From positions 744,001 through 808,000 of the forward strand of contig NZ_BEWM01000001.1 of assembly GCF_002723935.1 (NCBI RefSeq): a DNA stretch of 64,000 nucleotides, given 5' to 3'. Numbering within the stretch: the stretch's first letter is position 1; the number at the start of each line of letters is the position of its first letter. The DNA comes from Gluconobacter cerinus. Lineage in GTDB: Bacteria > Pseudomonadota > Alphaproteobacteria > Acetobacterales > Acetobacteraceae. Below are positions 1-64,000 of the stretch, in pieces. Made by a program: the position numbers and the translations under genes. The notes under the pieces were generated by a model. It saw only the letters and a program-made list of their open reading frames with translations. It was not told where the DNA came from and searched no databases.

Positions 1-123
1 ATGGCCTTCATCGCGCATCCAGTCCCCAACCTCCGGATAGCGCAGCAGATACCACTGCGCATCAAACTGGCGCCAGCGAGGCTCGCGCGCAGCGGGAGAA
101 GACTCAGGAACCGGATCGGACAT
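1..123 (-). CDS. N-terminus of an unidentified protein, possibly a glycosyltransferase (runs off the window)
   Basis: A reading frame begins with ATG at 123 on the minus strand and stays open to the window edge, giving 41 codons. It starts 19 bases after the stop of the large glycosyltransferase at 143-3496 and so is probably in the same operon. The visible part has a polar, proline-rich start and then the string FDAQWYLLRYPEV. Similar W-Y-L-x-R-Y-P-D/E-V strings occur in acetobacterial polysaccharide glycosyltransferases, but this is too little to assign a function. The coding strand and start are reasonably supported; the product is a guess from context. Confidence 0.5.
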   Translation of the reverse strand, partial: MSDPVPESSPAAREPRWRQFDAQWYLLRYPEVGDWMRDEGH

Positions 124-142
124 AAAAAACTGACCCTCAGGT

Positions 143-3100
143 TCAGGCTATGGCTTTCTCATTCAGAAGCCGCTCCGAACGCTCAGCCTGTTCCGGTGTC
201 AGACCTTCACGGCCTGTCGATACAATCCGTCCACCATCAAACGTCGCAACCAGATCCGTAATATGCGTGCCGAAAACATCCCCGGTCACATTGATCAGCG
301 CGACCCGATAGACGCCATCCATCGGGCGAGCATAACCCTGCATCGGGCTCAGTGTACCCGAGAAACCTGCGCAGAGCGGAGCATCACGATGCACGCCTGC
401 CACGTCCTGACGCGCAATACGGTCTGTCGCGAACAACGTCACTTCGTCACGCTCCGTCTGAATCAGGCCAACATAAATTTGCCCTGCGCGAGACAGACTC
501 TTCAGGAAAGCCCAGCCGCGAACGGAGATGCTTCCAAAAGGCTCAATCTCCTGAACAGGCTCTCCAATGACGCCTGTAAATTCGTCAATGAAGTTTTCCA
601 GCATGCCACTGCCATACGGATGCAGTTCATTTTTCTGGAAACCAGACAGCTTGATACCGCGAAGCAGTCCATCGCTATGGGAAACACGATTGAAGTCAGA
701 AAGGATCACGTCGTTTGAAGGAGCTGAGCGATGGATCGCGTCAATCTTGCCGCCCTCAACTTCGATCTGAATAGACGTCAGCTGGAACGCTGCCTGACCG
801 TTGATGACATTGATCAGACCAACACGGAAACGACCTTCACACCATTTTCCACGCAGGGCTGTTTTGCCAGAGAACCCTGAACGACGCGGAGATCCGTTGA
901 ACATTTCAACAATGTCGCCACGAATTTCACGTTCGCATTCAAGGAAGATCAACGGACTGTCCGCGCCTTCTTCAATCAGCACAGTCAGCATACGTCCAGC
1001 AGTGCTGACGCCTGGAAGCAGGAACCAGCCACGAATATGGAACTCATTGGCGCCCTTGAAATCTTCATCTTCGTTCGTGGCAAAGACATGATGACAAACG
1101 TCGTCAATGTAGCATTCGGCGCCCTGGATGGAGAACCAGTCCGATACGGGAATGGGGAGCTCGACAGAGAGATCACGCGTGGTCGGCGGATCAAAAATAT
1201 GACGCGGGGGAGCCTGATGACGCCATGATGCGTGCGGCAGAAGATGCACCTGCCCTGCATCCAGACGAAGATCTGCAACGCCCATCGGACGACGTGGCAC
1301 GACATCCTGATAAAGTTTCAGCAAGCCGTCCGCATAGTCACGGGCATGCGTCCAAAGATGCGGGCCAATGTTTGCCATAATCTTTTTACGCACAGGCTCG
1401 GAAGAACGCAGAAGTTCGAGACGTTCCAGAACCATGCTTGGGCGATTGATGGGGACCTTGAAACCGTTAACACCGTCTTCAACACGATCCCCCAGAGCGC
1501 CAACATCGGTCACAATGGGGATCAGGTCGTTCTGCCAGGCCTCAGACAAGGAAATGCAGTAAGTCTCCGGCCAGATCGACAGGTTGAGCGCGACATCAGC
1601 CTTTTTCAGGGCCTCGATGTCACCCATGTCATAACGGCCATAGAGCTTCACATTCGAGCGGCTGCTTGCGTTCAGAACAGCTTCGTACTCTGGGTGCACA
1701 TAACCGAAGATGTGGAAGACAAAATGATCTGGGTGAGCGATCTCGATCAGGCTCAGGATCGTATCTGCACCCTTGGTTCTCAGGAAGTTACCGACAATCG
1801 CAACATTCAGCGGCGCGTCACCCAACGGAGCATAGCTCTTCGGCTTGACGGGCACGGTGTTCTCAGGGCTCGGGATACCCGTGATCAGACTGATTTTTTC
1901 GTTGAGGATCGGATAGATCTCATGCGTCAGATCACGAGAGTGCTGTGTCCCGAACATGATGGCATCAACAGAGTGAAGCATCTTGGCGACAAAGGCCCGA
2001 CGCGTCTGTTCACCACCATGATCAACATTCTCAGAAGCCTTCAGCGTGATATCTGCTGACAGGACTGACCGAACCTCATCTTCCACATAACGCAGTTCGT
2101 GGTTCAGCAGGTTGTAACGAGCTGAGACCAGCCAGAAGTCATGCGCGGAGAAAACCACGCCCACACCATTGGCCTTGGCGATGATGGGCAATGACAGTGC
2201 GTGATGTCCAAGATGCTGGAAATGGACGATGTCCATATTATACTGACTGATTACGCTCGAAAACGCCATTTCTTCAGGCGCATCGCACATCGCGTCCTGC
2301 CAGCCCACTTCGGGCACGTCAAAGCGTTCGAGTTCCTGCCCACTCGCAGTCGTCAGACGGCAGAACGTGCCACGACGCAACCAGTAGAAAAACTCAACGT
2401 CGCGCCCCAGCAGGGAGCAAAGCGCCTGCTGGTAGACTTCAACACCACCCCACGCCTGCTCATGAATTGTGGAATGCGTGCACATCAGCACCCGCAGACG
2501 ACGGCGACGCTCGACCGGCACGATGTCGGCGGCTTTGCGGCGGCCAAAATCAGCCCCCGTAATATCACGCATTTTCTCGAGACGATGCTCGTACAGATGA
2601 TGCGCCAGTACTGACTTCTGGGACGCCTGCGCGGCTTTGCGGCGCGTGTTCTTGTTGTTCAGGATACGGGCAACGGCATCCACGACGCCATCGGGATCAC
2701 GCGCAAGGCTGATTCCTTCGACCGTATCGAAATGCTCGCTGCCCATGCTTTCCGGCGCTTCGACAACCTGTGCCGTACCGCCCAGAGCAAGTTCGAAAAA
2801 GCGTGGCCCCGGAGCTGTGGCCTGGCTGACGTCGCCATGGCTGGCGTAATCACGGAACATCGTCAGAGTGACAGCACTGACATTCGCGAAGTCAATAAAC
2901 GCTTCGTGGCTGATCGGGCGCTGGATCGCAAGCGCCGCGAGATCCGCGGGTAGAGGCGGCAGATATTCGTTACCAGGGCAAACAAGCTTCAGCTTGGCAT
3001 CCGGAAAGGCAGCAATCACGCGTCGCAGGGTTTGGACGCGGTTCGGCCACATCGTGCCAGCAAAAAAGATATCATATTCCAGCTCAGCAGCCGGAAGAAC

Positions 3101-3496
3101 CTTACGCTCATGAATGGAGCGGCTCGCTGCCAGAGGCAGGTAGTGCCCCTTGCCGTGGTAGTATTCGGCGCAGGACGGATCGTTCGTAAAGACGAAATCA
3201 AAAAGACCGGCATTTTCAACATTGAAGTCCCGCATGAACGGGTCTTCAAACGTCCAGAGAATCAAGGTCTTGAATGCAGGTCGAACGCGACGGATCAATG
3301 GAAGATTAATCCGCTGCGCGTCCAGGCAAATCAGAACATCATGTTCACCAGAAGCAGCAATACTGCCCAGGGACATATTGTCAGCGACAACAACCTGGTC
3401 ATTACCGAATAGAGATCGGGCCGCCCGTTCGACCGCCAGCGTAAGGTAGGAATTGGGATTGTGGGTATAATTTGTGTTGTAAATAACCGCCATCAA
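143..3496 (-). CDS. Large multidomain glycosyltransferase (CgeB-like domain + GT4 domain + two C-terminal repeats)
   Basis: The product has 1117 residues and no signal peptide or membrane segment, so it is probably a cytoplasmic enzyme of surface polysaccharide synthesis. Residues ~1-310 resemble the CgeB/DUF3880 type of glycosyltransferase. Residues ~330-700 are a GT-B family 4 module; the segment PETYCISLSEAW has the E-x7-E spacing of the GT4 donor-sugar site. After ~residue 800 there are two similar beta-rich modules (about 818-917 and 990-1088). Each has an I/VRGW start, a GFSG segment, R-V-A/G-LINV and a closing GGK/RI. Nothing in the sequence reveals the donor or acceptor. The gene is followed at once by another leftward gene. 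Confidence 0.8.
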   Translation of the reverse strand: MMAVIYNTNYTHNPNSYLTLAVERAARSLFGNDQVVVADNMSLGSIAASGEHDVLICLDAQRINLPLIRRVRPAFKTLILWTFEDPFMRDFNVENAGLFDFVFTNDPSCAEYYHGKGHYLPLAASRSIHERKVLPAAELEYDIFFAGTMWPNRVQTLRRVIAAFPDAKLKLVCPGNEYLPPLPADLAALAIQRPISHEAFIDFANVSAVTLTMFRDYASHGDVSQATAPGPRFFELALGGTAQVVEAPESMGSEHFDTVEGISLARDPDGVVDAVARILNNKNTRRKAAQASQKSVLAHHLYEHRLEKMRDITGADFGRRKAADIVPVERRRRLRVLMCTHSTIHEQAWGGVEVYQQALCSLLGRDVEFFYWLRRGTFCRLTTASGQELERFDVPEVGWQDAMCDAPEEMAFSSVISQYNMDIVHFQHLGHHALSLPIIAKANGVGVVFSAHDFWLVSARYNLLNHELRYVEDEVRSVLSADITLKASENVDHGGEQTRRAFVAKMLHSVDAIMFGTQHSRDLTHEIYPILNEKISLITGIPSPENTVPVKPKSYAPLGDAPLNVAIVGNFLRTKGADTILSLIEIAHPDHFVFHIFGYVHPEYEAVLNASSRSNVKLYGRYDMGDIEALKKADVALNLSIWPETYCISLSEAWQNDLIPIVTDVGALGDRVEDGVNGFKVPINRPSMVLERLELLRSSEPVRKKIMANIGPHLWTHARDYADGLLKLYQDVVPRRPMGVADLRLDAGQVHLLPHASWRHQAPPRHIFDPPTTRDLSVELPIPVSDWFSIQGAECYIDDVCHHVFATNEDEDFKGANEFHIRGWFLLPGVSTAGRMLTVLIEEGADSPLIFLECEREIRGDIVEMFNGSPRRSGFSGKTALRGKWCEGRFRVGLINVINGQAAFQLTSIQIEVEGGKIDAIHRSAPSNDVILSDFNRVSHSDGLLRGIKLSGFQKNELHPYGSGMLENFIDEFTGVIGEPVQEIEPFGSISVRGWAFLKSLSRAGQIYVGLIQTERDEVTLFATDRIARQDVAGVHRDAPLCAGFSGTLSPMQGYARPMDGVYRVALINVTGDVFGTHITDLVATFDGGRIVSTGREGLTPEQAERSERLLNEKAIA

Positions 3497-3655
3497 TCTC
3501 CTGAGCGCAAAGCGCCCACTCCCATCTCAAACCGACGCAATCAGTCTTCCGGGCAAGAGACCACAAGACCGCTGCCATCACGATACTCAATTCTTACCTG
3601 AAGGTTTACAGCAACAAAAGCCCCTGACAAGAAAGAAGATCATTACATCTCAAAT

Positions 3656-3686
3656 ACAAAAAAGGGCCGCTTGCGCGGCCCTTTTC
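3656..3686 (-). terminator. Rho-independent terminator of rpsA
   Basis: A perfect GC-rich stem, GGGCCGC/GCGGCCC with a four-base loop (3664-3681), is flanked by A and T runs. Read leftward, the hairpin is followed by a run of six T. It lies 40-70 bases after the rpsA stop codon. The right-hand T run is shorter, so it may also work weakly in the other direction. Confidence 0.85.
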
Positions 3687-3727
3687 TAAAATCATGACAA
3701 CATAGAGTTATCTGATTTTCAGTCTCT

Positions 3728-5437
3728 TCAGACGTCTGTAGTACGACGACGGATTGCCGCACCCAGAATGTCACCCAGGGAAGCGCCCGAGTCAGAAGAA
3801 CCGTATTCGCTGATCGCAGCCTTGTCTTCCTCGACCTCACGGCCGCGGATCGTCAGCGCGAGCTTGCGGGAAGCACGGTCAACGGAAACAATCTTCGCAT
3901 CGACCTTTTCGCCAACTGCGAAACGCTCCGGACGCTGCTCAGCCTTGTCACGAGCCAGCTCTGCACGACGGATGAAGCCGGTCAGCAGATCGTCGACCTT
4001 CACTTCGATACCGTTTGCCTGGACTGCCGTCACGACGCAGGTCACAACAGCACCCTTCTGGATGCGGGACAGGGTGTCGGCTGCCGGATCTTCCTGAAGC
4101 TGCTTGATGCCCAGGGAGATGCGCTCCTTCTCAGGATCCACGTCGAGGACCTTGGCCTTAACGACCTGACCCTTCTCGTAGTTCGCCATGGCTGCTTCGC
4201 CAGCTTCGTCCCAGGACAGGTCGGACATGTGAACCATGCCGTCGATGTCTGCGGAGAGGCCGATGAACAGACCGAACTCGGTGATGTTGCGGATTTCGCC
4301 TTCGATGACAGAGCCAACCTTGTGCTCTTCTTCGAACTGCTCCCAAGGGTTGCGCTGGACCTGCTTGAGACCAAGCGAAATACGACGCTTGGAGCTGTCC
4401 ACGTCCAGAACCATGACGTCGACTTCCTGGGAAGTAGCGACGATCTTGCCCGGATGGACGTTCTTCTTCGTCCAGGACATTTCGGAAACGTGCACCAGAC
4501 CTTCGACGCCCGGCTCCAGCTCGACGAATGCACCGTAATCGGTGATGTTCGTAACGCGACCCGTGAAGCGGGCACCAGCCGGATACTTGATGGCGACGTT
4601 TTCCCACGGATCAGCTTCAAGCTGCTTCATGCCGAGGGAGATACGCTGCGTGTCCGGGTTGAAGCGGATGACCTGCACGCGAACCGGCTGACCGATCTGC
4701 AGAGCTTCGGACGGGTGGTTAATGCGCTTCCATGCGATGTCCGTGACATGCAGGAGGCCGTCAACGCCGCCGAGGTCAACGAACGCACCGTAGTCGGTGA
4801 TGTTCTTGACGACGCCGTCAAGGATCATGCCTTCCTTCAGGCCCTGGATCAGCTCGGAACGCTGCTCAGCACGGGTCTCTTCAAGAACGGCACGACGGGA
4901 CACAACGATGTTGCCACGTGCGCGATCCATCTTCAGGATCTGGAACGGCTGCGGCTGACCCATCAGCGGGCCGACGTCGCGAACCGGACGGATGTCAACC
5001 TGGCTGCCCGGAAGGAACGCCATTGCGCCGCCGAGATCAACCGTGAAGCCACCCTTGACGCGACCATAGATCGTGCCGTTGACGCGCTGGTTGTTGCCGA
5101 ATGCACGCTCCAGAGCGGTCCATGCTTCTTCACGACGAGCCTTCTCGCGGGAAAGAACGATGGAACCGTCACGGTCTTCGTAACGCTCGACATACAGCTC
5201 GACAACGTCGCCCGGCTTTACGTCCGGAGCAGCGCCTGGCGGGCCGAATTCCTTAAGGGAAACGCGACCTTCGCTCTTGAGACCAACATCAACGATAGCG
5301 AATTCGTCGGTCAGACGGATCACGCGGCCAGTGACGACGGAGCCGTCAAAACCGGTGTCGCGGCCCAGGGTCTCTTCGAGGAGGGCTGCAAAATCTTCCA
5401 TGCCGTGAGCGGCAGGGGCCTGTGTGGCTGAAGCCAT
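3728..5437 (-). CDS. rpsA: 30S ribosomal protein S1
   Basis: This is a 569-residue protein with about six S1 (OB-fold) repeats. The repeats are marked by recurring GAFVDLGG, GLLHVTDI, GAFVELEPG, GLVHVSEMSW and RISLGMKQ or RISLGLKQ segments. S1 binds mRNA on the 30S subunit and helps translation start. The chosen start is the ATG at 5437 (MASATQAP); the frame is open 19 codons further upstream, but that extension looks unlike the family. It lies downstream of aroA and cmk in the common cmk-rpsA order. A 251-base leader separates it from cmk, so it probably has its own promoter and may be autoregulated; I did not identify either signal. Confidence 0.97.
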   Translation of the reverse strand: MASATQAPAAHGMEDFAALLEETLGRDTGFDGSVVTGRVIRLTDEFAIVDVGLKSEGRVSLKEFGPPGAAPDVKPGDVVELYVERYEDRDGSIVLSREKARREEAWTALERAFGNNQRVNGTIYGRVKGGFTVDLGGAMAFLPGSQVDIRPVRDVGPLMGQPQPFQILKMDRARGNIVVSRRAVLEETRAEQRSELIQGLKEGMILDGVVKNITDYGAFVDLGGVDGLLHVTDIAWKRINHPSEALQIGQPVRVQVIRFNPDTQRISLGMKQLEADPWENVAIKYPAGARFTGRVTNITDYGAFVELEPGVEGLVHVSEMSWTKKNVHPGKIVATSQEVDVMVLDVDSSKRRISLGLKQVQRNPWEQFEEEHKVGSVIEGEIRNITEFGLFIGLSADIDGMVHMSDLSWDEAGEAAMANYEKGQVVKAKVLDVDPEKERISLGIKQLQEDPAADTLSRIQKGAVVTCVVTAVQANGIEVKVDDLLTGFIRRAELARDKAEQRPERFAVGEKVDAKIVSVDRASRKLALTIRGREVEEDKAAISEYGSSDSGASLGDILGAAIRRRTTDV

Positions 5438-5688
5438 GTAAATACAATATTCCCGGATTTTCGGCCTGAAACCGATCATCCACGTCTGCGCCACGCGGAT
5501 CGAAATCTGGCATGACGACTCCCCGCTGCCTCAAAAGGTCAGACCGGGTCCGTTAAATTATGGCCCGCACGCAAAACGCATGACGGACGACACTTTCCCC
5601 CTTCGGGCAATGTGCTAACCCGCAACAACACCTTCCACAGGCGCTCTGTCAATAAAAAAACAGGTGTCAGACGGGCAGATACCGCAAC

Positions 5689-6327
5689 TCAGATCCGAGT
5701 TATGCGCCGCCTGATTTCTTCATGCGCCTTTTCAAGCACTTGCTCTGCAGAAAGCTCATCCGTCTCAATCAGAAGCGCATCTGCGGCCTGCACCAGAGGC
5801 GCAGTATCCCTCGAAGAATCCCGCGAGTCACGCGCAATGATCTCAGCGATCGCAGCGTCCAGCTCAGCCTCTGTGATCGCTGCGTCCCCGTGCACTTGGC
5901 GATGGCGACGAAGGGCCCGCGCCCTAGGGGAGGCCGTGATGAAAAACTTTACGTCCGCATCCGGGAAAACAACTGTGCCGATATCCCGCCCGTCAACAAC
6001 GGCCCCTGTCTGGGCGGCGAACACACGTTGACGCTCCAGAAGAGCTTCACGCACAGCAGGCTGGCTAGCTACCAGTGAGGCACCGCGGTCGATTTCCGGA
6101 ACACGCAGATCGCTTCTCCGCAGATCCTCCTGCTCTAGCGCTTCCGCCTGTGCAGAAGCATCGCCCGCAGGGTCAAGACCTGCATCAATCATGCGCCTTG
6201 CAACCGCACGATACAGGAGGCCCGTATCCAGATAGGGCAAGGACAGCCGGGAGGCGAGCGCCTTGGCCAGCGTCCCCTTTCCGGCAGCTGCTGGCCCATC
6301 AACGGCAATGACGAGCGGACGGCTCAT
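5689..6327 (-). CDS. cmk: Cytidylate kinase
   Basis: The 212-residue product phosphorylates CMP and dCMP with ATP. The P-loop GPAAAGKGTLAK is at residues ~11-22, followed by LDTGLLYRAVA and, later, VDGRDIGTVVFPDA, the substrate-binding segment of bacterial CMP kinases. The length is typical of short-type bacterial Cmk. Its ATG overlaps the aroA stop codon in an ATGA (6324-6327), which indicates translational coupling in an aroA-cmk-rpsA gene order. Confidence 0.96.
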   Translation of the reverse strand: MSRPLVIAVDGPAAAGKGTLAKALASRLSLPYLDTGLLYRAVARRMIDAGLDPAGDASAQAEALEQEDLRRSDLRVPEIDRGASLVASQPAVREALLERQRVFAAQTGAVVDGRDIGTVVFPDADVKFFITASPRARALRRHRQVHGDAAITEAELDAAIAEIIARDSRDSSRDTAPLVQAADALLIETDELSAEQVLEKAHEEIRRRITRI

Positions 6328-7661
6328 GCCCGGATATCCGCACCCAGACCATTCATGAGGTCAACGAAACCGGGGAAGCTGGTTTCAATGAAGGCCGTAT
6401 CATCAATATGAACCGGCTTCTGCGCCGCCAGACCAAACACGATCCCACTCATGGCCAAGCGATGATCCATGTGCGTCGTCACGCTTCCGCCACCTAGTGG
6501 GTTCTGAAAACCACGGACAATCAGGTCATCGCCAACCACTTCGGTTTCAGCACCATTCACATTGAGCAGGGAAACCGTAGCAGCCAGACGGTCACTTTCC
6601 TTCACCCGAAGTTCTTCCAGACCACGCAGGCGGGAGGAACCTTCCGCAAAAGCGCAGGCAACGGCCAGAACGGGGTATTCGTCAATCATGGAAGGTGCAC
6701 GCTCTGGCGGCACATCCACACCCTTGAGCTTGCTGTGTCGTGCGCGAAGGTCGCCTACAGGCTCGCCGCCCTCAACACGCTCGTTTTCAATGGTCAGATC
6801 AGCACCCATTTCGAGCAGGGTAGTGAACAGACCCGTCCGAAGCGGGTTCAAACCAACATTCTCAATCAGCAGATCGGAACCAGGAACCAGCAGCGCAGCC
6901 ACAAGCGGGAATGCAGAAGACGACGGATCACCCGGAACTGTCACGTCCCGTGCGGTGAGCTTCACCGGTCCGGTCAGCTCGATTCGGCGTCCACCAGCAT
7001 CCAGAACGGAAACATCAACATCCACGCCAAAATGACGGAGCATATTTTCCGTATGATCGCGGGTGGCGACAGGCTCTTCCACAACCGTACGGCCAACCGC
7101 ATTCAGCCCGGCCAGAAGAACTGCTGATTTCACCTGCGCAGAAGCAACTGGCAGACGGTATTCAAGCGGTGTCGCCTGACCATTGCCACGCACGGCCATC
7201 GGCAAACGGCCGCCCTCACGGGACAAAAACTCGGAACCATTCTTCGAAAGCGGGTCCATCACACGACGCATTGGACGGGAGCGCAGGGAAGCATCCCCGG
7301 TCATGACGCTGTTCATTCGGTGGGAAGAAAGAATACCGGACAGGAGCCGCGCTGCTGTCCCGGAATTCCCCATATCCAGCACGTCTGCCGGCTCGGTCAG
7401 CTCACCGACGCCACGGCCGTCAATGGTCCAGACGGCGCCGTCACGCGTGATCGTCGCACCCAGCGCGCGCATGGCGTCTGCGGTGCGCAGAACGTCTTCA
7501 CCCTCCAGAAGGCCGTAAACCTTCGTACGGCCATGTGCGAGGGAGGCCAACATCAGCGAACGATGGCTGATGGATTTGTCACCCGGTACGAGGGTACGGC
7601 CGGAAAGTCCCTTCGGGGACGCGGAAACTGTCAGAGGTCGCGCTTGCATGTGCACTTTCAT
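6324..7661 (-). CDS. aroA: 3-phosphoshikimate 1-carboxyvinyltransferase (EPSP synthase)
   Basis: This enzyme joins phosphoenolpyruvate and shikimate-3-phosphate in aromatic amino acid synthesis. The N-terminal LVPGDKSISHRSLMLASLA holds the conserved K, S and R of the substrate site. LDMGNSGTAARLLSG and the C-terminal KESDRL and DHRLAMS segments are also present. The length, about 445 residues, is normal. The start is uncertain: I chose ATG at 7661; an in-frame TTG at 7685 and an ATG at 7649 are alternatives. An AGGA lies upstream of the 7661 ATG. It overlaps cmk by four bases. Confidence 0.95.
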   Translation of the reverse strand: MKVHMQARPLTVSASPKGLSGRTLVPGDKSISHRSLMLASLAHGRTKVYGLLEGEDVLRTADAMRALGATITRDGAVWTIDGRGVGELTEPADVLDMGNSGTAARLLSGILSSHRMNSVMTGDASLRSRPMRRVMDPLSKNGSEFLSREGGRLPMAVRGNGQATPLEYRLPVASAQVKSAVLLAGLNAVGRTVVEEPVATRDHTENMLRHFGVDVDVSVLDAGGRRIELTGPVKLTARDVTVPGDPSSSAFPLVAALLVPGSDLLIENVGLNPLRTGLFTTLLEMGADLTIENERVEGGEPVGDLRARHSKLKGVDVPPERAPSMIDEYPVLAVACAFAEGSSRLRGLEELRVKESDRLAATVSLLNVNGAETEVVGDDLIVRGFQNPLGGGSVTTHMDHRLAMSGIVFGLAAQKPVHIDDTAFIETSFPGFVDLMNGLGADIRA

Positions 7662-7799
7662 GCGAGGGTCATTCCTGTGTGTCAATCACCCTGAAATACG
7701 TCCCCTCATGCAGATTTCGGGACACTTCGAGTTTGACATGGCGGAAACAAGCTGGCATGGCCGCGTTCCTTATCCGAGGCATTGGCAGGCTTGCGCAAC

Positions 7800-8132
7800 A
7801 TGGCAAAACCCGAACTCGGTCTAAAACGGACGTGCGTTGAGTGCGGCGCCCGCTTCTATGACCTGAACCGCGTCCCTACGGTGTGCCCGAAATGTGGCAC
7901 CACCCAGCCGAACGATATCGGCCGTCTCAAGCGTAGCGAAGGACCGCTGCCTGAGGAGAAAGATCCGAACGCTCCGAAGGACGAGAACGAGGATGATGTA
8001 GACGTCGATCTGGACACGGACGATGATGCAGATGACGATGTCATCGCAGCAGACGACGATCTGGATGATGACGATGATCTCTCGAACGACATCGAAGTTT
8101 CGACTGACAAAGACGACCGCGACGACCACTAA
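7800..8132 (+). CDS. TIGR02300-type FYDLN acidic protein
   Basis: This is a small protein of 110 residues. Its N-terminal half has two CxxC pairs (CVECG and CPKCG) around the string ARFYDLN, which defines the alphaproteobacterial FYDLN_acid family; the pairs probably bind zinc. The second half is almost entirely Asp and Glu, an acidic disordered tail. The molecular role of the family is not known. The start is the ATG before AKPELGLKR; the frame is open six codons further upstream. It is divergent from aroA, with ~138 bases between the two starts, so promoters for both must lie there. Confidence 0.9.
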   Translation: MAKPELGLKRTCVECGARFYDLNRVPTVCPKCGTTQPNDIGRLKRSEGPLPEEKDPNAPKDENEDDVDVDLDTDDDADDDVIAADDDLDDDDDLSNDIEVSTDKDDRDDH

Positions 8133-8673
8133 GGTCGTCCGTGCTCTTTCCTTTGCAGCAGTATTGAGCGGCTGTGCCGGTCCGGGAGACGCCTTGTCCC
8201 CGGATGGCGCAGCCGTTCGTGCATTAAAGGACCGCCTGGAGCGTCATCCCAGCGCAACAGCAGTTCTTCAGGAGCATTGCTCCGTTCTCATTCGCGTTGT
8301 GCGCCTCCCCGTTGGAGAACAGCCTTCACAGGAAACCCTGCGTCTTCTGGAGGTCTCAGACCCTCAGCAGGTTCGCACACGTCACGTTCAGCTTCTGTGT
8401 GGGGATGTCCCGCTCTCTGATGCTTGGAACTGGTATGTGCCGGAACGTCTGACAGATGACATGAACCATCTGCTGGAAACGACGGATACGCCTTTTGGCA
8501 AAGCTGTCTCGAAGACGAATTTTTATCGCCAACGACTCGAAACACGTTTTCCAGATAACGCCACAGGAATCGTGCTCGAAAACCGTGCGGTCCTCAGACG
8601 CGCTTCAGACAACGCACCAATTTCTCTGGTTGTGGAAGATTATCTGCCTGGTGCGCTGAAACCTCAGCCCTAA
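8074..8673 (+). CDS. Putative lipoprotein with a chorismate-lyase (UbiC)-like fold
   Basis: This frame overlaps the 3' end of the FYDLN gene. The start is uncertain: ATG at 8074 gives 199 residues, and a CTG at 8104 would give a shorter signal sequence. An Arg/Lys stretch, then RALSFAAVLSGC, forms a good lipobox (LSGC). The mature part resembles UbiC in order and spacing: an LLCGDVPLSDAWNWYVP segment, an ETTDTPFGKAVS segment (UbiC: KTPLGRYL) and a C-terminal SLVVEDYLPGAL (UbiC: LLTELFLPASPL). UbiC makes 4-hydroxybenzoate from chorismate for ubiquinone, normally in the cytoplasm. Whether this protein is an active lyase, and whether it is exported, are open questions. Confidence 0.55.
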   Translation: MISRTTSKFRLTKTTATTTKVVRALSFAAVLSGCAGPGDALSPDGAAVRALKDRLERHPSATAVLQEHCSVLIRVVRLPVGEQPSQETLRLLEVSDPQQVRTRHVQLLCGDVPLSDAWNWYVPERLTDDMNHLLETTDTPFGKAVSKTNFYRQRLETRFPDNATGIVLENRAVLRRASDNAPISLVVEDYLPGALKPQP

Positions 8674-8674
8674 T

Positions 8675-9421
8675 TTATCGCGCAGGCGACCAGTTCAGGT
8701 GTTGCCCGCCATCCATGGCCAGCATCTGCCCCGTGACGGACGGGAGAGAAAAAAGCGCGAGCGCGGCTTCAGCGATTTCTTCGGGAGACGACCCGCGCTT
8801 CAGAGGCGTTTGCGCGCACATCTTGTCAAAATGCTCCTGAGACTGCCGACCTACTGTTGGCAGAACAGGCCCTGGGCCAATGGCATTAACGCGAATACGC
8901 GGTGCCAGTGCCAGCGCAAGCGTTTGAGTTAGCGTCCACAAGCCTGCTCGGGACACGGTGTAGCTGATAAAATGTGGCGTCAGATTCCACACGCGCTGAT
9001 CCAGCATGTTCAAAATCAGCCCTTCAGCCTCTGACGGCAGGGCTGCTGCCATCGCCTGAGAGAGGACGAATGGAGCCCTCAGATTCGGCTCAAGATGCTG
9101 GTCCCAGCTTTCGCGAGTTACAGTCTCGACTTCATCACGAATGAACGCTGAAGCGTTGTTGATGAGCACACCGATCGGACCAAGCTGATGAACTGCTTCA
9201 GCAATCAGCCTGTTCACATCCGATTCACACGACAGATCTGCGCCAATCACACATCCGCGGCCGCCAATGTGATCGAGCAGATCCAGCGCTTCTGTTTTGC
9301 TGTCGCGATAATGAATGGCAACAGAAAAACCCTGCCCGGCCAACATTTCAACCAGCGCCCGACCAATCCGACGCGCGCCACCAGTCACAATCGCCGTACG
9401 GGGGACCAGAGCGGAAATCAT
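8675..9421 (-). CDS. Short-chain dehydrogenase, pteridine-reductase-like
   Basis: The 248-residue product is an SDR with the cofactor loop TGGARRIG (residues 13-20) and the NNAS segment at 88-91. In place of the usual catalytic Ser it has Asp141 (NMLDQRVW), as in pteridine reductases (PTR1/FolM type), which reduce dihydropteridines with NADPH. The catalytic Y-x3-K motif reads Y154-TVS-R158, with Arg in place of Lys, encoded by CGA. The C-terminal SVTGQMLAMDGGQHLNW is typical. Its start overlaps the recR stop by four bases. I am sure of the family; substrate and activity are uncertain. Confidence 0.82.
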   Translation of the reverse strand: MISALVPRTAIVTGGARRIGRALVEMLAGQGFSVAIHYRDSKTEALDLLDHIGGRGCVIGADLSCESDVNRLIAEAVHQLGPIGVLINNASAFIRDEVETVTRESWDQHLEPNLRAPFVLSQAMAAALPSEAEGLILNMLDQRVWNLTPHFISYTVSRAGLWTLTQTLALALAPRIRVNAIGPGPVLPTVGRQSQEHFDKMCAQTPLKRGSSPEEIAEAALALFSLPSVTGQMLAMDGGQHLNWSPAR

Positions 9422-10014
9422 AACGCGCGTCGTGCAATCAGGGCGGCGGCCAACGTGCCATCATCGAGCACATCCAGAGCGCCCCCCATGGGAACACCAT
9501 GTCCGACACGGCTGACGACCACGCCCGTTGATGCCAGTTTTTCCTGAAGCCAGTGCGCTGTTGTCGCCCCCTCCACTGTCGCGCCAAGAGCAAGAATGAC
9601 TTCTCTCACTCCACCTTCGGCAATACGGTCCAGCAGGGAAGAGACATTCAGATCTTCGGGCCCGAGACCCGCAAGCGCCGATAACGTCCCACCCAGAACC
9701 TGATAGACCCCGCGATGTACGCCAGCACGTTCAAGGGCCCACAGATCACCCACAGTTTCGACCACGCACACCAGACCGCCATCACGGGTTGAGTCCGTAC
9801 AGATGTGGCAGGGATCAATGGTGTCGAGATTGCCGCAAAGGGAGCATGTGCGGACGCTTGTGGCAGCCCGTTCCATGAGATGCGCCAAAGGCAACATCCG
9901 CGCCTCTGGCTGCCGCAGCAAACTGAGCGCAGCGCGACGGGCTGACCTAGGGCCGAGCCCCGGCAGGCGAGACAGCATGGAAATCAGCTGCTCGATGTCA
10001 TTGCTGATCATCAT
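9418..10014 (-). CDS. recR: Recombination mediator protein RecR
   Basis: This 198-residue protein has the N-terminal helix-hairpin-helix (LSRLPGLGPRSARRAAL), a four-cysteine zinc site (CSLCG...CHIC, residues ~57-72) and a Toprim domain starting VCVVETVGDLWALE. The C-terminal VSRVGHGVPMGGALDVLDDGTL is diagnostic. RecR works with RecO and RecF to load RecA on gapped DNA. It sits in the conserved dnaX-ybaB-recR order, 30 bases after ybaB, and is coupled to the following SDR gene. Confidence 0.97.
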   Translation of the reverse strand: MMISNDIEQLISMLSRLPGLGPRSARRAALSLLRQPEARMLPLAHLMERAATSVRTCSLCGNLDTIDPCHICTDSTRDGGLVCVVETVGDLWALERAGVHRGVYQVLGGTLSALAGLGPEDLNVSSLLDRIAEGGVREVILALGATVEGATTAHWLQEKLASTGVVVSRVGHGVPMGGALDVLDDGTLAAALIARRAL

Positions 10015-10044
10015 GATGTGACGCCCGCAGAAAAACTATTCAGA

Positions 10045-10368
10045 TCAGAACGGCAGCTTCAGACCCGGCGGCAGATCCAGACCGCCCGTAACGTCGCGCA
10101 TGGCTTCAGAGCTGGCCGCTTCAGCCTTGTTCTTGGCATCCGTATAGGCTGCCACGATCAGGTCCTGCAGCATTTCCATTTCATTCGGATCGGCCAGCTT
10201 CGGATCAATTTTCAGACCCCGCATTTCGCCTTTACCCGTAAGTTGAAGCGTCACGAGACCAGCGCCAGCCGAACCATCTACCGTCAGATTTGCCAGATTT
10301 TTCTGGGCCTCTTCCATTTTGGACTGCATCTGGCTGGCCTGCTTCATCAGTCCTGCAAGGTTCTTCAT
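10045..10368 (-). CDS. ybaB: YbaB/EbfC family nucleoid-associated protein
   Basis: The 107-residue product begins with [20 protein letters not shown] and has the central [12 protein letters not shown] and [14 protein letters not shown] segments of the YbaB/EbfC family. These proteins form dimers that bind DNA. The gene lies between dnaX (16 bases upstream) and recR, which is the usual bacterial arrangement. Confidence 0.96.
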
Positions 10369-10384
10369 AACGTCTCCTGGTCTT

Positions 10385-12328
10385 TCAGTTCAGATCATCT
10401 TCATCAAGGAAATCAGCGTCCAGAGGCGCGAATTCCAGATCCGGAGGCGAGTCCTCCGTCAATGGTGCGGTTATTTCGGGTGGAAGACCGTATTCATCAA
10501 GGGAGTGATCTTGCACATCGCCGATTTTCGCACCGGGGAAAGCATCAAGAATGGCTTGGACCAACGGGTGTGCCTCAACCATTGCACGGTTGATGGCCAC
10601 CACCTCCGCACCCTGTTCGTCCAGGGTTGGCTCACCTTCGGCTGTGGAAAGACTGATGCGCCACTGGCCGGGAAACATCTCTTCAAGAAAATTCTGAAGG
10701 AGACGGTCCGCTTTGGTGTGCTGGTCTTCCAGGCGAACCTGCACATCTGGGGGTGAAAAACGTACCAGATGCACCGACGAGCGCAGAACCCCATGCAACT
10801 GCGGCTGCTTGTCCCAAACCAGAGCGACCATCTCGCGCCATGTTCGCGGCGGGGTCGGAGGAAGTTCGGGCTCCGGGGCCAGCTCAGGAGCGGCCTCCGC
10901 ATAACCCGGCTCAATAATTTCGCCGCCATTGGCCACCAGACGGACATGCGCACGAGGGCCACCCGTGTCAGTGGGCGATACGGACGTCGACAGCACAGGC
11001 GCAGTCTGCAACCCAGACGACATCTCTCCGGACGGAGTTGCTCCACCCGAAGGGCCTGATGGCAATGAGAGATCGACCCCGCCTTCAGTCAACTGACGGA
11101 TCAGACGGTCAGGCGTCGGGAGAAGGCTGGCGTGGCACAGTCGAATCAGGACCATTTCAGCCGCCTGACGACGATCCGGCGCGGATTCAACTTCGTTCAC
11201 ACCCTTCAGAAGAATCTGCCAGGCTCGTCCCAAACTGCTGGTTGAGAGCCTGTCTGCCAACACGCCACCACGCAGTCTTTCGGCTTCTGGAAGGTCCCGG
11301 CTTTCACGAAGACCCGGCATCGCCTTAAGACGGGAAACAAGATGCAGAAGATCCAGAAGATCCGTCAGGAGAACGCCGAGATCAGCACCACGCGCATAAG
11401 CCTGATCGGTAAGGTCCAAGGCCTCTGCTGCCTTGCCAGCCATAAGGGCATCAAGCAGATCAAAGACCAGTCCACGATCTGCCAGACCCAACATGTCTGA
11501 CACGGCATCGGCGTCGCTTGCACCCTGTGCAATCGCCTGATCCAGCAGAGATAATCCGTCACGGACCGAGCCATCAGCTGCACGGGCAATGAGCGCCAAA
11601 GCGTCTTCGGAAAGAGTGGCTCCTTCCTTTTCGGCAATACGCCCGAAATGTTCGGTCAGCAGCGCCTGAGGCACCCGCCGGAGGTCAAACCGCTGACAGC
11701 GGGACAGCACCGTCACCGGAACTTTCCGCAACTCCGTCGTGGCAAAAATGAACGTGACCTGTGACGGAGGCTCTTCCAGCGTTTTCAGCAGGGCATTGAA
11801 CGCATTGCGAGACAGCATGTGCACTTCATCGATGATGAAGACTTTCATGCGCGCCTGCATCGGGCGGAAACGGGTCGCCTCAATGATTTCACGCACATCA
11901 TCAACGCCCGTGCGAGACGCTGCATCCATTTCCAGAACGTCCGGATGCCGGTCCGCGAGGATGGCAGTGCAGTTTGCACAGACGCCACAAGGCTCCGCGG
12001 TCGGTCCACCTTTCCCGTCTGGCCCAATGCAGTTCAAGGCGCGTGCGATAATTCGGGCGGTCGTGGTTTTCCCCACGCCGCGCACACCCGTAAGCATGAA
12101 GGCATGCGCCACACGCTTCAGCTCGAACGCACGACGCAGGATTCGTACCAGCGAGTCCTGACCAATCAGATCATCGAGTGTCTGGGGGCGATATTTTCGG
12201 GCGAGGACACGATAAGGCGTGCTTTTTTCTGCCTGAACAGGAACTGGAACCTGCTCGGCCGGGGCTTCACCAAAGAAGCCACCACCGCTCTCAGGCGGCA
12301 GGGGAAGATCGTCGATATCGTCAGTCAT
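10385..12328 (-). CDS. dnaX: DNA polymerase III subunit gamma/tau
   Basis: This is the 647-residue clamp-loader ATPase. The Walker A segment [20 protein letters not shown] (residues ~60-79) is followed by a zinc module (CGVCANC, with a preceding Cys), the Walker B region [10 protein letters not shown] and the sensor segment [20 protein letters not shown]. The C-terminal third (from ~residue 400) is proline/glutamate-rich and then folds into the tau-type domain that contacts polymerase. I saw no obvious A-rich slippery site for a gamma frameshift. It is first of dnaX-ybaB-recR-SDR, and the SRP RNA gene lies just upstream on the same strand. Confidence 0.96.
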
Positions 12329-12430
12329 GAAACTGGAAAGCCGTCAGAGCGGGGAATGAGACCGCACTCTGTCGGTCTTGCACCGGGGCGCCTGGCAGTA
12401 AAACTGCCGCGCCCACAGGCTGCACTAGGT

Positions 12431-12530
12431 AGGAGGCCGGACATTTAACCCGGATAAAACTCACTGCGGCTGCTTCCTTCCGGACCTGACCGGGTTGGCA
12501 AGGTATCCGTCCAAAGCCGACCTCCCGGCG
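12431..12530 (-). ncRNA. ffs: Signal recognition particle RNA (4.5S type)
   Basis: On the minus strand the region contains CAGGTCCGGAAGGAAGCAGC, the nearly invariant apical loop of bacterial SRP RNA that binds Ffh. The outer arms, GGGAGGTCGG near 12525 and CCGGCCTCC near 12435, can pair to close a single long hairpin of about 95-100 nucleotides. The ends are approximate. The gene lies between ggt and dnaX on the same strand. Confidence 0.93.
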
Positions 12531-12570
12531 CTCTCCTAACACGGAGATAGGGGTGTCTGACAACCCCCTA

Positions 12571-14370
12571 TCATTCACCCGCGGCTTCACCCCCTGCATG
12601 ACGCGGATCAGCAGCCCCATAAATGAGCCCGGTTTTGTGTGCGGAGAGGCTTGGACGGTCCGCAAGAATACCTTCCGCTACACCCCAGGGACGGTGCAGA
12701 GACAGCGCATATCCTTCAGATTTTAGCTTATCCATAACGTCGTCCGTCAAGGCACCCGGTTCCAGCTCCACAGCAGACGGCTCCCACTGCTCGTGGATTC
12801 GCGGCAGATCCACGGCCTGACGGATGTCCAGCCCGTAATCGAGCACGCCCAGAATGGCCGAAAGTGTGATCGTCGGAATACGGGAACCACCGGGGCTGCC
12901 GATCACCATAATCACCTTGCCATCCTTGGAGACAATCGACGGTGACATGGACGACAACGGCGTCTTGCCAGGCGCAATGGCGTTGGCTTCTGAACCCACG
13001 ATCCCAAACATATTGGATGCGCCCGGCTTGGCCGAGAAATCATCCATCTCGTCATTGAGCCAGATGCCGGTGTTTCCACCCATGACACCCGAGCCGAACC
13101 ACCCGTTCAGAGTATATGTCGCGGAAACGGCCATGCCGCTCTTGTCCAATACCGAGAACTGGGTCGTCTCGTGTTTTTCCTGCGTGTCAGGAGCAGCCTG
13201 GGCAGCTTGAACCGGAAGCGCCTCACCGGCCCGGAGGGTGCTGGACGGCAGGGCGTGATCAAGCGGAATCCCTGCCCTGACCTGTGCGGCATATGCCGGA
13301 TCATTCAGGTGCTCGATCGGGTTCTTGACGAATGCCGGATCCCCGAGATCGCGTCGATCCGAGTACGCATGCCGCATAGCTTCAATTTCACGCTGCGCAG
13401 ACGTCGCCGTGTGCAGGCCAAGGGCGTGCATATCGTAGCCGGAGAGAATGTTCAGAATTTCACATAGTGCAATGCCACCACCGCTCGGAGGGGGGGCCGT
13501 GTCGATCGTATACCCACGATAGGTGCAGCGGATCGGCTCAAGAAACCGGATATGATAGTTCGCGAAATCTGACGGCTTCAGAAGGCCACCGCCTTCTTCG
13601 CTAGCCCGCACAATTTCAGCAGAAATCGGACCTTCGTAAAACGCTTTCGGACCATTCTTGGCGACCAGTTCAAGAAAATTGGCCAGGTTTTTCTGAATCA
13701 GCCGGTCTCCAGGCTGAAAGGACGATCCGTCCGGACGCAGAAAAATAGACCGTGCGTATGGGTCCTGACGGAAATACTTCGTGGACGTGTCGAGAAGTTG
13801 CACGTCGCCTTCATTGAGCACAAACCCATCACGGGCGAGCGCTATGGCAGGGGCCATGACTTTTGCCCGCGGCAAACGCCCCCACTTCTGAAGGATCGTG
13901 TCCAAGCCTGCGACAGTCCCCGGAACTGCAACTGCTTTCCAGCCTTCCGTTGAAAGCCCCGGAATGACTTTGCCAGACGCATCCTGATACATGGTGGCTG
14001 TCGCAGCACCCGGGGCGTGCTCCCGGAAGTCCACAAACACTGTCTGCCCGGATTTCAGGCGGATCGTCATGAAGCCGCCACCGCCGATGTTCCCTGCAGC
14101 GGGATAAACGACAGCAAGCGCATAGCCAACGGCCACCGCAGCGTCGATGGCATTGCCACCTTCCGCCAGGATTTTGGCACCAGCATCAGAAGCGAGATGC
14201 TGGGCAGAAACCACCATGCCATGCTTGCCAGAGACCAGAACGCCCGGAGAGGTATGATCCGGGCCAAAAGCCAGTGGATCATGGGCAGAGCTCAAAGGGG
14301 CTGTCGTGGGAGCAGCCAGCGCTGTGCCCCCCGTCAGGCCCGCGACAATCAGGGCAAAGAGTTTTTTCAT
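12571..14370 (-). CDS. ggt: Gamma-glutamyltransferase precursor
   Basis: The 599-residue precursor has a signal peptide (MKKLFALIVAGLTGGTALAA), so it is periplasmic or secreted. The family cleaves glutathione and transfers the gamma-glutamyl group. GNAIDAAVAVGYALAVVYP is typical of the large subunit. The autocatalytic cleavage site and nucleophile lie in HETTQFSVLDKSG; the second Thr should become the N-terminus of the small subunit. Later segments, such as GSPGGSRIPTI for substrate binding, are conserved. Its start overlaps the map stop by four bases, so it is coupled to map. Confidence 0.95.
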   Translation of the reverse strand: MKKLFALIVAGLTGGTALAAPTTAPLSSAHDPLAFGPDHTSPGVLVSGKHGMVVSAQHLASDAGAKILAEGGNAIDAAVAVGYALAVVYPAAGNIGGGGFMTIRLKSGQTVFVDFREHAPGAATATMYQDASGKVIPGLSTEGWKAVAVPGTVAGLDTILQKWGRLPRAKVMAPAIALARDGFVLNEGDVQLLDTSTKYFRQDPYARSIFLRPDGSSFQPGDRLIQKNLANFLELVAKNGPKAFYEGPISAEIVRASEEGGGLLKPSDFANYHIRFLEPIRCTYRGYTIDTAPPPSGGGIALCEILNILSGYDMHALGLHTATSAQREIEAMRHAYSDRRDLGDPAFVKNPIEHLNDPAYAAQVRAGIPLDHALPSSTLRAGEALPVQAAQAAPDTQEKHETTQFSVLDKSGMAVSATYTLNGWFGSGVMGGNTGIWLNDEMDDFSAKPGASNMFGIVGSEANAIAPGKTPLSSMSPSIVSKDGKVIMVIGSPGGSRIPTITLSAILGVLDYGLDIRQAVDLPRIHEQWEPSAVELEPGALTDDVMDKLKSEGYALSLHRPWGVAEGILADRPSLSAHKTGLIYGAADPRHAGGEAAGE

Positions 14371-15173
14371 GCGCCAGCTCCTCCGTATGGGGGCTTGTTG
14401 TAACCTTTCGGGGACAGCGTGAAGATTTCACATCCGTCGTCCGTCACGCCAATCATATGCTCGAATTGTGCAGACAGCGTCCGGTCACGCGTGACAGCTG
14501 TCCAGCCATCATCAAGAATTTTCACTTCAGGTTTGCCGATATTCAGCATCGGCTCAATGGTGAAAACCATTCCCGGTACGAGCTTTACGCCCTGCCCTGG
14601 CTTTCCGTAATGCAGAACATTCGGAGCGGCATGGAAGTCCCGGCCAATGCCATGCCCACAAAAATCGCGCACGATGGAGAAGCGGTTCTTTTCCGCATGG
14701 GCCTGAATGGCATGACCAACATCGCCCAGCGTCTTGCCTGGCTTGACCTGCTCAATACCAAGCATGAGGGACTCATACGTCACCTCAACCAGTTTTTCAG
14801 CTTTCTTGGGGGCCTTACCGACGATGTACATCCGGGAATTGTCCCCGTACCAGCCATCCAGAATGGACGTGACGTCAATATTGACGATATCGCCGTTGGC
14901 CAGCTTCTTCTCACCGGGGATGCCGTGACACACAACATGGTTGATCGAAATGCAGCAGGATTTCGGGAAGCCATGATAATTCAGGGGCGCCGGCGTGGCA
15001 CCGTGAGCCAGAGTGAACTCATGAATAAGAGTGTTGAGTTCTTCCGTCGTAACGCCCGGCTGCACGTGCTCGGTGATCATATCCAGCGTTGCCGCTGCAA
15101 GATGACCGACCGTTCTTAGATGTTTGAAATCTTCACTGTCATAAAGAACAATCCCACGCGAACTATCATCCAT
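14367..15173 (-). CDS. map: Type I methionine aminopeptidase
   Basis: The 268-residue product removes the initiator Met from nascent proteins. The five metal ligands can be seen in order: Asp in VNIDVTSILDG, Asp in WYGDNSRMY, His in CGHGIGRDFH, Glu in FTIEPML and Glu in AQFEHMI. The His in NHVVCHGIP is the other catalytic residue. It lacks the N-terminal zinc-finger extension. It is followed by ggt with a four-base overlap. Confidence 0.96.
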   Translation of the reverse strand: MDDSSRGIVLYDSEDFKHLRTVGHLAAATLDMITEHVQPGVTTEELNTLIHEFTLAHGATPAPLNYHGFPKSCCISINHVVCHGIPGEKKLANGDIVNIDVTSILDGWYGDNSRMYIVGKAPKKAEKLVEVTYESLMLGIEQVKPGKTLGDVGHAIQAHAEKNRFSIVRDFCGHGIGRDFHAAPNVLHYGKPGQGVKLVPGMVFTIEPMLNIGKPEVKILDDGWTAVTRDRTLSAQFEHMIGVTDDGCEIFTLSPKGYNKPPYGGAGA

Positions 15174-15259
15174 GTCTACCGCCCGATCCTCAATCTCAAA
15201 ACTGGTCGGGACAAAATGCGACCGTCACGAGCGGATCGCAAGGCACGGAGGCGAGTTTT

Positions 15260-16315
15260 TCACCCGCGTGGGTGACGACCTGCCTTGTGATGGGCAGCAA
15301 CATGGTGCGCACTGACCATGCGAACCGAGACAGCATGATGCGCAACACGCCCATAACGACGTGGTGACGTTGGCGCATCCGCCACTTCAACAGGACGGCT
15401 GGATGCAACCATCGTTCCATGATGAGCGAAACGACCACCACGACGCGCAGACGCGATCATGACAGTGCGCGGCGCGACCGGATGAAGAAGAGGCTGTGGC
15501 GCGACGCCTTCTGAAGCAAAACCATCGTCCAGAATGGACGCCATTTCCATCGAACGGCGCGCATTCGAGGACGACCCGAGCACCACACCAATCAGGCGAA
15601 CGTTCCCACGGATGGCAGACGTGACGAGATTCCGCCCGGCAGCATCGGTGTAACCCGTCTTCATACCGTCAGCACCCGAATAGATTTTCAGCATCGGATC
15701 ATGGTTGGGAACCAGATGACGATGGAAATAGAAGGAAGGCACGCCGAAATAGTGATAATACTGCGGGAAATCGTTGATCAGGTGCTGTGCAAGAAGCCCT
15801 AGATCATGCGCGGTCGTAACCTGATCAGGGTCAGGCAAACCGGAGGCGTTGCGGAACGTCGTGTTGGCCATGCCCAGCGCACGCGCCTGCTGCGTCATGA
15901 GCTGAGCAAAACGGACTTCGTCGCCACCACCCAGGAACTCGCCCAGAGCACAGGCAGCGTCATTCGCTGACTTGGTGACGAGCGCCAGAATGCCCTGTTC
16001 AACAGTCAGCCGGGTGCCCGGAACCAGCCCGAGCTTGGACGGAGCCTGCATGGAAGCATGAATGGAAACCGGAACTTCCTGATCCAGCGTAATCTGATGT
16101 GCTTCCAGTGCACGGAAGGTCAGATACAGCGTCATGAGTTTTGTCAGGGATGCAGGATACCGCTGAAGATCGGCGTCCGACTGGGACAGAACGGCCCCTG
16201 AATGTGCATCCATCACGAAACTGGATGTGTGGCCTGCGTATTGTGCCTTGGCAGAGCCCGCACCAACTGCAGTCAGAGCGCATAACAGAAGGGCCTTGCG
16301 GACAGGGAAACGCAT
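15260..16315 (-). CDS. D-alanyl-D-alanine carboxypeptidase (low-molecular-weight PBP, S11 family)
   Basis: The product has 351 residues from the ATG at 16315; an AGAGG ribosome-binding site precedes it. A signal peptide ends near AGSAKAQ. The three penicillin-binding motifs are present: S56-LTK59, SAND (SxN) and KTG in GMKTGYTDAAG. It trims the terminal D-Ala of peptidoglycan pentapeptides in the periplasm. The last ~60 residues are basic and rich in His (four HH pairs) instead of the usual amphipathic membrane-anchoring helix of PBP5. It is divergent from clpS. Confidence 0.92.
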   Translation of the reverse strand: MRFPVRKALLLCALTAVGAGSAKAQYAGHTSSFVMDAHSGAVLSQSDADLQRYPASLTKLMTLYLTFRALEAHQITLDQEVPVSIHASMQAPSKLGLVPGTRLTVEQGILALVTKSANDAACALGEFLGGGDEVRFAQLMTQQARALGMANTTFRNASGLPDPDQVTTAHDLGLLAQHLINDFPQYYHYFGVPSFYFHRHLVPNHDPMLKIYSGADGMKTGYTDAAGRNLVTSAIRGNVRLIGVVLGSSSNARRSMEMASILDDGFASEGVAPQPLLHPVAPRTVMIASARRGGRFAHHGTMVASSRPVEVADAPTSPRRYGRVAHHAVSVRMVSAHHVAAHHKAGRHPRG

Positions 16316-16562
16316 TATGTGGCAGCCTCTGAACAAAACATTGAACGCTGGAAACATCGGACTGTTTAACGCAGTCCTTAATCCCGTTACTCTAGGCGCA
16401 ACAAAAAGCGCCCGTCCACAAGGTTTGGGGCAGTTTGCTTAATTTTTCGTAAGCATGACCCAAACCCGACCAGAACATGTCAGGAAGATGGCGATATTCA
16501 CGAAATGTACTCATCCTTACCCCCTTCTCAAGTCGGGGGAAGCGTCCCATATCATACCAGTC

Positions 16563-16991
16563 ATGTCTTCTTACGATCTCCCTTCACCAGCCACCTCCCA
16601 TTCTGAAGCCGAGTCCATTTTCGGACCAGTCAGGATGGGGTCGGGATCATCGGACCCAAAAGGTCCGACAAATCCACGCTTGCCCGATGACGAAGATCTT
16701 GAGATCAGCGTTGTCGTTCGCCCTCGTACACGAACGCGCAAGCCGTCGATGTACAAGGTTCTCATGCTCAACGATGACTACACACCGATGGAGTTTGTCG
16801 TGCACGTGCTGGAGCGGTTTTTCTCAAAGAACAGGGAAGAAGCCACCACCATCATGCTGCATGTGCATCAGCGGGGCGTAGGGGTCTGCGGCGTTTTCAC
16901 TTACGAAGTTGCGGAGAGCAAGGTCGCTCAGGTTATGGATCTGGCCCGCCAGAACCAGCATCCGCTTCAGTGTACGATCGAAAAAGACTGA
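16563..16991 (+). CDS. clpS: ATP-dependent Clp protease adaptor ClpS
   Basis: The product has about 142 residues from the ATG at 16563 (MSSYDLPSP); the frame is open further upstream. The core [23 protein letters not shown] and the HxxG segment [11 protein letters not shown] form the N-degron pocket of ClpS. It delivers N-end-rule substrates to ClpA. The ~65 residues before the core are polar and probably disordered. It precedes clpA in the usual arrangement, with a 124-base gap. Confidence 0.95.
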
Positions 16992-17115
16992 TTTCCCGCC
17001 ACAGTCATACAGGCATCGGACAATTTCTTGTTCAGCCTTACGTTTCTGACTGGCGTTACGTGTTGCACCACGACAAGATACCTCTTCCACGAGAGGTCGA
17101 GAGGAGCGCCACCCT

Positions 17116-19428
17116 ATGCTGTCCCGTACGCTCGAACAGACGCTCCACCGCGCCCTGACATTCGCAGGTGATCGGCGTCATGAGTATGCCACCCTCGAAC
17201 ATCTGCTGCTGGCTCTGACAGAAGACGCCGACGCACTGACGGTTTTCCGCGCCTGCGGAATTGACCTCGACAAGCTGCGTTCGGACCTGACGGACTTTCT
17301 GGACAAGGATCTTGCCGGTCTTGCGTCCGACCGTCCGACAGAACCAAAACCAACAGCGGCTTTCCAGCGCGTAATTCAGCGCGCGGCTATCCATGTGCAA
17401 AGCACAGGCCGCGATGAAGTTACGGGTGCCAACGTTCTCGTTGCGCTCTTTGCGGAACGTGAAAGCCACGCCGTGTACTTCCTGCAATTGCAGGACATGA
17501 CGCGACTCGATGCCGTGAACTTCATTTCGCATGGAATCGCCAAAGCGCCAGACCGTGGCGCTGGCCGTAAGGCTGCCGCTGCATCCAAGGATAATTCCGA
17601 GCGTGAAGAGCGTAAGGAAACAGCCAAGGACGGCGCACTTGCGACCTATTGCGTCAATCTGAACGATCGTGCCCGTGAAGGGCGGATCGATCCACTGATT
17701 GGTCGCGATCAGGAAATCGAACGCACGATCCAGATCCTGTGCCGCCGCACCAAAAACAACCCGCTGTATGTGGGTGACCCGGGCGTCGGCAAGACTGCGA
17801 TCGCGGAAGGCCTAGCAAAGCGTATTGTTGAGAAAGATGTGCCTGAAGTCCTGCAGGACTGCACGATCTACTCTCTCGACATGGGCTCCCTGCTGGCTGG
17901 CACACGTTACCGCGGTGATTTCGAAGAACGCCTCAAGGCTGTCGTGACTGAAATGGACCAGACGCCCGGTGCGATCCTGTTCATTGATGAAATCCACACG
18001 GTCATTGGTGCGGGCGCGACGTCTGGTGGTGCGATGGATGCATCGAACCTGCTCAAGCCAGCTCTGGCTGCAGGCACGCTGCGCTGCATTGGCTCCACGA
18101 CATACAAGGAGTTCCGTCAGCACTTCGAGAAAGACCGTGCACTGGTCCGGCGCTTCCAGAAGATTGACGTCCCTGAGCCGTCAGTCGAGGACACGATCAA
18201 GATCCTGCGCGGGCTTAAGGGCAGCTACGAGAAGCACCACAAGGTTCGCTACACTGACGAAGCCCTGCGTGGCGCCGTCGAACTGGCCGCCCGGTATGTG
18301 CATGACCGCAAACTGCCTGATAAAGCCATCGACGTTATTGACGAAGTCGGTGCGGCGCGGATGCTGGTGCCTGAGAACAAGCGCCGCAAGACCGTGACGC
18401 TGCGGGATGTGGAAGATGCAATCGCCAAGATTGCCCGCATCCCACCCAAGAGCGTCACGGCGGATGACCGCGAGACCCTGCGCCACCTGGAGCGGGATCT
18501 GCGGAACATGGTGTTCGGGCAGGACAAGGCGATTGACGCACTGGCTGCGGCAATCAAGCTGTCCCGTGCGGGCCTGCGCGATGCTGAGAAGCCGATTGGC
18601 AACTACCTGTTCTCCGGCCCTACGGGCGTCGGCAAAACGGAAGTTGCGCGTCAGTTGGCGTCGTCTCTTGGCATCGAACTGATCCGCTTTGACATGTCCG
18701 AATACATGGAGCGTCATTCGATCTCCCGTCTGATCGGTGCGCCTCCAGGGTATGTCGGGTTTGATCAGGGTGGACTGCTGACGGATGCAATTGACCAGCA
18801 TCCTCATGCCGTCCTGTTGCTAGACGAAATCGAAAAGGCCCATCCGGACCTTTACAACGTCCTGCTTCAGGTCATGGATCATGGCCGCCTGACAGACCAC
18901 AACGGCAAGACAGTCGATTTCCGCAACGTGATCCTGATCATGACCACGAATGCGGGTGCGGCTGACCTTTCCAAGGAAGCGATCGGTTTCGGCCGGACCA
19001 GCCGTGCGGGCGAGGATGAAGAGGCAATCAAACGCACCTTCACGCCTGAGTTCCGCAATCGTCTGGATGCGATCATTCCGTTCGCTAACCTGACGCCGGA
19101 AACCGTGGGCCGCGTGGTGGAGAAGTTCGTTCTCCAGCTCGAAGCCCAGTTGGCTGACCGTCACGTTACGATCGAAATCTCCTCTGCAGCCAAGGAATGG
19201 CTGGCCGAGAAGGGTTATGATCGCCTGTATGGCGCACGTCCTCTGGGACGCGTCATTCAGGAGCACATCAAGAAGCCACTGGCCGAGGAACTGCTCTTCG
19301 GTCGACTGGCCAAAGGTGGGGCCGTCAAGATTGGCCTCAAGAACGACGTGCTGGACTTCGAGATCATTGAAGGGACCGGCGTCAAAGGCGACAGCAGCGC
19401 CGAGAAGAAAGACGAAGCGACCAACTAG
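17116..19428 (+). CDS. clpA: ATP-dependent Clp protease ATP-binding subunit ClpA
   Basis: This 770-residue AAA+ unfoldase feeds ClpP. Order: N-terminal Clp_N repeats (from [14 protein letters not shown]), first AAA module with Walker [16 protein letters not shown] and Walker [10 protein letters not shown], second module with Walker [16 protein letters not shown] and Walker [14 protein letters not shown], then a small C-terminal D2 domain ([15 protein letters not shown]). It lacks the long ClpB coiled-coil, which supports ClpA. A GAGGAG lies nine bases upstream of the start. A strong bidirectional terminator follows. Confidence 0.97.
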
Positions 19429-19441
19429 ACCGCCCGTCACG

Positions 19442-19476
19442 AAAAAGCCCGTAGGACCTTCCTACGGGCTTTTTTT
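19442..19476. terminator. Bidirectional terminator between clpA and the DUF3465 gene
   Basis: A perfect stem, AGCCCGTAGG/CCTACGGGCT with a five-base loop, is flanked by five A on the left and a run of T on the right. It ends clpA rightward, 13 bases after the clpA stop. It also overlaps the stop codon of the leftward gene at 19475. Confidence 0.92.
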
Positions 19477-19939
19477 ATTCGTAGCGGTGTCCGTTGACGG
19501 TCACATATCCGGGCCATGGCCATTTGCGGCTGGTGCCGTGATGCGTCCAGTCGATCCCCTGCTTGCGCAGGCTGTCGTAGTAGTACCGTCCCTGAACCTC
19601 GACGGTGTCGCCCTTCTGCACCCAGGGCCATTGGGGAGCGGTCATTTCATCAAGCCCGGAGACAATCCGGATGGACACGCCCTGCCCTACATCCAGGTAG
19701 AAATAGCCATGCCATCCGCTGCGGGTCCGCTTCGCATGGGGTGCAATGGCGATGACGCGCCCGCAAATATGCTCGGGAAGATCCGTCCGGGTGGCGCCAC
19801 GTTGCTCGAAGGTCTGCTGGTCACTCAGGAATTTTGCATTGTCACAGCTTGGCGGCATCGGCGCTATCGCCTGTGCCAGAGCGGGAAGTGGCGCACCAAA
19901 ACACGCCATCGCAGCCAGAAGTCTCAGACGGGACATCAT
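19475..19939 (-). CDS. Exported DUF3465-like protein of unknown function
   Basis: The product has ~154 residues with a signal peptide (MMSRLRLLAAMACF... ending ALAQA). The mature part contains GRVIAIAP, GDTVEVQGRYYYD and WTHHGTSRKWPWPGYV. These fit the DUF3465 family, small periplasmic proteins with an OB-like fold and a WTHH signature. No enzymatic role is known. The start is probably the ATG at 19939, which has GGAG upstream; a GTG at 19948 is possible. It converges with clpA. Confidence 0.75.
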   Translation of the reverse strand: MMSRLRLLAAMACFGAPLPALAQAIAPMPPSCDNAKFLSDQQTFEQRGATRTDLPEHICGRVIAIAPHAKRTRSGWHGYFYLDVGQGVSIRIVSGLDEMTAPQWPWVQKGDTVEVQGRYYYDSLRKQGIDWTHHGTSRKWPWPGYVTVNGHRYE

Positions 19940-20011
19940 CAAAAGCACTCTCCAGTCAGGAAAGTGCTTTTATGCGCCGAAACACATCCTGAAACAAATA
20001 CCGTCGCCCGT

Positions 20012-21031
20012 TTACAGGGAGCCGAACAGAACAGCCGTATCGATCATCCGGTTCGAGAAGCCCCATTCATTGTCATACCATGAGCAGACGCGAACCATTC
20101 GACCACATTCCATGATGGCCGTCTGCGTGGCGTCAAAATTCGAAGATGCGGGTGAATGGTTGAAGTCGCTACTAACCAAGGGGGCGCTGCTATAGGCCAG
20201 CACACCTTTCAAGGGGCCTGCAGCAGCTTCCTGCATGACGCGATTGACGTCTTTGGCCGTTTCCGGTGGACGGCGGGACAGAAAGTCGAACGATACCAGA
20301 GAAACATTGGGCGTTGGCACACGGATGGACGTTCCATCCAGACGACCCTTCAAATGCGGCAGAACCAGACCAATTGCCTTGGCCGCTCCCGTGGACGTAG
20401 GCACCATGTTGAGCGAAGCGGCTCTGGCCCGGCGAAGGTCCTTGTGGCGCCGGTCAACGATCTGCTGATCTCCGGTGAAAGAGTGGATCGTCACCATGTA
20501 TCCGCACTCGATACCGTAATTGTCGTCGAGCACTTTCACGAGCGGCGCCAGACAATTCGTTGTGCAGGAGGCATTGGAAATGACCGTCATATCCGGCTTC
20601 AGCATGTCATTGTTCACGCCGTAGACGATGGTTGCGTCCACATCCGTGCCAGGCGCTGAAATCAGGACTTTCCGTGCACCAGCCTGAAGAAGCGTGGAAG
20701 CTTTTTCCTTGGTGGTGAACAGTCCGGAGCATTCAAGAGCCACATCAACGCCGTCAAATGGCACCTTCGACGGGTCACGCTCGGATGAAATGCGAATGGG
20801 ACCGTAAGACCGCCCGTTATGGGTCAGGGTCAGCATATCGCCTTCGACGTGGACTTCCCCTGGCAGGCGGCCATGCACGCTGTCATATGTCAGCATGTGA
20901 ATCTTGTCTTCAACGGACCCAGGGCCATTGATGGCGACGGGCACAACGTCATCCCGGCCGCTTTCAAGAATGCTGCGAAGGGCCAGTCTGCCAATACGGC
21001 CAAAACCGTTAATGGCGATCTTTACTGTCAT
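20012..21031 (-). CDS. gap: Glyceraldehyde-3-phosphate dehydrogenase, type I
   Basis: This 339-residue enzyme oxidises glyceraldehyde-3-phosphate to 1,3-bisphosphoglycerate. The Rossmann motif INGFGRIGR is at residues 7-15; the catalytic Cys is C156 in NASCTTNC, with His183 (MVTIHS). At the position of the Asp that binds the adenine ribose and gives NAD preference, the sequence reads AIN-Gly36-PG. The 188-region reads VDRRHKD, without Pro. Both changes suggest use of NADP. The gene is 91 bases downstream of a sugar porter, with two hairpins in the gap. GGAG precedes the start. Confidence 0.95.
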   Translation of the reverse strand: MTVKIAINGFGRIGRLALRSILESGRDDVVPVAINGPGSVEDKIHMLTYDSVHGRLPGEVHVEGDMLTLTHNGRSYGPIRISSERDPSKVPFDGVDVALECSGLFTTKEKASTLLQAGARKVLISAPGTDVDATIVYGVNNDMLKPDMTVISNASCTTNCLAPLVKVLDDNYGIECGYMVTIHSFTGDQQIVDRRHKDLRRARAASLNMVPTSTGAAKAIGLVLPHLKGRLDGTSIRVPTPNVSLVSFDFLSRRPPETAKDVNRVMQEAAAGPLKGVLAYSSAPLVSSDFNHSPASSNFDATQTAIMECGRMVRVCSWYDNEWGFSNRMIDTAVLFGSL

Positions 21032-21053
21032 TGTCTTTGGTCTCCGTCAGGGA

Positions 21054-21103
21054 AAACCGCCGCAAAGGCGGTTTGTCCCGGCAGGTGTGAAAGCGCCGGG
21101 ACA
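21054..21103 (-). promoter_or_regulatory. Tandem hairpins in the gap leader (possible attenuator or terminator)
   Basis: Read leftward, the first hairpin has nine-base arms TGTCCCGGC/GCCGGGACA (21103-21074). It runs directly into a second, AAACCGCC/GGCGGTTT (21074-21054), followed by TCCC and then the GGAG ribosome-binding site of gap. The second has a short T run of four. They could end the sugar-porter transcript, attenuate read-through into gap, or stabilise the gap message. Confidence 0.6.
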
Positions 21104-21122
21104 GTCGTGCCGAGGGGCAGGA

Positions 21123-22523
21123 TCACAGACCGATCCGGTTGAGTGGCTTGCCCGCCATCAGGTTCCGCTCGATTTGCTCAAGGGAAACACCGCGGGTTTC
21201 AGGCACAAATTTCAGGGTGAGGTAGATGAAGAACGCATTGAACGCCGCGTACATCCAGAAGGTCTGGGCATTCCCGATGGTGTTCAGGAGCGTCAGGAAC
21301 GTCAGGCCGACGATCATGTTCGTGACCCAGTTCGTGAAGGTGGAGCAACCGATGCCGAAATCGCGCCCTTTGATGGGCTGAACTTCCGAGCATAGGATCC
21401 ACACCAGTGGACCGGCAGAGAACGCAAATCCGACGATGAAGGCCAAGAGCATGATCACGGCGCCATATCGCGCAAGTTCGCTATTGCCGGTTCCGAAGTA
21501 GAGCAGCGTTCCGACTGAAGCCATGCCGATCGTCATGATGATGAAGCCGGCAATCAGCATTGGGCGACGGCCCCATTTGTCCACGAAGCCAATGGCAATG
21601 AACGTCGACAGCACATTCACCAGACCGACAATCGCCGTGCCCCACATGGCTGCGTTATCGCCAAAACCTGCGACTTCGAAGATGCGGGGAGCGTAGTACA
21701 TCACCACGATGATGCCTGTGAACTGCTGCATGGTCTGGAGCAGGATGCCCAGAAAAACAGAGCGGCGGAAATTGGCGTTGGCCTTGAACAGGCCGTAGCC
21801 ACCTTCAATCTGCGCAAGCTGCTCTTCAATGTCCGAGATCTCGGCGCGCGCATCGCCTTCATGGCCACGCAGTTGATGCAGAACCGTAAAGGCTTCGTCC
21901 TTACGGCCCCGCAATACGAGCCAACGGGGGCTGTCAGGCAGCAGCAGCACGCCAAGCAGAAACACGACGCCTGGAATAGCGACAATGCCGAGCATCCAGC
22001 GCCATGAGCCGGAATAAGCCAGCAGCGCATCAGAGATGAACGCTACAAAAATCCCGACTGTAATCATGAGCTGGTAAACCGAGATCAGAGACCCACGGTA
22101 GTGCTGATGCGCAATCTCGGAGATGTAAAGTGGAGCGGTAAAGCTTGCGATGCCAACAGACACGCCAAGCACCATACGCCCCACAATCAGCAGCGTGACG
22201 GATGTTGCCAGCGCGCACAGCAGCGACCCGAGAACAAACAGGACAGCTGAAGACAGCAGCAGGCGCTTCCGGCCGAAGAGATAGGACAAGCGCCCACCGC
22301 AGACGGCACCTACCGCCGCACCAACCATCATCGATGAGACGATGCACTCCTTGCCGAAGTCCGTGACGTTGAATTCCAGACCGATGAATTTCAGAGCCCC
22401 TGAAATCACACCCAGATCGAGACCAAACATCAGACCCGCAACAGCAGCCAGAATTGCCGTCAGGACACTTTTACCATTCAGAGACACTGGCGGCGGTGGT
22501 GCCGAAAGGTCGATGCCACTCAT
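21123..22523 (-). CDS. MFS sugar:proton symporter (sugar porter family)
   Basis: The 466-residue product has about twelve membrane segments. Family signatures are GLMFGLDLGVISGAL in the first helix, LFGRKRLLL and DKWGRRPMLI in the two loop-2/3 positions, LLPDSPRWLVLRGR after helix 6 and KFVPETRGVSLEQIE after helix 12. These place it with GalP/XylE/AraE-like hexose and pentose importers. QQFTGIIVVMYYAP resembles the QQ-x-G-N sugar-binding helix but has Ile-Ile in place of the usual Asn. AAGGA precedes the start; a perfect palindrome lies 21 bases upstream. The substrate is unknown. Confidence 0.92.
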   Translation of the reverse strand: MSGIDLSAPPPPVSLNGKSVLTAILAAVAGLMFGLDLGVISGALKFIGLEFNVTDFGKECIVSSMMVGAAVGAVCGGRLSYLFGRKRLLLSSAVLFVLGSLLCALATSVTLLIVGRMVLGVSVGIASFTAPLYISEIAHQHYRGSLISVYQLMITVGIFVAFISDALLAYSGSWRWMLGIVAIPGVVFLLGVLLLPDSPRWLVLRGRKDEAFTVLHQLRGHEGDARAEISDIEEQLAQIEGGYGLFKANANFRRSVFLGILLQTMQQFTGIIVVMYYAPRIFEVAGFGDNAAMWGTAIVGLVNVLSTFIAIGFVDKWGRRPMLIAGFIIMTIGMASVGTLLYFGTGNSELARYGAVIMLLAFIVGFAFSAGPLVWILCSEVQPIKGRDFGIGCSTFTNWVTNMIVGLTFLTLLNTIGNAQTFWMYAAFNAFFIYLTLKFVPETRGVSLEQIERNLMAGKPLNRIGL

Positions 22524-22543
22524 TGCCTTATTCCTTACTTCAG

Positions 22544-22560
22544 ATTCCCATTATGGGAAT
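22544..22560. promoter_or_regulatory. 17-bp perfect palindrome upstream of the sugar porter (probable operator)
   Basis: The sequence ATTCCCATTATGGGAAT has eight-base arms around one central base. It ends 21 bases before the start codon of the leftward sugar porter, a position where a bound repressor would block transcription or early elongation. No other copy was seen in the window. Confidence 0.6.
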
Positions 22561-22605
22561 AGTCTTTCAACGCAGCATGTTCTCAGGTTGTTTATTCAAG
22601 TAAAA

Positions 22606-22643
22606 TCAAATAAAAGAGACGAGTTATATTTCTTTTTATTTGA
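22606..22643. repeat. AT-rich inverted repeat next to the ETF-QO stop codon
   Basis: Ten-base perfect arms, TCAAATAAAA (22606-22615) and TTTTATTTGA (22634-22643), are separated by 18 bases. It begins three bases past the stop codon of ETF-QO. The stem contains almost only A:T pairs, so it is not a standard terminator. Confidence 0.5.
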
Positions 22644-22645
22644 AT

Positions 22646-24298
22646 TTACATGTTTGGATAGTTCGGCCCATCGCCTCCCTGCGGCGTTGTCCAAACGATA
22701 TTCTGGCTTGGATCTTTGATGTCGCAGGTTTTGCAATGCACACAGTTCTGGAAGTTAATCTGGAACCGTGGCTGTTCATTCTCCGGACGCAGAACCTCAT
22801 ACACGCCCGCCGGGCAGTAACGCTGGGCAGGCTCAGCGTAGAGCGGCAGGTTCACCTGGATTGGGATGGATGGATCACGGAGTGTCAGATGGCAGGGTTG
22901 GCGTTCTTCGTGGTTGGTGAAGGCAAACGCCACATTGGTTGTGCGATCAAAGCTGAGTTGCCCGTCCGGCTTGCGATATTCAATCGGCTTGAAACTGGCA
23001 GCCAACCCTGTTGCCGCGGCATCGGACTTTCCATGTCCGAGCGTTCTGAAGGGAGAGTGCCCGGTCAGAGTTGTCATCCACATATCCAGACCACCGAGCG
23101 CAACACCGCCCAGGAGGCCAAACCGCTCCCAGAGAGGTTTGACGTTACGGACGGCCTTTAAGTCTGTCCCGACAGGGCCGTTTCGCAGTTCTTCCTCATA
23201 ATCCGTCAGTTCATCCTGAGCGCGCCCAGCCGCCAGCGCTACGCGGGCCGCATCGGCAGCGGCAATGCCGGAGAAAATGGCGTTATGACTGCCCTTGATG
23301 CGCGGAACATTCACAAGCCCGGCGGAACACCCGAGCAGAACGCCGCCAGGGAAAGTCACTTTCGGAATGGACTGCCAACCACCTTCGGATAGCGCACGCG
23401 CACCATAAGCCACGCGTTTTCCGCCCTTCAGCAGTTCGGCCACCATCGGATGATGCTTGAACTCCTGAAACTCACGGTAAGGGTCCAGATACGGGTTTTC
23501 ATAGCCCAGATGGACGACAAACCCGACGCAGACCTGATTGTTGTCGAGATGGTAGATGAAGGACCCGCCACCCGCCTTGCTGTTCAGCGGCCACCCCATG
23601 GTGTGTGTGACTGTGCCTTCATGATGCTTGGCGGGATCGATCTCCCAGATTTCCTTGAGGCCCAGCCCGAATTTCTGCGGATCCTTGCCCTCGGAAAGCG
23701 CGAAACGATCCATTAGCTGACGAGCCAGTGATCCCCGCGCACCTTCGGCGAAGAACACGTATTTCCCGCGCAGTTCCATACCAGGTTCGTAGGCATCACC
23801 CGGCGTTCCATCGGGGTTTTTACCGAACTCGCCAGCCACCACACCCGCAACGCGACCCTGTTCGTCATAAACGACTTCGCTTGCCGCCATACCGGGGAAG
23901 ATTTCCACTTCCAGACCCTCTGCGACCTGTGCCAGCCAGCGGCAGACATTCCCCAGCGAGACAATGTAATTCCCGTGGTTGTCCATGAGCTTTGGCATCA
24001 GAACATTCGGCAGGCGGATCTGGCTCTTTTCCGTCAGCAGGAAGAAATTGTCTTCCCTCACCGGCACGGTGATGGGCGCATCCATGGTCCGCCATTCGGG
24101 AAGCAGCACATCCAGCGCGCACGGATCAATGACCGCGCCTGACAGGATATGCGCCCCGACTTCAGACCCTTTATCCAGTACGACCACGGAGAGGTTCGGC
24201 TCATTCTGTTTGAGCCGGATCGCCGCGGAGAGACCGGCAGGGCCAGCGCCGACGATGACAACGTCATAGTCCATGCTTTCCCGTTCGATCGTAGTCAT
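22646..24298 (-). CDS. Electron transfer flavoprotein-ubiquinone oxidoreductase
   Basis: The 550-residue membrane-associated flavoprotein moves electrons from reduced ETF to ubiquinone. The FAD-binding motif VIVGAGPAGLSAAIRL is at residues ~14-29. The C-terminus carries a 4Fe-4S site: Cys in YCPAGVYEV plus CVHCKTC. FQINFQNCVHCKTCDIKDP and WTTPQGGDGPNYPNM are diagnostic of ETF-QO. It is last in a leftward run of seven genes, 34 bases after etfA, with a strong GGAGGAG upstream. It links the acyl-CoA dehydrogenase at the head of this operon to the respiratory chain. Confidence 0.96.
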   Translation of the reverse strand: MTTIERESMDYDVVIVGAGPAGLSAAIRLKQNEPNLSVVVLDKGSEVGAHILSGAVIDPCALDVLLPEWRTMDAPITVPVREDNFFLLTEKSQIRLPNVLMPKLMDNHGNYIVSLGNVCRWLAQVAEGLEVEIFPGMAASEVVYDEQGRVAGVVAGEFGKNPDGTPGDAYEPGMELRGKYVFFAEGARGSLARQLMDRFALSEGKDPQKFGLGLKEIWEIDPAKHHEGTVTHTMGWPLNSKAGGGSFIYHLDNNQVCVGFVVHLGYENPYLDPYREFQEFKHHPMVAELLKGGKRVAYGARALSEGGWQSIPKVTFPGGVLLGCSAGLVNVPRIKGSHNAIFSGIAAADAARVALAAGRAQDELTDYEEELRNGPVGTDLKAVRNVKPLWERFGLLGGVALGGLDMWMTTLTGHSPFRTLGHGKSDAAATGLAASFKPIEYRKPDGQLSFDRTTNVAFAFTNHEERQPCHLTLRDPSIPIQVNLPLYAEPAQRYCPAGVYEVLRPENEQPRFQINFQNCVHCKTCDIKDPSQNIVWTTPQGGDGPNYPNM

Positions 24299-24332
24299 GG
24301 TCTTTCTCCTCCCTGCAGACTGCCAGGGCCTG

Positions 24333-25259
24333 TCAGAGTTTTGCCGTCAGTTCGGGAAGGATGGTGAAGAGGTCTCCCACCAGCCCATAATCCGCGACCT
24401 GGAAAATCGGGGCGTCTTCGTCCTTGTTGATGGCGACGATCACCCGGGAATCCTTCATGCCCGCCAGATGCTGGATCGCCCCGGAAATACCGACTGCGAT
24501 ATACAGATCAGGCGCCACGATCTTGCCCGTCTGCCCGACCTGCCAGTCATTCGGCGCGTATCCGGCATCCACGGCCGCACGGCTGGCGCCGATGGCAGCA
24601 TTCAGCTTGTCCGCAAGCTTGGCGATGGTGTCGAAGTTCTCTTTCGATCCCACGCCGCGGCCGCCTGAAACGATGTTCTTCGCAGCCGTCAGTTCCGGAC
24701 GTTCGGATTCAACCGCCTTGTCTTCCACCCAGGACGAGAGACCCGGATCGGCAGGCACGGAGACATTGTCCACACTGGCTGAGCCACCTTCACCAACAGC
24801 CGAAAAGGCCGCCGTACGAATGGTGAAAACCTTTACCGGATCGGAGGACTGCACCGTCTGGATCGCATTGCCAGCATAGACCGGACGATCGAACGTCTCG
24901 GCATCCTTTACGGCCGTTACGTCTGACAGGATCATGACATCCAACAAAGCCGCAACGCGTGGCAGAACGTTCTTGGAGAATGCCGTCGAGCCCGCAGCGA
25001 TATGGCTGTAACCGGACGCCAAAGACACGATGAGGGCGGCGACAGGTTCAGCCAGTTCATGAGCCAGAGACGCATCATCTGCCAGCAGGACCTTGGACAC
25101 GCCCTCAAGCTTTGCAGCTTCGGCGGCGGCTTCCGTGCCGTTCTGGGTAGCAACAAGAACTGTCACATCGCCCAGCGCTTTGACGGCAGACAGGGCCTTG
25201 GCAACGGTATCGGTTACGAGGTGGCCATTGGCCACCTCAGCGAGCAGCAGAACAGACAT
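24333..25259 (-). CDS. etfA: Electron transfer flavoprotein subunit alpha
   Basis: The 308-residue product has the C-terminal FAD-binding domain signature. [12 protein letters not shown] and the segment [32 protein letters not shown] are typical of EtfA/FixB. With EtfB it accepts electrons from acyl-CoA dehydrogenases. Its start overlaps the etfB stop by one base (TGATG), so the two subunits are coupled. Confidence 0.97.
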
Positions 25260-26020
25260 CAGATCACTCCTGCTTCATTTTTGAGTTTCGAAACCAGCTC
25301 ATCAACGGAACTGACCTTCACACCAGCCTGACGCTGAGGCGGTTCAGCCGTGCGGATGACCTTCAGACGCGGCGTAATGTCCACTCCGAGGTCAGACGCC
25401 TTGCGTTCTTCGAGCGGCTTCTTCTTGGCCTTCATGATGTTGGGCAGCGCGACATAACGCGGCTCGTTCAGGCGCAGATCGGACGTGATGATGGCAGGCA
25501 GCTTCACGCGGATGGTCTGAAGACCACCATCAACCTCACGGCTGACGGTTGCGCTGTCGCCTTCAATCTCGACAGACGATGCAAAGGTGGCTTGTCCCCA
25601 GCCCAGCAGGGCGGCGAGCATCTGACCAGTCGCGTTCATGTCGTTATCGATGGCCTGCTTGCCCGCGATGACGAGGTTTGGTTTCTCATCCTCAATCACC
25701 TTCGCCAGCAGTTTGGCGACGGCGAGAGGCTCGATATCCACATTCACATCCGTCGTGGCTTCGACGAAAATGGCACGGTCCGTGCCCATGGCGAGCACAG
25801 TGCGTAGTGTTTCTTTCGCCTGCGGCACACCGATAGAGACAGCGACCACTTCCGTGGCGATGCCTTTTTCCTTGAGGCGGACGGCTTCTTCGATGGCGAT
25901 TTCGTCAAACGGATTGACCGACATCTTGACGTTCGCAAGCTCGACCCCAGATCCGTCACCCTTTACGCGGATGCGGACGTTGTAATCGACGACACGTTTG
26001 ACAGGGACGAGGATCTTCAT
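25259..26020 (-). CDS. etfB: Electron transfer flavoprotein subunit beta
   Basis: The product has 253 residues from the ATG at 26020 ([15 protein letters not shown]); the frame is open 56 codons further upstream, inside the previous gene. [17 protein letters not shown] and the AMP-site region [23 protein letters not shown] are conserved EtfB features. [20 protein letters not shown] is the family's recognition-loop region that contacts dehydrogenases. It follows the isomerase gene with a 16-base gap, inside the acyl-CoA dehydrogenase operon. Confidence 0.97.
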
Positions 26021-26036
26021 GATGCCCTCCGATGGG

Positions 26037-26894
26037 TCAGCAGACAGTGCGGAAGCGTTCGACCATCGTGTCCAGCACGTCAGCCGGGTGGCGCTTCCAC
26101 CAGTTGTTCGCGGAAAAGATTTCCACCTCGCAGAAGCCGGAATACCCGGCGGCTTCCACCTCCCTGCGGATCCCCCGCAGGTCCGCAACGCCGTCCCCCA
26201 TCATCCCGCGGTCAAGCAGGATGTCTGTTGTGGGAACGAGCCAGTCACAGAGGTGAAAGCCCAGAATGCGGTTTCCCGCACGAGCGAGCTGGCGTGGCAG
26301 GTCCGTGTCCCACCACACATGGTAGATATCGATCGCAACGCCCACGCTATCCGACGCCAGAAGGTCGCACAGATCCAAGGCGTCACGGGTGGTCGTGAGG
26401 CAGGAGCGGTCTCCGGCATAGGCCGGATGCAGCGGCTCCAGCGCGAGTTTCACGCCACAGGCTTCAGCGTAGGGAATGGCCTTCGCCATCCGGTCCGCCA
26501 CGATGTCCAGGCTGTGAGCCACGCCCTTCGTGCCGGTTTCCACACCACCGACAACGATGGTCAGAACATCGGTTCCGAGCGCGGCTGTCTGATCGATGGA
26601 CTGACGGAAATCCGACAGGATCGCCTCTTCGCTCTGAAGGCCCAGCGGACCGACCAGAAAGGGCGTCCGGCACAGGCCGACAACCTGCACCCCGGCCTGA
26701 CGCGCCCGGTCTCCAATTTCCGCAGCCCGGCCTTCAATCTCCCGCCGCCAGAACACGATCCCGCCGATGCCACGTTCAGCACAGGCGTCGATCGTCTGTT
26801 CCGGTGACCACCCTGCCCCCACACTCGGCACATTATGGCCAAGCGTTGCGGTATTGAGGGCGAGAGCCGAATGATCGTGGCGAAAGTCCCGCAT
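26037..26894 (-). CDS. TIM-barrel sugar phosphate isomerase/epimerase family protein
   Basis: The 285-residue product belongs to the xylose isomerase-like TIM-barrel superfamily (AP_endonuc_2). Metal-binding candidates are Glu in KLALEPLHP, Asp and His in [11 protein letters not shown], His in LGFHLCDW and Glu in GFCEVEIFS, in the expected order for this fold. Such enzymes isomerise or epimerise sugars or act on keto-sugars. It lies two bases after the DUF993 gene and 16 before etfB. Pairing of this family with DUF993 proteins also occurs in other bacteria, as far as I recall. The substrate is unknown. Confidence 0.85.
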
Positions 26895-26896
26895 GA

Positions 26897-28045
26897 TCAG
26901 GCCCCGTACACCGACAGAAGCGACTTCATGCGGTGCACAGCCAGATCCGGGTTCCGCAACAGGCCGCAGCCATCTGCGAGACGGAAGATCTCCGTGAAAT
27001 GCTGGAGGGACCGCATGGACTGCGCACCATTCAGCATAACGAAGTGATCCTGAAAGCCATTCAGCCAGGCCAGAAACACCACACCCGTCTTGTAGTACTG
27101 CGTCGGGGCCTGAAAGATCACACGAGCGAGTGGAACAGTCGGGTCGAGTGCGTCGTGAAAACCTTTCACGTCCCCCTCGCCGAGCAGTTTTACACCACGA
27201 GCCGCAAGCGGCGCGATCGGATCGAAAATGCCGAGAAGCGCGTGGCTGTAACCCTGCTCGTCACCAGCGATCAGTTCCGGGTAATTGAAGTCATCACCCG
27301 TATACATCCGCACGCCCTTTGGCAGGCGACGGCGCATGATGATTTCCTTCTCCTTGTCGAGAAGGGAAATCTTGATGCCGTCCACCTTCGAGACGTTTTC
27401 TTCAATGATGCTCAGGACTGTTTCCAGCGCCTCATTGAAATCATCCGTGCCCCAATAGCCTGCCAGAGCCGGATCGAAATCCTTGCCCAGCCAGTGCAGA
27501 ACGACAGGCGCATCACAGGCAGAGAGCACCTCGCGGTAGACCCGCTTATAGTCCTCAGCACTGGACGCCACGCGGACGAGGGCTCGGCTGGCCATCAGAA
27601 TGACGCGTGCGCCAACCTTCTGGATCGCCTCGACCTGTTCCAGGTACGCCGCCAGTACATGATCGACAGAGCGTGCATCCTTCGGGTCCAGATGGTCTGT
27701 CCCCGCACCGTTCACGACCATCGCATCCGGCAGTTCGGCCTTGGTGCGACGGATCAGATCCAGCGCGCCGGGCCAGTCCAGCCCCATGCCGCGCTGGGCC
27801 GTATCCATGGCTTCCGCAATGCCGAGGCCCATGCCAACGAGATAGCGACGGAACTCAAGCGTCTTCTTCCAGTCGATCGTTGCGCGGCCGGACGGTGCAT
27901 TATCCGTGAACGGATCAGCGACGACATGGGCCGCCGAATAAACGATCCGGGCCGGATTAGCCGGAAGGACACTGCGAGGAACAGGAGTACCGATCAGATG
28001 GTAATCCATCTTCCGGCCGGTTTCGTCGGGCAGGATGATCTTCAT
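26897..28045 (-). CDS. DUF993 protein (dihydrodipicolinate-synthase-like fold)
   Basis: The 382-residue product fits the DUF993 family, related to the DHDPS/N-acetylneuraminate lyase class I aldolases. K225 in DGIKISLLD sits where DHDPS has its Schiff-base Lys (GIKE). The earlier VVLHWLGKDFDPALAGYW stands in place of the usual strand with the catalytic Tyr. So it may be an aldolase or lyase acting on a keto acid or keto sugar. No biochemical role is established that I know of. It lies nine bases after the SDR and two before the isomerase, inside the acyl-CoA dehydrogenase-ETF operon. Confidence 0.82.
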   Translation of the reverse strand: MKIILPDETGRKMDYHLIGTPVPRSVLPANPARIVYSAAHVVADPFTDNAPSGRATIDWKKTLEFRRYLVGMGLGIAEAMDTAQRGMGLDWPGALDLIRRTKAELPDAMVVNGAGTDHLDPKDARSVDHVLAAYLEQVEAIQKVGARVILMASRALVRVASSAEDYKRVYREVLSACDAPVVLHWLGKDFDPALAGYWGTDDFNEALETVLSIIEENVSKVDGIKISLLDKEKEIIMRRRLPKGVRMYTGDDFNYPELIAGDEQGYSHALLGIFDPIAPLAARGVKLLGEGDVKGFHDALDPTVPLARVIFQAPTQYYKTGVVFLAWLNGFQDHFVMLNGAQSMRSLQHFTEIFRLADGCGLLRNPDLAVHRMKSLLSVYGA

Positions 28046-28054
28046 AACCGTTTC

Positions 28055-28822
28055 TCAGAAGCGCGGCACAAGCATTCCGGCATCCGCCGAAATGACCTGG
28101 CCTGTGGTGTAAGGCAGTTTCCCGGTGGCAAGGGCCGCAATGATGCGTCCCATGTCCGAGGGCTCTCCAACACGGGGAAGCAGGGTCAGCCCCTCTTCCG
28201 CGCGCTGGCGGTAGTGCTGAATGACGGCAGCCGTCATTTCTGTAGCGATCAGGCCAGGCTGAACGTCATAAACCGCGATATTCTCGATCCCGAGACGCAC
28301 AGCCAGAGCCTTGGACACCATGGCCGCCGCAGCCTTTGACGCGCAGTATTCAGACCGTTGCACCGCCACAGCCGTCGCGTTCGACGATGTGACGTTGACG
28401 ATCGAATGGAACGCATCGGCTGACCGTTCCCGGCTCAGAAGACGCTTTGCGAAAGCCTGTGACAGGAAGAACACCGCCTTCGCATTGATCGTCAGGCAGC
28501 GGTCCCAGCTTGCTTCGGACACGTCCAGCAGGTCACCCCGCTGGAGGACGCCGACGCCCGCATTGTTCACCAGCGTTGTCAGCGGGCCGAGTTCGTCTTC
28601 AATCCGCGCCAGAACACCGTCATGGGCGCTGATGTCGGACACATCGAACGGGGCGGCTACAACCTTGGCGCCCAGCCCCTCCAGACGGGCCACGGCTGCA
28701 CGCAGTTCTGCATCATCAACCGGTCCATTTACCGCTAAAGAAAAGCCTTCTTTAGCGAGCGCTTCCGCGGCGGCCAGGCCGATCCCGCGTGAAGAGCCGG
28801 TGACGAGAGCGACCTGTCTCAT
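28055..28822 (-). CDS. Short-chain dehydrogenase/reductase (FabG-like)
   Basis: The 255-residue product has the NAD(P) loop TGSSRGIG (residues 8-15), NNAG at ~88-91, a Ser in VNVTSSNAT and the catalytic YCASK. The C-terminal GQVISADAGMLVPRF is typical. The family oxidises or reduces secondary alcohols, 3-hydroxyacyl groups or polyols; here it is probably a step of the surrounding pathway and not the housekeeping FabG. Its ATG overlaps the acyl-CoA dehydrogenase stop (ATGA, 28819-28822), so the two are coupled. Confidence 0.88.
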   Translation of the reverse strand: MRQVALVTGSSRGIGLAAAEALAKEGFSLAVNGPVDDAELRAAVARLEGLGAKVVAAPFDVSDISAHDGVLARIEDELGPLTTLVNNAGVGVLQRGDLLDVSEASWDRCLTINAKAVFFLSQAFAKRLLSRERSADAFHSIVNVTSSNATAVAVQRSEYCASKAAAAMVSKALAVRLGIENIAVYDVQPGLIATEMTAAVIQHYRQRAEEGLTLLPRVGEPSDMGRIIAALATGKLPYTTGQVISADAGMLVPRF

Positions 28823-29961
28823 GTACGGGCGCCCTTCTTGAGCAGTTCACGCGCTATGATCATGCGCTGGATCTGGTTCGTACCTTCATAGATCTGTGTG
28901 ATCTTGGCATCGCGATACAGACGCTCAACTTCAAAGCCACGGATGTAGCCGGAGCCACCAAAGACCTGCACAGCATCCGCCGTACGGGCCACAGCCACGT
29001 CACCAGCAAAGCATTTTGCCATGGAGCAGGAGCGCGTGGCGTCCTGACCGTTATCGATCTTCACCGCAGCGGAATGAACCAGCAGACGGGCCGCTTCGAT
29101 GTCCTTGGCCATATCGGCCAGAAGCCACTGAACACCCTGGAATTCAGAGATGTGCTTACCGAACTGCTTGCGCGTTCCGGCATAATCGACAGCGGCTTCA
29201 AGACCAGCCTGTGCAATGCCAACAGCGAGCGCTGCGATGCCAACACGCCCCTTGTCCAGCACACTCATCATCATGTGAAAGCCACGGTTCATCTCGCCCA
29301 GAAGGGCATCCGGGCCGAGGCGCACATCGGAGAAATCAAGCGCACCAACCTGGCTGGCCCGCTGACCCATCTTGTGCTCTTTCGGGCCGCGCTCAACGCC
29401 TTTGGCATGCAGGTCCACAATGAAAATGGACATGCCACGGTTTCCGGCTTCCTTGTCCGTCCGCGCCAGAACGAACCCGAGATCCGCCACCGGGGCGTTA
29501 TGGATCCAGATTTTGCCGCCGTTCAGAATCCAACCATCGCCATCACGTTCAACTGTGGTGCGAATGCCGGACACGTCCGTGCCGGCTTCCGGCTCGGTGA
29601 TGCAGTAAGCAACCTTGCGCTTCATGGAGAGAATGTCTGGCAGCAGCTTCTTCTGCTCATCCGTGCCGTGACGCACCAGAAGCGTGGAAATCAGTTCCAC
29701 CAGGCCACACTGATCGGCGATGCTGGCATAGCCGCGGGACAGTTCTTCCATCACGACGGCATAGGTCAGGGTATCGAAGCCGGGCCCTCCGAGCTCTTCC
29801 GGAACTGCAATGCCGAACAGGCCAAGACGGCCCATTTCTTCGTAGATTTCGGCCGGAAAGCGTTCTTCACGGTCGAGGGCCTCAGCAGCAGGGCGGATGA
29901 CTTCATCCACGAAAGACCGTGTGGTCTCGCGAACCTGCTCCTGCATTTCATTGAGAAACAT
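28819..29961 (-). CDS. Acyl-CoA dehydrogenase
   Basis: The 380-residue FAD enzyme has the family's N-terminal helical domain, the segment YCITEPEAGTDVSGIRT in the middle beta domain and a C-terminal helical domain. The catalytic Glu lies in QIYEGTNQIQRMIIA, as in short/branched-chain acyl-CoA dehydrogenases. It makes an alpha,beta-double bond and passes electrons to ETF; both ETF subunits and ETF-QO are encoded in the same operon. It is the first gene. An 18-bp inverted repeat lies 20 bases before its start. I saw no enoyl-CoA hydratase or thiolase in the window, so this is not ordinary beta-oxidation. Confidence 0.94.
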   Translation of the reverse strand: MFLNEMQEQVRETTRSFVDEVIRPAAEALDREERFPAEIYEEMGRLGLFGIAVPEELGGPGFDTLTYAVVMEELSRGYASIADQCGLVELISTLLVRHGTDEQKKLLPDILSMKRKVAYCITEPEAGTDVSGIRTTVERDGDGWILNGGKIWIHNAPVADLGFVLARTDKEAGNRGMSIFIVDLHAKGVERGPKEHKMGQRASQVGALDFSDVRLGPDALLGEMNRGFHMMMSVLDKGRVGIAALAVGIAQAGLEAAVDYAGTRKQFGKHISEFQGVQWLLADMAKDIEAARLLVHSAAVKIDNGQDATRSCSMAKCFAGDVAVARTADAVQVFGGSGYIRGFEVERLYRDAKITQIYEGTNQIQRMIIARELLKKGART

Positions 29962-29981
29962 AACCCGATTCCCTTAATTAG

Positions 29982-29999
29982 TAACTAACCAGTTAGTTA
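29982..29999. promoter_or_regulatory. Operator-like inverted repeat upstream of the acyl-CoA dehydrogenase operon
   Basis: The sequence TAACTAACCAGTTAGTTA has perfect eight-base arms around a two-base centre, as in many TetR-family operators. On the minus strand a possible promoter, TTGAAA-15 bases-TACTAA (30023-29997), overlaps it. A near-identical site lies before the CoA-transferase gene at 33014-33031. Confidence 0.75.
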
Positions 30000-30121
30000 G
30001 TATGGTGACTGATCTGTTTTCAAGGCCATTCTGCGTTTTGAAATCAAAAGAACTTGATGCTCATAATACCCAGAATGAATTCGTTCTCGCTAAGGAACAG
30101 TTTTTACTTCGCCATCTTTTT

Positions 30122-31381
30122 CTACCTCAGCAGAATAGCGCGAAAATCATTGACGTTTGTCCCGGTAGGACCTGGCACAAACAGGTCATCTAGTGCCTCA
30201 AAGGCAGTATAGGCGTCGTTTTCCGTCAGCAGGACGGACGGATTGATCCCGCGCGCGCGCAGTCGTCCCATACTTTCGCCATCCGCAAAGGCGCCGGCAT
30301 TGTCCTCAGACCCGTCAATTCCATCTGTATCCGCAGCGAGTGCGGAAACCGGAAGACCTTCAGCCGCGAGCGCAAACGACAGGAGAAACTCCGTGTTGCG
30401 ACCACCCCGTCCACGTCCATGCAATGTCACGGTTGTTTCTCCCCCCGAGAGGATGACAACCGGCTTCTGGAATGGCTGATTACGAATAATCACTTCACGC
30501 GCGATCGCTGCATGGACCTTCCCGACATCCCGGGCTTCCCCTTCAATCGCGTCGGAAAGGATAACAGCAGGAATTCCAAGATTTCGGGACGCTGCGGCTG
30601 CCGCCTCAAGAGACAGATGAGCCGACGCCACGATACGAACTTGGTTCCCGACAAATGCCGGATCTTCCGGACGCGGCGCCTGCCCCAGTTCTCCGTCGAG
30701 CCATGCTTGCACTTTAGGCGGCAGGGCGAGCTTCCAGGCCTTGGCCATATGCCGCGCGTCTTCGCGTGTTTTCGTATCAGGCACGGTTGGTCCAGAGGCC
30801 ACCTGTGCCGGATCATCGAACGGCACATCCGAGACTATGAGTGAAACGACTCTCGCCGGGGAAGCCGCGGCGGCCAGACGACCGCCCTTAATCCCCGAAA
30901 ACTGCTTACGGATGCTGTTCATGACAGAAATCGGCGCGCCAGAAGACAGGAGAACCCGGCTGAGCTCCGCTTCATCTTCCAACGTGAATCCTTCTGGCGG
31001 ACATGGCAGCAAGGCTGACCCACCTCCGCAGATCAGAGCAACGACCAGATCATCCGGACCTAATCCGCGCACCGCCTCAAACAAAGCCGCCGTTGCAGCC
31101 AGACCGGCTTGATCCGGAACCGGATGGGAAGCCTCCAGAACGCGGATCTGTTCTGTAGGGTAGCCATAGCCATAACGGGTGACGACAACGCCTTCCAGCG
31201 GACCATCCCACACGCGCTCGAAAGCTGCTGCAAGCTGGGCTGCCCCCTTCCCGGCCCCAACCACGACCGTCTTGCCTTTCGGGCGTTCCGGCAGGTTGGC
31301 AGCCAGCACGAGGTCTGCGTCAGCGGCCGTAATGGCGGCATTGAACAGACCTGTCAGGAAACTGTGATCGTCGACTGTCAT
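30122..31381 (-). CDS. Glycerate 2-kinase (type 2, MOFRL family)
   Basis: The 419-residue product has the N-terminal DUF4147 domain (VVVGAGKGAAQLAAAFE; CGGGSALLPCPPEG; KQFSGIKGGRLA) and the C-terminal MOFRL domain with GRGGRNTEFLLSFA and ALAADTDGIDGSED. Such enzymes phosphorylate D-glycerate to 2-phosphoglycerate; many databases still call them hydroxypyruvate reductase. It follows the CoA-transferase by 44 bases in a two-gene unit. In context it would channel a three-carbon product of the pathway into central metabolism. Confidence 0.93.
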   Translation of the reverse strand: MTVDDHSFLTGLFNAAITAADADLVLAANLPERPKGKTVVVGAGKGAAQLAAAFERVWDGPLEGVVVTRYGYGYPTEQIRVLEASHPVPDQAGLAATAALFEAVRGLGPDDLVVALICGGGSALLPCPPEGFTLEDEAELSRVLLSSGAPISVMNSIRKQFSGIKGGRLAAAASPARVVSLIVSDVPFDDPAQVASGPTVPDTKTREDARHMAKAWKLALPPKVQAWLDGELGQAPRPEDPAFVGNQVRIVASAHLSLEAAAAASRNLGIPAVILSDAIEGEARDVGKVHAAIAREVIIRNQPFQKPVVILSGGETTVTLHGRGRGGRNTEFLLSFALAAEGLPVSALAADTDGIDGSEDNAGAFADGESMGRLRARGINPSVLLTENDAYTAFEALDDLFVPGPTGTNVNDFRAILLR

Positions 31382-31425
31382 GGCTTCTTTCAGACTCCAC
31401 TCACGGAAAAGACGGCCTGGGGCGT

Positions 31426-32997
31426 TCAGAGCGTGAGCCCCATCACGGCATCCCTGAACAGAACGGCATCCATTTCCTTCAGTTCAGGAGAAACCTTCAG
31501 AGGCGTGGATGCCTGATCGAGCACGTCTTTCTGCAAGTCGATGCCCGGCGCGATTTCCGTGACCGTGAGTTCACCGTTCAGAAGCTTGAGAACACAGCGT
31601 TCCGTCACGTAGGTGACGTCCTGCCCTGTTTCGGTGGCTCTGCGCCCTGAGAAGCTGACCTGATCCACCTCTGGCACGATCTTGGAAATCTTGCCTTCCC
31701 GATCAATCACGAGACGGCCGTCCTCAATGTGCATCTTGGCTCCGGCATTGAAATTGCCTGAGAAGATGATGCGCTTCGCCCGTGCCGTAATGTCTACGAA
31801 ACCGCCCGCCCCTGCCGTCCGATGCGGCGTGGCAGCAAGGCGGCTGACGTTGACAGACCCATCAGCCCCGATCTCAAGGAAGGACAGCAGGGAGCAGTCA
31901 AAACCGCCCGCCTGGAAGTAGCTGAACTGGTGGGGAGAGGCGACGAAGGCCTCAGCATTACTGGCGCAACCGAACTTGAAATCCAGCAGCGGAACGCCGC
32001 CAACCGGCCCCTGTTCGATGACCCATGTCACGCTGCCATGCAGGCCTTCTTCCAGCAGGATACGTGGCACGTTGGCGGAAATCCCGAAACCAATGTTGAC
32101 CGCCCAGCCATCCTTCAACTCCTGCGCCACACGTCGCGCAATCACCTTGCCCGGATTGAAGTCCGGAATGGCGAAAGACGACAGAGGCCGGAAAATCTCG
32201 CCGGAAATTGCTGGGTCATAAGGCGTAGCAGTCGTCTGCAACTGATCCGGAGCTTCCACAACAACGTCCACCAGAATACCCGGCACTTTGACGTCATGCG
32301 GCTTCAACGTGCCCTGTTCTGCCACGCGGCGGACTTGCGCGATGACCAGCCCACCATTGTTATGAGCTGCCAGAGCCATTTCCATGGCACCAAGGGTGGC
32401 GCCTTCCTGCTCGAACGTCAGGTTGCCATTTTCGTCCGCTGTCGAGGCGCGAATGATCGCAACGTCCGGCTTGAGCGCCGGGAAATACAGCCAGTCTTCG
32501 CCTTCAAAGTCCATGTGACGCACGATGGGATTCGAGCGGGCAGTTTCGTTCATCGCACCGCCTTCCCGCTTCGGGTCCACGAAGGTATCGAGACCAACTT
32601 TCGTCAACACGCCGGGACGCAGGGCCGCACCTTCGCGCAGCATGTCGAAGATAACGCCAGATGGAAGGTTATAAGCAGCGACGTCCTCGGCCAGAATGCG
32701 CTGCCAGATAAGCGGTGGCTCAGCATTGCTGGGACCGGACGGGTAAGACCCACCGATGATCTTTTTGATCATGCCAGGCTGGGCGATATGATCCACGCCC
32801 TTGGTTCCAAACATGTCACCCGTCGCGATCGGATGGATCGTCGTCAGGTTCTTCGGGGCCGCTTCCTTTTCAAAACGCTCCCCGAGCGCCTTCAGAACAT
32901 CGTCGGGGCACAGAAGCCCGGACGATGCGTTGATCGCAATGGTGGAACCATCCTTGATAAGACTGACGGCTTCCGCTGCGGTTCTGGTCTTGGTCAT
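31426..32997 (-). CDS. Fused acyl-CoA:carboxylate CoA-transferase (YdiF/Pct type)
   Basis: The 523-residue product carries both halves of a family I CoA-transferase in one chain. The N-terminal half starts KTRTAAEAVSLIKDGSTIAI; the C-terminal half has GWAVNIGFGISANVPRIL and VTWVIEQGPVGGVPL. The Glu of IEQGPVGG is the expected catalytic residue that forms the glutamyl-CoA intermediate. Length and order match propionate CoA-transferase and E. coli YdiF. It would activate a carboxylic acid to the CoA ester used by the acyl-CoA dehydrogenase encoded to its left. An operator-like repeat lies 17 bases before its start. Confidence 0.92.
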   Translation of the reverse strand: MTKTRTAAEAVSLIKDGSTIAINASSGLLCPDDVLKALGERFEKEAAPKNLTTIHPIATGDMFGTKGVDHIAQPGMIKKIIGGSYPSGPSNAEPPLIWQRILAEDVAAYNLPSGVIFDMLREGAALRPGVLTKVGLDTFVDPKREGGAMNETARSNPIVRHMDFEGEDWLYFPALKPDVAIIRASTADENGNLTFEQEGATLGAMEMALAAHNNGGLVIAQVRRVAEQGTLKPHDVKVPGILVDVVVEAPDQLQTTATPYDPAISGEIFRPLSSFAIPDFNPGKVIARRVAQELKDGWAVNIGFGISANVPRILLEEGLHGSVTWVIEQGPVGGVPLLDFKFGCASNAEAFVASPHQFSYFQAGGFDCSLLSFLEIGADGSVNVSRLAATPHRTAGAGGFVDITARAKRIIFSGNFNAGAKMHIEDGRLVIDREGKISKIVPEVDQVSFSGRRATETGQDVTYVTERCVLKLLNGELTVTEIAPGIDLQKDVLDQASTPLKVSPELKEMDAVLFRDAVMGLTL

Positions 32998-33013
32998 TGC
33001 CTTTGATCCACTA

Positions 33014-33031
33014 TAACTATCTTGTTAGTTA
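33014..33031. promoter_or_regulatory. Second copy of the operator-like inverted repeat, upstream of the CoA-transferase
   Basis: The sequence TAACTATCTTGTTAGTTA matches the site at 29982-29999 (TAACTAACCAGTTAGTTA) at 14 of 18 positions, with differences only in the central part. The outer arms TAACTA and TAGTTA are identical in both. It lies in the short gap between sdh and the CoA-transferase gene, which suggests that the two-gene unit has its own regulated promoter. Confidence 0.72.
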
Positions 33032-33088
33032 CTTATGATCTTGTAAAAATCGCGACGCATGAGGCGCCGCTTGAGAAGGTTATCGTTC

Positions 33089-34684
33089 TCAAGCATTCCC
33101 CAGAATAAAGTCCGCCGCTCGCTCACCAATCATGACCGTTGCGGCATTGGTGTTAGACCCAAGCAATGATGGCATGACCGAGCTATCACAAATCCGGATG
33201 CCCTCCAGGCCATGCACATGCAGGCGTGGATCAACAACGGCCATCTCGTCCCTGCCCATCTTGCACGTGCAGGTCGGATGGTAGGATGTACGCCCCTGCT
33301 GACGAGCATAATCCTCATATGCCTTGAGCGTACGGCCGCCGCCTTCTGGCAGGCAAACCTTGCTGATGTATTTTTGCAGCGAGTGGCTACCGAACATTTC
33401 GTAGCTCAGGCGAACGCCCTCGGCCGTTGTCCGCAGATCGTCCGGGTGACCCAGAAAATTCGGATCCACAATCGGTGCTTCCCGAGGGTCAGACGAACGC
33501 AACGTGACAGACCCGCGCGCTTTTGGACGGAGCGTATAGCTGTTGAGCGTGATGCCAGACGTCCCTTTCGGAACAGACGCCACACCCGCTTCCGCGCCAG
33601 CGCCCGCCAGGAAGTGGAACTGAAGATCCGGGCAGCTTGCAGCAGGATCGCCGTACCAGAAGGCTCCGCCTTCCACGACGTTCGACGCCACTGGACCACT
33701 TCTGAACAGCGAGTATTGCAGGCCAGCCCACATCATCCACTTGTACTGGTTGTACTTGTCGAAACTGTCATGGCCTTTCAGCTCAGCAACAATATCGACA
33801 CCAAAGTGATCCTGAAGATTCTGACCCACACCCGGCAAATCATGAACAACGGGAATACCGTGCTCTTTGAGATGCGCAGCCGGACCAACACCAGACAGCA
33901 TCATCAGCTTTGGCGTTCCGATTGCACCGGACGTGACCAGCACTTCCTGCTCAGCACGGGCAGTGTGCATCTGCTTGTCTGCAATGTACTGCACGCCGAC
34001 TGCACGCTTCCCCTCGAAGACAACCTTCAGCACCATCGCGCCAGTAATCACCGTCAGGTTCTTACGCTTCAGAGCGGGACGCAGATATCCAACGGCCGTA
34101 GAACAGCGCCGGTTATTGCGCACCGTAAGCTGGTAAATGCCAGCACCCTGCTGAACTGGACCGTTAAAGTCAGGGTTATACGGAATTCCGATTTCCTGGC
34201 AGCTCTGTACGAAGGCGCGGCTGACGGGGTTCGGGCAATCCAGGTTCGACACGCCGAGTGGACCATCCGTTCCGTGCCATGATCCGGCAAGAATGGAATT
34301 TCCCTCAGAGCGGATGAAGTACTTCTGGATGTTCTTGAACCCCCAGCCGTCAGCTCCCTCCTGCTCCCACCGGTCGAAATCAGATGGATGGCCACGTGTG
34401 AAAACTTCGGCATTGATGGATGAACCACCACCGAGAACACGCGCCTGCACATACGGGATCTGGCGGTTATTGGCGTGCTTCTGCGGTGTGGTGACAAGCC
34501 CCCATGTCAGGGGACCTGTCGTCATTTTCGCAAAGCCAACCGGCATGTGAATGAGCGGATTGGTGTCACGCTTGCCTGCTTCGATCAGGCAGACGCGCAC
34601 CGCCGGGTTTCGGGAGAGACGGGCGGCAAGAACACATCCTGCCGAGCCGCCACCAACGATAACGTAATCGAAACCAGTCATCAT
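33089..34684 (-). CDS. sdh: L-sorbose dehydrogenase, FAD-dependent GMC family
   Basis: The 531-residue flavoprotein has the GMC N-terminal FAD motif YVIVGGGSAGCVLAARL, the signature VLGGGSSINAEVFTRG and the active-site His in SYHPTCTCKMG, with SLLGSNTNAA near the end. From memory the sequence closely matches L-sorbose dehydrogenase of Gluconobacter oxydans, which oxidises L-sorbose to L-sorbosone, including the strings IHMPVGFAKMTTGP and PDLQFHFLAGAGAEAG. Length also fits. It overlaps the upstream sorbosone dehydrogenase gene by one base (TAATG), the order reported for that pair. No signal peptide was seen. A related GMC alcohol dehydrogenase is the alternative. Confidence 0.8.
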   Translation of the reverse strand: MMTGFDYVIVGGGSAGCVLAARLSRNPAVRVCLIEAGKRDTNPLIHMPVGFAKMTTGPLTWGLVTTPQKHANNRQIPYVQARVLGGGSSINAEVFTRGHPSDFDRWEQEGADGWGFKNIQKYFIRSEGNSILAGSWHGTDGPLGVSNLDCPNPVSRAFVQSCQEIGIPYNPDFNGPVQQGAGIYQLTVRNNRRCSTAVGYLRPALKRKNLTVITGAMVLKVVFEGKRAVGVQYIADKQMHTARAEQEVLVTSGAIGTPKLMMLSGVGPAAHLKEHGIPVVHDLPGVGQNLQDHFGVDIVAELKGHDSFDKYNQYKWMMWAGLQYSLFRSGPVASNVVEGGAFWYGDPAASCPDLQFHFLAGAGAEAGVASVPKGTSGITLNSYTLRPKARGSVTLRSSDPREAPIVDPNFLGHPDDLRTTAEGVRLSYEMFGSHSLQKYISKVCLPEGGGRTLKAYEDYARQQGRTSYHPTCTCKMGRDEMAVVDPRLHVHGLEGIRICDSSVMPSLLGSNTNAATVMIGERAADFILGNA

Positions 34685-36180
34685 TATGCGATCCAGTGCG
34701 TCCGTTTGCCGAGATCTACGTGAACGGATTTGATCTGGGTGTATTCTTCCACCCCATACATACCCGCTTCACGGCCCCAGCCAGACTGCTTGAAACCACC
34801 CAGCGGCATTTCAGGGCCGCCAGCCATGATCGTGTTAACCCAGAAGCGCCCGGCCTGAACCTTGCGCGTCACCTTCAGGGCCTTGCTGATATCCTTCGTC
34901 CAGACAGACGCCGCCAGACCATAAACCGTGTCATTGGCCAGGGAGATCGCTTCTTCCAAGGTGCTAAACCGGAAGACGGACAGCACCGGACCAAAGATCT
35001 CGTCCGTCGCAATGGACATATCCGGCTTCACATTTGTGAAGAGCGTTGGCGCAATGTACTGCCCACGACCCAGATCGACCTTATTACCGCCACACAGAAC
35101 GCGCGCGCCTTCGGCCTTACCCTTCTCGATATAGTCGAGAATGGTCTTGTTCTGAGCATCCGTCGTAATGGCGCCAATCTGCGTTTCCGGGTCAAACGGG
35201 TCACCCACGCGGATCTTTTCCATCTTGGCGACAACAAGCTTTTCAAACTTGTCAGCCACAGACTCTTCAACGATCAGACGGCTGGACGAGACGCAGCATT
35301 GCCCGGTGTTAAAGCTGATCCCAAAGGCCACCGCATCGGCCGCATCTTCCAGATCGCTGTCCGCAAAGACGACAATCGGGTTCTTGCCACCAAGCTCTAG
35401 GCCAAGCTTCTTGAGGTTGCTGTCTGCGGACGCATGGATACAGGACCGGCCAACACCCGTGGAACCAGTGAAGGACAGCATATCCACATCCGGATGCTGC
35501 GTCAGAGCCTGACCGACACTCTTTCCGGTGCCCGTCACGACGTTATAGACGCCCTTTGGCAGGCCGGCTTCCGTCAGAATATCGGCCAGCATCAGCGTGG
35601 TTGCGCTGGTGACTTCCGCTGGCTTCACGACGACCGTACAGCCTGATGCCAGAATGAACGGCACGCGCTCACACAGGATCATAAACGGGAAGTTCCAAGG
35701 CGTGATGAGGCCAACGACACCCACCGGCTCGCGCAGAACCATTCCAAACAGGCTTTCGCCCAGATTGTTGAAGCTGTCGCCGTGCAGAAGGCGCGCGGCA
35801 CCGGCAGCCATCTCGAAACAGGAAATACAGTTGTCGATCTCAGCCTTGGCCTGAGAAATCGGCTTGCCGTTCTCCAACACTTCCCAGAAGGCGATATCAT
35901 CGCGACGCTGCTTCAGAAGCTCAGCCGTTTTAAGCAGGATCGCACTGCGTTCTGAGCTTGCCAGACCAGCCCATGTGCCGTTCTCAAACGCACGACGCGC
36001 GGCGGCTACCGCATCATTCAGATCGTCTTCCGTGCAACGTGCAATTCGCGTGACAATAACATCATGACTGGGAGACTTGCGCTCGAACATCTCACGTCCG
36101 TGGCGCCACTCACCATCGATGAAAAACCCAAAGTCACGAGCCACTCCGGATGGAGCCAGTTTCTGTGCCATCTTGTTCAT
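34684..36180 (-). CDS. sndh: L-sorbosone dehydrogenase, NAD(P)-dependent aldehyde dehydrogenase
   Basis: The 498-residue product is an ALDH-superfamily enzyme. TPWNFPFMILCERVPFILASGCT and FTGSTGVGRS form the cofactor site. The catalytic Glu lies in LGLELGGKNP and the nucleophile in FNTGQCCVSSSRL. From memory it closely matches the G. oxydans L-sorbosone dehydrogenase (497-498 residues), which makes 2-keto-L-gulonate from L-sorbosone. It heads a coupled sndh-sdh unit and is divergent from a TetR regulator, with a 478-base gap. No signal peptide was seen, so it acts in the cytoplasm. Confidence 0.82.
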   Translation of the reverse strand: MNKMAQKLAPSGVARDFGFFIDGEWRHGREMFERKSPSHDVIVTRIARCTEDDLNDAVAAARRAFENGTWAGLASSERSAILLKTAELLKQRRDDIAFWEVLENGKPISQAKAEIDNCISCFEMAAGAARLLHGDSFNNLGESLFGMVLREPVGVVGLITPWNFPFMILCERVPFILASGCTVVVKPAEVTSATTLMLADILTEAGLPKGVYNVVTGTGKSVGQALTQHPDVDMLSFTGSTGVGRSCIHASADSNLKKLGLELGGKNPIVVFADSDLEDAADAVAFGISFNTGQCCVSSSRLIVEESVADKFEKLVVAKMEKIRVGDPFDPETQIGAITTDAQNKTILDYIEKGKAEGARVLCGGNKVDLGRGQYIAPTLFTNVKPDMSIATDEIFGPVLSVFRFSTLEEAISLANDTVYGLAASVWTKDISKALKVTRKVQAGRFWVNTIMAGGPEMPLGGFKQSGWGREAGMYGVEEYTQIKSVHVDLGKRTHWIA

Positions 36181-36658
36181 TGACGGCTTCTCCCTGTCTT
36201 TTTTGACGAGCGCTCAATGACGCATCGTCGTTTCAGATTGTCCCGTGAGCAGACGGTCAGCGCACCAGGATTGTTTAACGGTCAAGATGCTGTTGAACCG
36301 CCTGTTGTGAGCGGTGCGCTGGAAAAGGATTTATCTCTTACCCAGGCATCGGTTTGAAAATATTACCCTCCACAAGAAAGCCGCCCCTTCGAAAATGTTT
36401 CCGAAAAAACCGCCACCGCGGAATATTTTTCTCAATTCTGCCCCCTGGTTTCGCCCCTCCACAATGGAGAGATCAAAGCGCCTTTCGCACCATATGGTTA
36501 CTTTGGTAGCGCAGAATGAAAAATCTCATAAATCACGTTATAGTGATAAGTAAATCTCTTTTATATGTTATTTTTTATGTGATGTTTTGACGTCTGCGCG
36601 TTTCCGGCCATAAAGCGGGAACTTCAGGCCCGGCTCCAGCAAAAAGCGAGATTTCCCG
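36181..36658. promoter_or_regulatory. Divergent intergenic region between sndh and the TetR gene
   Basis: This 478-base region holds no convincing gene. It becomes AT-rich towards the TetR gene. Visible elements are nine-base arms CAGCGCACC/GGTGCGCTG (36258-36266 and 36313-36321), a ten-base palindrome ACCATATGGT (36489-36498) and ATCAC-6-GTGAT (36532-36547). It must contain the promoters of both flanking genes. The TAACTA/TAGTTA operator of the neighbouring operons is not present here. Confidence 0.6.
36532..36547. promoter_or_regulatory. Inverted repeat upstream of the TetR gene
   Basis: Five-base arms ATCAC and GTGAT flank GTTATA, 111 bases before the TetR start. The size would suit a dimeric regulator, perhaps autoregulation. 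The evidence is only the symmetry and the position. Confidence 0.35.
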
Positions 36659-37312
36659 TTGAGTGCACAGTCCCCAGACACACAGTCGCCCCGCCCTCGA
36701 ATCCGCGATGCAGAAGCTACAAAAAGCCGGATTCTCGAGGCCGCAAAAAAAGAGTTTGCAAAAAACGGCCTTGAAGGGGCCCGCGTTGACGCAATCGCGC
36801 TGGAAGCCAATGCCAATAAGCGCATGATTTATCACTACTTTGAAAGTAAAGAGAGACTCTTCCAGACAGTTCTGGAAAATGCGTATTTCGATATTCGCGA
36901 ATCTGAGAAAAAGCTGGATCTGGATAGCTTAGATCCCCGGGAAGCCCTTGAACGACTCGTCCGCTTTACCTGGAATTATTATATCCAGAACCCTGAGTTC
37001 ATTTCACTGGTGAATAGCGAGAATCTGGCACAGGCCCGGCATTTAAAGTCTTCAGAAACCGTCAAGATTGTCAGCAGACGCTTCGTCGGACTCGTTGACA
37101 CGATTTTAAAGCGCGGTGTGGCGCAGGGACTTTTCCGAAAGGGCGTTGACCCGGTCCAGCTCAATATCACTATAGCAGCCGTCAGCTACTACTACTTCAC
37201 CAACCAGTATACAGGATCGATCATTTTCGAACGGGAGTTGATGTCCGAGGCTGCTCAGGCAGAGCGCATTCGCTTTAACATCGAGACGATTTTGAGAATT
37301 GTTTCTCTGTGA
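36659..37312 (+). CDS. TetR/AcrR family transcriptional regulator
   Basis: The 217-residue product has an N-terminal TetR helix-turn-helix: RILEAAKKEFAKNGLEGARV, then IALEANANKRMIYHYFESKERLF (about residues 20-65). The C-terminal ligand domain has no recognised specificity. The start is a TTG (36659), because the first in-frame ATG lies inside the DNA-binding domain. It is divergent from sndh-sdh and is the only local regulator, so it is the best candidate to control that unit. Whether it also binds the TAACTA/TAGTTA sites before the acyl-CoA dehydrogenase and CoA-transferase genes is not shown. Confidence 0.88.
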   Translation: MSAQSPDTQSPRPRIRDAEATKSRILEAAKKEFAKNGLEGARVDAIALEANANKRMIYHYFESKERLFQTVLENAYFDIRESEKKLDLDSLDPREALERLVRFTWNYYIQNPEFISLVNSENLAQARHLKSSETVKIVSRRFVGLVDTILKRGVAQGLFRKGVDPVQLNITIAAVSYYYFTNQYTGSIIFERELMSEAAQAERIRFNIETILRIVSL

Positions 37313-37409
37313 GCCTTAGCCCTAAAATTCACTGAGCGAGAAAACGCGTTTTCTAGGCCAGTTAAGCCTAAGAATTTTAATTGAGCATCATATTTCAAGA
37401 AGAAAAGAC

Positions 37410-37484
<75 letters not shown>

Positions 37485-37495
37485 AGTACCGGTGC

Positions 37496-37529
37496 CTTGG
37501 CGCGCTTCGTATCTCTTCAGCGCGCCAAG
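37496..37529 (-). other. Strong hairpin between dksA and tRNA-Thr
   Basis: Perfect ten-base arms CTTGGCGCGC/GCGCGCCAAG enclose a 14-base loop. It begins 11 bases after the dksA stop and ends 12 bases before the tRNA 5' end. No T run follows leftward, so it may be a processing or mRNA-stabilising structure, or a factor-dependent terminator. Confidence 0.6.
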
Positions 37530-37539
37530 TGCAACCCCC

Positions 37540-37959
37540 TTAATCGTCGCGATGTACCTTTTCCATGCGCTCGTGACGTTCCTGAGCGTCGATGGAAAGC
37601 GTAGCAATCGGACGTGCTTCCAGGCGCTTCAGACCAATTGGCTCGCCGGTTTCCTCACAGAAACCGTAGCTTCCGTCTTCGATCCGGAGCAGAGCCATAT
37701 TGATCTTGGCAATAAGCTTACGCGCACGGTCACGGGTTCTCAGTTCGAAAGCACGATCCGTTTCGACGCTTGCACGGTCTGTAATGTCAGATTCATGAAT
37801 CCCGCCTTCTGAGAGACTGGCAAGTGTGCCGTCAGCCTCTTTCAGCAGGTCCGCACGCCAGCGCAGAAGCTTCTGCCTGAAGTACTCCACCTGGAGGGGG
37901 TTCATGAATTCTTCTTCGTCGGAAGGGGTATAATCCGGCGGTAGCGTAATCATGCGCAT
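37540..37959 (-). CDS. dksA: RNA polymerase-binding protein DksA (zinc-site-lacking form)
   Basis: The 139-residue product has the DksA coiled-coil (residues ~20-105) and the C-terminal globular part YGFCEETGEPIGLKRLEARP. DksA binds the RNA polymerase secondary channel and works with ppGpp. Of the four zinc Cys of E. coli DksA only the first remains; the others are replaced by Thr, Ser and Ala. This pattern is common in Alphaproteobacteria as far as I recall. The coiled-coil tip reads DITDRASVETDRAFELRTRDR, including the two-Asp tip (D-x-x-D-x-A). Confidence 0.93.
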   Translation of the reverse strand: MRMITLPPDYTPSDEEEFMNPLQVEYFRQKLLRWRADLLKEADGTLASLSEGGIHESDITDRASVETDRAFELRTRDRARKLIAKINMALLRIEDGSYGFCEETGEPIGLKRLEARPIATLSIDAQERHERMEKVHRDD

Positions 37960-38184
37960 CCAATCCCAGCTAATCCGCCAACGTCCGATCGATAGCCGCG
38001 GGCGATAACGCGCGGCTTATAGCCATCACAGATCATTTCGCCAACCCCGTAGATCTTTATTCCATCTCTCCTTCAACCGCAGAATTCCGCGCCCGTGTTA
38101 GGTGTTTCTTTACGATACCGCGTCATCCTGAGTGTCAAAGGGTCTTTGTTACAGTTTAACCCGTCAGGATTTCACTGAACTTTC

Positions 38185-39315
38185 ATGTCTGTCCTCTTCA
38201 GCTCTCATCCAATTTTTCGGCGCCTAACCGCTATTTTCTGCGCTTTTATCCTGGGCGCCCCGTCTCTGACGCTGGCTGCCACTGTCCGCATCAAGGACAT
38301 CACAGACATGGAAGGCGTCAGAACCAACCAGTTGATTGGCTATGGCCTCGTGGTCGGCCTCAACGGCACAGGGGACCGGCTGACAAATTCCATTTTTACC
38401 CGAGAGACTCTGATTTCCATGCTCAACCGGCTCGGTGTCAACATTCGGGATCAGGAGACACAGTTACAGACTCATGACGTCGCAGCAGTCATGGTCACGG
38501 CGGACCTACCGGCGTTTGCCCATGGCGGAAATCGGATTGACGTCACGGTCTCAGCAGCCGGGGATTCCTCCTCCCTGACAGGGGGAACACTCCTCGTTAC
38601 CCCCCTCATGGCAGCAGATGGCGAAGTTTACGCCGTCGCGCAGGGTAGCCTGGCGACAAATGCCTTTAGTGCCCGCGGTGCTGCTGCTTCCGTGACCCGC
38701 AACGTTCCGACCAGTGGCCATATCGCAAATGGTGCAGTTGTAGAGCGTGAGGTTCCGTTCGATCTCAGTCACCGCAAGAATCTGCATCTCAGCCTACGGA
38801 ACCCTGATCTGACGACAGCAAGCCGAATGGCAGCCGTTATCAACCGCACAATAGGTCCCATCGCTGTTGTCGAGGATCCTCGAACAGTCCTGCTGGACCT
38901 CAGTACCCGTGACCCGGTCCCCACGCTGTCTCGCATTGGAGACCTGCTGGTGACACCCGACAACCCAGCCAAGGTCATCGTGGACGAAGCCAGCGGAACA
39001 ATCATCATGGGCGCTGATGTCCGTATCAGCACAGTGGCGGTTGCGCAGGGCAATCTAACCGTTCAGATCACGGAAACTCCACAGGTTTCTCAGCCTGGGC
39101 CGTTTTCAAACGGTCAGACCGCTGTTGTCCCTCGTACCAATGTCAAAGTTGATACGGGCAAGAATAACCATTTAGCCGTTCTTCCGGGTGGAACGACTTT
39201 ACGGGAACTGGTGTCGGGCCTGAATGCACTCGGCGTTGGCCCTCGTGACATGATCAGTATTTTGCAGGCTATCAAAGCAGATGGAGCCCTGCAGGCAGAG
39301 CTGGAGATGCGCTGA
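38185..39315 (+). CDS. flgI: Flagellar P-ring protein FlgI
   Basis: The 376-residue product has a signal peptide (ending LTLAA), as expected for the periplasmic ring around the flagellar rod. TVRIKDITDMEGVRTNQLIGYGLVVGLNGTGD is the family's N-terminal signature, and LRELVSGLNALGVGPRDMISILQAIKADGALQAELE its C-terminal one. It heads a coupled run flgI-flgJ-flgN-like (one-base and four-base overlaps), which suggests that the other flagellar genes lie elsewhere. Confidence 0.97.
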   Translation: MSVLFSSHPIFRRLTAIFCAFILGAPSLTLAATVRIKDITDMEGVRTNQLIGYGLVVGLNGTGDRLTNSIFTRETLISMLNRLGVNIRDQETQLQTHDVAAVMVTADLPAFAHGGNRIDVTVSAAGDSSSLTGGTLLVTPLMAADGEVYAVAQGSLATNAFSARGAAASVTRNVPTSGHIANGAVVEREVPFDLSHRKNLHLSLRNPDLTTASRMAAVINRTIGPIAVVEDPRTVLLDLSTRDPVPTLSRIGDLLVTPDNPAKVIVDEASGTIIMGADVRISTVAVAQGNLTVQITETPQVSQPGPFSNGQTAVVPRTNVKVDTGKNNHLAVLPGGTTLRELVSGLNALGVGPRDMISILQAIKADGALQAELEMR

Positions 39316-39614
39316 TGACTGTCTCAGATCTACCGTCGTTATCACAGGGCTATGCCCTTCACGATAATGCCCCGGATGCTGCCAAGACCCTCAAGGCCGC
39401 GAGGGATTTTGAATCCATGACCATCAACCAGATGCTTCAACCCATGTTCCAATCCAGCGATGACAGTCAGAATATGTTCAGTGGGGGAGCAGGAGAGCAG
39501 CAATTCCGTCCCATGCTGGTCGAGCAGATTGCGAAGCAGATGGAAAATAACGGGGGCCTGGGCATGACGGACGCTATCAATCGGCAAATGCTGGCTATGC
39601 AGGAACAGAAATGA
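39315..39614 (+). CDS. flgJ: Rod-binding protein, FlgJ N-terminal type
   Basis: This is a 99-residue protein with the rod-binding (Rod-binding/FlgJ_N) segment AARDFESMTINQMLQPMF and an EQIAKQMENNGGLGMTDAI helix. It lacks the muramidase domain of enterobacterial FlgJ, as is usual in Alphaproteobacteria. It probably caps or guides rod assembly, with a separate lytic enzyme. It overlaps flgI by one base and the next gene by four. Confidence 0.88.
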   Translation: MTVSDLPSLSQGYALHDNAPDAAKTLKAARDFESMTINQMLQPMFQSSDDSQNMFSGGAGEQQFRPMLVEQIAKQMENNGGLGMTDAINRQMLAMQEQK

Positions 39615-40018
39615 TGACCACGTCCATCATTACGGCAATGGAAGAGCTCATTGCGATTCTGGCACTTGAAAACAATGCTCTGTCAGAAGCACGACTTCCT
39701 GACGCTTTGAAGCTTATCCCTCAGAAACAGGCTGCCGCGACAAAACTGGAGACGGCAGTCGCAACCGCCTCTGAAAAGGATGCCTGCGCCTTTACTGGCA
39801 CACCTCTCCTCCCCGAGCACAGTAGTCTTCTGAAAAAAATGATTACGCTGGGCAAGCGTAATGGCGAGTTGCTCCAGCACGCAATTGCCTCGCAGAAACG
39901 CGTCATAGAACTGCTGACGACTTTTCCATCGTCAGAAATGGTGCAGAGTTACGGCCATAAGGGGGCTTACGCCCATGAAGAGGCAAAACGTCAGGCACTG
40001 TTTGTGAGCCGTGCCTGA
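39611..40018 (+). CDS. FlgN-like flagellar export chaperone (tentative)
   Basis: This is a 135-residue, mostly helical protein with no signal peptide. The start AMEELIAILALENNALSEARL and the spacing of Leu/Glu heptads resemble FlgN/FliT-type chaperones, which hold hook-filament junction proteins before export. The position after flgI and flgJ, with a four-base overlap, supports a flagellar role. The similarity is too weak to be certain. Confidence 0.6.
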   Translation: MMTTSIITAMEELIAILALENNALSEARLPDALKLIPQKQAAATKLETAVATASEKDACAFTGTPLLPEHSSLLKKMITLGKRNGELLQHAIASQKRVIELLTTFPSSEMVQSYGHKGAYAHEEAKRQALFVSRA

Positions 40019-40030
40019 TCGAGACTGGAA

Positions 40031-41323
40031 TCAGTCTTCCGCCAGAACCTGCCGACTAACCTTGACCTTGGCAACACGACGACGATCCATTTCGAGCACT
40101 TCGAAAAGCCATCCCTCGAAAGCTACCTTATCGCCTCTGGCCGGAACACGGCGCAACAAGGCCAGTATCACCCCACCCAAGGTATGATAGCTGCCGCCTC
40201 CTGGGAGCTCGGGTAGATCAAGGCGCGAGCGCAGTTCATCGGCCGGCATGAAACCCTCAAACAGGTATTCATCTCCCCCCTCAGCGGCCTGAAGCTCGAA
40301 GGAATTGGCTTCGGTTTTCTCTTCACCAACAATGGCCTCGAAAACGTCAGACGGCGTCACGATACCTTCGAAAGAGCCGTATTCGTCCAGAACGAAAGTT
40401 ATGCCGATATTCACGCCGCGCAGGCGTTCAATCATGTCCTGAGCGCTCAGACTGTCAGGAATGACAGGTGGCTCCCGCAATGCTGCCTCAATGGACACCG
40501 GCATTCCCAGCAACAGACGATCCATGATGTCTTTGGCAAGAATGACACCAACCGGATGATCGACGTCCCCCTCACACACCACGATACGCGCATAGGATGA
40601 CTGCCTGAGCTTGCGCACGAGCGTTTCCTGATCAGCGTGGCGATCTACCCAGAACAGCTCATTACGAGGTGTCATGATGGCTCGGACGGGACGGTCAGCC
40701 AGCCGGAGCAGACGTTCGATCATGGCCTGTTCGTCCGTTTCCAGAACGCCGGCGCGCGCGCCTTCCGCCAGAACCGCTCGGAGCTCTTCCTCCGTCACAG
40801 CGGCACGGGTCAGAGGCCCGACACGAAGCAGGCGCAGTACAAGCGATGAAGTGCCGCTCAGAAGCCACACGACAGGCTGAGCGACGCGGGCAACGACCAC
40901 CAGGAGCCAGGACAGGCGAGACGCTATGATCTCAGGCTGCTGCAAGGCAATCTGTTTGGGAACCAGTTCACCAAATACCAGCATCGCAAAAGTTATGATC
41001 GCCACGACCAGAACAATCGAGAGCTCACCCGCAAAGGGGTGCAGAGCGGGAACGGTTGCTATCCAGTCCCGGATGTTGGCTTCAATCTGGCTTCCACCAA
41101 ACGTACCTTCCAGAATTGAAACCAGCGTCATGCCGATCTGGACGGTAGGAAGAAACGCATGCGGGTCTTCCGCAAGGCGGAGTGCTGCGGGCGCACCGCG
41201 GAAACCCTGCTTTGCAAGGACTTCCAGCCGAGGGCGCTTGGCTGAAATAAGTGCCAGCTCTCCCATGGCAAAAACAGCATTCAGAAGAATAAGCAGGCAA
41301 ATAACAAAGATCGGGGTCAACAT
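40031..41323 (-). CDS. CNNM/CorC-type membrane protein with CBS domains (hemolysin family)
   Basis: The 430-residue product begins with a DUF21/CNNM transmembrane domain (LLILLNAVFAMGELALISAKRPRLEVLAK; further helices to ~residue 165). A pair of CBS domains follows at ~205-330 and a CorC_HlyC transporter-associated domain at ~345-425. The family is linked to divalent-cation (Mg or Co) efflux or homeostasis; the old name hemolysin is misleading. It converges on the flagellar genes, with 12 bases between the stops. Confidence 0.92.
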   Translation of the reverse strand: MLTPIFVICLLILLNAVFAMGELALISAKRPRLEVLAKQGFRGAPAALRLAEDPHAFLPTVQIGMTLVSILEGTFGGSQIEANIRDWIATVPALHPFAGELSIVLVVAIITFAMLVFGELVPKQIALQQPEIIASRLSWLLVVVARVAQPVVWLLSGTSSLVLRLLRVGPLTRAAVTEEELRAVLAEGARAGVLETDEQAMIERLLRLADRPVRAIMTPRNELFWVDRHADQETLVRKLRQSSYARIVVCEGDVDHPVGVILAKDIMDRLLLGMPVSIEAALREPPVIPDSLSAQDMIERLRGVNIGITFVLDEYGSFEGIVTPSDVFEAIVGEEKTEANSFELQAAEGGDEYLFEGFMPADELRSRLDLPELPGGGSYHTLGGVILALLRRVPARGDKVAFEGWLFEVLEMDRRRVAKVKVSRQVLAED

Positions 41324-41419
41324 GGTCCGGCCGGAGTAATGAGACCCTGATGATAGTCAGGACTGCCGTTCGACACCATGACATTCATGCCACACTCGTA
41401 GTTCTGTATGACAGAATAC

Positions 41420-41449
41420 AAAAAAACCGGCCTCGAAGGCCGGTTTTTC
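41420..41449. terminator. Bidirectional terminator after hpnH
   Basis: The stem CCGGCCT/AGGCCGG with a three-base loop (41427-41443) is flanked by six A and five T. It lies ~30 bases after the hpnH stop, in the leftward sense, before the CNNM-type gene. Confidence 0.9.
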
Positions 41450-41477
41450 TGCATAATCCAGTCCAAAAAAGACTGTG

Positions 41478-42674
41478 TCAGTCAGCGGCGTCAGCTGCCG
41501 CAGTCACAGTATTGGCTGCCGGGCGGCCATTTACACGGACACGCGGACCACGCGCCGGCTTGCCACCTGTCGTGATTTTTTCCATCTGCTGCTCAACCTG
41601 CGCTTCATAGCCGTATTCGGCAGGGCGCTGGTTAGCGAGCGAGATTTCCGGGACCATCGGCTTTTCAGTTTCCGGTCCGAACAGTGCGACCTTGGCGATG
41701 TGCCAGGGACGACGAACGGCATCCATCACAGCTGTGGATTCGTAGCCTGAGTGAACCATGCAGTCAGCGCATTTCTCGTATGCGCCTGTGCCATACTTCT
41801 CCCACTCGGTGTCGTCCATCAGCTCTTTGAAGGTTTTGGCATAGCCTTCACCCAGCAGATAGCAGGGACGCTGCCAGCCAAACACGGTACGGAGCGGCTT
41901 GCCCCATGGCGTGCAGTGGTAGTTCTCGTTGCCAGCCAGGAAGTTCAGGAACAGCGGCGACTGTGTGAAGCGCCACTTCTTGCCCTTACCCAGACGGAAG
42001 ACATCGCGGAAAAGCTGCTTGGTCTTCTGGCGGTTCAGGAAGTGAGCCTGATCCGGAGCGCGCTCGTAAGCATAGCCCGGAGCTGTCATGATGCCATCAA
42101 CGCCCAGAGCCATGACTTCATCGAAGAACGCAGCCAGACGCTCAGGAACCGCACCATCAAAGACCGTGCAGTTAATGGAAACGCGGAAGCCACGAGCCTT
42201 GGCAGCCCGGATTGCTGCCGTCGCCTTCTCGAACACGCCGTCCTGACAGACTGACGAGTCATGCATCAGCTTGTCACCGTCCAGATGCACGTCCCAAGAG
42301 AAGAAGTGGGATGGCTCGTAATCGTCGAGCTTCTTCTCAAGGAGAAGACCGTTTGTGCAAAGGTAAACGTACTTCTTGCGCGCAATCAGACCCTTGATGA
42401 TCTGAGGCATTTCCTTGTGCAGAAGGGGTTCACCACCTGCAACGGCAATGACGGGGGCGTCTGCTTCCGTGTCGGCATCCAGACATTCCTGCAAGCTCAT
42501 GCGCTGGTTCAGGATCTGTGCCGGGTAGTCGATTTTACCACAACCGGCACACGCCAGATTGCAGCGGAACAGCGGTTCGAGCATCAGGACCAGCGGATAT
42601 CGCTTGCGGCCCGTGAGGTGCTGCTTGACAACGTACCGTCCGACTCGGACAGCCTGCATCAAAGGAACGGCCAT
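41478..42674 (-). CDS. hpnH: Adenosyl-hopene transferase HpnH (radical SAM)
   Basis: The 398-residue enzyme adds an adenosyl group to hopene, the first step of extended (C35) hopanoid synthesis. The radical-SAM cluster motif is C38-NLA-C42-AG-C45 in PLFRCNLACAGCGKIDY; GGEPLLH and a C-terminal Cys cluster region (YEKCADCMVHSG) follow. GRKRYPLVLMLEPLFRCN is characteristic of HpnH. AGAGGA precedes the ATG. It is divergent from the hpnM-hpnI-hpnJ run, with ~300 bases between the starts. Confidence 0.97.
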   Translation of the reverse strand: MAVPLMQAVRVGRYVVKQHLTGRKRYPLVLMLEPLFRCNLACAGCGKIDYPAQILNQRMSLQECLDADTEADAPVIAVAGGEPLLHKEMPQIIKGLIARKKYVYLCTNGLLLEKKLDDYEPSHFFSWDVHLDGDKLMHDSSVCQDGVFEKATAAIRAAKARGFRVSINCTVFDGAVPERLAAFFDEVMALGVDGIMTAPGYAYERAPDQAHFLNRQKTKQLFRDVFRLGKGKKWRFTQSPLFLNFLAGNENYHCTPWGKPLRTVFGWQRPCYLLGEGYAKTFKELMDDTEWEKYGTGAYEKCADCMVHSGYESTAVMDAVRRPWHIAKVALFGPETEKPMVPEISLANQRPAEYGYEAQVEQQMEKITTGGKPARGPRVRVNGRPAANTVTAAADAAD

Positions 42675-42976
42675 TATAATCCTCTGGTTCTAGCCACCGA
42701 CAGTGTACGCCGTGACAGCGCGCCGGGGCCCTAAACATCTGAATGAGGCCCGTATGGCCTAGGCAATGTCGGTTTGTGTTAACCGGCACCGAGAAGGCGC
42801 ATCGGACTCTTGATTGACTGGCTATAGCCTCATTGCCATGTGGGCCTCAATGTCGTTGGTTGCAATTCTATGTAGTGATGTGGCCATTCGACCACAGAAC
42901 GATTTCCGCATCCGGCGGTTGATACCGTGCAGCAAGAGCATGACCTCTTGCATAAAACGTCTCAGAGGACGAAAGC
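42675..42976. promoter_or_regulatory. Divergent promoter region between hpnH and hpnM
   Basis: This 302-base region contains no convincing gene or RNA. Promoters for both directions of the hopanoid locus must lie here, but no clear -35/-10 pair or strong operator was recognised. GAGGA lies a few bases before the hpnM start. Confidence 0.5.
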
Positions 42977-43633
42977 ATGACCATGAATTCCCGATTTGCC
43001 CAGAACGCGACTCTGTCCCTTCTTGTGACCAGCCTCTTCGCAGGCGTCCCGGTGGCAGCAGCGCAAGCCCAGACCGCCCCATCAGCCAGCGAAAGCTCTG
43101 CATCCGCGCCAGCCGCGCCAATTCAGGGTTTATATGATGCTCTGAAAACTGCGCAGACGACAGGCAAGACCGCACAGCAACGCGCCACAATGATTGCGCC
43201 GGCCGTTGACCATGCGTTTGATCTTGAGGCCATTCTGCGTCGCTCTGTGGGGGTGCGCTATAATAATCTGAGCGCAGCTGATCGCACCCGTCTGCTTGGA
43301 TCGTTCCGTCAGTTCACAATCGCGCGATATGCATCTTCTTTCAAACCGGGAAGCAACGCCGTCTTCACTATCCTGCCGCAGACCCGCCCAAACCCAACGG
43401 GTGGCCAGATTGTGGATACGACCATTGGCGGCGGCTCTGATGGTGGCACGCCAATCGATTACATCATGACGAGTGGCCCCTCAGGCTGGCGCATCACAGA
43501 CATTCTTCTGGATGCCCATATCAGCCAGGTTGCCGCACAACGTGCCGATTTCGGCGGCGCTCTGTCTCAGGGCGGTGCAAGCGGTCTTGCAGATCTGCTG
43601 GACCGGAAAACGACCAAATTCCTGCATGATTGA
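42977..43633 (+). CDS. hpnM: Hopanoid-associated periplasmic protein HpnM (MlaC/Ttg2D family)
   Basis: The 218-residue product has a signal peptide (FAGVPVAAAQAQ) and then an Ala/Ser/Pro-rich linker. The MlaC-like domain covers ~residues 50-215, with FDLEAILRRSVGVRYNNLSAADR and WRITDILLDAHISQVAAQRADF. MlaC-type proteins carry lipids through the periplasm; HpnM is the form found in hopanoid clusters and probably takes part in hopanoid transport. It is the first gene of the rightward run. Confidence 0.88.
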   Translation: MTMNSRFAQNATLSLLVTSLFAGVPVAAAQAQTAPSASESSASAPAAPIQGLYDALKTAQTTGKTAQQRATMIAPAVDHAFDLEAILRRSVGVRYNNLSAADRTRLLGSFRQFTIARYASSFKPGSNAVFTILPQTRPNPTGGQIVDTTIGGGSDGGTPIDYIMTSGPSGWRITDILLDAHISQVAAQRADFGGALSQGGASGLADLLDRKTTKFLHD

Positions 43634-43691
43634 GTCCCGCGCGGCTACGAAGCTCTTCCTTCCTGATGTGAAGGGGAGATAAAAGACCGCC

Positions 43692-44906
43692 GTGCCTTCA
43701 CCTCTCTCCATTGCAGCTGGCTTCTGTACACTCGTATCTGTAGCTGGAAATATTCAGGCCCTTACGGGGGCGACCCTTCTTGCACGTTTCCGCACGCGGG
43801 AACGTCGAGAGGACGAGGCCGTCCGCATGTCGGGCAGGCGTTGGCCAGCTGTTACAGTACTCAAGCCTCTTCACGGCAATGAGCCTCTGCTCCGGGAAGC
43901 GCTTGAGAGTGTCTTCGCGCAGGACTATCCGGACTTCCAGATTGTCTTTGGCGTTCACGACGAAGCCGATACGGCTCTGTCTGTCGTGCAGGATCTTCGT
44001 CAGAAATACCCTCAGATCCCAGTCAGCATTGTGATCAATTCGGACGAACACGGTCCGAACCGGAAAGTCAGCAACCTCATCAACATGTTCGATGAGGGGC
44101 GCCACGATGTTCTGGTCATTTCAGACTCTGATATTCACTGCGCTCCGACTTACCTGAAGCACGTCGTTTCCAGCCTTGAAGCTCCAGGTGTCGGACTTGT
44201 GACGACTCTTTATGCCGGGCGCACAGCTGGTGGAACGCTGGTCCAGCAACTTGGCGCCTGTCAGATCAACCACAATTTCCTGCCAGGCGTGATGATGTCA
44301 CGCCTGCTGGGTCGTCAGGACTGTCTGGGCGCCACCATGGCTCTCACACGACAGACACTGACTGACATTGGCGGACTGGAAGCTCTGGTCGATCACGTGG
44401 CGGACGATGCTGAACTTGGTCAGCTTGTTCGTCAGCGTGGTCAGGGTATCGCCATTGCGCCGTCCCTCACCCATACCACTGTTGGCGAACACACCCTCAG
44501 CGAGTTGCTCTCCCACGAGTTACGCTGGGGCAGAACCGTCAAGAATGTGGAACCCGTCGGCTATGGCCTGTCTTCCATTCAGCTTCCGCTGTTCTGGGCC
44601 GTCACAGCCGTTCTTTTTCGTCCCAATACATGGTGGACCTGGCTTCTGCTGGGGCTGACCTGGGCCATTCGTGGCCTTGGAAGCCGCATTATAGACCGTG
44701 CAACGGAGTGTCCTTTGCCCGCTGCAATCCCTCTTCTGGTCATCCGTGACTGGCTCTCCGCAGCCATCATGGTGGGCAGTGCAAGAGGGTCACGCGTTGC
44801 ATGGCGCGGCAGAACGGTCCATATCGCCCGAAGAAAACGTAAATCTTCGGCGCGCGCCACAGCGTTCCAGTCTGGCGCCACCACCCACAGGAGTGTCCGA
44901 TCATGA
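43692..44906 (+). CDS. hpnI: Hopanoid biosynthesis glycosyltransferase HpnI
   Basis: The 404-residue product has an N-terminal membrane segment, a GT2/GT21-type catalytic domain and C-terminal membrane helices. PAVTVLKPLHGNEPLL and the DxD of VLVISDSDIHCAPTYL are present. QDCLGATMALTRQTL and the ELRWGRTVK segment match the ceramide-glucosyltransferase signature (Q/RxxRW-like). HpnI adds N-acetylglucosamine to bacteriohopanetetrol. It starts with GTG, preceded by GGGGAG. Its stop overlaps the hpnJ start by four bases. Confidence 0.93.
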   Translation: MPSPLSIAAGFCTLVSVAGNIQALTGATLLARFRTRERREDEAVRMSGRRWPAVTVLKPLHGNEPLLREALESVFAQDYPDFQIVFGVHDEADTALSVVQDLRQKYPQIPVSIVINSDEHGPNRKVSNLINMFDEGRHDVLVISDSDIHCAPTYLKHVVSSLEAPGVGLVTTLYAGRTAGGTLVQQLGACQINHNFLPGVMMSRLLGRQDCLGATMALTRQTLTDIGGLEALVDHVADDAELGQLVRQRGQGIAIAPSLTHTTVGEHTLSELLSHELRWGRTVKNVEPVGYGLSSIQLPLFWAVTAVLFRPNTWWTWLLLGLTWAIRGLGSRIIDRATECPLPAAIPLLVIRDWLSAAIMVGSARGSRVAWRGRTVHIARRKRKSSARATAFQSGATTHRSVRS

Positions 44907-46327
44907 TGAGAACCCTTTTTCTCCAGCCTCCTTCCTTCGACGGCTTCGATGGTGGTGCTGGTTCCCGTTATCAGGCCAAGCGTGAAATCAAGTCTTTCTG
45001 GTTTCCAACATGGCTGGCTCAACCGGCAGCTCTGGTGCCCGGCTCCCGCCTGATCGACGCCCCGCCGGCGAAGATGGGCATGGATCCGATCCTTGAGGAC
45101 GTGAAGAATCGCGACCTCGTCGTCATGCACACCTCCACGCCGTCCTTCGCATCAGACGTCCGCGTGGCGCAGATGATCAAGGACGCCAACCCGAAGATCA
45201 TGATCGGCATGGTCGGCGCCAAGGTTGCCGTGCAGCCTGACGAGAGCATGAGACAGGGTGGCCCGATCGACTTCGTGGCGCGCAACGAGTTCGATTTCAC
45301 GATCAAGGAAATCGCCGAGGGCAAGCCGCTGGCGGAAGTGGACGGCATCACTTGGCGTAACGCTGACGGCGAGATCATCGCGAACAAAGAACGCGCGATG
45401 ATTGAGGACATGGACAGCCTCCCGTTCGTAACGGAAGTCTACAAGCGTGATCTCAACATCAACGACTACTTCATCGGCTACCTGAAACACCCATACATTT
45501 CCATCTACACGGGCCGTGGCTGCAAATCCCGCTGCACGTTCTGCCTGTGGCCGCAAACGGTTGGCGGCCATCGCTACCGCACGCGTAGCCCGGAGCATGT
45601 TGCGGCCGAGATCCGTCTCGCCAAGCAGTACTTCCCGGATGTGCAGGAATTCATGTTCGATGATGACACCTTCACGGACGATCTGCCGCGCGCCGAAGCC
45701 ATTGCCCGCGAAATGGGCAAGCTGGGTGTTACGTGGTCCTGCAATGCCAAAGCGAACGTTCCTTACGACACGCTGAAGATCATGAAGGAAAACGGCCTGC
45801 GCCTTCTCCTCGTGGGTTACGAAAGCGGCAACCAGCAGATCCTTCACAACATCAAGAAGGGCATGCGCGTCGAAGTCGCCAAGGAATTCACGAAGAACTG
45901 CCACAAGCTGGGCATCAAGATCCACGGCACGTTCATTGTTGGCCTGCCCGGCGAGACGAAGGAAACCATTCAGGAGACCATCGCTTTCGCCAAGGAAATC
46001 AACCCGCACACGCTGCAGGTTTCCCTGGCCGCTCCTTATCCGGGTACGGCACTCCACAAGCAGGCCACTGAGAATGGCTGGCTGAACGTCGATGCGGCCG
46101 AACTGATTGACGAGAACGGTGTGCAGATTGCTCCCCTGCACTACCCGCACCTGTCGCACACGGAAATCTTCGAAAGCGTCGAGGAATTCTACCGGAAATT
46201 CTATTTCCGCGGCTCCAAGATCGCTTCCATCCTGAACGAGATGATCCGCAGCCCGCAAATGATGAAGCGTCGTCTGCGCGAAGGTGTGGAATTCTTCCAG
46301 TTCCTTAAGGACCGTCACGCGGCCTGA
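44903..46327 (+). CDS. hpnJ: Hopanoid cyclitol-ether synthase HpnJ (radical SAM)
   Basis: The 474-residue product starts with a B12-binding-like N-terminal domain (TLFLQPPSFDGFDGGAGSR). The radical-SAM domain has the cluster motif C207-KSR-C211-TF-C214 in TGRGCKSRCTFCLWPQTVGG. HpnJ contracts the glucosaminyl ring to the cyclitol ether of composite hopanoids, after HpnI and the deacetylase HpnK. It is coupled to hpnI, and a terminator lies 29 bases after its stop codon, before hpnK. Confidence 0.95.
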   Translation: MMRTLFLQPPSFDGFDGGAGSRYQAKREIKSFWFPTWLAQPAALVPGSRLIDAPPAKMGMDPILEDVKNRDLVVMHTSTPSFASDVRVAQMIKDANPKIMIGMVGAKVAVQPDESMRQGGPIDFVARNEFDFTIKEIAEGKPLAEVDGITWRNADGEIIANKERAMIEDMDSLPFVTEVYKRDLNINDYFIGYLKHPYISIYTGRGCKSRCTFCLWPQTVGGHRYRTRSPEHVAAEIRLAKQYFPDVQEFMFDDDTFTDDLPRAEAIAREMGKLGVTWSCNAKANVPYDTLKIMKENGLRLLLVGYESGNQQILHNIKKGMRVEVAKEFTKNCHKLGIKIHGTFIVGLPGETKETIQETIAFAKEINPHTLQVSLAAPYPGTALHKQATENGWLNVDAAELIDENGVQIAPLHYPHLSHTEIFESVEEFYRKFYFRGSKIASILNEMIRSPQMMKRRLREGVEFFQFLKDRHAA

Positions 46328-46355
46328 GACCGTCCCTGACGGCCTCGTTCTCTCG

Positions 46356-46391
46356 AAAAGGGGCATGGCTTGACGGCCATGCCCCTTTTTT
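46356..46391 (+). terminator. Terminator between hpnJ and hpnK
   Basis: A ten-base perfect stem, GGGGCATGGC/GCCATGCCCC with a six-base loop (46360-46385), is followed by six T. It would end the hpnM-hpnI-hpnJ message, or attenuate read-through into hpnK, which starts 34 bases later. Confidence 0.88.
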
Positions 46392-46424
46392 CATGACCCT
46401 CGCCCCCTGTTCCGGAGCTTCATC

Positions 46425-47249
46425 ATGACCCGTCGCGCCATTGTTTCCGCCGATGATTTCGGCATGAGCCTGGAAGTCAACGAAGCCATCGAGGCAGCCC
46501 ATCGTAAGGGCGTCCTTTCAACAGCGAGCCTGATGGTCGCCGGAGATGCCGCAGCAGACGCTGTCCGTCGGGCGAAAGCCATGCCTGACCTGAAAGTCGG
46601 ATTGCACGTCGTCGCGATCGAAGGGAAATCCGTATTGGATCTTCCCGCCATCACGGATGAACAGGGCTGGTTTGGTCGCAACCAGCTGCGGCTTGGCGTC
46701 GAATATTTCTTCAGTCCCCATGCCCGAAGCGCCATCCGCCGGGAAATCGAAGCGCAGTACCGCGTCTTTGCCCGTACAGGCCTTCCGCTGGATCACGCGA
46801 ATGCCCACAAGCATATGCATCTCCACCCCACTGTCGGGCGCTTCCTGATTGAATCGGGGCTGGAGCATGGCCTGAAAGCTGTGCGCTCTCCGTTTGAGCC
46901 ACCTGAGCCTGTGGACGCAAAAGATAGCATCGGTGATCGCGCCTTGCGTCGCTGGATTGGAGTCCTTCGCCATCAGATCCACAAAGCAGGCCTCAAGACC
47001 AATGACTGGTGTTTCGGGCTGCGCTGGTCTGGCCATATGACCCCTGACCGCATTCAAGCCCTCATTCCGAAACTTCCCCAAGGCGTCAGTGAAATTTATT
47101 TCCACCCCGCCACAGCTCAAAACGCCATGATGCATCGCTTCATGCCCACCTACGATCAGGAGGGTGAACTCGCGGCGCTTCTCGATCCCGGTGTTCGCGA
47201 TGCTTTCACACGTGAAAACGTAAGGCAGATTGGCTGGTCGGATCTTTAA
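46425..47249 (+). CDS. hpnK: Hopanoid deacetylase HpnK (YdjC-like)
   Basis: The 274-residue product is a YdjC-like carbohydrate deacetylase. SADDFGMSLEVNEAIEAAHRKG, the His in KVGLHVVAIEGK and the cluster HANAHKHMHLHP provide the expected metal ligands. HpnK removes the acetyl group from the GlcNAc that HpnI added, before HpnJ acts. GGAG lies before its ATG. It is separated from hpnJ by a terminator, so its expression may depend on read-through or its own promoter. Confidence 0.93.
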   Translation: MTRRAIVSADDFGMSLEVNEAIEAAHRKGVLSTASLMVAGDAAADAVRRAKAMPDLKVGLHVVAIEGKSVLDLPAITDEQGWFGRNQLRLGVEYFFSPHARSAIRREIEAQYRVFARTGLPLDHANAHKHMHLHPTVGRFLIESGLEHGLKAVRSPFEPPEPVDAKDSIGDRALRRWIGVLRHQIHKAGLKTNDWCFGLRWSGHMTPDRIQALIPKLPQGVSEIYFHPATAQNAMMHRFMPTYDQEGELAALLDPGVRDAFTRENVRQIGWSDL

Positions 47250-47350
47250 GGCGTCAGACCGCTCGTTTTTTTGCTGTTTACTCGCTCCGTTCCGAGATCA
47301 TTATGATATCAGGGAACTGTAGACTTTTGAATTAACAAGGATTTAGAGGG

Positions 47351-48163
47351 GTGAAGGCAGGAATGAACGGACGGCATGTTTTCAAACAACTGTTTTTTCT
47401 CGTCGGGCTTGTAGCCTCACCAGCCTGGGCTAATCCATCCACAGTTCTGAGCGTCAAAGACGGCGATACCGTTCATAAATTCAGCGTTGAAGAGCTTCTG
47501 CACCGCCCGGAAACCCAGAGGCTCGATCTGTCCCATATCAAGCAGCCTCTAGGACCAGACGTTCCCGCAATGCCACTTTCAGCGCTGATCCATCAGGATG
47601 ATGCGCTGGCTTTTCAGGCTACAGATCTTTTTACGGCGGAAATTCCCAGGAGTGTCTTTGAACAGGCACGCAAACATCACGTCACTGCGTGGATCGCCAT
47701 TGAAGACAAGGAGTGGCCTAAACGCCGTCCTCACGGCCATGACCTTGGACCGTTTGCCCTTGTGTGGACCGGTGAGGAAGTTGGCATCATCAAGCAGGAA
47801 CAATGGGTCGACCAGCTCGCTGCCATTACCCCATCCTCAAGTAATGAGCTTCCGTCTGGCACGAGCGAACCCGCCGCAAAAGGCCAGGTCATTTTTGCGG
47901 AAAACTGCCTGCCCTGCCATCAGCTCATGGGCGTTGGCGAAGGAAGCATGGGACCGGATCTCGGGCGCCCCATCCCGGTAACAGAGTACATAACCCCAAA
48001 AGGATTCCGGGCCATCATCCGCAACCCCAAGCAGGTCAGGAAGTGGCCAAGCGAACACATGGAGTCTTTTCCGGAAAGTGCCATCTCGGAAAGCGATCTG
48101 GATGCACTCTGGACCTATCTTCAGGAAGTCGGCCAGTCAGGATTGGCCCAGAAACATCTTTGA
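47351..48163 (+). CDS. Exported c-type cytochrome with a molybdopterin-oxidoreductase-like N-terminal domain
   Basis: The product has ~270 residues. A signal peptide ends near SPAWA. Residues ~30-160 resemble the sulfite-oxidase/YedY-like fold seen in several cytochrome proteins (MPLSALI, AWIAIEDKEWP, GPFALVWT); I could not see the Cys ligand of a molybdenum cofactor, so it is probably not catalytic. A class I cytochrome c domain follows, with haem motif C186-LP-C189-H190 and a later Met. The start is GTG at 47351 (AAGGA upstream); an ATG at 47363 is possible. Likely periplasmic electron carrier. Confidence 0.75.
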   Translation: MKAGMNGRHVFKQLFFLVGLVASPAWANPSTVLSVKDGDTVHKFSVEELLHRPETQRLDLSHIKQPLGPDVPAMPLSALIHQDDALAFQATDLFTAEIPRSVFEQARKHHVTAWIAIEDKEWPKRRPHGHDLGPFALVWTGEEVGIIKQEQWVDQLAAITPSSSNELPSGTSEPAAKGQVIFAENCLPCHQLMGVGEGSMGPDLGRPIPVTEYITPKGFRAIIRNPKQVRKWPSEHMESFPESAISESDLDALWTYLQEVGQSGLAQKHL

Positions 48164-48182
48164 CGCACAGAGCTGCGGGATG

Positions 48183-48205
48183 ATCCGGGAAATAACTTCC
48201 CGGAT
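48183..48205. other. Hairpin between convergent genes
   Basis: Nine-base perfect arms ATCCGGGAA/TTCCCGGAT enclose a five-base loop between the ends of the cytochrome gene and the kinase gene. There is no T run, so a terminator role is only possible. Confidence 0.45.
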
Positions 48206-48219
48206 TATCCCGTGATGTA

Positions 48220-49200
48220 TCAGGCGCGCAAAGCAAAATCTTCCTGCGGCCGCGCACCAAAGCGCGTGATGATGGCACCAGCAGCCTGATTGCCGAGCTT
48301 CGCGCACGTCACAAGGTCATGCTGCTTGCTCAGGCCAGCAAGGAATCCGGCCGCAAATGCATCACCAGCGCCGGTCGTATCCACAACCTTGACCGGCGTA
48401 GTCGGAACGTCGTGACGCTCACCCTTGCTGATGACGACAGCGCCCTTCTCGCTCCGCGTGACGATAGCCAGCTGAGTTTCTGCAGCAACCTGACGCAGAG
48501 CGTCTTCGAAATCAGTCGTTTCGTACAGCGTCAGAAGCTCGGCTTCGTTGGCAAAGAGAATATCGACGTGACCGGCAACGAGCCCACGGAATGCCGCGTG
48601 ATGACGGCCCACGCAGAACGTGTCTGACAGCGTCAGAGCAACCTGACGGCCAGCCTTGCGGGCCAGCGTGGCGGCATGTTCGAAAGCCGCCTGAGCATGG
48701 GGCTTATCATACAGATAGCCTTCCATGTACGTGATGGCAGCATCCGTGACTGTCTCTTCATGAACATCTGCCGGTGTAAATTCCGTACAGGCCCCGAGAT
48801 AGGTGAACATGGTGCGTTGTCCATCGGGCGTCACGAGCACGATGCAGCGCGCGGTCGGAATTTTTTCAGACGCAGCGAGTGGCTGGGACGGGAAAGTCAG
48901 GCCCTGATCACGGATATCCTGCGTAAAATGCGTCCCGGCCTGATCTTCAGCAACCTTGCCGAGATAAGAGACTTTTGCGCCCATACGAGCCGCAACCACC
49001 GCCGTATTGGCACCAGAGCCGCCACCGGCAACACGTTCAACAGCAATACGGTTTTCAATGTCCTGCGCGGTTGCCGCATCGATGAGTGTCATGCTGCCTG
49101 GAGTTGCACCAAGATCGGCAATAACAGCCGGGTCAACAGAGGCAAGAACATCGACAATAGCGTTGCCGATGCAGAGGAGATCGTGCTTGGGGGCTGACAT
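48220..49200 (-). CDS. PfkB-family kinase, adenosine-kinase-like
   Basis: The product has ~326 residues from the ATG at 49200 (MSAPKHDLLCIGNAIVDVL). GGSGANTAVVAARMGAKVSYLGKVAEDQAG and the C-terminal VVDTTGAGDAFAAGFLAGL, with the catalytic Asp, define the ribokinase/PfkB family. The N-terminus and overall pattern match bacterial adenosine kinase-like proteins. Adenosine salvage would fit next to the hopanoid genes, because hopanoid side-chain synthesis releases adenine from adenosylhopane; that link is only inference. Confidence 0.85.
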   Translation of the reverse strand: MSAPKHDLLCIGNAIVDVLASVDPAVIADLGATPGSMTLIDAATAQDIENRIAVERVAGGGSGANTAVVAARMGAKVSYLGKVAEDQAGTHFTQDIRDQGLTFPSQPLAASEKIPTARCIVLVTPDGQRTMFTYLGACTEFTPADVHEETVTDAAITYMEGYLYDKPHAQAAFEHAATLARKAGRQVALTLSDTFCVGRHHAAFRGLVAGHVDILFANEAELLTLYETTDFEDALRQVAAETQLAIVTRSEKGAVVISKGERHDVPTTPVKVVDTTGAGDAFAAGFLAGLSKQHDLVTCAKLGNQAAGAIITRFGARPQEDFALRA

Positions 49201-49494
49201 TAAGGCTCCAGAGTTCACAAAAAGGCAAAAAATCGTTCAAGACGCCATCTGCGCCATTAAATCAACACGATCATAGGTGCCCTCTGGGAACACGCCAACA
49301 CCCGGGACGAATGCACTCTCCTGTTCTGCGCATGTCAGATTATGACATTTGCACGCAAGCGCGGGTTGTCCGTTCGGGGCGTGACCGTGTAAGCCTTGTC
49401 AGAGGCCGTTCCTGACGAACCCTGCACCAGCAGGTCCGGTGTCGAGCGGCCGAGACATAGTCCTTGTTCTTTCCAGATCCGTAGCGGGGTTTCC

Positions 49495-50178
49495 TTGTTC
49501 AGAAGACGCAAACCGGAAGAAGACGCAAAGCCTGCCGAGACAAGCAAGCTCGCCGGGCAGCCCATCTTTCCCAACCGGCCGGATGCTTCCAGCCAGACCA
49601 CTCCTGCGTCCGGATCCGGAACAGCCAGCCCTCAGCCCAACCAGCAGAAGGACCCCGCATCTATGGGTCGTACCCCTTTCCCGGCGCCGCCATCCCCGAA
49701 CAACCTGCCGGGCGCAACGCCGGCAACTGCGCCCCGTCCGGGTGCAGCAGGCGTACCGGGAGCACCGCGCCAGACGGGTCCGGAGCGTCGCACGCTGGTC
49801 GTCGGCCGTGGTATCAGCGTTCAGGGTTCGGTTCAGGATGCCGAGCGTCTGGTCGTTGAAGGGACTGTCGAGTCCAGCATGATTCAGGCGGCGGAAGTCG
49901 TTGTTGCACAGGGCGGTGTCTTCCGCGGTGCGATCGAAGTTGAAGATGCAGAAGTTGCCGGCACGATTGACGGCACCCTAACTGTCAACGGCAGCCTTAC
50001 GATCCGCGGCAGCGGTCGTCTGATCGGCAAGGCAAAGTGCCGTCGTCTGCAGGTTGAAGATGGTGGCCAGATCACCGGTCAGCTCGAAATGATCACGGAT
50101 GGCGTCGCCCCACGTTCCCCGATCGTGGAACCTGCGAAGGCTGCTCCGGAAGCTGCTGAGGAAAAAGCTGAAGGCTGA
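49495..50178 (+). CDS. Bactofilin family cytoskeletal protein
   Basis: The product has ~227 residues. After a Pro/Ala-rich disordered region, the core (~residues 95-200) is the bactofilin beta-helix: RTLVVGRGISVQGSVQDAERLVVEGTVES with repeating hydrophobic rungs. Bactofilins polymerise at the membrane and affect cell shape. The best start is a TTG at 49495, which gives MFRRRKPEED, a typical bactofilin beginning, with GGGG a few bases upstream. It is divergent from the kinase gene and followed by a strong terminator. Confidence 0.87.
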   Translation: MFRRRKPEEDAKPAETSKLAGQPIFPNRPDASSQTTPASGSGTASPQPNQQKDPASMGRTPFPAPPSPNNLPGATPATAPRPGAAGVPGAPRQTGPERRTLVVGRGISVQGSVQDAERLVVEGTVESSMIQAAEVVVAQGGVFRGAIEVEDAEVAGTIDGTLTVNGSLTIRGSGRLIGKAKCRRLQVEDGGQITGQLEMITDGVAPRSPIVEPAKAAPEAAEEKAEG

Positions 50179-50207
50179 TCCGGCCTCCATCTTTCTCTGA
50201 AGGTATC

Positions 50208-50247
50208 GAAAAAGCCCGCTTCCCATGACTGGGGAGCGGGCTTTTTC
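50208..50247 (+). terminator. Terminator after the bactofilin gene
   Basis: The stem AAGCCCGCTTCCC/GGGGAGCGGGCTT, with one G:T-type mismatch and a six-base loop, is followed by a T run (50242-50246). It lies 30 bases after the bactofilin stop. Confidence 0.9.
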
Positions 50248-50482
50248 GTATACACAATGACCAGAAAAGAAAACTTCCGATACAAATCCGTTTTTTTCTA
50301 TAATAAATTTGCTTTTAATAAATATATATTCATTACACGCCGTATAGAATTCACGGCATCAAACAACAGATTAAATCTGCATTTAATTAAATCTCTGTAT
50401 TAAATGGGAGTTTAAATCTAACTTTACAACATAATGTGTATATCGGCGCATCTACCTAAACCGCATCAGGACGCGCCAACCA
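50248..50482. promoter_or_regulatory. AT-rich promoter region of the RND efflux operon with several palindromes
   Basis: This 235-base region is much richer in A+T than its surroundings and has no gene. It contains GCCGT-9-ACGGC (50339-50357), the perfect 13-bp palindrome CAGATTAAATCTG (50367-50379), the 12-bp palindrome ATTTAATTAAAT (50381-50392) and repeated TTAAATC strings. These are candidate operators for the efflux genes. No regulator gene lies next to it. Confidence 0.55.
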
Positions 50483-53400
50483 ATGAATGCCATTGTTGTC
50501 ACCGCGCTAAGACGACCCTTAACGTTCGTCGTCCTGTCGATTCTGATTGTGATGCTTGGCATCCTCTCGATCCTCAGGACGCCAACGGACGTATTCCCCA
50601 ATATCAAGATTCCGGTCGTCGCAGCGGTCTGGACCTATCCAGGTCTTCTGCCACAGGAATTTGCTGGCCGTATTACCTACAACTTCGAACTGGCTGTTAC
50701 GACAACAGTTCAGAACATCGAGCATATGGAGTCCAACTCCTATTATGGTCGGTCGATTGTAGATATTTACTTCCAGCCCGGCACGCCCATCGGGGAAGCC
50801 GAAGCAGAAGTGACGGCAATTTCGCAGACAGTGCTCTTGGGCCTTCCGCCCATGGTGCCTGCGCCAATGATCATGGCCCTGAACCCGTCTCAGGTTCCCG
50901 TCATTGCCCTACAGATCACATCTGACAAACAAACACCATCCGATCTGTTCAAACTCGGCGTAATTACGGTTCGCCCGCTGCTCGCAACCGTTCCGGGTGC
51001 CGTCGTGGCTCACCCGAATGGCGGCATGGACAGCTTTGTCATGGTCTCCATGAACCAGGCGGAACTCCGGGCCCATCACCTTGCCGCGGCTGACGTTCAG
51101 GCTGCCCTACGCAAGCAGAACATCGTTCTGCCAGCCGGTGACCAGAAGATCGATGCAACCGACTGGATGGTGCAGACCAATGCAGCCCCGCAGAGCATGG
51201 AAGACATCGCCAATATCCCCGTCAAACGGGTTGGCAATGCGGTCATCTATGTGAGGGACGTTGCGGACGTCTATCGCGGTGGGCATCCTCAGACAAACCT
51301 GGTGCTGGTGAAGGGCCGTCAGGCTGTAGAAGTCATTACCCAGAAGGGTGGTACCGCCTCCACTCTGGATGTTGTGGCTGCGACCAAGGCGCTTCTTCCG
51401 CGTCTGCGTCGAATTCTGCCGCCTGATGTGCATGTCTCGATCCTTGAAGACGCCTCCGTGATGGTGAAAGACCAGATCAAGGACGTCGTTCAGGAAATGA
51501 TCACGGCCGCGTTCCTGACCGGTATTGTGGTTCTACTGTTCCTTGGCTCCTGGCGCTCCACCGTCATCATCGCAACATCCATCCCGCTGGCCATTCTGTG
51601 TGCGCTCATCGGGCTGGGATGGGCGGGTCAGTCCATCAACGTGATGACACTGGGTGGTCTGGCTCTTGCCGTTGGTATTCTTGTGGATGACGCCACCGTC
51701 ATGATCGAGAATATCGATACCCATCTTGAAATGGGCAAGGATCTGGAACTCGCCATCATTGATGCGGCAAACCAGATCGTCATCCCGACCTTCGTTTCCA
51801 CAACCTGCATCTGCATTGTCTGGCTGCCACTCTTCGAACTGGATGGCGTGTCAGGCTACCTCTTCATGCCAATGGCAGAAGCCATCATCTTCGCGATGAT
51901 CGCGTCCTTCATCCTGTCCCGTACGCTCGTGCCCACCATGGCCAAGTATCTTCTCGCAGGACAGGTTCACCATGGCGCGCATGGTGAAACCGATCATGGC
52001 CACCCTGAACCCAAAGGCTTCTTTGGCCGGTTTCAGGCTGGATTCGAAAGCCGCTTCAATCGGTTCCGTGACGGCTATGGCAGCCTGCTGGAGCGCTGCA
52101 TCAGCCGCCGTGGCGCTTTCGTCGGCATCTTCATGCTGATCTCTATTGCTTCAACCGGACTCTATGCCTTCGCAGGACGAGACTTCTTCCCTGAAGTGAA
52201 GTCCGGCACTCTCCAGATGCATATGCGTGCACCTCTGGGAACGCGTATCGAGGTTGCTGGCCGTATCGCTGCCCTCGTGGATGATCGCATTCATCAGGAT
52301 CTGGCAGGCAAGGTTGAAAGCATCATTTCTGATTGCGGCCTGCCGGAAGGCCCCCACAATCAGGCGTTCATGCCCACACCAAGCGTCGGAACGCAGGACT
52401 GCGACCTGACGATTGCCCTGAAAAATGATGCCTCCCCTGTCTGGGACTACCGCAAGCTGCTCCGCAAGGATCTGTCACAGCGTTTCCCCGGCACGGTCTT
52501 CACATTCCAGCCTGCTGATCTGACCCAGAAAATCCTGAACTTTGGATCTTCTGCTCCGATTGACGTTCAGATCTCCGGTCCGGATGCCCTGCTAAACTAC
52601 GATTATGCTCGTCACATCATTGGCAAGATCCGTCAGGTTCCAGGTGCTGCGGACGTCACCATCCAGCAGACCATGTCCACGCCAACGCTGATGGTTAACG
52701 GTGATCGGACCTTCGGTCAGGCAACAGGCGTGACGGAAGCCGATATTGCCCAGAACGAACTGTACACGCTCTCGGGCTCAGCCGTTGTGGACCCGCAGTT
52801 CTGGCTTGACCCGGAAGACAACGTCACCTTCCCGCTGAACCTTTACACCTCACAGGATCAGATGACGCATCTGAGCGATCTGCTGACCATTCCGGTGGAC
52901 AAGGGTGAAGGCAACACAGAGAACATCGACCCGCAGCTTCTGGGTGCCGTTGCCAACGTGATTGCAGCCGGAACACCGGGCGAAGTGTCTCACTACAACT
53001 CGATGTCCGAGATGGACATTTACGTAAACGTCGAGGGCACGGACATGGGTTCCGTTCTGGACGGCGTGAAAAAAGTACTGGCGGCCGACGCACATAACGT
53101 CCCGCGCTCGGCTGAAATCGACGTCCACGGACAAGCCACCACCATGCATGGTGCCTACTCACAGCTTGTCTTCGGGCTCTGCGTTTCCGTGGTGCTGATC
53201 TATCTGCTGATCGTTGTGAACTTCCAGTCCTGGCTTGATCCGTTCATCATCATCACGGCGCTGCCGGGTGCTCTGGGCGGTATTGCCTGGGCTCTGTTCC
53301 TGACAAATACGCGTCTGTCCGTTCCGGCTCTCACGGGCGCCATCATGTGCATGGGAACGGCCACGGCCAACTCCATCCTCGTGGTCTCGTTCGCCCGTGA

Positions 53401-53656
53401 ACGCCTCGAAATCCACGGTGACGCCCTCAAGGCAGCACTGGAAGCCGGCTTTGGCCGTATCCGCCCCGTGCTCATGACCGCACTCGCCATGATCGTTGGC
53501 ATGATCCCGATGGCCATTTCGAACTCCACGAACGCGCCACTGGGCAAGGCTGTCATCGGCGGTCTGCTGGTCGCAACGATCTCTACGCTGCTCTTTGTCC
53601 CCTGCGTTTACGCCATCCTCCACAATCGTTCTTCGCGTCAGAAGGAAACTGTCTAA
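50483..53656 (+). CDS. RND efflux pump inner-membrane transporter
   Basis: The 1057-residue product has the AcrB/MdtB-type layout: one N-terminal membrane helix (RRPLTFVVLSILIVMLGIL), a large periplasmic loop, helices 2-6, a second loop and helices 8-12. The proton-relay pair Asp-Asp lies in ALAVGILVDDATVMIEN, as in other RND pumps. A soluble His/Glu-rich stretch after helix 6 (HHGAHGETDHGH) is unusual. It overlaps the adaptor gene by one base (TAATG). The substrate range cannot be read from sequence. Confidence 0.94.
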   Translation: MNAIVVTALRRPLTFVVLSILIVMLGILSILRTPTDVFPNIKIPVVAAVWTYPGLLPQEFAGRITYNFELAVTTTVQNIEHMESNSYYGRSIVDIYFQPGTPIGEAEAEVTAISQTVLLGLPPMVPAPMIMALNPSQVPVIALQITSDKQTPSDLFKLGVITVRPLLATVPGAVVAHPNGGMDSFVMVSMNQAELRAHHLAAADVQAALRKQNIVLPAGDQKIDATDWMVQTNAAPQSMEDIANIPVKRVGNAVIYVRDVADVYRGGHPQTNLVLVKGRQAVEVITQKGGTASTLDVVAATKALLPRLRRILPPDVHVSILEDASVMVKDQIKDVVQEMITAAFLTGIVVLLFLGSWRSTVIIATSIPLAILCALIGLGWAGQSINVMTLGGLALAVGILVDDATVMIENIDTHLEMGKDLELAIIDAANQIVIPTFVSTTCICIVWLPLFELDGVSGYLFMPMAEAIIFAMIASFILSRTLVPTMAKYLLAGQVHHGAHGETDHGHPEPKGFFGRFQAGFESRFNRFRDGYGSLLERCISRRGAFVGIFMLISIASTGLYAFAGRDFFPEVKSGTLQMHMRAPLGTRIEVAGRIAALVDDRIHQDLAGKVESIISDCGLPEGPHNQAFMPTPSVGTQDCDLTIALKNDASPVWDYRKLLRKDLSQRFPGTVFTFQPADLTQKILNFGSSAPIDVQISGPDALLNYDYARHIIGKIRQVPGAADVTIQQTMSTPTLMVNGDRTFGQATGVTEADIAQNELYTLSGSAVVDPQFWLDPEDNVTFPLNLYTSQDQMTHLSDLLTIPVDKGEGNTENIDPQLLGAVANVIAAGTPGEVSHYNSMSEMDIYVNVEGTDMGSVLDGVKKVLAADAHNVPRSAEIDVHGQATTMHGAYSQLVFGLCVSVVLIYLLIVVNFQSWLDPFIIITALPGALGGIAWALFLTNTRLSVPALTGAIMCMGTATANSILVVSFARERLEIHGDALKAALEAGFGRIRPVLMTALAMIVGMIPMAISNSTNAPLGKAVIGGLLVATISTLLFVPCVYAILHNRSSRQKETV

Positions 53657-54837
53657 TGGCCAGCTCTCCGAAAATCTTCGCCATTGCGGGAAGCTGCGTT
53701 CTCGCGCTTTACGTGGGCTTCATCGTTGTCGAAAAAACCCATGCGGCAACGGAACTGAAGGCTGACACTGAAGCTGGCGCGATCCAGAACGTTGCGGTCG
53801 TCACGCCCAAACAGTCACCTGAAAAGGTTGCCCTGACGCTCCCCGGCACGATTGATGCCTGGTATCAGGCGCCGATCTACCCGCAGGTCTCTGGCTACGT
53901 GAAGATGTGGTACAAGGACTATGGTGCACACGTGAAGGCTGGCGACGCTCTGGCCGAGATCAATGCCCCTGCCCTTGATGCACAGTATGCGCAGGCCAAG
54001 GCAGATCTGGACTCTGTGATGGCGAAGTACCACCTCGCCACAGTGACGGCCGAGCGCTGGCGCGCCATGGGGCGGTCTCAGTCCGTTTCAGGGCAGTCCG
54101 TCTCGGTGTCCAACGCAAACGAACAGTCTGCCCATGCAGAAGTGGATGCAGCACAACGTAACGTCGATCACTTCGAAGCACTCGAGAAGTTCAAGACCAT
54201 CGTTGCACCGTTTGACGGCGTCGTGACGGCCCGTAACATCAACGTCGGTGATTACGTCAACAATGGCGGCGGCGGCCTGAACTCAACGGGTGGCGCATCC
54301 GAACTCTTCACGGTTGCAGATGTACAGAAGCTGCGTCTGTTCGTGTCGGTGCCAGAAACATTCTCCTATGTTCTGCAGCCAGATCTGACGGCGACCATCA
54401 GTGTGCCCCAGTATCGTGGCCGCACGTTTGAAGCGCATTACCTGACGACATCACGCGGCTTCGACCCGACCACCCGTACAGCCGTTGCCGAGTTTACGCT
54501 TGAGAACAAGGATGAAGTGCTGTGGCCGGGCACCTTCGCCTCTGCAGCGCTGAAATCCCACAATGAAGACGCACATCTCTACGAAATCCCGACCAGTGCT
54601 CTCGTCTTCGAAGAAAAGGGCATGCAGGTCGCCGTCGTCGATGAAAACAGCCGCGTCCATTATCGGAACGTCACCGTCGGTCGCATGGCCGACACGTCAA
54701 CCGAAATCCAGAATGGCATTTCCCCGACAGACCGCATCATCTCCAACCCGCCAGCCGATGTGCTGGAAGGCGACAAGGTCAATATCGTGGAAGGTCAGCG
54801 CGGCTATAACCAGTCAGGCTATGGGAAAGACCAATGA
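53656..54837 (+). CDS. RND efflux periplasmic adaptor (membrane fusion protein)
   Basis: The 393-residue product has an N-terminal membrane anchor (IAGSCVLALYVGFIVVE), a lipoyl-like half (PQVSGYVKMWYKDYGAHVKAG), a helical hairpin (DLDSVMAKYHLATVTAERW) and a beta-barrel domain (KLRLFVSVPETFSYVLQPDL). It bridges the pump and the outer-membrane channel encoded on either side and overlaps the channel gene by four bases. Confidence 0.94.
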   Translation: MASSPKIFAIAGSCVLALYVGFIVVEKTHAATELKADTEAGAIQNVAVVTPKQSPEKVALTLPGTIDAWYQAPIYPQVSGYVKMWYKDYGAHVKAGDALAEINAPALDAQYAQAKADLDSVMAKYHLATVTAERWRAMGRSQSVSGQSVSVSNANEQSAHAEVDAAQRNVDHFEALEKFKTIVAPFDGVVTARNINVGDYVNNGGGGLNSTGGASELFTVADVQKLRLFVSVPETFSYVLQPDLTATISVPQYRGRTFEAHYLTTSRGFDPTTRTAVAEFTLENKDEVLWPGTFASAALKSHNEDAHLYEIPTSALVFEEKGMQVAVVDENSRVHYRNVTVGRMADTSTEIQNGISPTDRIISNPPADVLEGDKVNIVEGQRGYNQSGYGKDQ

Positions 54838-56462
54838 TCAGCCCCATCCTTCGCCGTTTTTCACTCGCCTGCGGTTCAGCCCTCTCCCTTCTGGGGCTGT
54901 CAGCCTGCGATCTCGCCCCGACCTACAAGGCCCCCAGCTTCGTTGTCCCGGCGAGCTGGCAGGGTCAGGCACCGTTCGCTGTCGCCACGCCTGCTGATAC
55001 GCTCCTTCCGGAAAACTGGTGGATCATGCTGCATGATCCACTCCTGAACGAGCTGGAAGAGCGCGCAACGGCAGACAACGGAGACATTCAGGCAGCAGCA
55101 GAACGCTTCATTCAGGCACGGTCCCTCGTAGCAGCGGCGCGGTCCGAACTGCTCCCCCATGCCAGCCTGGAAGCCGGTGCGTCAGACAACAAACAGTCTG
55201 CTGACCGTCTGTTCCGCAATGGTGCCACCCTCACGCAAACGGAAGAGGATTACGGTGGCCTCGTGTCCTGGGAGCCGGATTTCTGGTCGTCCATCCGGAA
55301 CCGCGTTCGGTCCCAGAAGCAGTTTGCCCAGCAACGCGCGGCAGACTTCGCCATGGCACGCCTGAGCACACAGGCTGAACTGGCGCGCGATTATATTGAA
55401 TTGCGCGGCTATGACGCACAGGATGCGATCTACTCACAGTCCATCGCCTTCTATAAGCGGGCGGTCACCATCACGGAAAATCAGGTTCAGAATCAGGCAG
55501 CCCCACGTCTGGATCTGGCCCGTGCTCAGGCACAGCTCTACACCACGCAGGCCGCTCAGCTGGATATTCAGGCTGCCCGTCAGGTCACGGAGCATGCCAT
55601 TGCCGTTTTAACCAACTCGTCTCCATCGGCGTTCCATATTCCGCAGGTTCAGACGTTCAGCTTCATCCAGCCGAGCATCCCAACCACCGTGCCTTCCGAA
55701 CTGCTGCAACGTCGGCCAGACATTGCGTCGGCCGAACGCGAAATGGCTCAGGCCAACCGGGAAATCGGCATCGCCCGTGCGGCATTCTACCCGCATATCG
55801 CTTTGAAGCTGGGCGGCGGTTTTGCATCCAATGGCTTCGATCTGGCCAATCTGGCCAATTCACTCTGGACGTATGGCGCCAGCCTCGACATGCCGCTCTT
55901 TGATGGTGGGCTGCGTCGGGCGGAACTCCAGAGAACCTGGTCTGCATACCGGGAAACGCGCGACGAATACCGCATGAAGGTTCTTGATGCCTTCCGCGAA
56001 GTCGAAGATGGCTTGTCCCGGACTGAGCGCCTCTCCAAAGAAAACACTGCCCTGGAGCAGGCCGTCAAAGCCAATCTCGACACCCAGAACATGACCATGA
56101 CCCTTTATCAAGGTGGCGTTGGCACATACCTGGAAGCGATTTTCAGTCAGGAAAATACACTGGAAAGCCGCATCCATCAGGTGGAGGTCGCCACGCGCCT
56201 TTATACGGCAGATGTGGACCTGATCCGCAGCCTGGGTGGCGGGTGGTCCGTCAAGGCGCTGCCAACCATGGACCAGACATTGTCTATCGCGCCGCTCCAG
56301 TATGATAATCTGCACCACCCGAAGGCTGTTGGAGATGTCACGGCATCACAGCATCCGGAGCAGTTCGAGAACCTCACGGGCACCGCACCTTCGACGCCCG
56401 GCCTCGGTCATGACAGGCAACTCCCCTCCCTGCCAATGGGCGATCTGGCGAACCATCCCTGA
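54834..56462 (+). CDS. RND efflux outer-membrane lipoprotein (NodT/OprM family)
   Basis: The 542-residue product has a lipoprotein signal (LLGLSACDLAPTYKAP; Cys at ~25) and the TolC-type outer-membrane factor domain with two similar halves. QRRPDIASAEREMAQANREIGIARAAFYPHI is the family signature. It is the last gene of the coupled three-gene efflux operon, and a bidirectional terminator follows. Confidence 0.95.
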   Translation: MISPILRRFSLACGSALSLLGLSACDLAPTYKAPSFVVPASWQGQAPFAVATPADTLLPENWWIMLHDPLLNELEERATADNGDIQAAAERFIQARSLVAAARSELLPHASLEAGASDNKQSADRLFRNGATLTQTEEDYGGLVSWEPDFWSSIRNRVRSQKQFAQQRAADFAMARLSTQAELARDYIELRGYDAQDAIYSQSIAFYKRAVTITENQVQNQAAPRLDLARAQAQLYTTQAAQLDIQAARQVTEHAIAVLTNSSPSAFHIPQVQTFSFIQPSIPTTVPSELLQRRPDIASAEREMAQANREIGIARAAFYPHIALKLGGGFASNGFDLANLANSLWTYGASLDMPLFDGGLRRAELQRTWSAYRETRDEYRMKVLDAFREVEDGLSRTERLSKENTALEQAVKANLDTQNMTMTLYQGGVGTYLEAIFSQENTLESRIHQVEVATRLYTADVDLIRSLGGGWSVKALPTMDQTLSIAPLQYDNLHHPKAVGDVTASQHPEQFENLTGTAPSTPGLGHDRQLPSLPMGDLANHP

Positions 56463-56489
56463 ACAGACGGATGGCCAGAAATAGCCAAT

Positions 56490-56523
56490 AAAAAAAGCCG
56501 TCCATTTGGACGGCTTTTTTTTA
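56490..56523. terminator. Bidirectional terminator between the RND operon and gcrA
   Basis: The perfect stem AGCCGTCCA/TGGACGGCT with a two-base loop (56496-56515) has A and T runs on either side. It ends the rightward efflux operon and the leftward gcrA; the gcrA stop codon (56521) lies at its right edge. Confidence 0.93.
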
Positions 56524-57168
56524 ATCGCGACGGTCGCGGATTTTGACGTAGGCGATGGCCGCATGTTCCGCACAGTAGGGCTTACCCGGCAGAGGGGTTG
56601 CGCCACAGAAATGGAACCCCGGGGTGCCCGGATCACCGATCGGCCAACAGCAGGACGGGCCACGACGCGTCGGACGATCAATGCTGGCCGTAAAACGCGG
56701 CGGCGGAGCCGGACGGACCGGCGGAGCCACACGGGGTTCCGGAGCAGGCGGCTTGGCGGGCGCTTCAGCCTTCAGGGGTGGAACCGCAGCTGCGCGTGCA
56801 ACTTGAGCAACCACAGGACGGGCCGCCACAGTTTCTGCTGCCTTTGCAGGAGCAGCCTTGGGCGCATCCACCTTGGCTGGGGTGGCCTTGGCATCTACCT
56901 TGTCACCCAAAAGGTCAGCAGTTGCTTCGGCAGGTGCCGCAGACTTCCGGGTGGGGGGCTTGCGCCGTGGCACTTCCGTTGACGGCGTTTCGCCATCCTT
57001 GACCTTGCGGTTCCGGATGGGTGACGGGCGAGGCGGCAGGCCAAGGCGATGCGCCTTGCCAACAACAGCATTCTTCGTGATGGAAAGCTGGCGGCCGATT
57101 TCGGCGGTCGAAAGTCCCTGACTCCACAACTCGCGAAGTCTGGCGATCGTCTCGTCCGTCCAGTCCAT
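56521..57168 (-). CDS. gcrA: Cell-cycle regulator GcrA
   Basis: The product has ~215 residues from the ATG at 57168 (MDWTDETIARLRELW). The N-terminal helix-turn-helix is GLSTAEIGRQLSITKNAVVGKAHRLGL, diagnostic of GcrA. A Pro/Ala/Lys-rich linker of ~80 residues follows, then a C-terminal conserved part with Cys (PSCCWPIGDPGTPGFHFCGA and YCAEH). GcrA binds sigma-70 polymerase and methylated GANTC sites to control cell-cycle genes in Alphaproteobacteria. The frame is open 14 codons further upstream. Confidence 0.94.
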   Translation of the reverse strand: MDWTDETIARLRELWSQGLSTAEIGRQLSITKNAVVGKAHRLGLPPRPSPIRNRKVKDGETPSTEVPRRKPPTRKSAAPAEATADLLGDKVDAKATPAKVDAPKAAPAKAAETVAARPVVAQVARAAAVPPLKAEAPAKPPAPEPRVAPPVRPAPPPRFTASIDRPTRRGPSCCWPIGDPGTPGFHFCGATPLPGKPYCAEHAAIAYVKIRDRRD

Positions 57169-57301
57169 ATATCGTTCCTCTGTCGCGCATCCGGGCCTGT
57201 CTTGGCCCACTATCCTGTTACCCGCCGACCCTTTTTACAGGACCGGAATCTTTTGGGTGACGTTCCTTACCAGAAAGTCATGCCCGCGTCGAAGGTGCTT
57301 G

Positions 57302-58504
57302 TCACGCGTCTGCAGGTTCACCGTCTGGTGCAACCCGCTGAAGCTCAACACATCCCTTTACGACAGCCAGTGCGATCTCGCCACGTACGAGCGCCAGCGC
57401 ATCCAGCCCAAAAACTTCACGACGCCAGCCCTTAAGAGCACCGACATCTGTCTCACCAAGTGCAATCCGGTCCAGATCTTCGGAAGACGCCACCAGACGC
57501 GGCGCAACTTTGTGCATTTCACACTTGGCTGTCTGAAGCACCCGAAGAAGCGCAACTAAAGCCGCGGACGGGCGTCCACGATCGGATTTGGACGGTGGCT
57601 TGGGCAGTTCGGACTCCGGAAGGTTTTCACCGACACGAACGACTTCCAGAAGCCCCTGCCCCATACGTCCTTCAGCAAAGCCGCGCGTTACACCCCGGAC
57701 ACGCGCTAGCGTCTCAACGTTTTCCGGCTTGATCGCAGCAATTTCGAGCAGACTTTCATCCCGAATAACCCGCTGGCGGGGAATATCGGCGTTCTGCGCC
57801 TCTTTTTCACGCCATGCTGCTATCTCACGCAGGATACCAAGCATTCTGCGATTATTCGTGCGGGCTTTCAGCTTTTCCCAAAGACGGCGCGGATCAGGGC
57901 GGAATGTCTCTTCGGACGTCAGAACAGCCTGTTCGGCATCAGCCCAGCGCAGGCGACCTTCCTCTTCAAGCTGCTTACGAAGCGCAAGATAGACTGTGCG
58001 AAGATGCGTCACATCCGCTGCTGCGTAAGCAATCTGCGCCTTCGTCAGGGGACGGGCTGACCAGTCACTGAACCGATGAGCTTTGTCGATCGCATTGCCA
58101 GTGATAGCCCCAACCAGACTGTCATAGCCGACCTGATCGCCAAATCCGGCCACCATCGCTGCAACCTGTGTATCAAACAGGGACTGCGGAAGCCGGTCGA
58201 AAATATGAAGGAAAATTTCAAGGTCCTGCCGCGCGGCATGGAACACCTTGATGCATCCGGGCTCATCTAGGAGTTCGCCCAATGGAGCCAGATCAATGCC
58301 CGGCGCCAGCGTATCAATAACGGCGACGTCTTCGGCACCAGCAAGCTGCACGAGGCAGAGCTCGGGCCAGTAGGTCTTTTCCCGAACGAATTCCGTATCG
58401 ATGGTAACGAACGGCTCCTGCTTCAGCTTGTTGCAGAGCCGTGCAACCTCCTCGCTGGAGGTCACGATGACGGGGGACGGGAAATCAGAGGCTTTCGGAC
58501 GCAT
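57302..58504 (-). CDS. rnd: Ribonuclease D
   Basis: The 400-residue 3'-5' exonuclease trims tRNA precursors. The DEDDy residues can be seen: DTEF (~residues 36-39), Asp in HAARQDLEIF, and Asp with Tyr in YAAADVTHL. HRFSDWSARPLTKAQI is typical. Two HRDC-like helical regions follow. It is leftward, between gcrA and trxA, with ~80-130 base gaps, so it is probably an independent or loosely linked transcript. Confidence 0.95.
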   Translation of the reverse strand: MRPKASDFPSPVIVTSSEEVARLCNKLKQEPFVTIDTEFVREKTYWPELCLVQLAGAEDVAVIDTLAPGIDLAPLGELLDEPGCIKVFHAARQDLEIFLHIFDRLPQSLFDTQVAAMVAGFGDQVGYDSLVGAITGNAIDKAHRFSDWSARPLTKAQIAYAAADVTHLRTVYLALRKQLEEEGRLRWADAEQAVLTSEETFRPDPRRLWEKLKARTNNRRMLGILREIAAWREKEAQNADIPRQRVIRDESLLEIAAIKPENVETLARVRGVTRGFAEGRMGQGLLEVVRVGENLPESELPKPPSKSDRGRPSAALVALLRVLQTAKCEMHKVAPRLVASSEDLDRIALGETDVGALKGWRREVFGLDALALVRGEIALAVVKGCVELQRVAPDGEPADA

Positions 58505-58590
58505 GGCCCGATCCTACACAAAGGAATCGCCTCTGACCACGCCCCCACTGCCCTCGAATGAAGGACAGTGGATAGCGAGTAGCCATCAGA

Positions 58591-58917
58591 TCAGATGGAC
58601 TTCTCGATCCAGGCCTTGAGCTGGCTCTTCGGCATTGCACCCATCTGCTGGGCCACCGGCTTGCCGTCCTTGAAGACGATCAGCGTCGGGATGCTGCGGA
58701 CGCCATACTGCGTCGGGGCTTCCGGGTTGGAGTCGATGTTGACCTTCGCGACCTTCAGGCGGCCCTGATACTCAGCGCCAATTTCCTCAAGCGCCGGGGC
58801 AATCATCTTGCACGGACCGCACCATTCTGCCCAGAAATCGACCAGAACCGGGCCATCAGACTTCAGGACGTCTGTTTCAAAGCTGCTATCCGTAACGGCA
58901 ACCGTATTTGCGCTCAT
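58591..58917 (-). CDS. trxA: Thioredoxin
   Basis: This is a 108-residue thioredoxin with the active site [13 protein letters not shown] (residues ~29-41) and the cis-Pro segment [13 protein letters not shown]. It is a general cytosolic disulfide reductant. It follows addA by 83 bases in the addB-addA-trxA order that is common in Alphaproteobacteria. Confidence 0.97.
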
Positions 58918-59000
58918 GGACGTGTTCCTTGTGATGAAACGTGTTTCTGTAAACCGATATCGGCTTCTCTGGTCAGGACTGCAAGAGCCTGCCCGTTAAA

Positions 59001-62000
59001 TCAAGACTCCTCCAGTACACGATCCAGAAGCTCATCTGGAAGGACCATTACAGAGGGCCCCTCCGTCCAGACCAGGGAGCAGTGGATGGCAAAATCGGGG
59101 TGCAGTTGCTGGAGAACAGCCCGATAGGCCGCCATCTGCCGCACATAGGCCACGGGTGTGCGCTCAACGCGAATCGGGGGAGTACGGTTCGTTTTGTAAT
59201 CACAGATCCAGATTTCTCCGTTCCCGATCCACAGACGATCCACCTGCCCCAGAACCACGCGCCCCTCACTGATGCCCGATATTGGCTGCTCTGCCCGACT
59301 ACCTGCCTGAAACAGAGGTGCGAGATCCGGATGGCGCAGGACGCCCATGACCTGATCCGTCAGACGCTCAACCTCGCTCTCTGTCAGCCCGAGCGCAGGT
59401 CTGGAAAGCCAGCGGGTTGCAAGAGCTAACCGGTCCTCGGATGGCGTTTCCGGCAGAAGCTGAAGCAGGCGATGGATCATCGTGCCGCGCCGCATGGCCT
59501 GTTCCCGAACTGGCTTTGGCCTGCCAGCCAGAAGTTCCAACGGAGATCGGGCTGCGGGCACTTCGCCAAACTCCGCGCCATCCGGCCGGCTCGGCGCCAG
59601 AGGCCGGGTCATGGCGTCTTCCATCGGCGCAACATCCGCGCGCCAGTCGGGCGCACGACCTAGCCAGACCGGCAAGTCCAGCATGGGCGCGACGATTTGC
59701 GGCGCGGCATCGGGCGCAGGAGCCACGCTCCGCTCTTCTTCCAGAACTAGACGGTCTCCGTCCCAACCCAGTCCCAGCGGTTCGGGTCGCGCATTGGCGA
59801 GCGTTTCGAACCCGGCCTGACACTGACGATACCAGCTTGTCTCATCCGGCTGGCGTTTCGTGGACGCTCCGCAGATCACCAGCCAGTCACTGGCGCGCGT
59901 CAGGGCTACGTAGAGCAGACGGTTGTTTTCCGCCCGGGCCTTCTCTGCATCCCGGGCAGACAAGGCGGTCGTGACATCCGTTCCGGCATCTTTCTTTGGC
60001 ACCCAGATCGGAAGGTCCAGCCCGGCGGCTTCTTCCCATAGGAAGTCTCCACTGGCTGGCGCACGGGACAACGTATCCGGCATCACGACCAGACGAGCCT
60101 GCAAGCCCTTCGATCCATGCACGGTCATGACGCGGACAGCCCCGGTTTCGCTTTCCGCTTCACGCTTACTGGTGATTTCGCTGGCTTCCAGCCAATGCAG
60201 AAACCCCTGAAGCGAAGGGGGGTGCAGTCCTTCGTATCGTAGGGCGGCTGTCAGCAGTTCGTCCACAGGTTCAGCCGCTTCCGGCCCAAGACGACGCAGC
60301 AGTCTTGTGCGCCCACCATGCGGGCCAAGCGCTTCGGCCAGCAGGCGATACGGCGTGGCATAATCCACCCGTGCATAGAGCGCGGACAGCATCGTCCATG
60401 CTGCCTGCCACTCCGCACGCTCCCGATGACGTTCCCGCAGGACAGTCCAGAGCGGCTGGCCTTTCGGGCCAAGGGCGTGGGCACGACCATCTTTTGTCGC
60501 CAGCGCCATCAGGGAATCATCACTCAGCCCACCGAGGGGTGAGGTCAGAACCGCCGCCAGTGTCAGATCGTCCTGTGGCAAAAGCAGTGCGGCACAGAGC
60601 GTCATGAGGTCGCGCACGGCCACCTGCTGCGTCAAACCGACGCGCACCAGTGTCGCGACCGGCACGTTCCGCGACTTCAACGCCCGAATCAGGGAGCGCA
60701 GGAAGGATGAACGGCGCGGCACGAGAATCAGAACATCGCCCGCTTTCAGAGGCGCCTGACCTGGCTGTGGCGAACGGCCAATCTGTTGATCAATCCACCC
60801 GGCGAGCGCCTCCGCCAGACGCTGTGGCGCACTGCGCTGGCCGGTATTGGCTTTCGGAGCCTGCCAGGGTGTCAGACCTTCATCATCGTCCTCGCCTTCC
60901 AACACCGGAACGAGCGGCCAGAGCTCAACACGCCCCCCTTGCCCCGGACGTGCGGACACATGAGGAAGCAGCGCCTCCTGCCCCTGTTCCAGAAGACCAT
61001 GAGCCGCGTTCGGTTGAGAAAAGACAGCATCAACGAAAGATAGAACGGGCGTGACGGAGCGGAACGAAACATTCAGATCTGGGTCACGCCACGGCAGACC
61101 CGCATTCTGAACGCGGCGGGCAAACTCGGCTCTCCAGCTATGAAACTGTTCAGGGTCAGCGCCCTGAAATCCGTAAATGGACTGTTTGTAGTCGCCGACC
61201 GCGAACACAGTGCGGGGTCTCGGCCCCTGCTCCCATGCGCCCTCACCGGAGAAGAACTCGGATGTCAGAGCCCCGGCAATCTCCCACTGAAGGCCGGAAT
61301 TATCCTGCACCTCATCCAGTAGAAGATGGTCGATCCCGCCATCTAGCTTGTAGAGCACCCAGGCCGCACCTGGATCTTCAAGCAGATTCCGCGTTTCCTG
61401 AATAAGGTCGTTGTAGTCCACCAGTCCACGCGCAGCCTTGCCCTCTCGGAAGCTGGACAGCATCGGCGCGGCAAGCGACAGAAGCGCACGGTTCAGGGAA
61501 AGAAGCACGGCGCGCTTGATGCTCTCGGTTAGGTCCAGCAAGCGCTGGCCTTCCTCTTCCAGCAGCGGCACGATCTCAGGAACAGCGTCCTGTGCTTTCT
61601 TGCTGATGATGCGGTTCATCTGCCGCACGGTGCCCTTGTCCGTCAGCAGACATTTGCTCCAGACGGGGGCCGAACGGTCTTCCAACTGTGTCCCAAGCCA
61701 CAGAAGCATCTGCTCCACAGTGGGCTTCGCAGCGGCCGTGACAACGCCGAGCGCCGCCTGAAGTCCGGCCCGCAATTCCGCTTCCTTGCGAGGCTTACAG
61801 ATCAACCCTTCCAGATCAGACGCCGCCTCCTGCCCGGCTTCCAGGGCTCCCCGATAGGCGCTCAGCACAGCGTCCGGCAGCATCTGCCAACGATCCAGCA
61901 GGGGACGGACGCGACTTTCTTCCATGTTCAGGGCGCGGATCCGCTGGAAGAACCGGTCGATCCCGATAGTCCCCGCCACTTCCGCCACGATTTTTGGAGC

Positions 62001-62558
62001 CTTGGCGAGTTCGTCTTCCATCGCCTCACGCAACGCCAGCGTCGTATCCGTATCTTCCATCAGGGTGAAATGCGGATCAACGGAGGCTTCAAGGGGGAAA
62101 CGACGCAGGAGCGACTGACAGAACGCATGGATCGTTTCGATCCGCAAACCGCCCGGCAGATCCAGAACTTTCAGGAACAGCGCACGAGCCGCACGACGTG
62201 TCTCATCCGTATTGGGGACACGTAATTTCTCAAGTTCCCGACCCAGACGCTCATCCGGGAGCGACACCCATTCGCCGAGCCGGGACTGGAGACGATTGGC
62301 CATCTCGGCGGCGGCGGCTTTGGTGTAGGTCAAGCAAAGGATGCGGGACGGATTTGCCCCTTCGGCCAACACAATCGACCCATCATCCGCGTCCACTTCA
62401 AGGGGCAGCATCAGACGAAGCAGACGATCAATCAGCAGCTTGGTCTTGCCCGATCCAGCAGACGCAGACACGAACACCGATGCCATCGGATCAGACGCGG
62501 CAAGCTGTGTGCGATCAGCTTCAGCAATAACGTCAGCGCGGTTGCGGGTCTCGCTCAT
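59001..62558 (-). CDS. addA: Double-strand break repair helicase-nuclease AddA
   Basis: The product has ~1185 residues from the ATG at 62558. The UvrD-type helicase begins with Walker A SASAGSGKTKLLIDRLLRL; LCLTYTKAAAAEMANRLQ, LLDEVQDNSGLQW and VAVGDYKQSIYGFQGADP are motifs Ia, II and III. MTVHGSKGLQARLVVMPD and LLYVALTRASDWLVICG are motifs V and VI. The C-terminal RecB-like nuclease carries GQVDRLWIG...WICDYKTN. AddAB processes double-strand ends for RecA loading. The start overlaps the addB stop by four bases. Confidence 0.95.
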   Translation of the reverse strand: MSETRNRADVIAEADRTQLAASDPMASVFVSASAGSGKTKLLIDRLLRLMLPLEVDADDGSIVLAEGANPSRILCLTYTKAAAAEMANRLQSRLGEWVSLPDERLGRELEKLRVPNTDETRRAARALFLKVLDLPGGLRIETIHAFCQSLLRRFPLEASVDPHFTLMEDTDTTLALREAMEDELAKAPKIVAEVAGTIGIDRFFQRIRALNMEESRVRPLLDRWQMLPDAVLSAYRGALEAGQEAASDLEGLICKPRKEAELRAGLQAALGVVTAAAKPTVEQMLLWLGTQLEDRSAPVWSKCLLTDKGTVRQMNRIISKKAQDAVPEIVPLLEEEGQRLLDLTESIKRAVLLSLNRALLSLAAPMLSSFREGKAARGLVDYNDLIQETRNLLEDPGAAWVLYKLDGGIDHLLLDEVQDNSGLQWEIAGALTSEFFSGEGAWEQGPRPRTVFAVGDYKQSIYGFQGADPEQFHSWRAEFARRVQNAGLPWRDPDLNVSFRSVTPVLSFVDAVFSQPNAAHGLLEQGQEALLPHVSARPGQGGRVELWPLVPVLEGEDDDEGLTPWQAPKANTGQRSAPQRLAEALAGWIDQQIGRSPQPGQAPLKAGDVLILVPRRSSFLRSLIRALKSRNVPVATLVRVGLTQQVAVRDLMTLCAALLLPQDDLTLAAVLTSPLGGLSDDSLMALATKDGRAHALGPKGQPLWTVLRERHRERAEWQAAWTMLSALYARVDYATPYRLLAEALGPHGGRTRLLRRLGPEAAEPVDELLTAALRYEGLHPPSLQGFLHWLEASEITSKREAESETGAVRVMTVHGSKGLQARLVVMPDTLSRAPASGDFLWEEAAGLDLPIWVPKKDAGTDVTTALSARDAEKARAENNRLLYVALTRASDWLVICGASTKRQPDETSWYRQCQAGFETLANARPEPLGLGWDGDRLVLEEERSVAPAPDAAPQIVAPMLDLPVWLGRAPDWRADVAPMEDAMTRPLAPSRPDGAEFGEVPAARSPLELLAGRPKPVREQAMRRGTMIHRLLQLLPETPSEDRLALATRWLSRPALGLTESEVERLTDQVMGVLRHPDLAPLFQAGSRAEQPISGISEGRVVLGQVDRLWIGNGEIWICDYKTNRTPPIRVERTPVAYVRQMAAYRAVLQQLHPDFAIHCSLVWTEGPSVMVLPDELLDRVLEES

Positions 62559-64000
62559 GAGTCGTCTCCTTCCGCATAGGCCGCGCGCCATTCATCCACC
62601 CGTGCCAACTGGGCGTAATCCGTGTAGCGCGGCACATGCCCGGCCCAGGGCTGGGAGCGATAGGGTTGATCGGGATGGTCATACTCCTCAATGAGACCGC
62701 GTAGTTTTTCCATGGCCTCGCCAATCAGGGCCGCCGCATCAAGGCTGGATTTCCGGCTCGGGACTTCGCTCTCTTTCCCCGGATCATCGCCGCCCGTCAG
62801 ATGCCAGTACAGAAGCTGTTTCGTCTCGGCAGCCGGAACGCCTTCGAAAGCCCCCTTGGCCAGCAATGCCCCTTCCAGAACAAGCTGAACGGACCACCCA
62901 CCTTCCACGGCTTTCCCGGTAGGCGGCGAACCGGTTTTGTAATCGAAGATCGTCGCCTTGCCGTCTTCATCAACGTCAATGCGGTCTGCCCTACCGCGCA
63001 GTTCGAACGGTGCACGTGCAGCTTCGATCTTGAACGACGCAGACACTTCCATATGCCGCGCGATGGCGTGTTCCTGTTCTCGCCGGGTGCGCTCCTGTAT
63101 GGCAACCCAGTCTGCAATACGCTCCAGTCTTGGGCTCCACCAGCTGACCAGCGCAGGTCGCATATTGGCCTTGGCCAGTTCTTCTGCGAACGCACGCTTT
63201 AGGGATGCGGCCACATTCTGCGGCCAGCGATCCGGATAATCTTTGAGAACGCGATCCATGGCCTCATGCACAATCATGCCGAAATCCGCGTGTTCTGCAC
63301 CTTCTTCAAGCGGCTTAAGCGCCTTCAGCTTCAGGACATGCTTGGCGTAAATGGCATACGGGTCCTGCATCCACGTCTCGATCTCCGTGATGCTCAGACG
63401 ACGCGGCCGGAGTGCCACAGGAGGCCTTGGCTCTGGGGGAGCCACGGTTTCTGCACCATCCAGCGGCTGATCCATCGCCTTTTGCCATTCGAGCGCGGGA
63501 TGCACAGGCAGTTTCTGCCCACGGCCACCCAGGAACGCTTCCATTCGCACCATCCAGCGGGCAGGCACACCCGGTGCACCGTCACGCCGGGCGGAACTGG
63601 AGAACACGACCTCCCCAGCGGCCAGAGCCGTTGAGACGAAATCATGAGCGCTGATGCCGATCTGCCGCTCAGGAGACGGCAGACCAACACGCGTTCGCAT
63701 AGGTCGGCTCAACCATGGCCCCGGATCTGTTGCAGGTGGCCAGACCGTTTCGTTTAATCCACCCAGAACAACCACATCGAACGCCAGCAGACGTGCTTCG
63801 AGCACACCGAGAATGGTGACACGCGGATGGGCCAGTTCCACACCGCCACGATGCGCGCGCAGGCCCGTCAGCATCTGCCCGGCCATAGATGTATTCAAAA
63901 AGGAATCCAGATGCGCCAACCTTTGCGGTGGCAGGATGCCGGTATGCTGGATCAAAGCGGCCAAGTGGCGGGAGAGCGCCTCACCATCATCCCCCATCCA
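62555..64000 (-). CDS. addB: Double-strand break repair protein AddB, C-terminal part (runs off the window)
   Basis: The open frame enters from the right edge, so the N-terminal helicase-like half is missing. The visible ~480 residues include VVLGGLNETVWPPATDPGPWLSRPMR, a late helicase-fold segment of AddB. The PD-(D/E)xK nuclease follows: the SITEIETWMQDPYAIYAKHVL region, then ELRGRADRIDVDEDGKATIFDYKTG with the catalytic Asp, Asp and Lys. It is coupled to addA by an ATGA overlap (62555-62558). Confidence 0.94.
   Translation of the reverse strand, partial: WMGDDGEALSRHLAALIQHTGILPPQRLAHLDSFLNTSMAGQMLTGLRAHRGGVELAHPRVTILGVLEARLLAFDVVVLGGLNETVWPPATDPGPWLSRPMRTRVGLPSPERQIGISAHDFVSTALAAGEVVFSSSARRDGAPGVPARWMVRMEAFLGGRGQKLPVHPALEWQKAMDQPLDGAETVAPPEPRPPVALRPRRLSITEIETWMQDPYAIYAKHVLKLKALKPLEEGAEHADFGMIVHEAMDRVLKDYPDRWPQNVAASLKRAFAEELAKANMRPALVSWWSPRLERIADWVAIQERTRREQEHAIARHMEVSASFKIEAARAPFELRGRADRIDVDEDGKATIFDYKTGSPPTGKAVEGGWSVQLVLEGALLAKGAFEGVPAAETKQLLYWHLTGGDDPGKESEVPSRKSSLDAAALIGEAMEKLRGLIEEYDHPDQPYRSQPWAGHVPRYTDYAQLARVDEWRAAYAEGDDS

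Follow-up and report, generated by a model that had tools for sequence, protein, structure and literature searches.

Twelve neighbouring genes of Gluconobacter cerinus very probably form one breakdown pathway, perhaps for a sugar-like alcohol

We analysed a 64-kb stretch of the Gluconobacter cerinus genome (64,000 nucleotides, henceforth the window) in which a TetR-family gene diverges from three adjacent transcription units. Open reading frames together with Pfam and NCBIfam matches bore out all of the gene families named in an original prediction for this DNA at their positions in the window. The features are as follows.

20012-21031, minus strand: GAPDH, 3' of ETF-QO and in the same direction
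21123..22523, minus strand: MFS sugar porter, 3' of ETF-QO and in the same direction (Pfam/NCBIfam)
22646..24298, minus strand: ETF:ubiquinone oxidoreductase (ETF-QO; PF05187, PF21162)
24333..25259, minus strand: EtfA (Pfam)
25259..26020, minus strand: EtfB (mechanical ORF start further upstream, at 26188)
26037..26894, minus strand: xylose-isomerase-like TIM-barrel isomerase/epimerase (Pfam)
26897..28045, minus strand: DUF993 protein, DHDPS-fold putative class I lyase (PF06187)
28055..28822, minus strand: SDR, 3-ketoacyl reductase type (above the NCBIfam PRK12745 cut-off)
28819..29961, minus strand: acyl-CoA dehydrogenase (ACD), short-chain type, Glu of YEGT kept (Pfam/NCBIfam)
29979..29998, no strand: predicted operator site 3 (24.0 bits), 17 bp before the start of ACD
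30122..31381, minus strand: glycerate 2-kinase, DUF4147-MOFRL (Pfam/NCBIfam)
31426..32997, minus strand: single-chain family-I CoA-transferase, YdiF/FadX-like (Pfam/NCBIfam)
33011..33030, no strand: predicted operator site 2 (14.8 bits), 13 bp before the start of the CoA-transferase
33052-33070: terminator-like hairpin ahead of operator site 2
33089..34684, minus strand: FAD GMC-family alcohol dehydrogenase, sorbose dehydrogenase type (Pfam/NCBIfam)
34684..36180, minus strand: NAD(P)-dependent aldehyde dehydrogenase (ALDH), L-sorbosone dehydrogenase type (Pfam/NCBIfam and a solved relative)
36484..36503, no strand: predicted operator site 1, in the TetR-ALDH gap (16.8 bits)
36659..37312, plus strand: TetR-family regulator with a TetR_C_29 domain (PF17938/PF00440), divergent from ALDH

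The MFS sugar porter, GAPDH and the three operator sites were absent from the original prediction. The porter, which follows ETF-QO in Gluconobacter loci only, is possibly an uptake protein.

Each of the three units is preceded by the same predicted operator. The palindromic motif was trained solely on ACD promoters from 38 non-Gluconobacter loci, which are mutually related and in each of which the motif finder forces one palindromic site. When applied to the window, the motif had its three top-scoring places exactly ahead of the three units; the highest score in 100 shuffled windows was 14.1 bits. The operator is also present in 10 other Gluconobacter records, nine of which have site 1 (the tenth ends before TetR). 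Counting against the main reading given below, a site of at least 16 bits occurs in 20 of 67 loci outside the training set. The label control for the operator sites is high (55-62%) because the loci are largely made of cassette genes. In two loci, L143 and L144, the motif scan found no operator. A first palindrome search confined to the TetR-ALDH gap gave nothing convincing, and the motif emerged from comparing intergenic gaps. The window TetR is 65% identical to the TetR adjoining a Sinorhizobium meliloti block and would, in our reading, bind the operator and repress the units. A further copy of the operator sits within an oprB gene, the next genes being PQQ-dehydrogenase genes of presumed sldBA type.

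The gene set recurs in other genomes. Among 80 genome loci found via DUF993, 31 carry ACD, and 14 of these 31 contain all seven core families; since loci end at 10 kb or at contig ends, such counts are lower bounds. The family identity thresholds behind the 80-locus counts were set after an earlier comparison had been seen, two loci (L032 and L033) nearly duplicate the window, another two (L039 and L220) come from the same record, and one comparison group of 35 loci was chosen by eye. An ACD search over the phylum at E 1e-150 proved too strict, returning one of 398 genomes, the window's own, and was replaced by a family search at E 1e-100. This ACD-led search recovered DUF993 in 27 of 28 cases (DUF993 itself being the bait of the 80-locus set), and the TIM barrel is present in 29 of the 31 ACD loci. 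The whole set lies in one block on plasmids of S. meliloti and Roseateles sp., and clusters of the same families, differing in gene order, occur in Acetobacteraceae, Rhodobacteraceae, rhizobia and Pseudomonas. Loci L163 and L170 carry no annotation. Many of the relatives' blocks include sugar-type transporters, and porins are also present. Three loci (L143, L144 and L156) have ACD, SDR, MaoC and CoA-transferase without GMC or ALDH, which counts against the main reading; L143 and L144 also have DUF993. Glycerate 2-kinase, proposed as a member of the pathway, is present in the window (a relative's copy matches a solved putative glycerate kinase, 2b8n) yet facultative in relatives (7/31 ACD loci). 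Our search of the open-access literature found no paper describing the gene set.

Because they seem to share their regulation and also keep company in other bacteria, the twelve neighbouring genes very probably constitute one breakdown pathway. The proposal that the three units act in one pathway is thus supported; a failure of the units to be conserved together, which its author had named as evidence against it, is not what the genomes display. Our main reading, to which we assign a probability of about 0.6, is that the locus is one catabolic regulon of three TetR-repressed transcription units, leading a sugar-like alcohol from GMC/ALDH oxidation through a CoA ester, ACD and SDR to DUF993 cleavage. 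The divergent TetR would repress all three units. Uptake of a sugar-like alcohol would rely on a sugar transporter, of the MFS type here and of the CUT2 ABC type in rhizobia and Paracoccus; the GMC enzyme and ALDH would then turn a terminal CH2OH into a carboxylate. The CoA-transferase would form the CoA thioester of this acid, and ACD would introduce an alpha,beta double bond, its electrons reaching ubiquinone by way of ETF and ETF-QO. Water would be added by a hydratase, which is ECH or MaoC in roughly half of the related loci and has no assigned gene in Gluconobacter, and SDR would oxidise the new hydroxyl to a ketone. DUF993, with a presumed Schiff-base lysine, and the TIM-barrel isomerase/epimerase would split the carbon chain in place of a thiolase, and a C3 fragment would be recovered as glycerate through glycerate 2-kinase. 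What the analysis shows is the gene set, its joint conservation, the common operator, the conserved motif residues and the fold of DUF993; binding and repression by TetR, the order of steps, the cleavage by DUF993 and the sugar-like substrate are what we infer. Residues that we take to be catalytic, namely the GMC His, the ACD Glu of YEGT, the CoA-transferase Glu of EQG and the SDR Tyr and Lys, are kept at 95% or more across relatives.

The entry enzymes raise the question of sorbose. The best solved relative of ALDH is the L-sorbosone dehydrogenase of G. oxydans WSH-004 (7W5L; 944 bits, residues 13-497), an enzyme whose activity has been characterised (PMC10602560), so the name SNDH is well founded. 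The companion name SDH rests on pairing with SNDH: the best solved relatives of the GMC protein are other GMC enzymes, alcohol oxidase first, and no chain named sorbose dehydrogenase is among the 59 solved sequences listed for it. That L-sorbose is the natural substrate is doubtful because 2-keto-L-gulonate has no alpha-hydrogen for ACD. In an alternative with L-sorbose or another ketose as the natural substrate, which we consider unlikely, an aldo-keto reductase would first reduce 2-keto-L-gulonate to an aldonate, whose CoA ester ACD would convert to a 2,3-enediol/keto thioester ahead of cleavage. We know of no precedent for ACD acting on an aldonyl-CoA, and the relatives' ECH would be left without a role. 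Two aldo-keto reductases do occur in relatives, one nearest the 2,5-didehydrogluconate reductase DkgB, but the window contains no homologue of these cassette enzymes at E 1e-3; a gene elsewhere in the genome (L202) is 31-32% identical to the DkgB-like one. The operator copy in oprB with its neighbouring PQQ-dehydrogenase genes would also suit a ketose, as would SDH/SNDH chemistry; the stronger specificity of SNDH for L-sorbosone, stated in the WSH-004 paper, speaks for a sorbose-like substrate.

Several of the steps originally proposed are usual for these families, namely formation of an acid, transfer of CoA and dehydrogenation linked to ETF. ACD, with its YEGT Glu, together with ETF and ETF-QO, gives the window features of beta-oxidation. 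The nearest relatives of ACD are acryloyl-CoA reductase and short-chain ACDs, and its second-best NCBIfam model is cyclohexane-1-carbonyl-CoA dehydrogenase, below that model's cut-off. As to the claim that hydratase and thiolase are both lacking, no enoyl-CoA hydratase (ECH) was found in the window, but relatives often have a hydratase: ECH or MaoC occurs in 15 of the 31 ACD loci and ECH in all four annotated plasmid blocks. Loci without ECH are those of Gluconobacter, Acetobacter and Pseudomonas, together with some others. The G. cerinus genome has one distant crotonase (27-34% identical to cluster ECHs, best E 4e-25), no MaoC above cut-off and no full thiolase, its three partial thiolase N-domain matches (two above cut-off) reaching 34.5 bits at best. 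Since roughly half of the related loci hold ECH or MaoC and sugar-type transporters are frequent in them, the pathway looks like beta-oxidation without thiolase. Ordinary beta-oxidation of a short-chain fatty acid or diol, with thiolase encoded elsewhere, is quite improbable: it would account for ACD and its nearest relatives, ETF, ETF-QO, SDR, CoA-transferase and the relatives' ECH, all beta-oxidation families, but not for the three partial thiolase matches, the sugar transporters and porins, or the constancy with which DUF993 and the TIM barrel stay with the set.

In our main reading DUF993 takes the place of thiolase. The protein has the (beta/alpha)8 fold of the DHDPS/N-acetylneuraminate lyase superfamily; it matches only PF06187, with no match to PF00701, and a PF00701 search of the genome led to two other genes. 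Lys225, in GIKISLL, is invariant (22/22) and pairs with the lysine of DapA GVKD in a weak alignment (P 0.042). These features make DUF993 a candidate carbon-carbon cleavage enzyme. DHDPS-type lyases normally act on 2-oxo acids, not 3-oxoacyl-CoA. DUF993 lacks an accompanying ACD in 49 of the 80 loci (37 of these 49 with a Gfo/Idh dehydrogenase) and in 51 of the 78 family genomes; its reaction may therefore do without CoA. The window's DUF993/TIM pair matches the solved S. meliloti proteins SMc04132 and SMc04130, respectively, and Glu153, Asp189, His214 and Glu258 of the TIM barrel are kept at 97% or more. The DUF993 structure 4dnh (2012) is still labelled hypothetical; literature searched by gene name gave no function for DUF993, and SMc04132 appears in one paper's expression table, listed there as uncharacterized.

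A more tentative conjecture is that DUF993 may be a new Schiff-base, aldolase-fold type of lyase that replaces thiolase for a polyhydroxylated, possibly carbocyclic alcohol and that, with the isomerase and partly the same operator, also serves a CoA-free pathway fed by Gfo/Idh dehydrogenases; SDH/SNDH, which have been studied industrially for vitamin C, would then be recruited entry enzymes. Shikimate-dehydrogenase-like genes, rare overall, lie in three DUF993 loci (L054, L065 and L099) and hint at carbocyclic substrates. Neither the S. meliloti binding protein (best solved match the unnamed 2rjo) nor the Roseateles Zn-ADH has a solved relative naming a fitting ligand. Substrates of the homocholine, furfural, 2-C-methylerythritol, apiose and deoxyribose types were set aside by reasoning, as none fits all families.

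That the units are separate neighbours, namely a pair converting L-sorbose to 2-keto-L-gulonate, a gene for glycerate salvage and an operon around ACD, is very improbable given their common operator and the clustering of the same families in four bacterial groups, although the gaps of 91 and 160 bp, one with a terminator-like hairpin, the close relationship of ALDH to a characterised L-sorbosone dehydrogenase and the facultative glycerate kinase would fit it.

If the main reading is true, DUF993 would gain a function, and the sorbose and sorbosone dehydrogenases, of interest for producing a vitamin C precursor, would gain a natural setting. Acetic acid bacteria, rhizobia, Paracoccus and Pseudomonas would also have a CoA-dependent route, so far undescribed, for breaking down sugar-like alcohols. 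With one operator common to its units, the regulon lends itself to direct testing.

Several known systems resemble parts of the locus. Cyclohexanecarboxylate/benzoate ring degradation (Ali/Bad) uses ACD, ECH and SDR on a CoA thioester in the same order of reaction types; the window differs in having a CoA-transferase rather than a ligase, DUF993 and TIM rather than the BadI ring hydrolase, and an alcohol-oxidising front end. Deoxyribonate catabolism likewise handles an oxidised sugar acid by CoA chemistry with glycerate kinase salvage, but relies on a beta-keto acid cleavage enzyme and is not known to involve ACD/ETF. The DUF993-TIM module with a Gfo/Idh dehydrogenase (Bradyrhizobium, Variovorax and others) has DUF993 and TIM in common with the window, and some of its loci add a related TetR together with this operator; most of its loci have no ACD, GMC or ALDH alongside and its transporters differ. 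Closest at the entry steps are the L-sorbose/L-sorbosone dehydrogenases of G. oxydans (T-100, WSH-004), the same GMC and ALDH pair, which passages of two papers treat alone, as a 2-keto-L-gulonate route (PMC10602560, PMC7092628); in the window this pair would make up a single unit within a larger regulon that includes CoA-dependent steps.

The window (bases 744001-808000 of contig 1 in a 3.58-Mb assembly) is Gluconobacter DNA. ORF and family searches found each gene family named in the original prediction in its place in the window. The DUF993 protein is 99% identical to its counterpart in Gluconobacter sp. Gdi, the CoA-transferase is of the single-chain YdiF type, the acyl-CoA dehydrogenase (ACD) is of the short-chain type, the SDR scores above one NCBIfam 3-ketoacyl reductase cut-off, and the solved chain closest to the ALDH is the L-sorbosone dehydrogenase (SNDH) of G. 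oxydans WSH-004. The motif residues that these enzyme families presumably use in catalysis are kept in the relatives compared.

We scanned one genome per species for DUF993 and took the best 80 of a larger number of loci, with flanks of up to 10 kb on either side; family identity thresholds (60% for ACD) were chosen after a first look at the results. ACD was present at 60% identity or more in 31 of these best 80 loci, together with SDR (31), the xylose-isomerase-like TIM barrel (TIM; 29), CoA-transferase (25), GMC (22), ALDH (17), TetR (13), EtfB (10), EtfA (9), glycerate kinase (7) and ETF-QO (4). ACD, DUF993, SDR, TIM, CoA-transferase, GMC and ALDH all occur in 14 of the 31, from Gluconobacter (2, including a near-copy of the window), Acetobacter (4), Sinirhodobacter (1), Mesorhizobium bins (2), a Rhizobiaceae bin (1), Labrenzia (1), Pseudomonas (2) and Caballeronia (1). 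Among loci the cassette is constant in membership and variable in gene order, which argues for function over recent common descent. Within the family, ACD is found in 28/299 genomes, 27 of which carry DUF993, compared with DUF993 in 51 of the 271 genomes without ACD (Fisher p 8e-17, ACD and DUF993 genome lists intersected by hand). Of 26 genomes of the genus, 12 have the DUF993 gene, so the cassette is accessory there. A GAPDH gene (window 20012-21031) follows the sugar porter in 11/11 Gluconobacter loci (10 distinct records); at 60% identity or more it is absent from every other genus among the 80 DUF993 loci, and is probably a neighbour, not a cassette member.

Comparison of the gaps between units pointed to a palindrome, and a 20-bp palindromic matrix was trained on the 150 bp upstream of ACD in 38 loci from outside Gluconobacter, using a method that forces one site per sequence.

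Predicted operator sites from the whole-window scan
29979, before ACD, 17 bp from ACD, 24.0 bits
33011, before CoA-transferase, 13 bp from CoA-transferase, 14.8 bits
36484, in the TetR-ALDH gap, 16.8 bits

These are the best separate places in the window, the next (9.5 bits) lying within flgI. The top score in 100 first-order shuffles (6.4 Mb) was 14.1, with 15 places at 10 or more; the CoA-transferase site is thus only just beyond the shuffles, and is credible through position and conservation rather than score. With the threshold set at 11 bits, 10/10 other distinct Gluconobacter records have both the ACD site and the CoA-transferase site, and 9/10 have the TetR-ALDH site, the tenth record ending before TetR. 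In those records the sites lie 17-21 bp (ACD) and 13-17 bp (CoA-transferase) from the start codon, a position at which a bound repressor would be expected to block. For 10 of the 38 training loci, the site picked by the method is 35-128 bp upstream of ACD. Across 105 loci there are 130 sites of at least 16 bits. An ORF starts within 200 bp of 129 of them, and for 125 of those 129 such an ORF matches the cassette reference set, as against cassette-matching starts of 66/121, 73/119 and 77/124 for random places in the same loci. Training loci account for 95 of the 130 sites; outside the training set, 20 of 67 loci have a site of this strength. We infer that the adjoining TetR binds this operator, a box that we take to be similar to the RutR box. 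Together, co-conservation and the shared predicted operator make it well supported that the three units form one pathway, as had been proposed, and one regulon. Within one open-access library we found no described pathway with this gene set, and papers outside it may hold one.

The annotated block on the S. meliloti M162 plasmid comprises TetR, a CUT2 sugar ABC transporter, Zn-ADH, ALDH, GMC, an aldo-keto reductase, CoA-transferase, enoyl-CoA hydratase, glycerate kinase, a second aldo-keto reductase, ACD, SDR, DUF993, TIM, EtfB and EtfA. Paracoccus versutus has the same families, its EtfA annotated as an FAD-binding protein, and Roseateles sp. XES5 (record marked unverified) adds ETF-QO, any TetR lying beyond the fetched stretch. 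The Sagittula block lacks glycerate kinase and includes MaoC and a Dabb protein; no ETF genes fall within its fetched stretch. ParD/RelE-type toxin-antitoxin pairs lie within the S. meliloti block (L165:7481-8087) and directly after the Roseateles block (L169:21592-22139). Loci from other genera of the family (L143, L144, L156) show a third arrangement, ACD-SDR-MaoC plus CoA-transferase without GMC/ALDH; L143 and L144 also carry DUF993, and L143 has an ABC transporter of the peptide type. An operator site (L166:3899-3918, 16.4 bits) precedes genes for a VOC protein and a Zn-dehydrogenase that lie upstream of the S. meliloti block and are possibly further pathway genes.

A pattern search of the genome counted only exact operator copies, since with up to two mismatches a reversed control pattern outscored the real one (86 vs 35 matches), and returned two more outside the window. 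One (L202:8839-8858, C2:352839; 26.3 bits) is 22 bp upstream of an MFS gene (NCBIfam PRK05122, relatives of the arabinose transporter) with no close relative among the fetched cassettes; this gene is a candidate unlinked regulon member. The other (L203:9220-9239, C2:559222; 23.8 bits) falls within an oprB porin gene whose product is 51-53% identical to porins of Acetobacter loci L037, L038 and L040 and 23% to that of L035. PQQ-dehydrogenase genes, which we take to be sldBA-like, follow oprB ~540 bp beyond this copy, which may reflect chance or a distant regulon member. The genome also has a second EtfA/EtfB/ETF-QO set (L204, C2:312000-330000, at 8171-11572; 55, 62 and 51% identical, respectively), making that of the cassette an extra copy; the six acyl-CoA dehydrogenase matches in the genome all lie on contigs other than C2, which carries the second set.

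In the loci compared, the uptake partners of the cassette are sugar-type: named family relatives of the CUT2 binding protein bind allose and ribose, Acetobacter loci encode a gluP-type MFS as well as OprB carbohydrate porins, and in Gluconobacter loci ETF-QO is followed by a sugar porter. Three DUF993 loci carry shikimate-dehydrogenase-like genes (L054:4483-5319, L065:4236-5057, L099:9058-9957), which hint at carbocyclic substrates. L-sorbose fits GMC and ALDH, the first two enzymes; the 2-keto-L-gulonate that it yields lacks an alpha-hydrogen and can therefore serve ACD only after a reduction. According to the report on the WSH-004 SNDH, that enzyme was assayed on a panel of aldehydes, alcohols and sugars, with a Km of 1.06 mM for L-sorbosone and a stated stronger specificity for it (PMC10602560). 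The millimolar Km leaves room for a different natural substrate, and the stated specificity favours a sorbose-like one.
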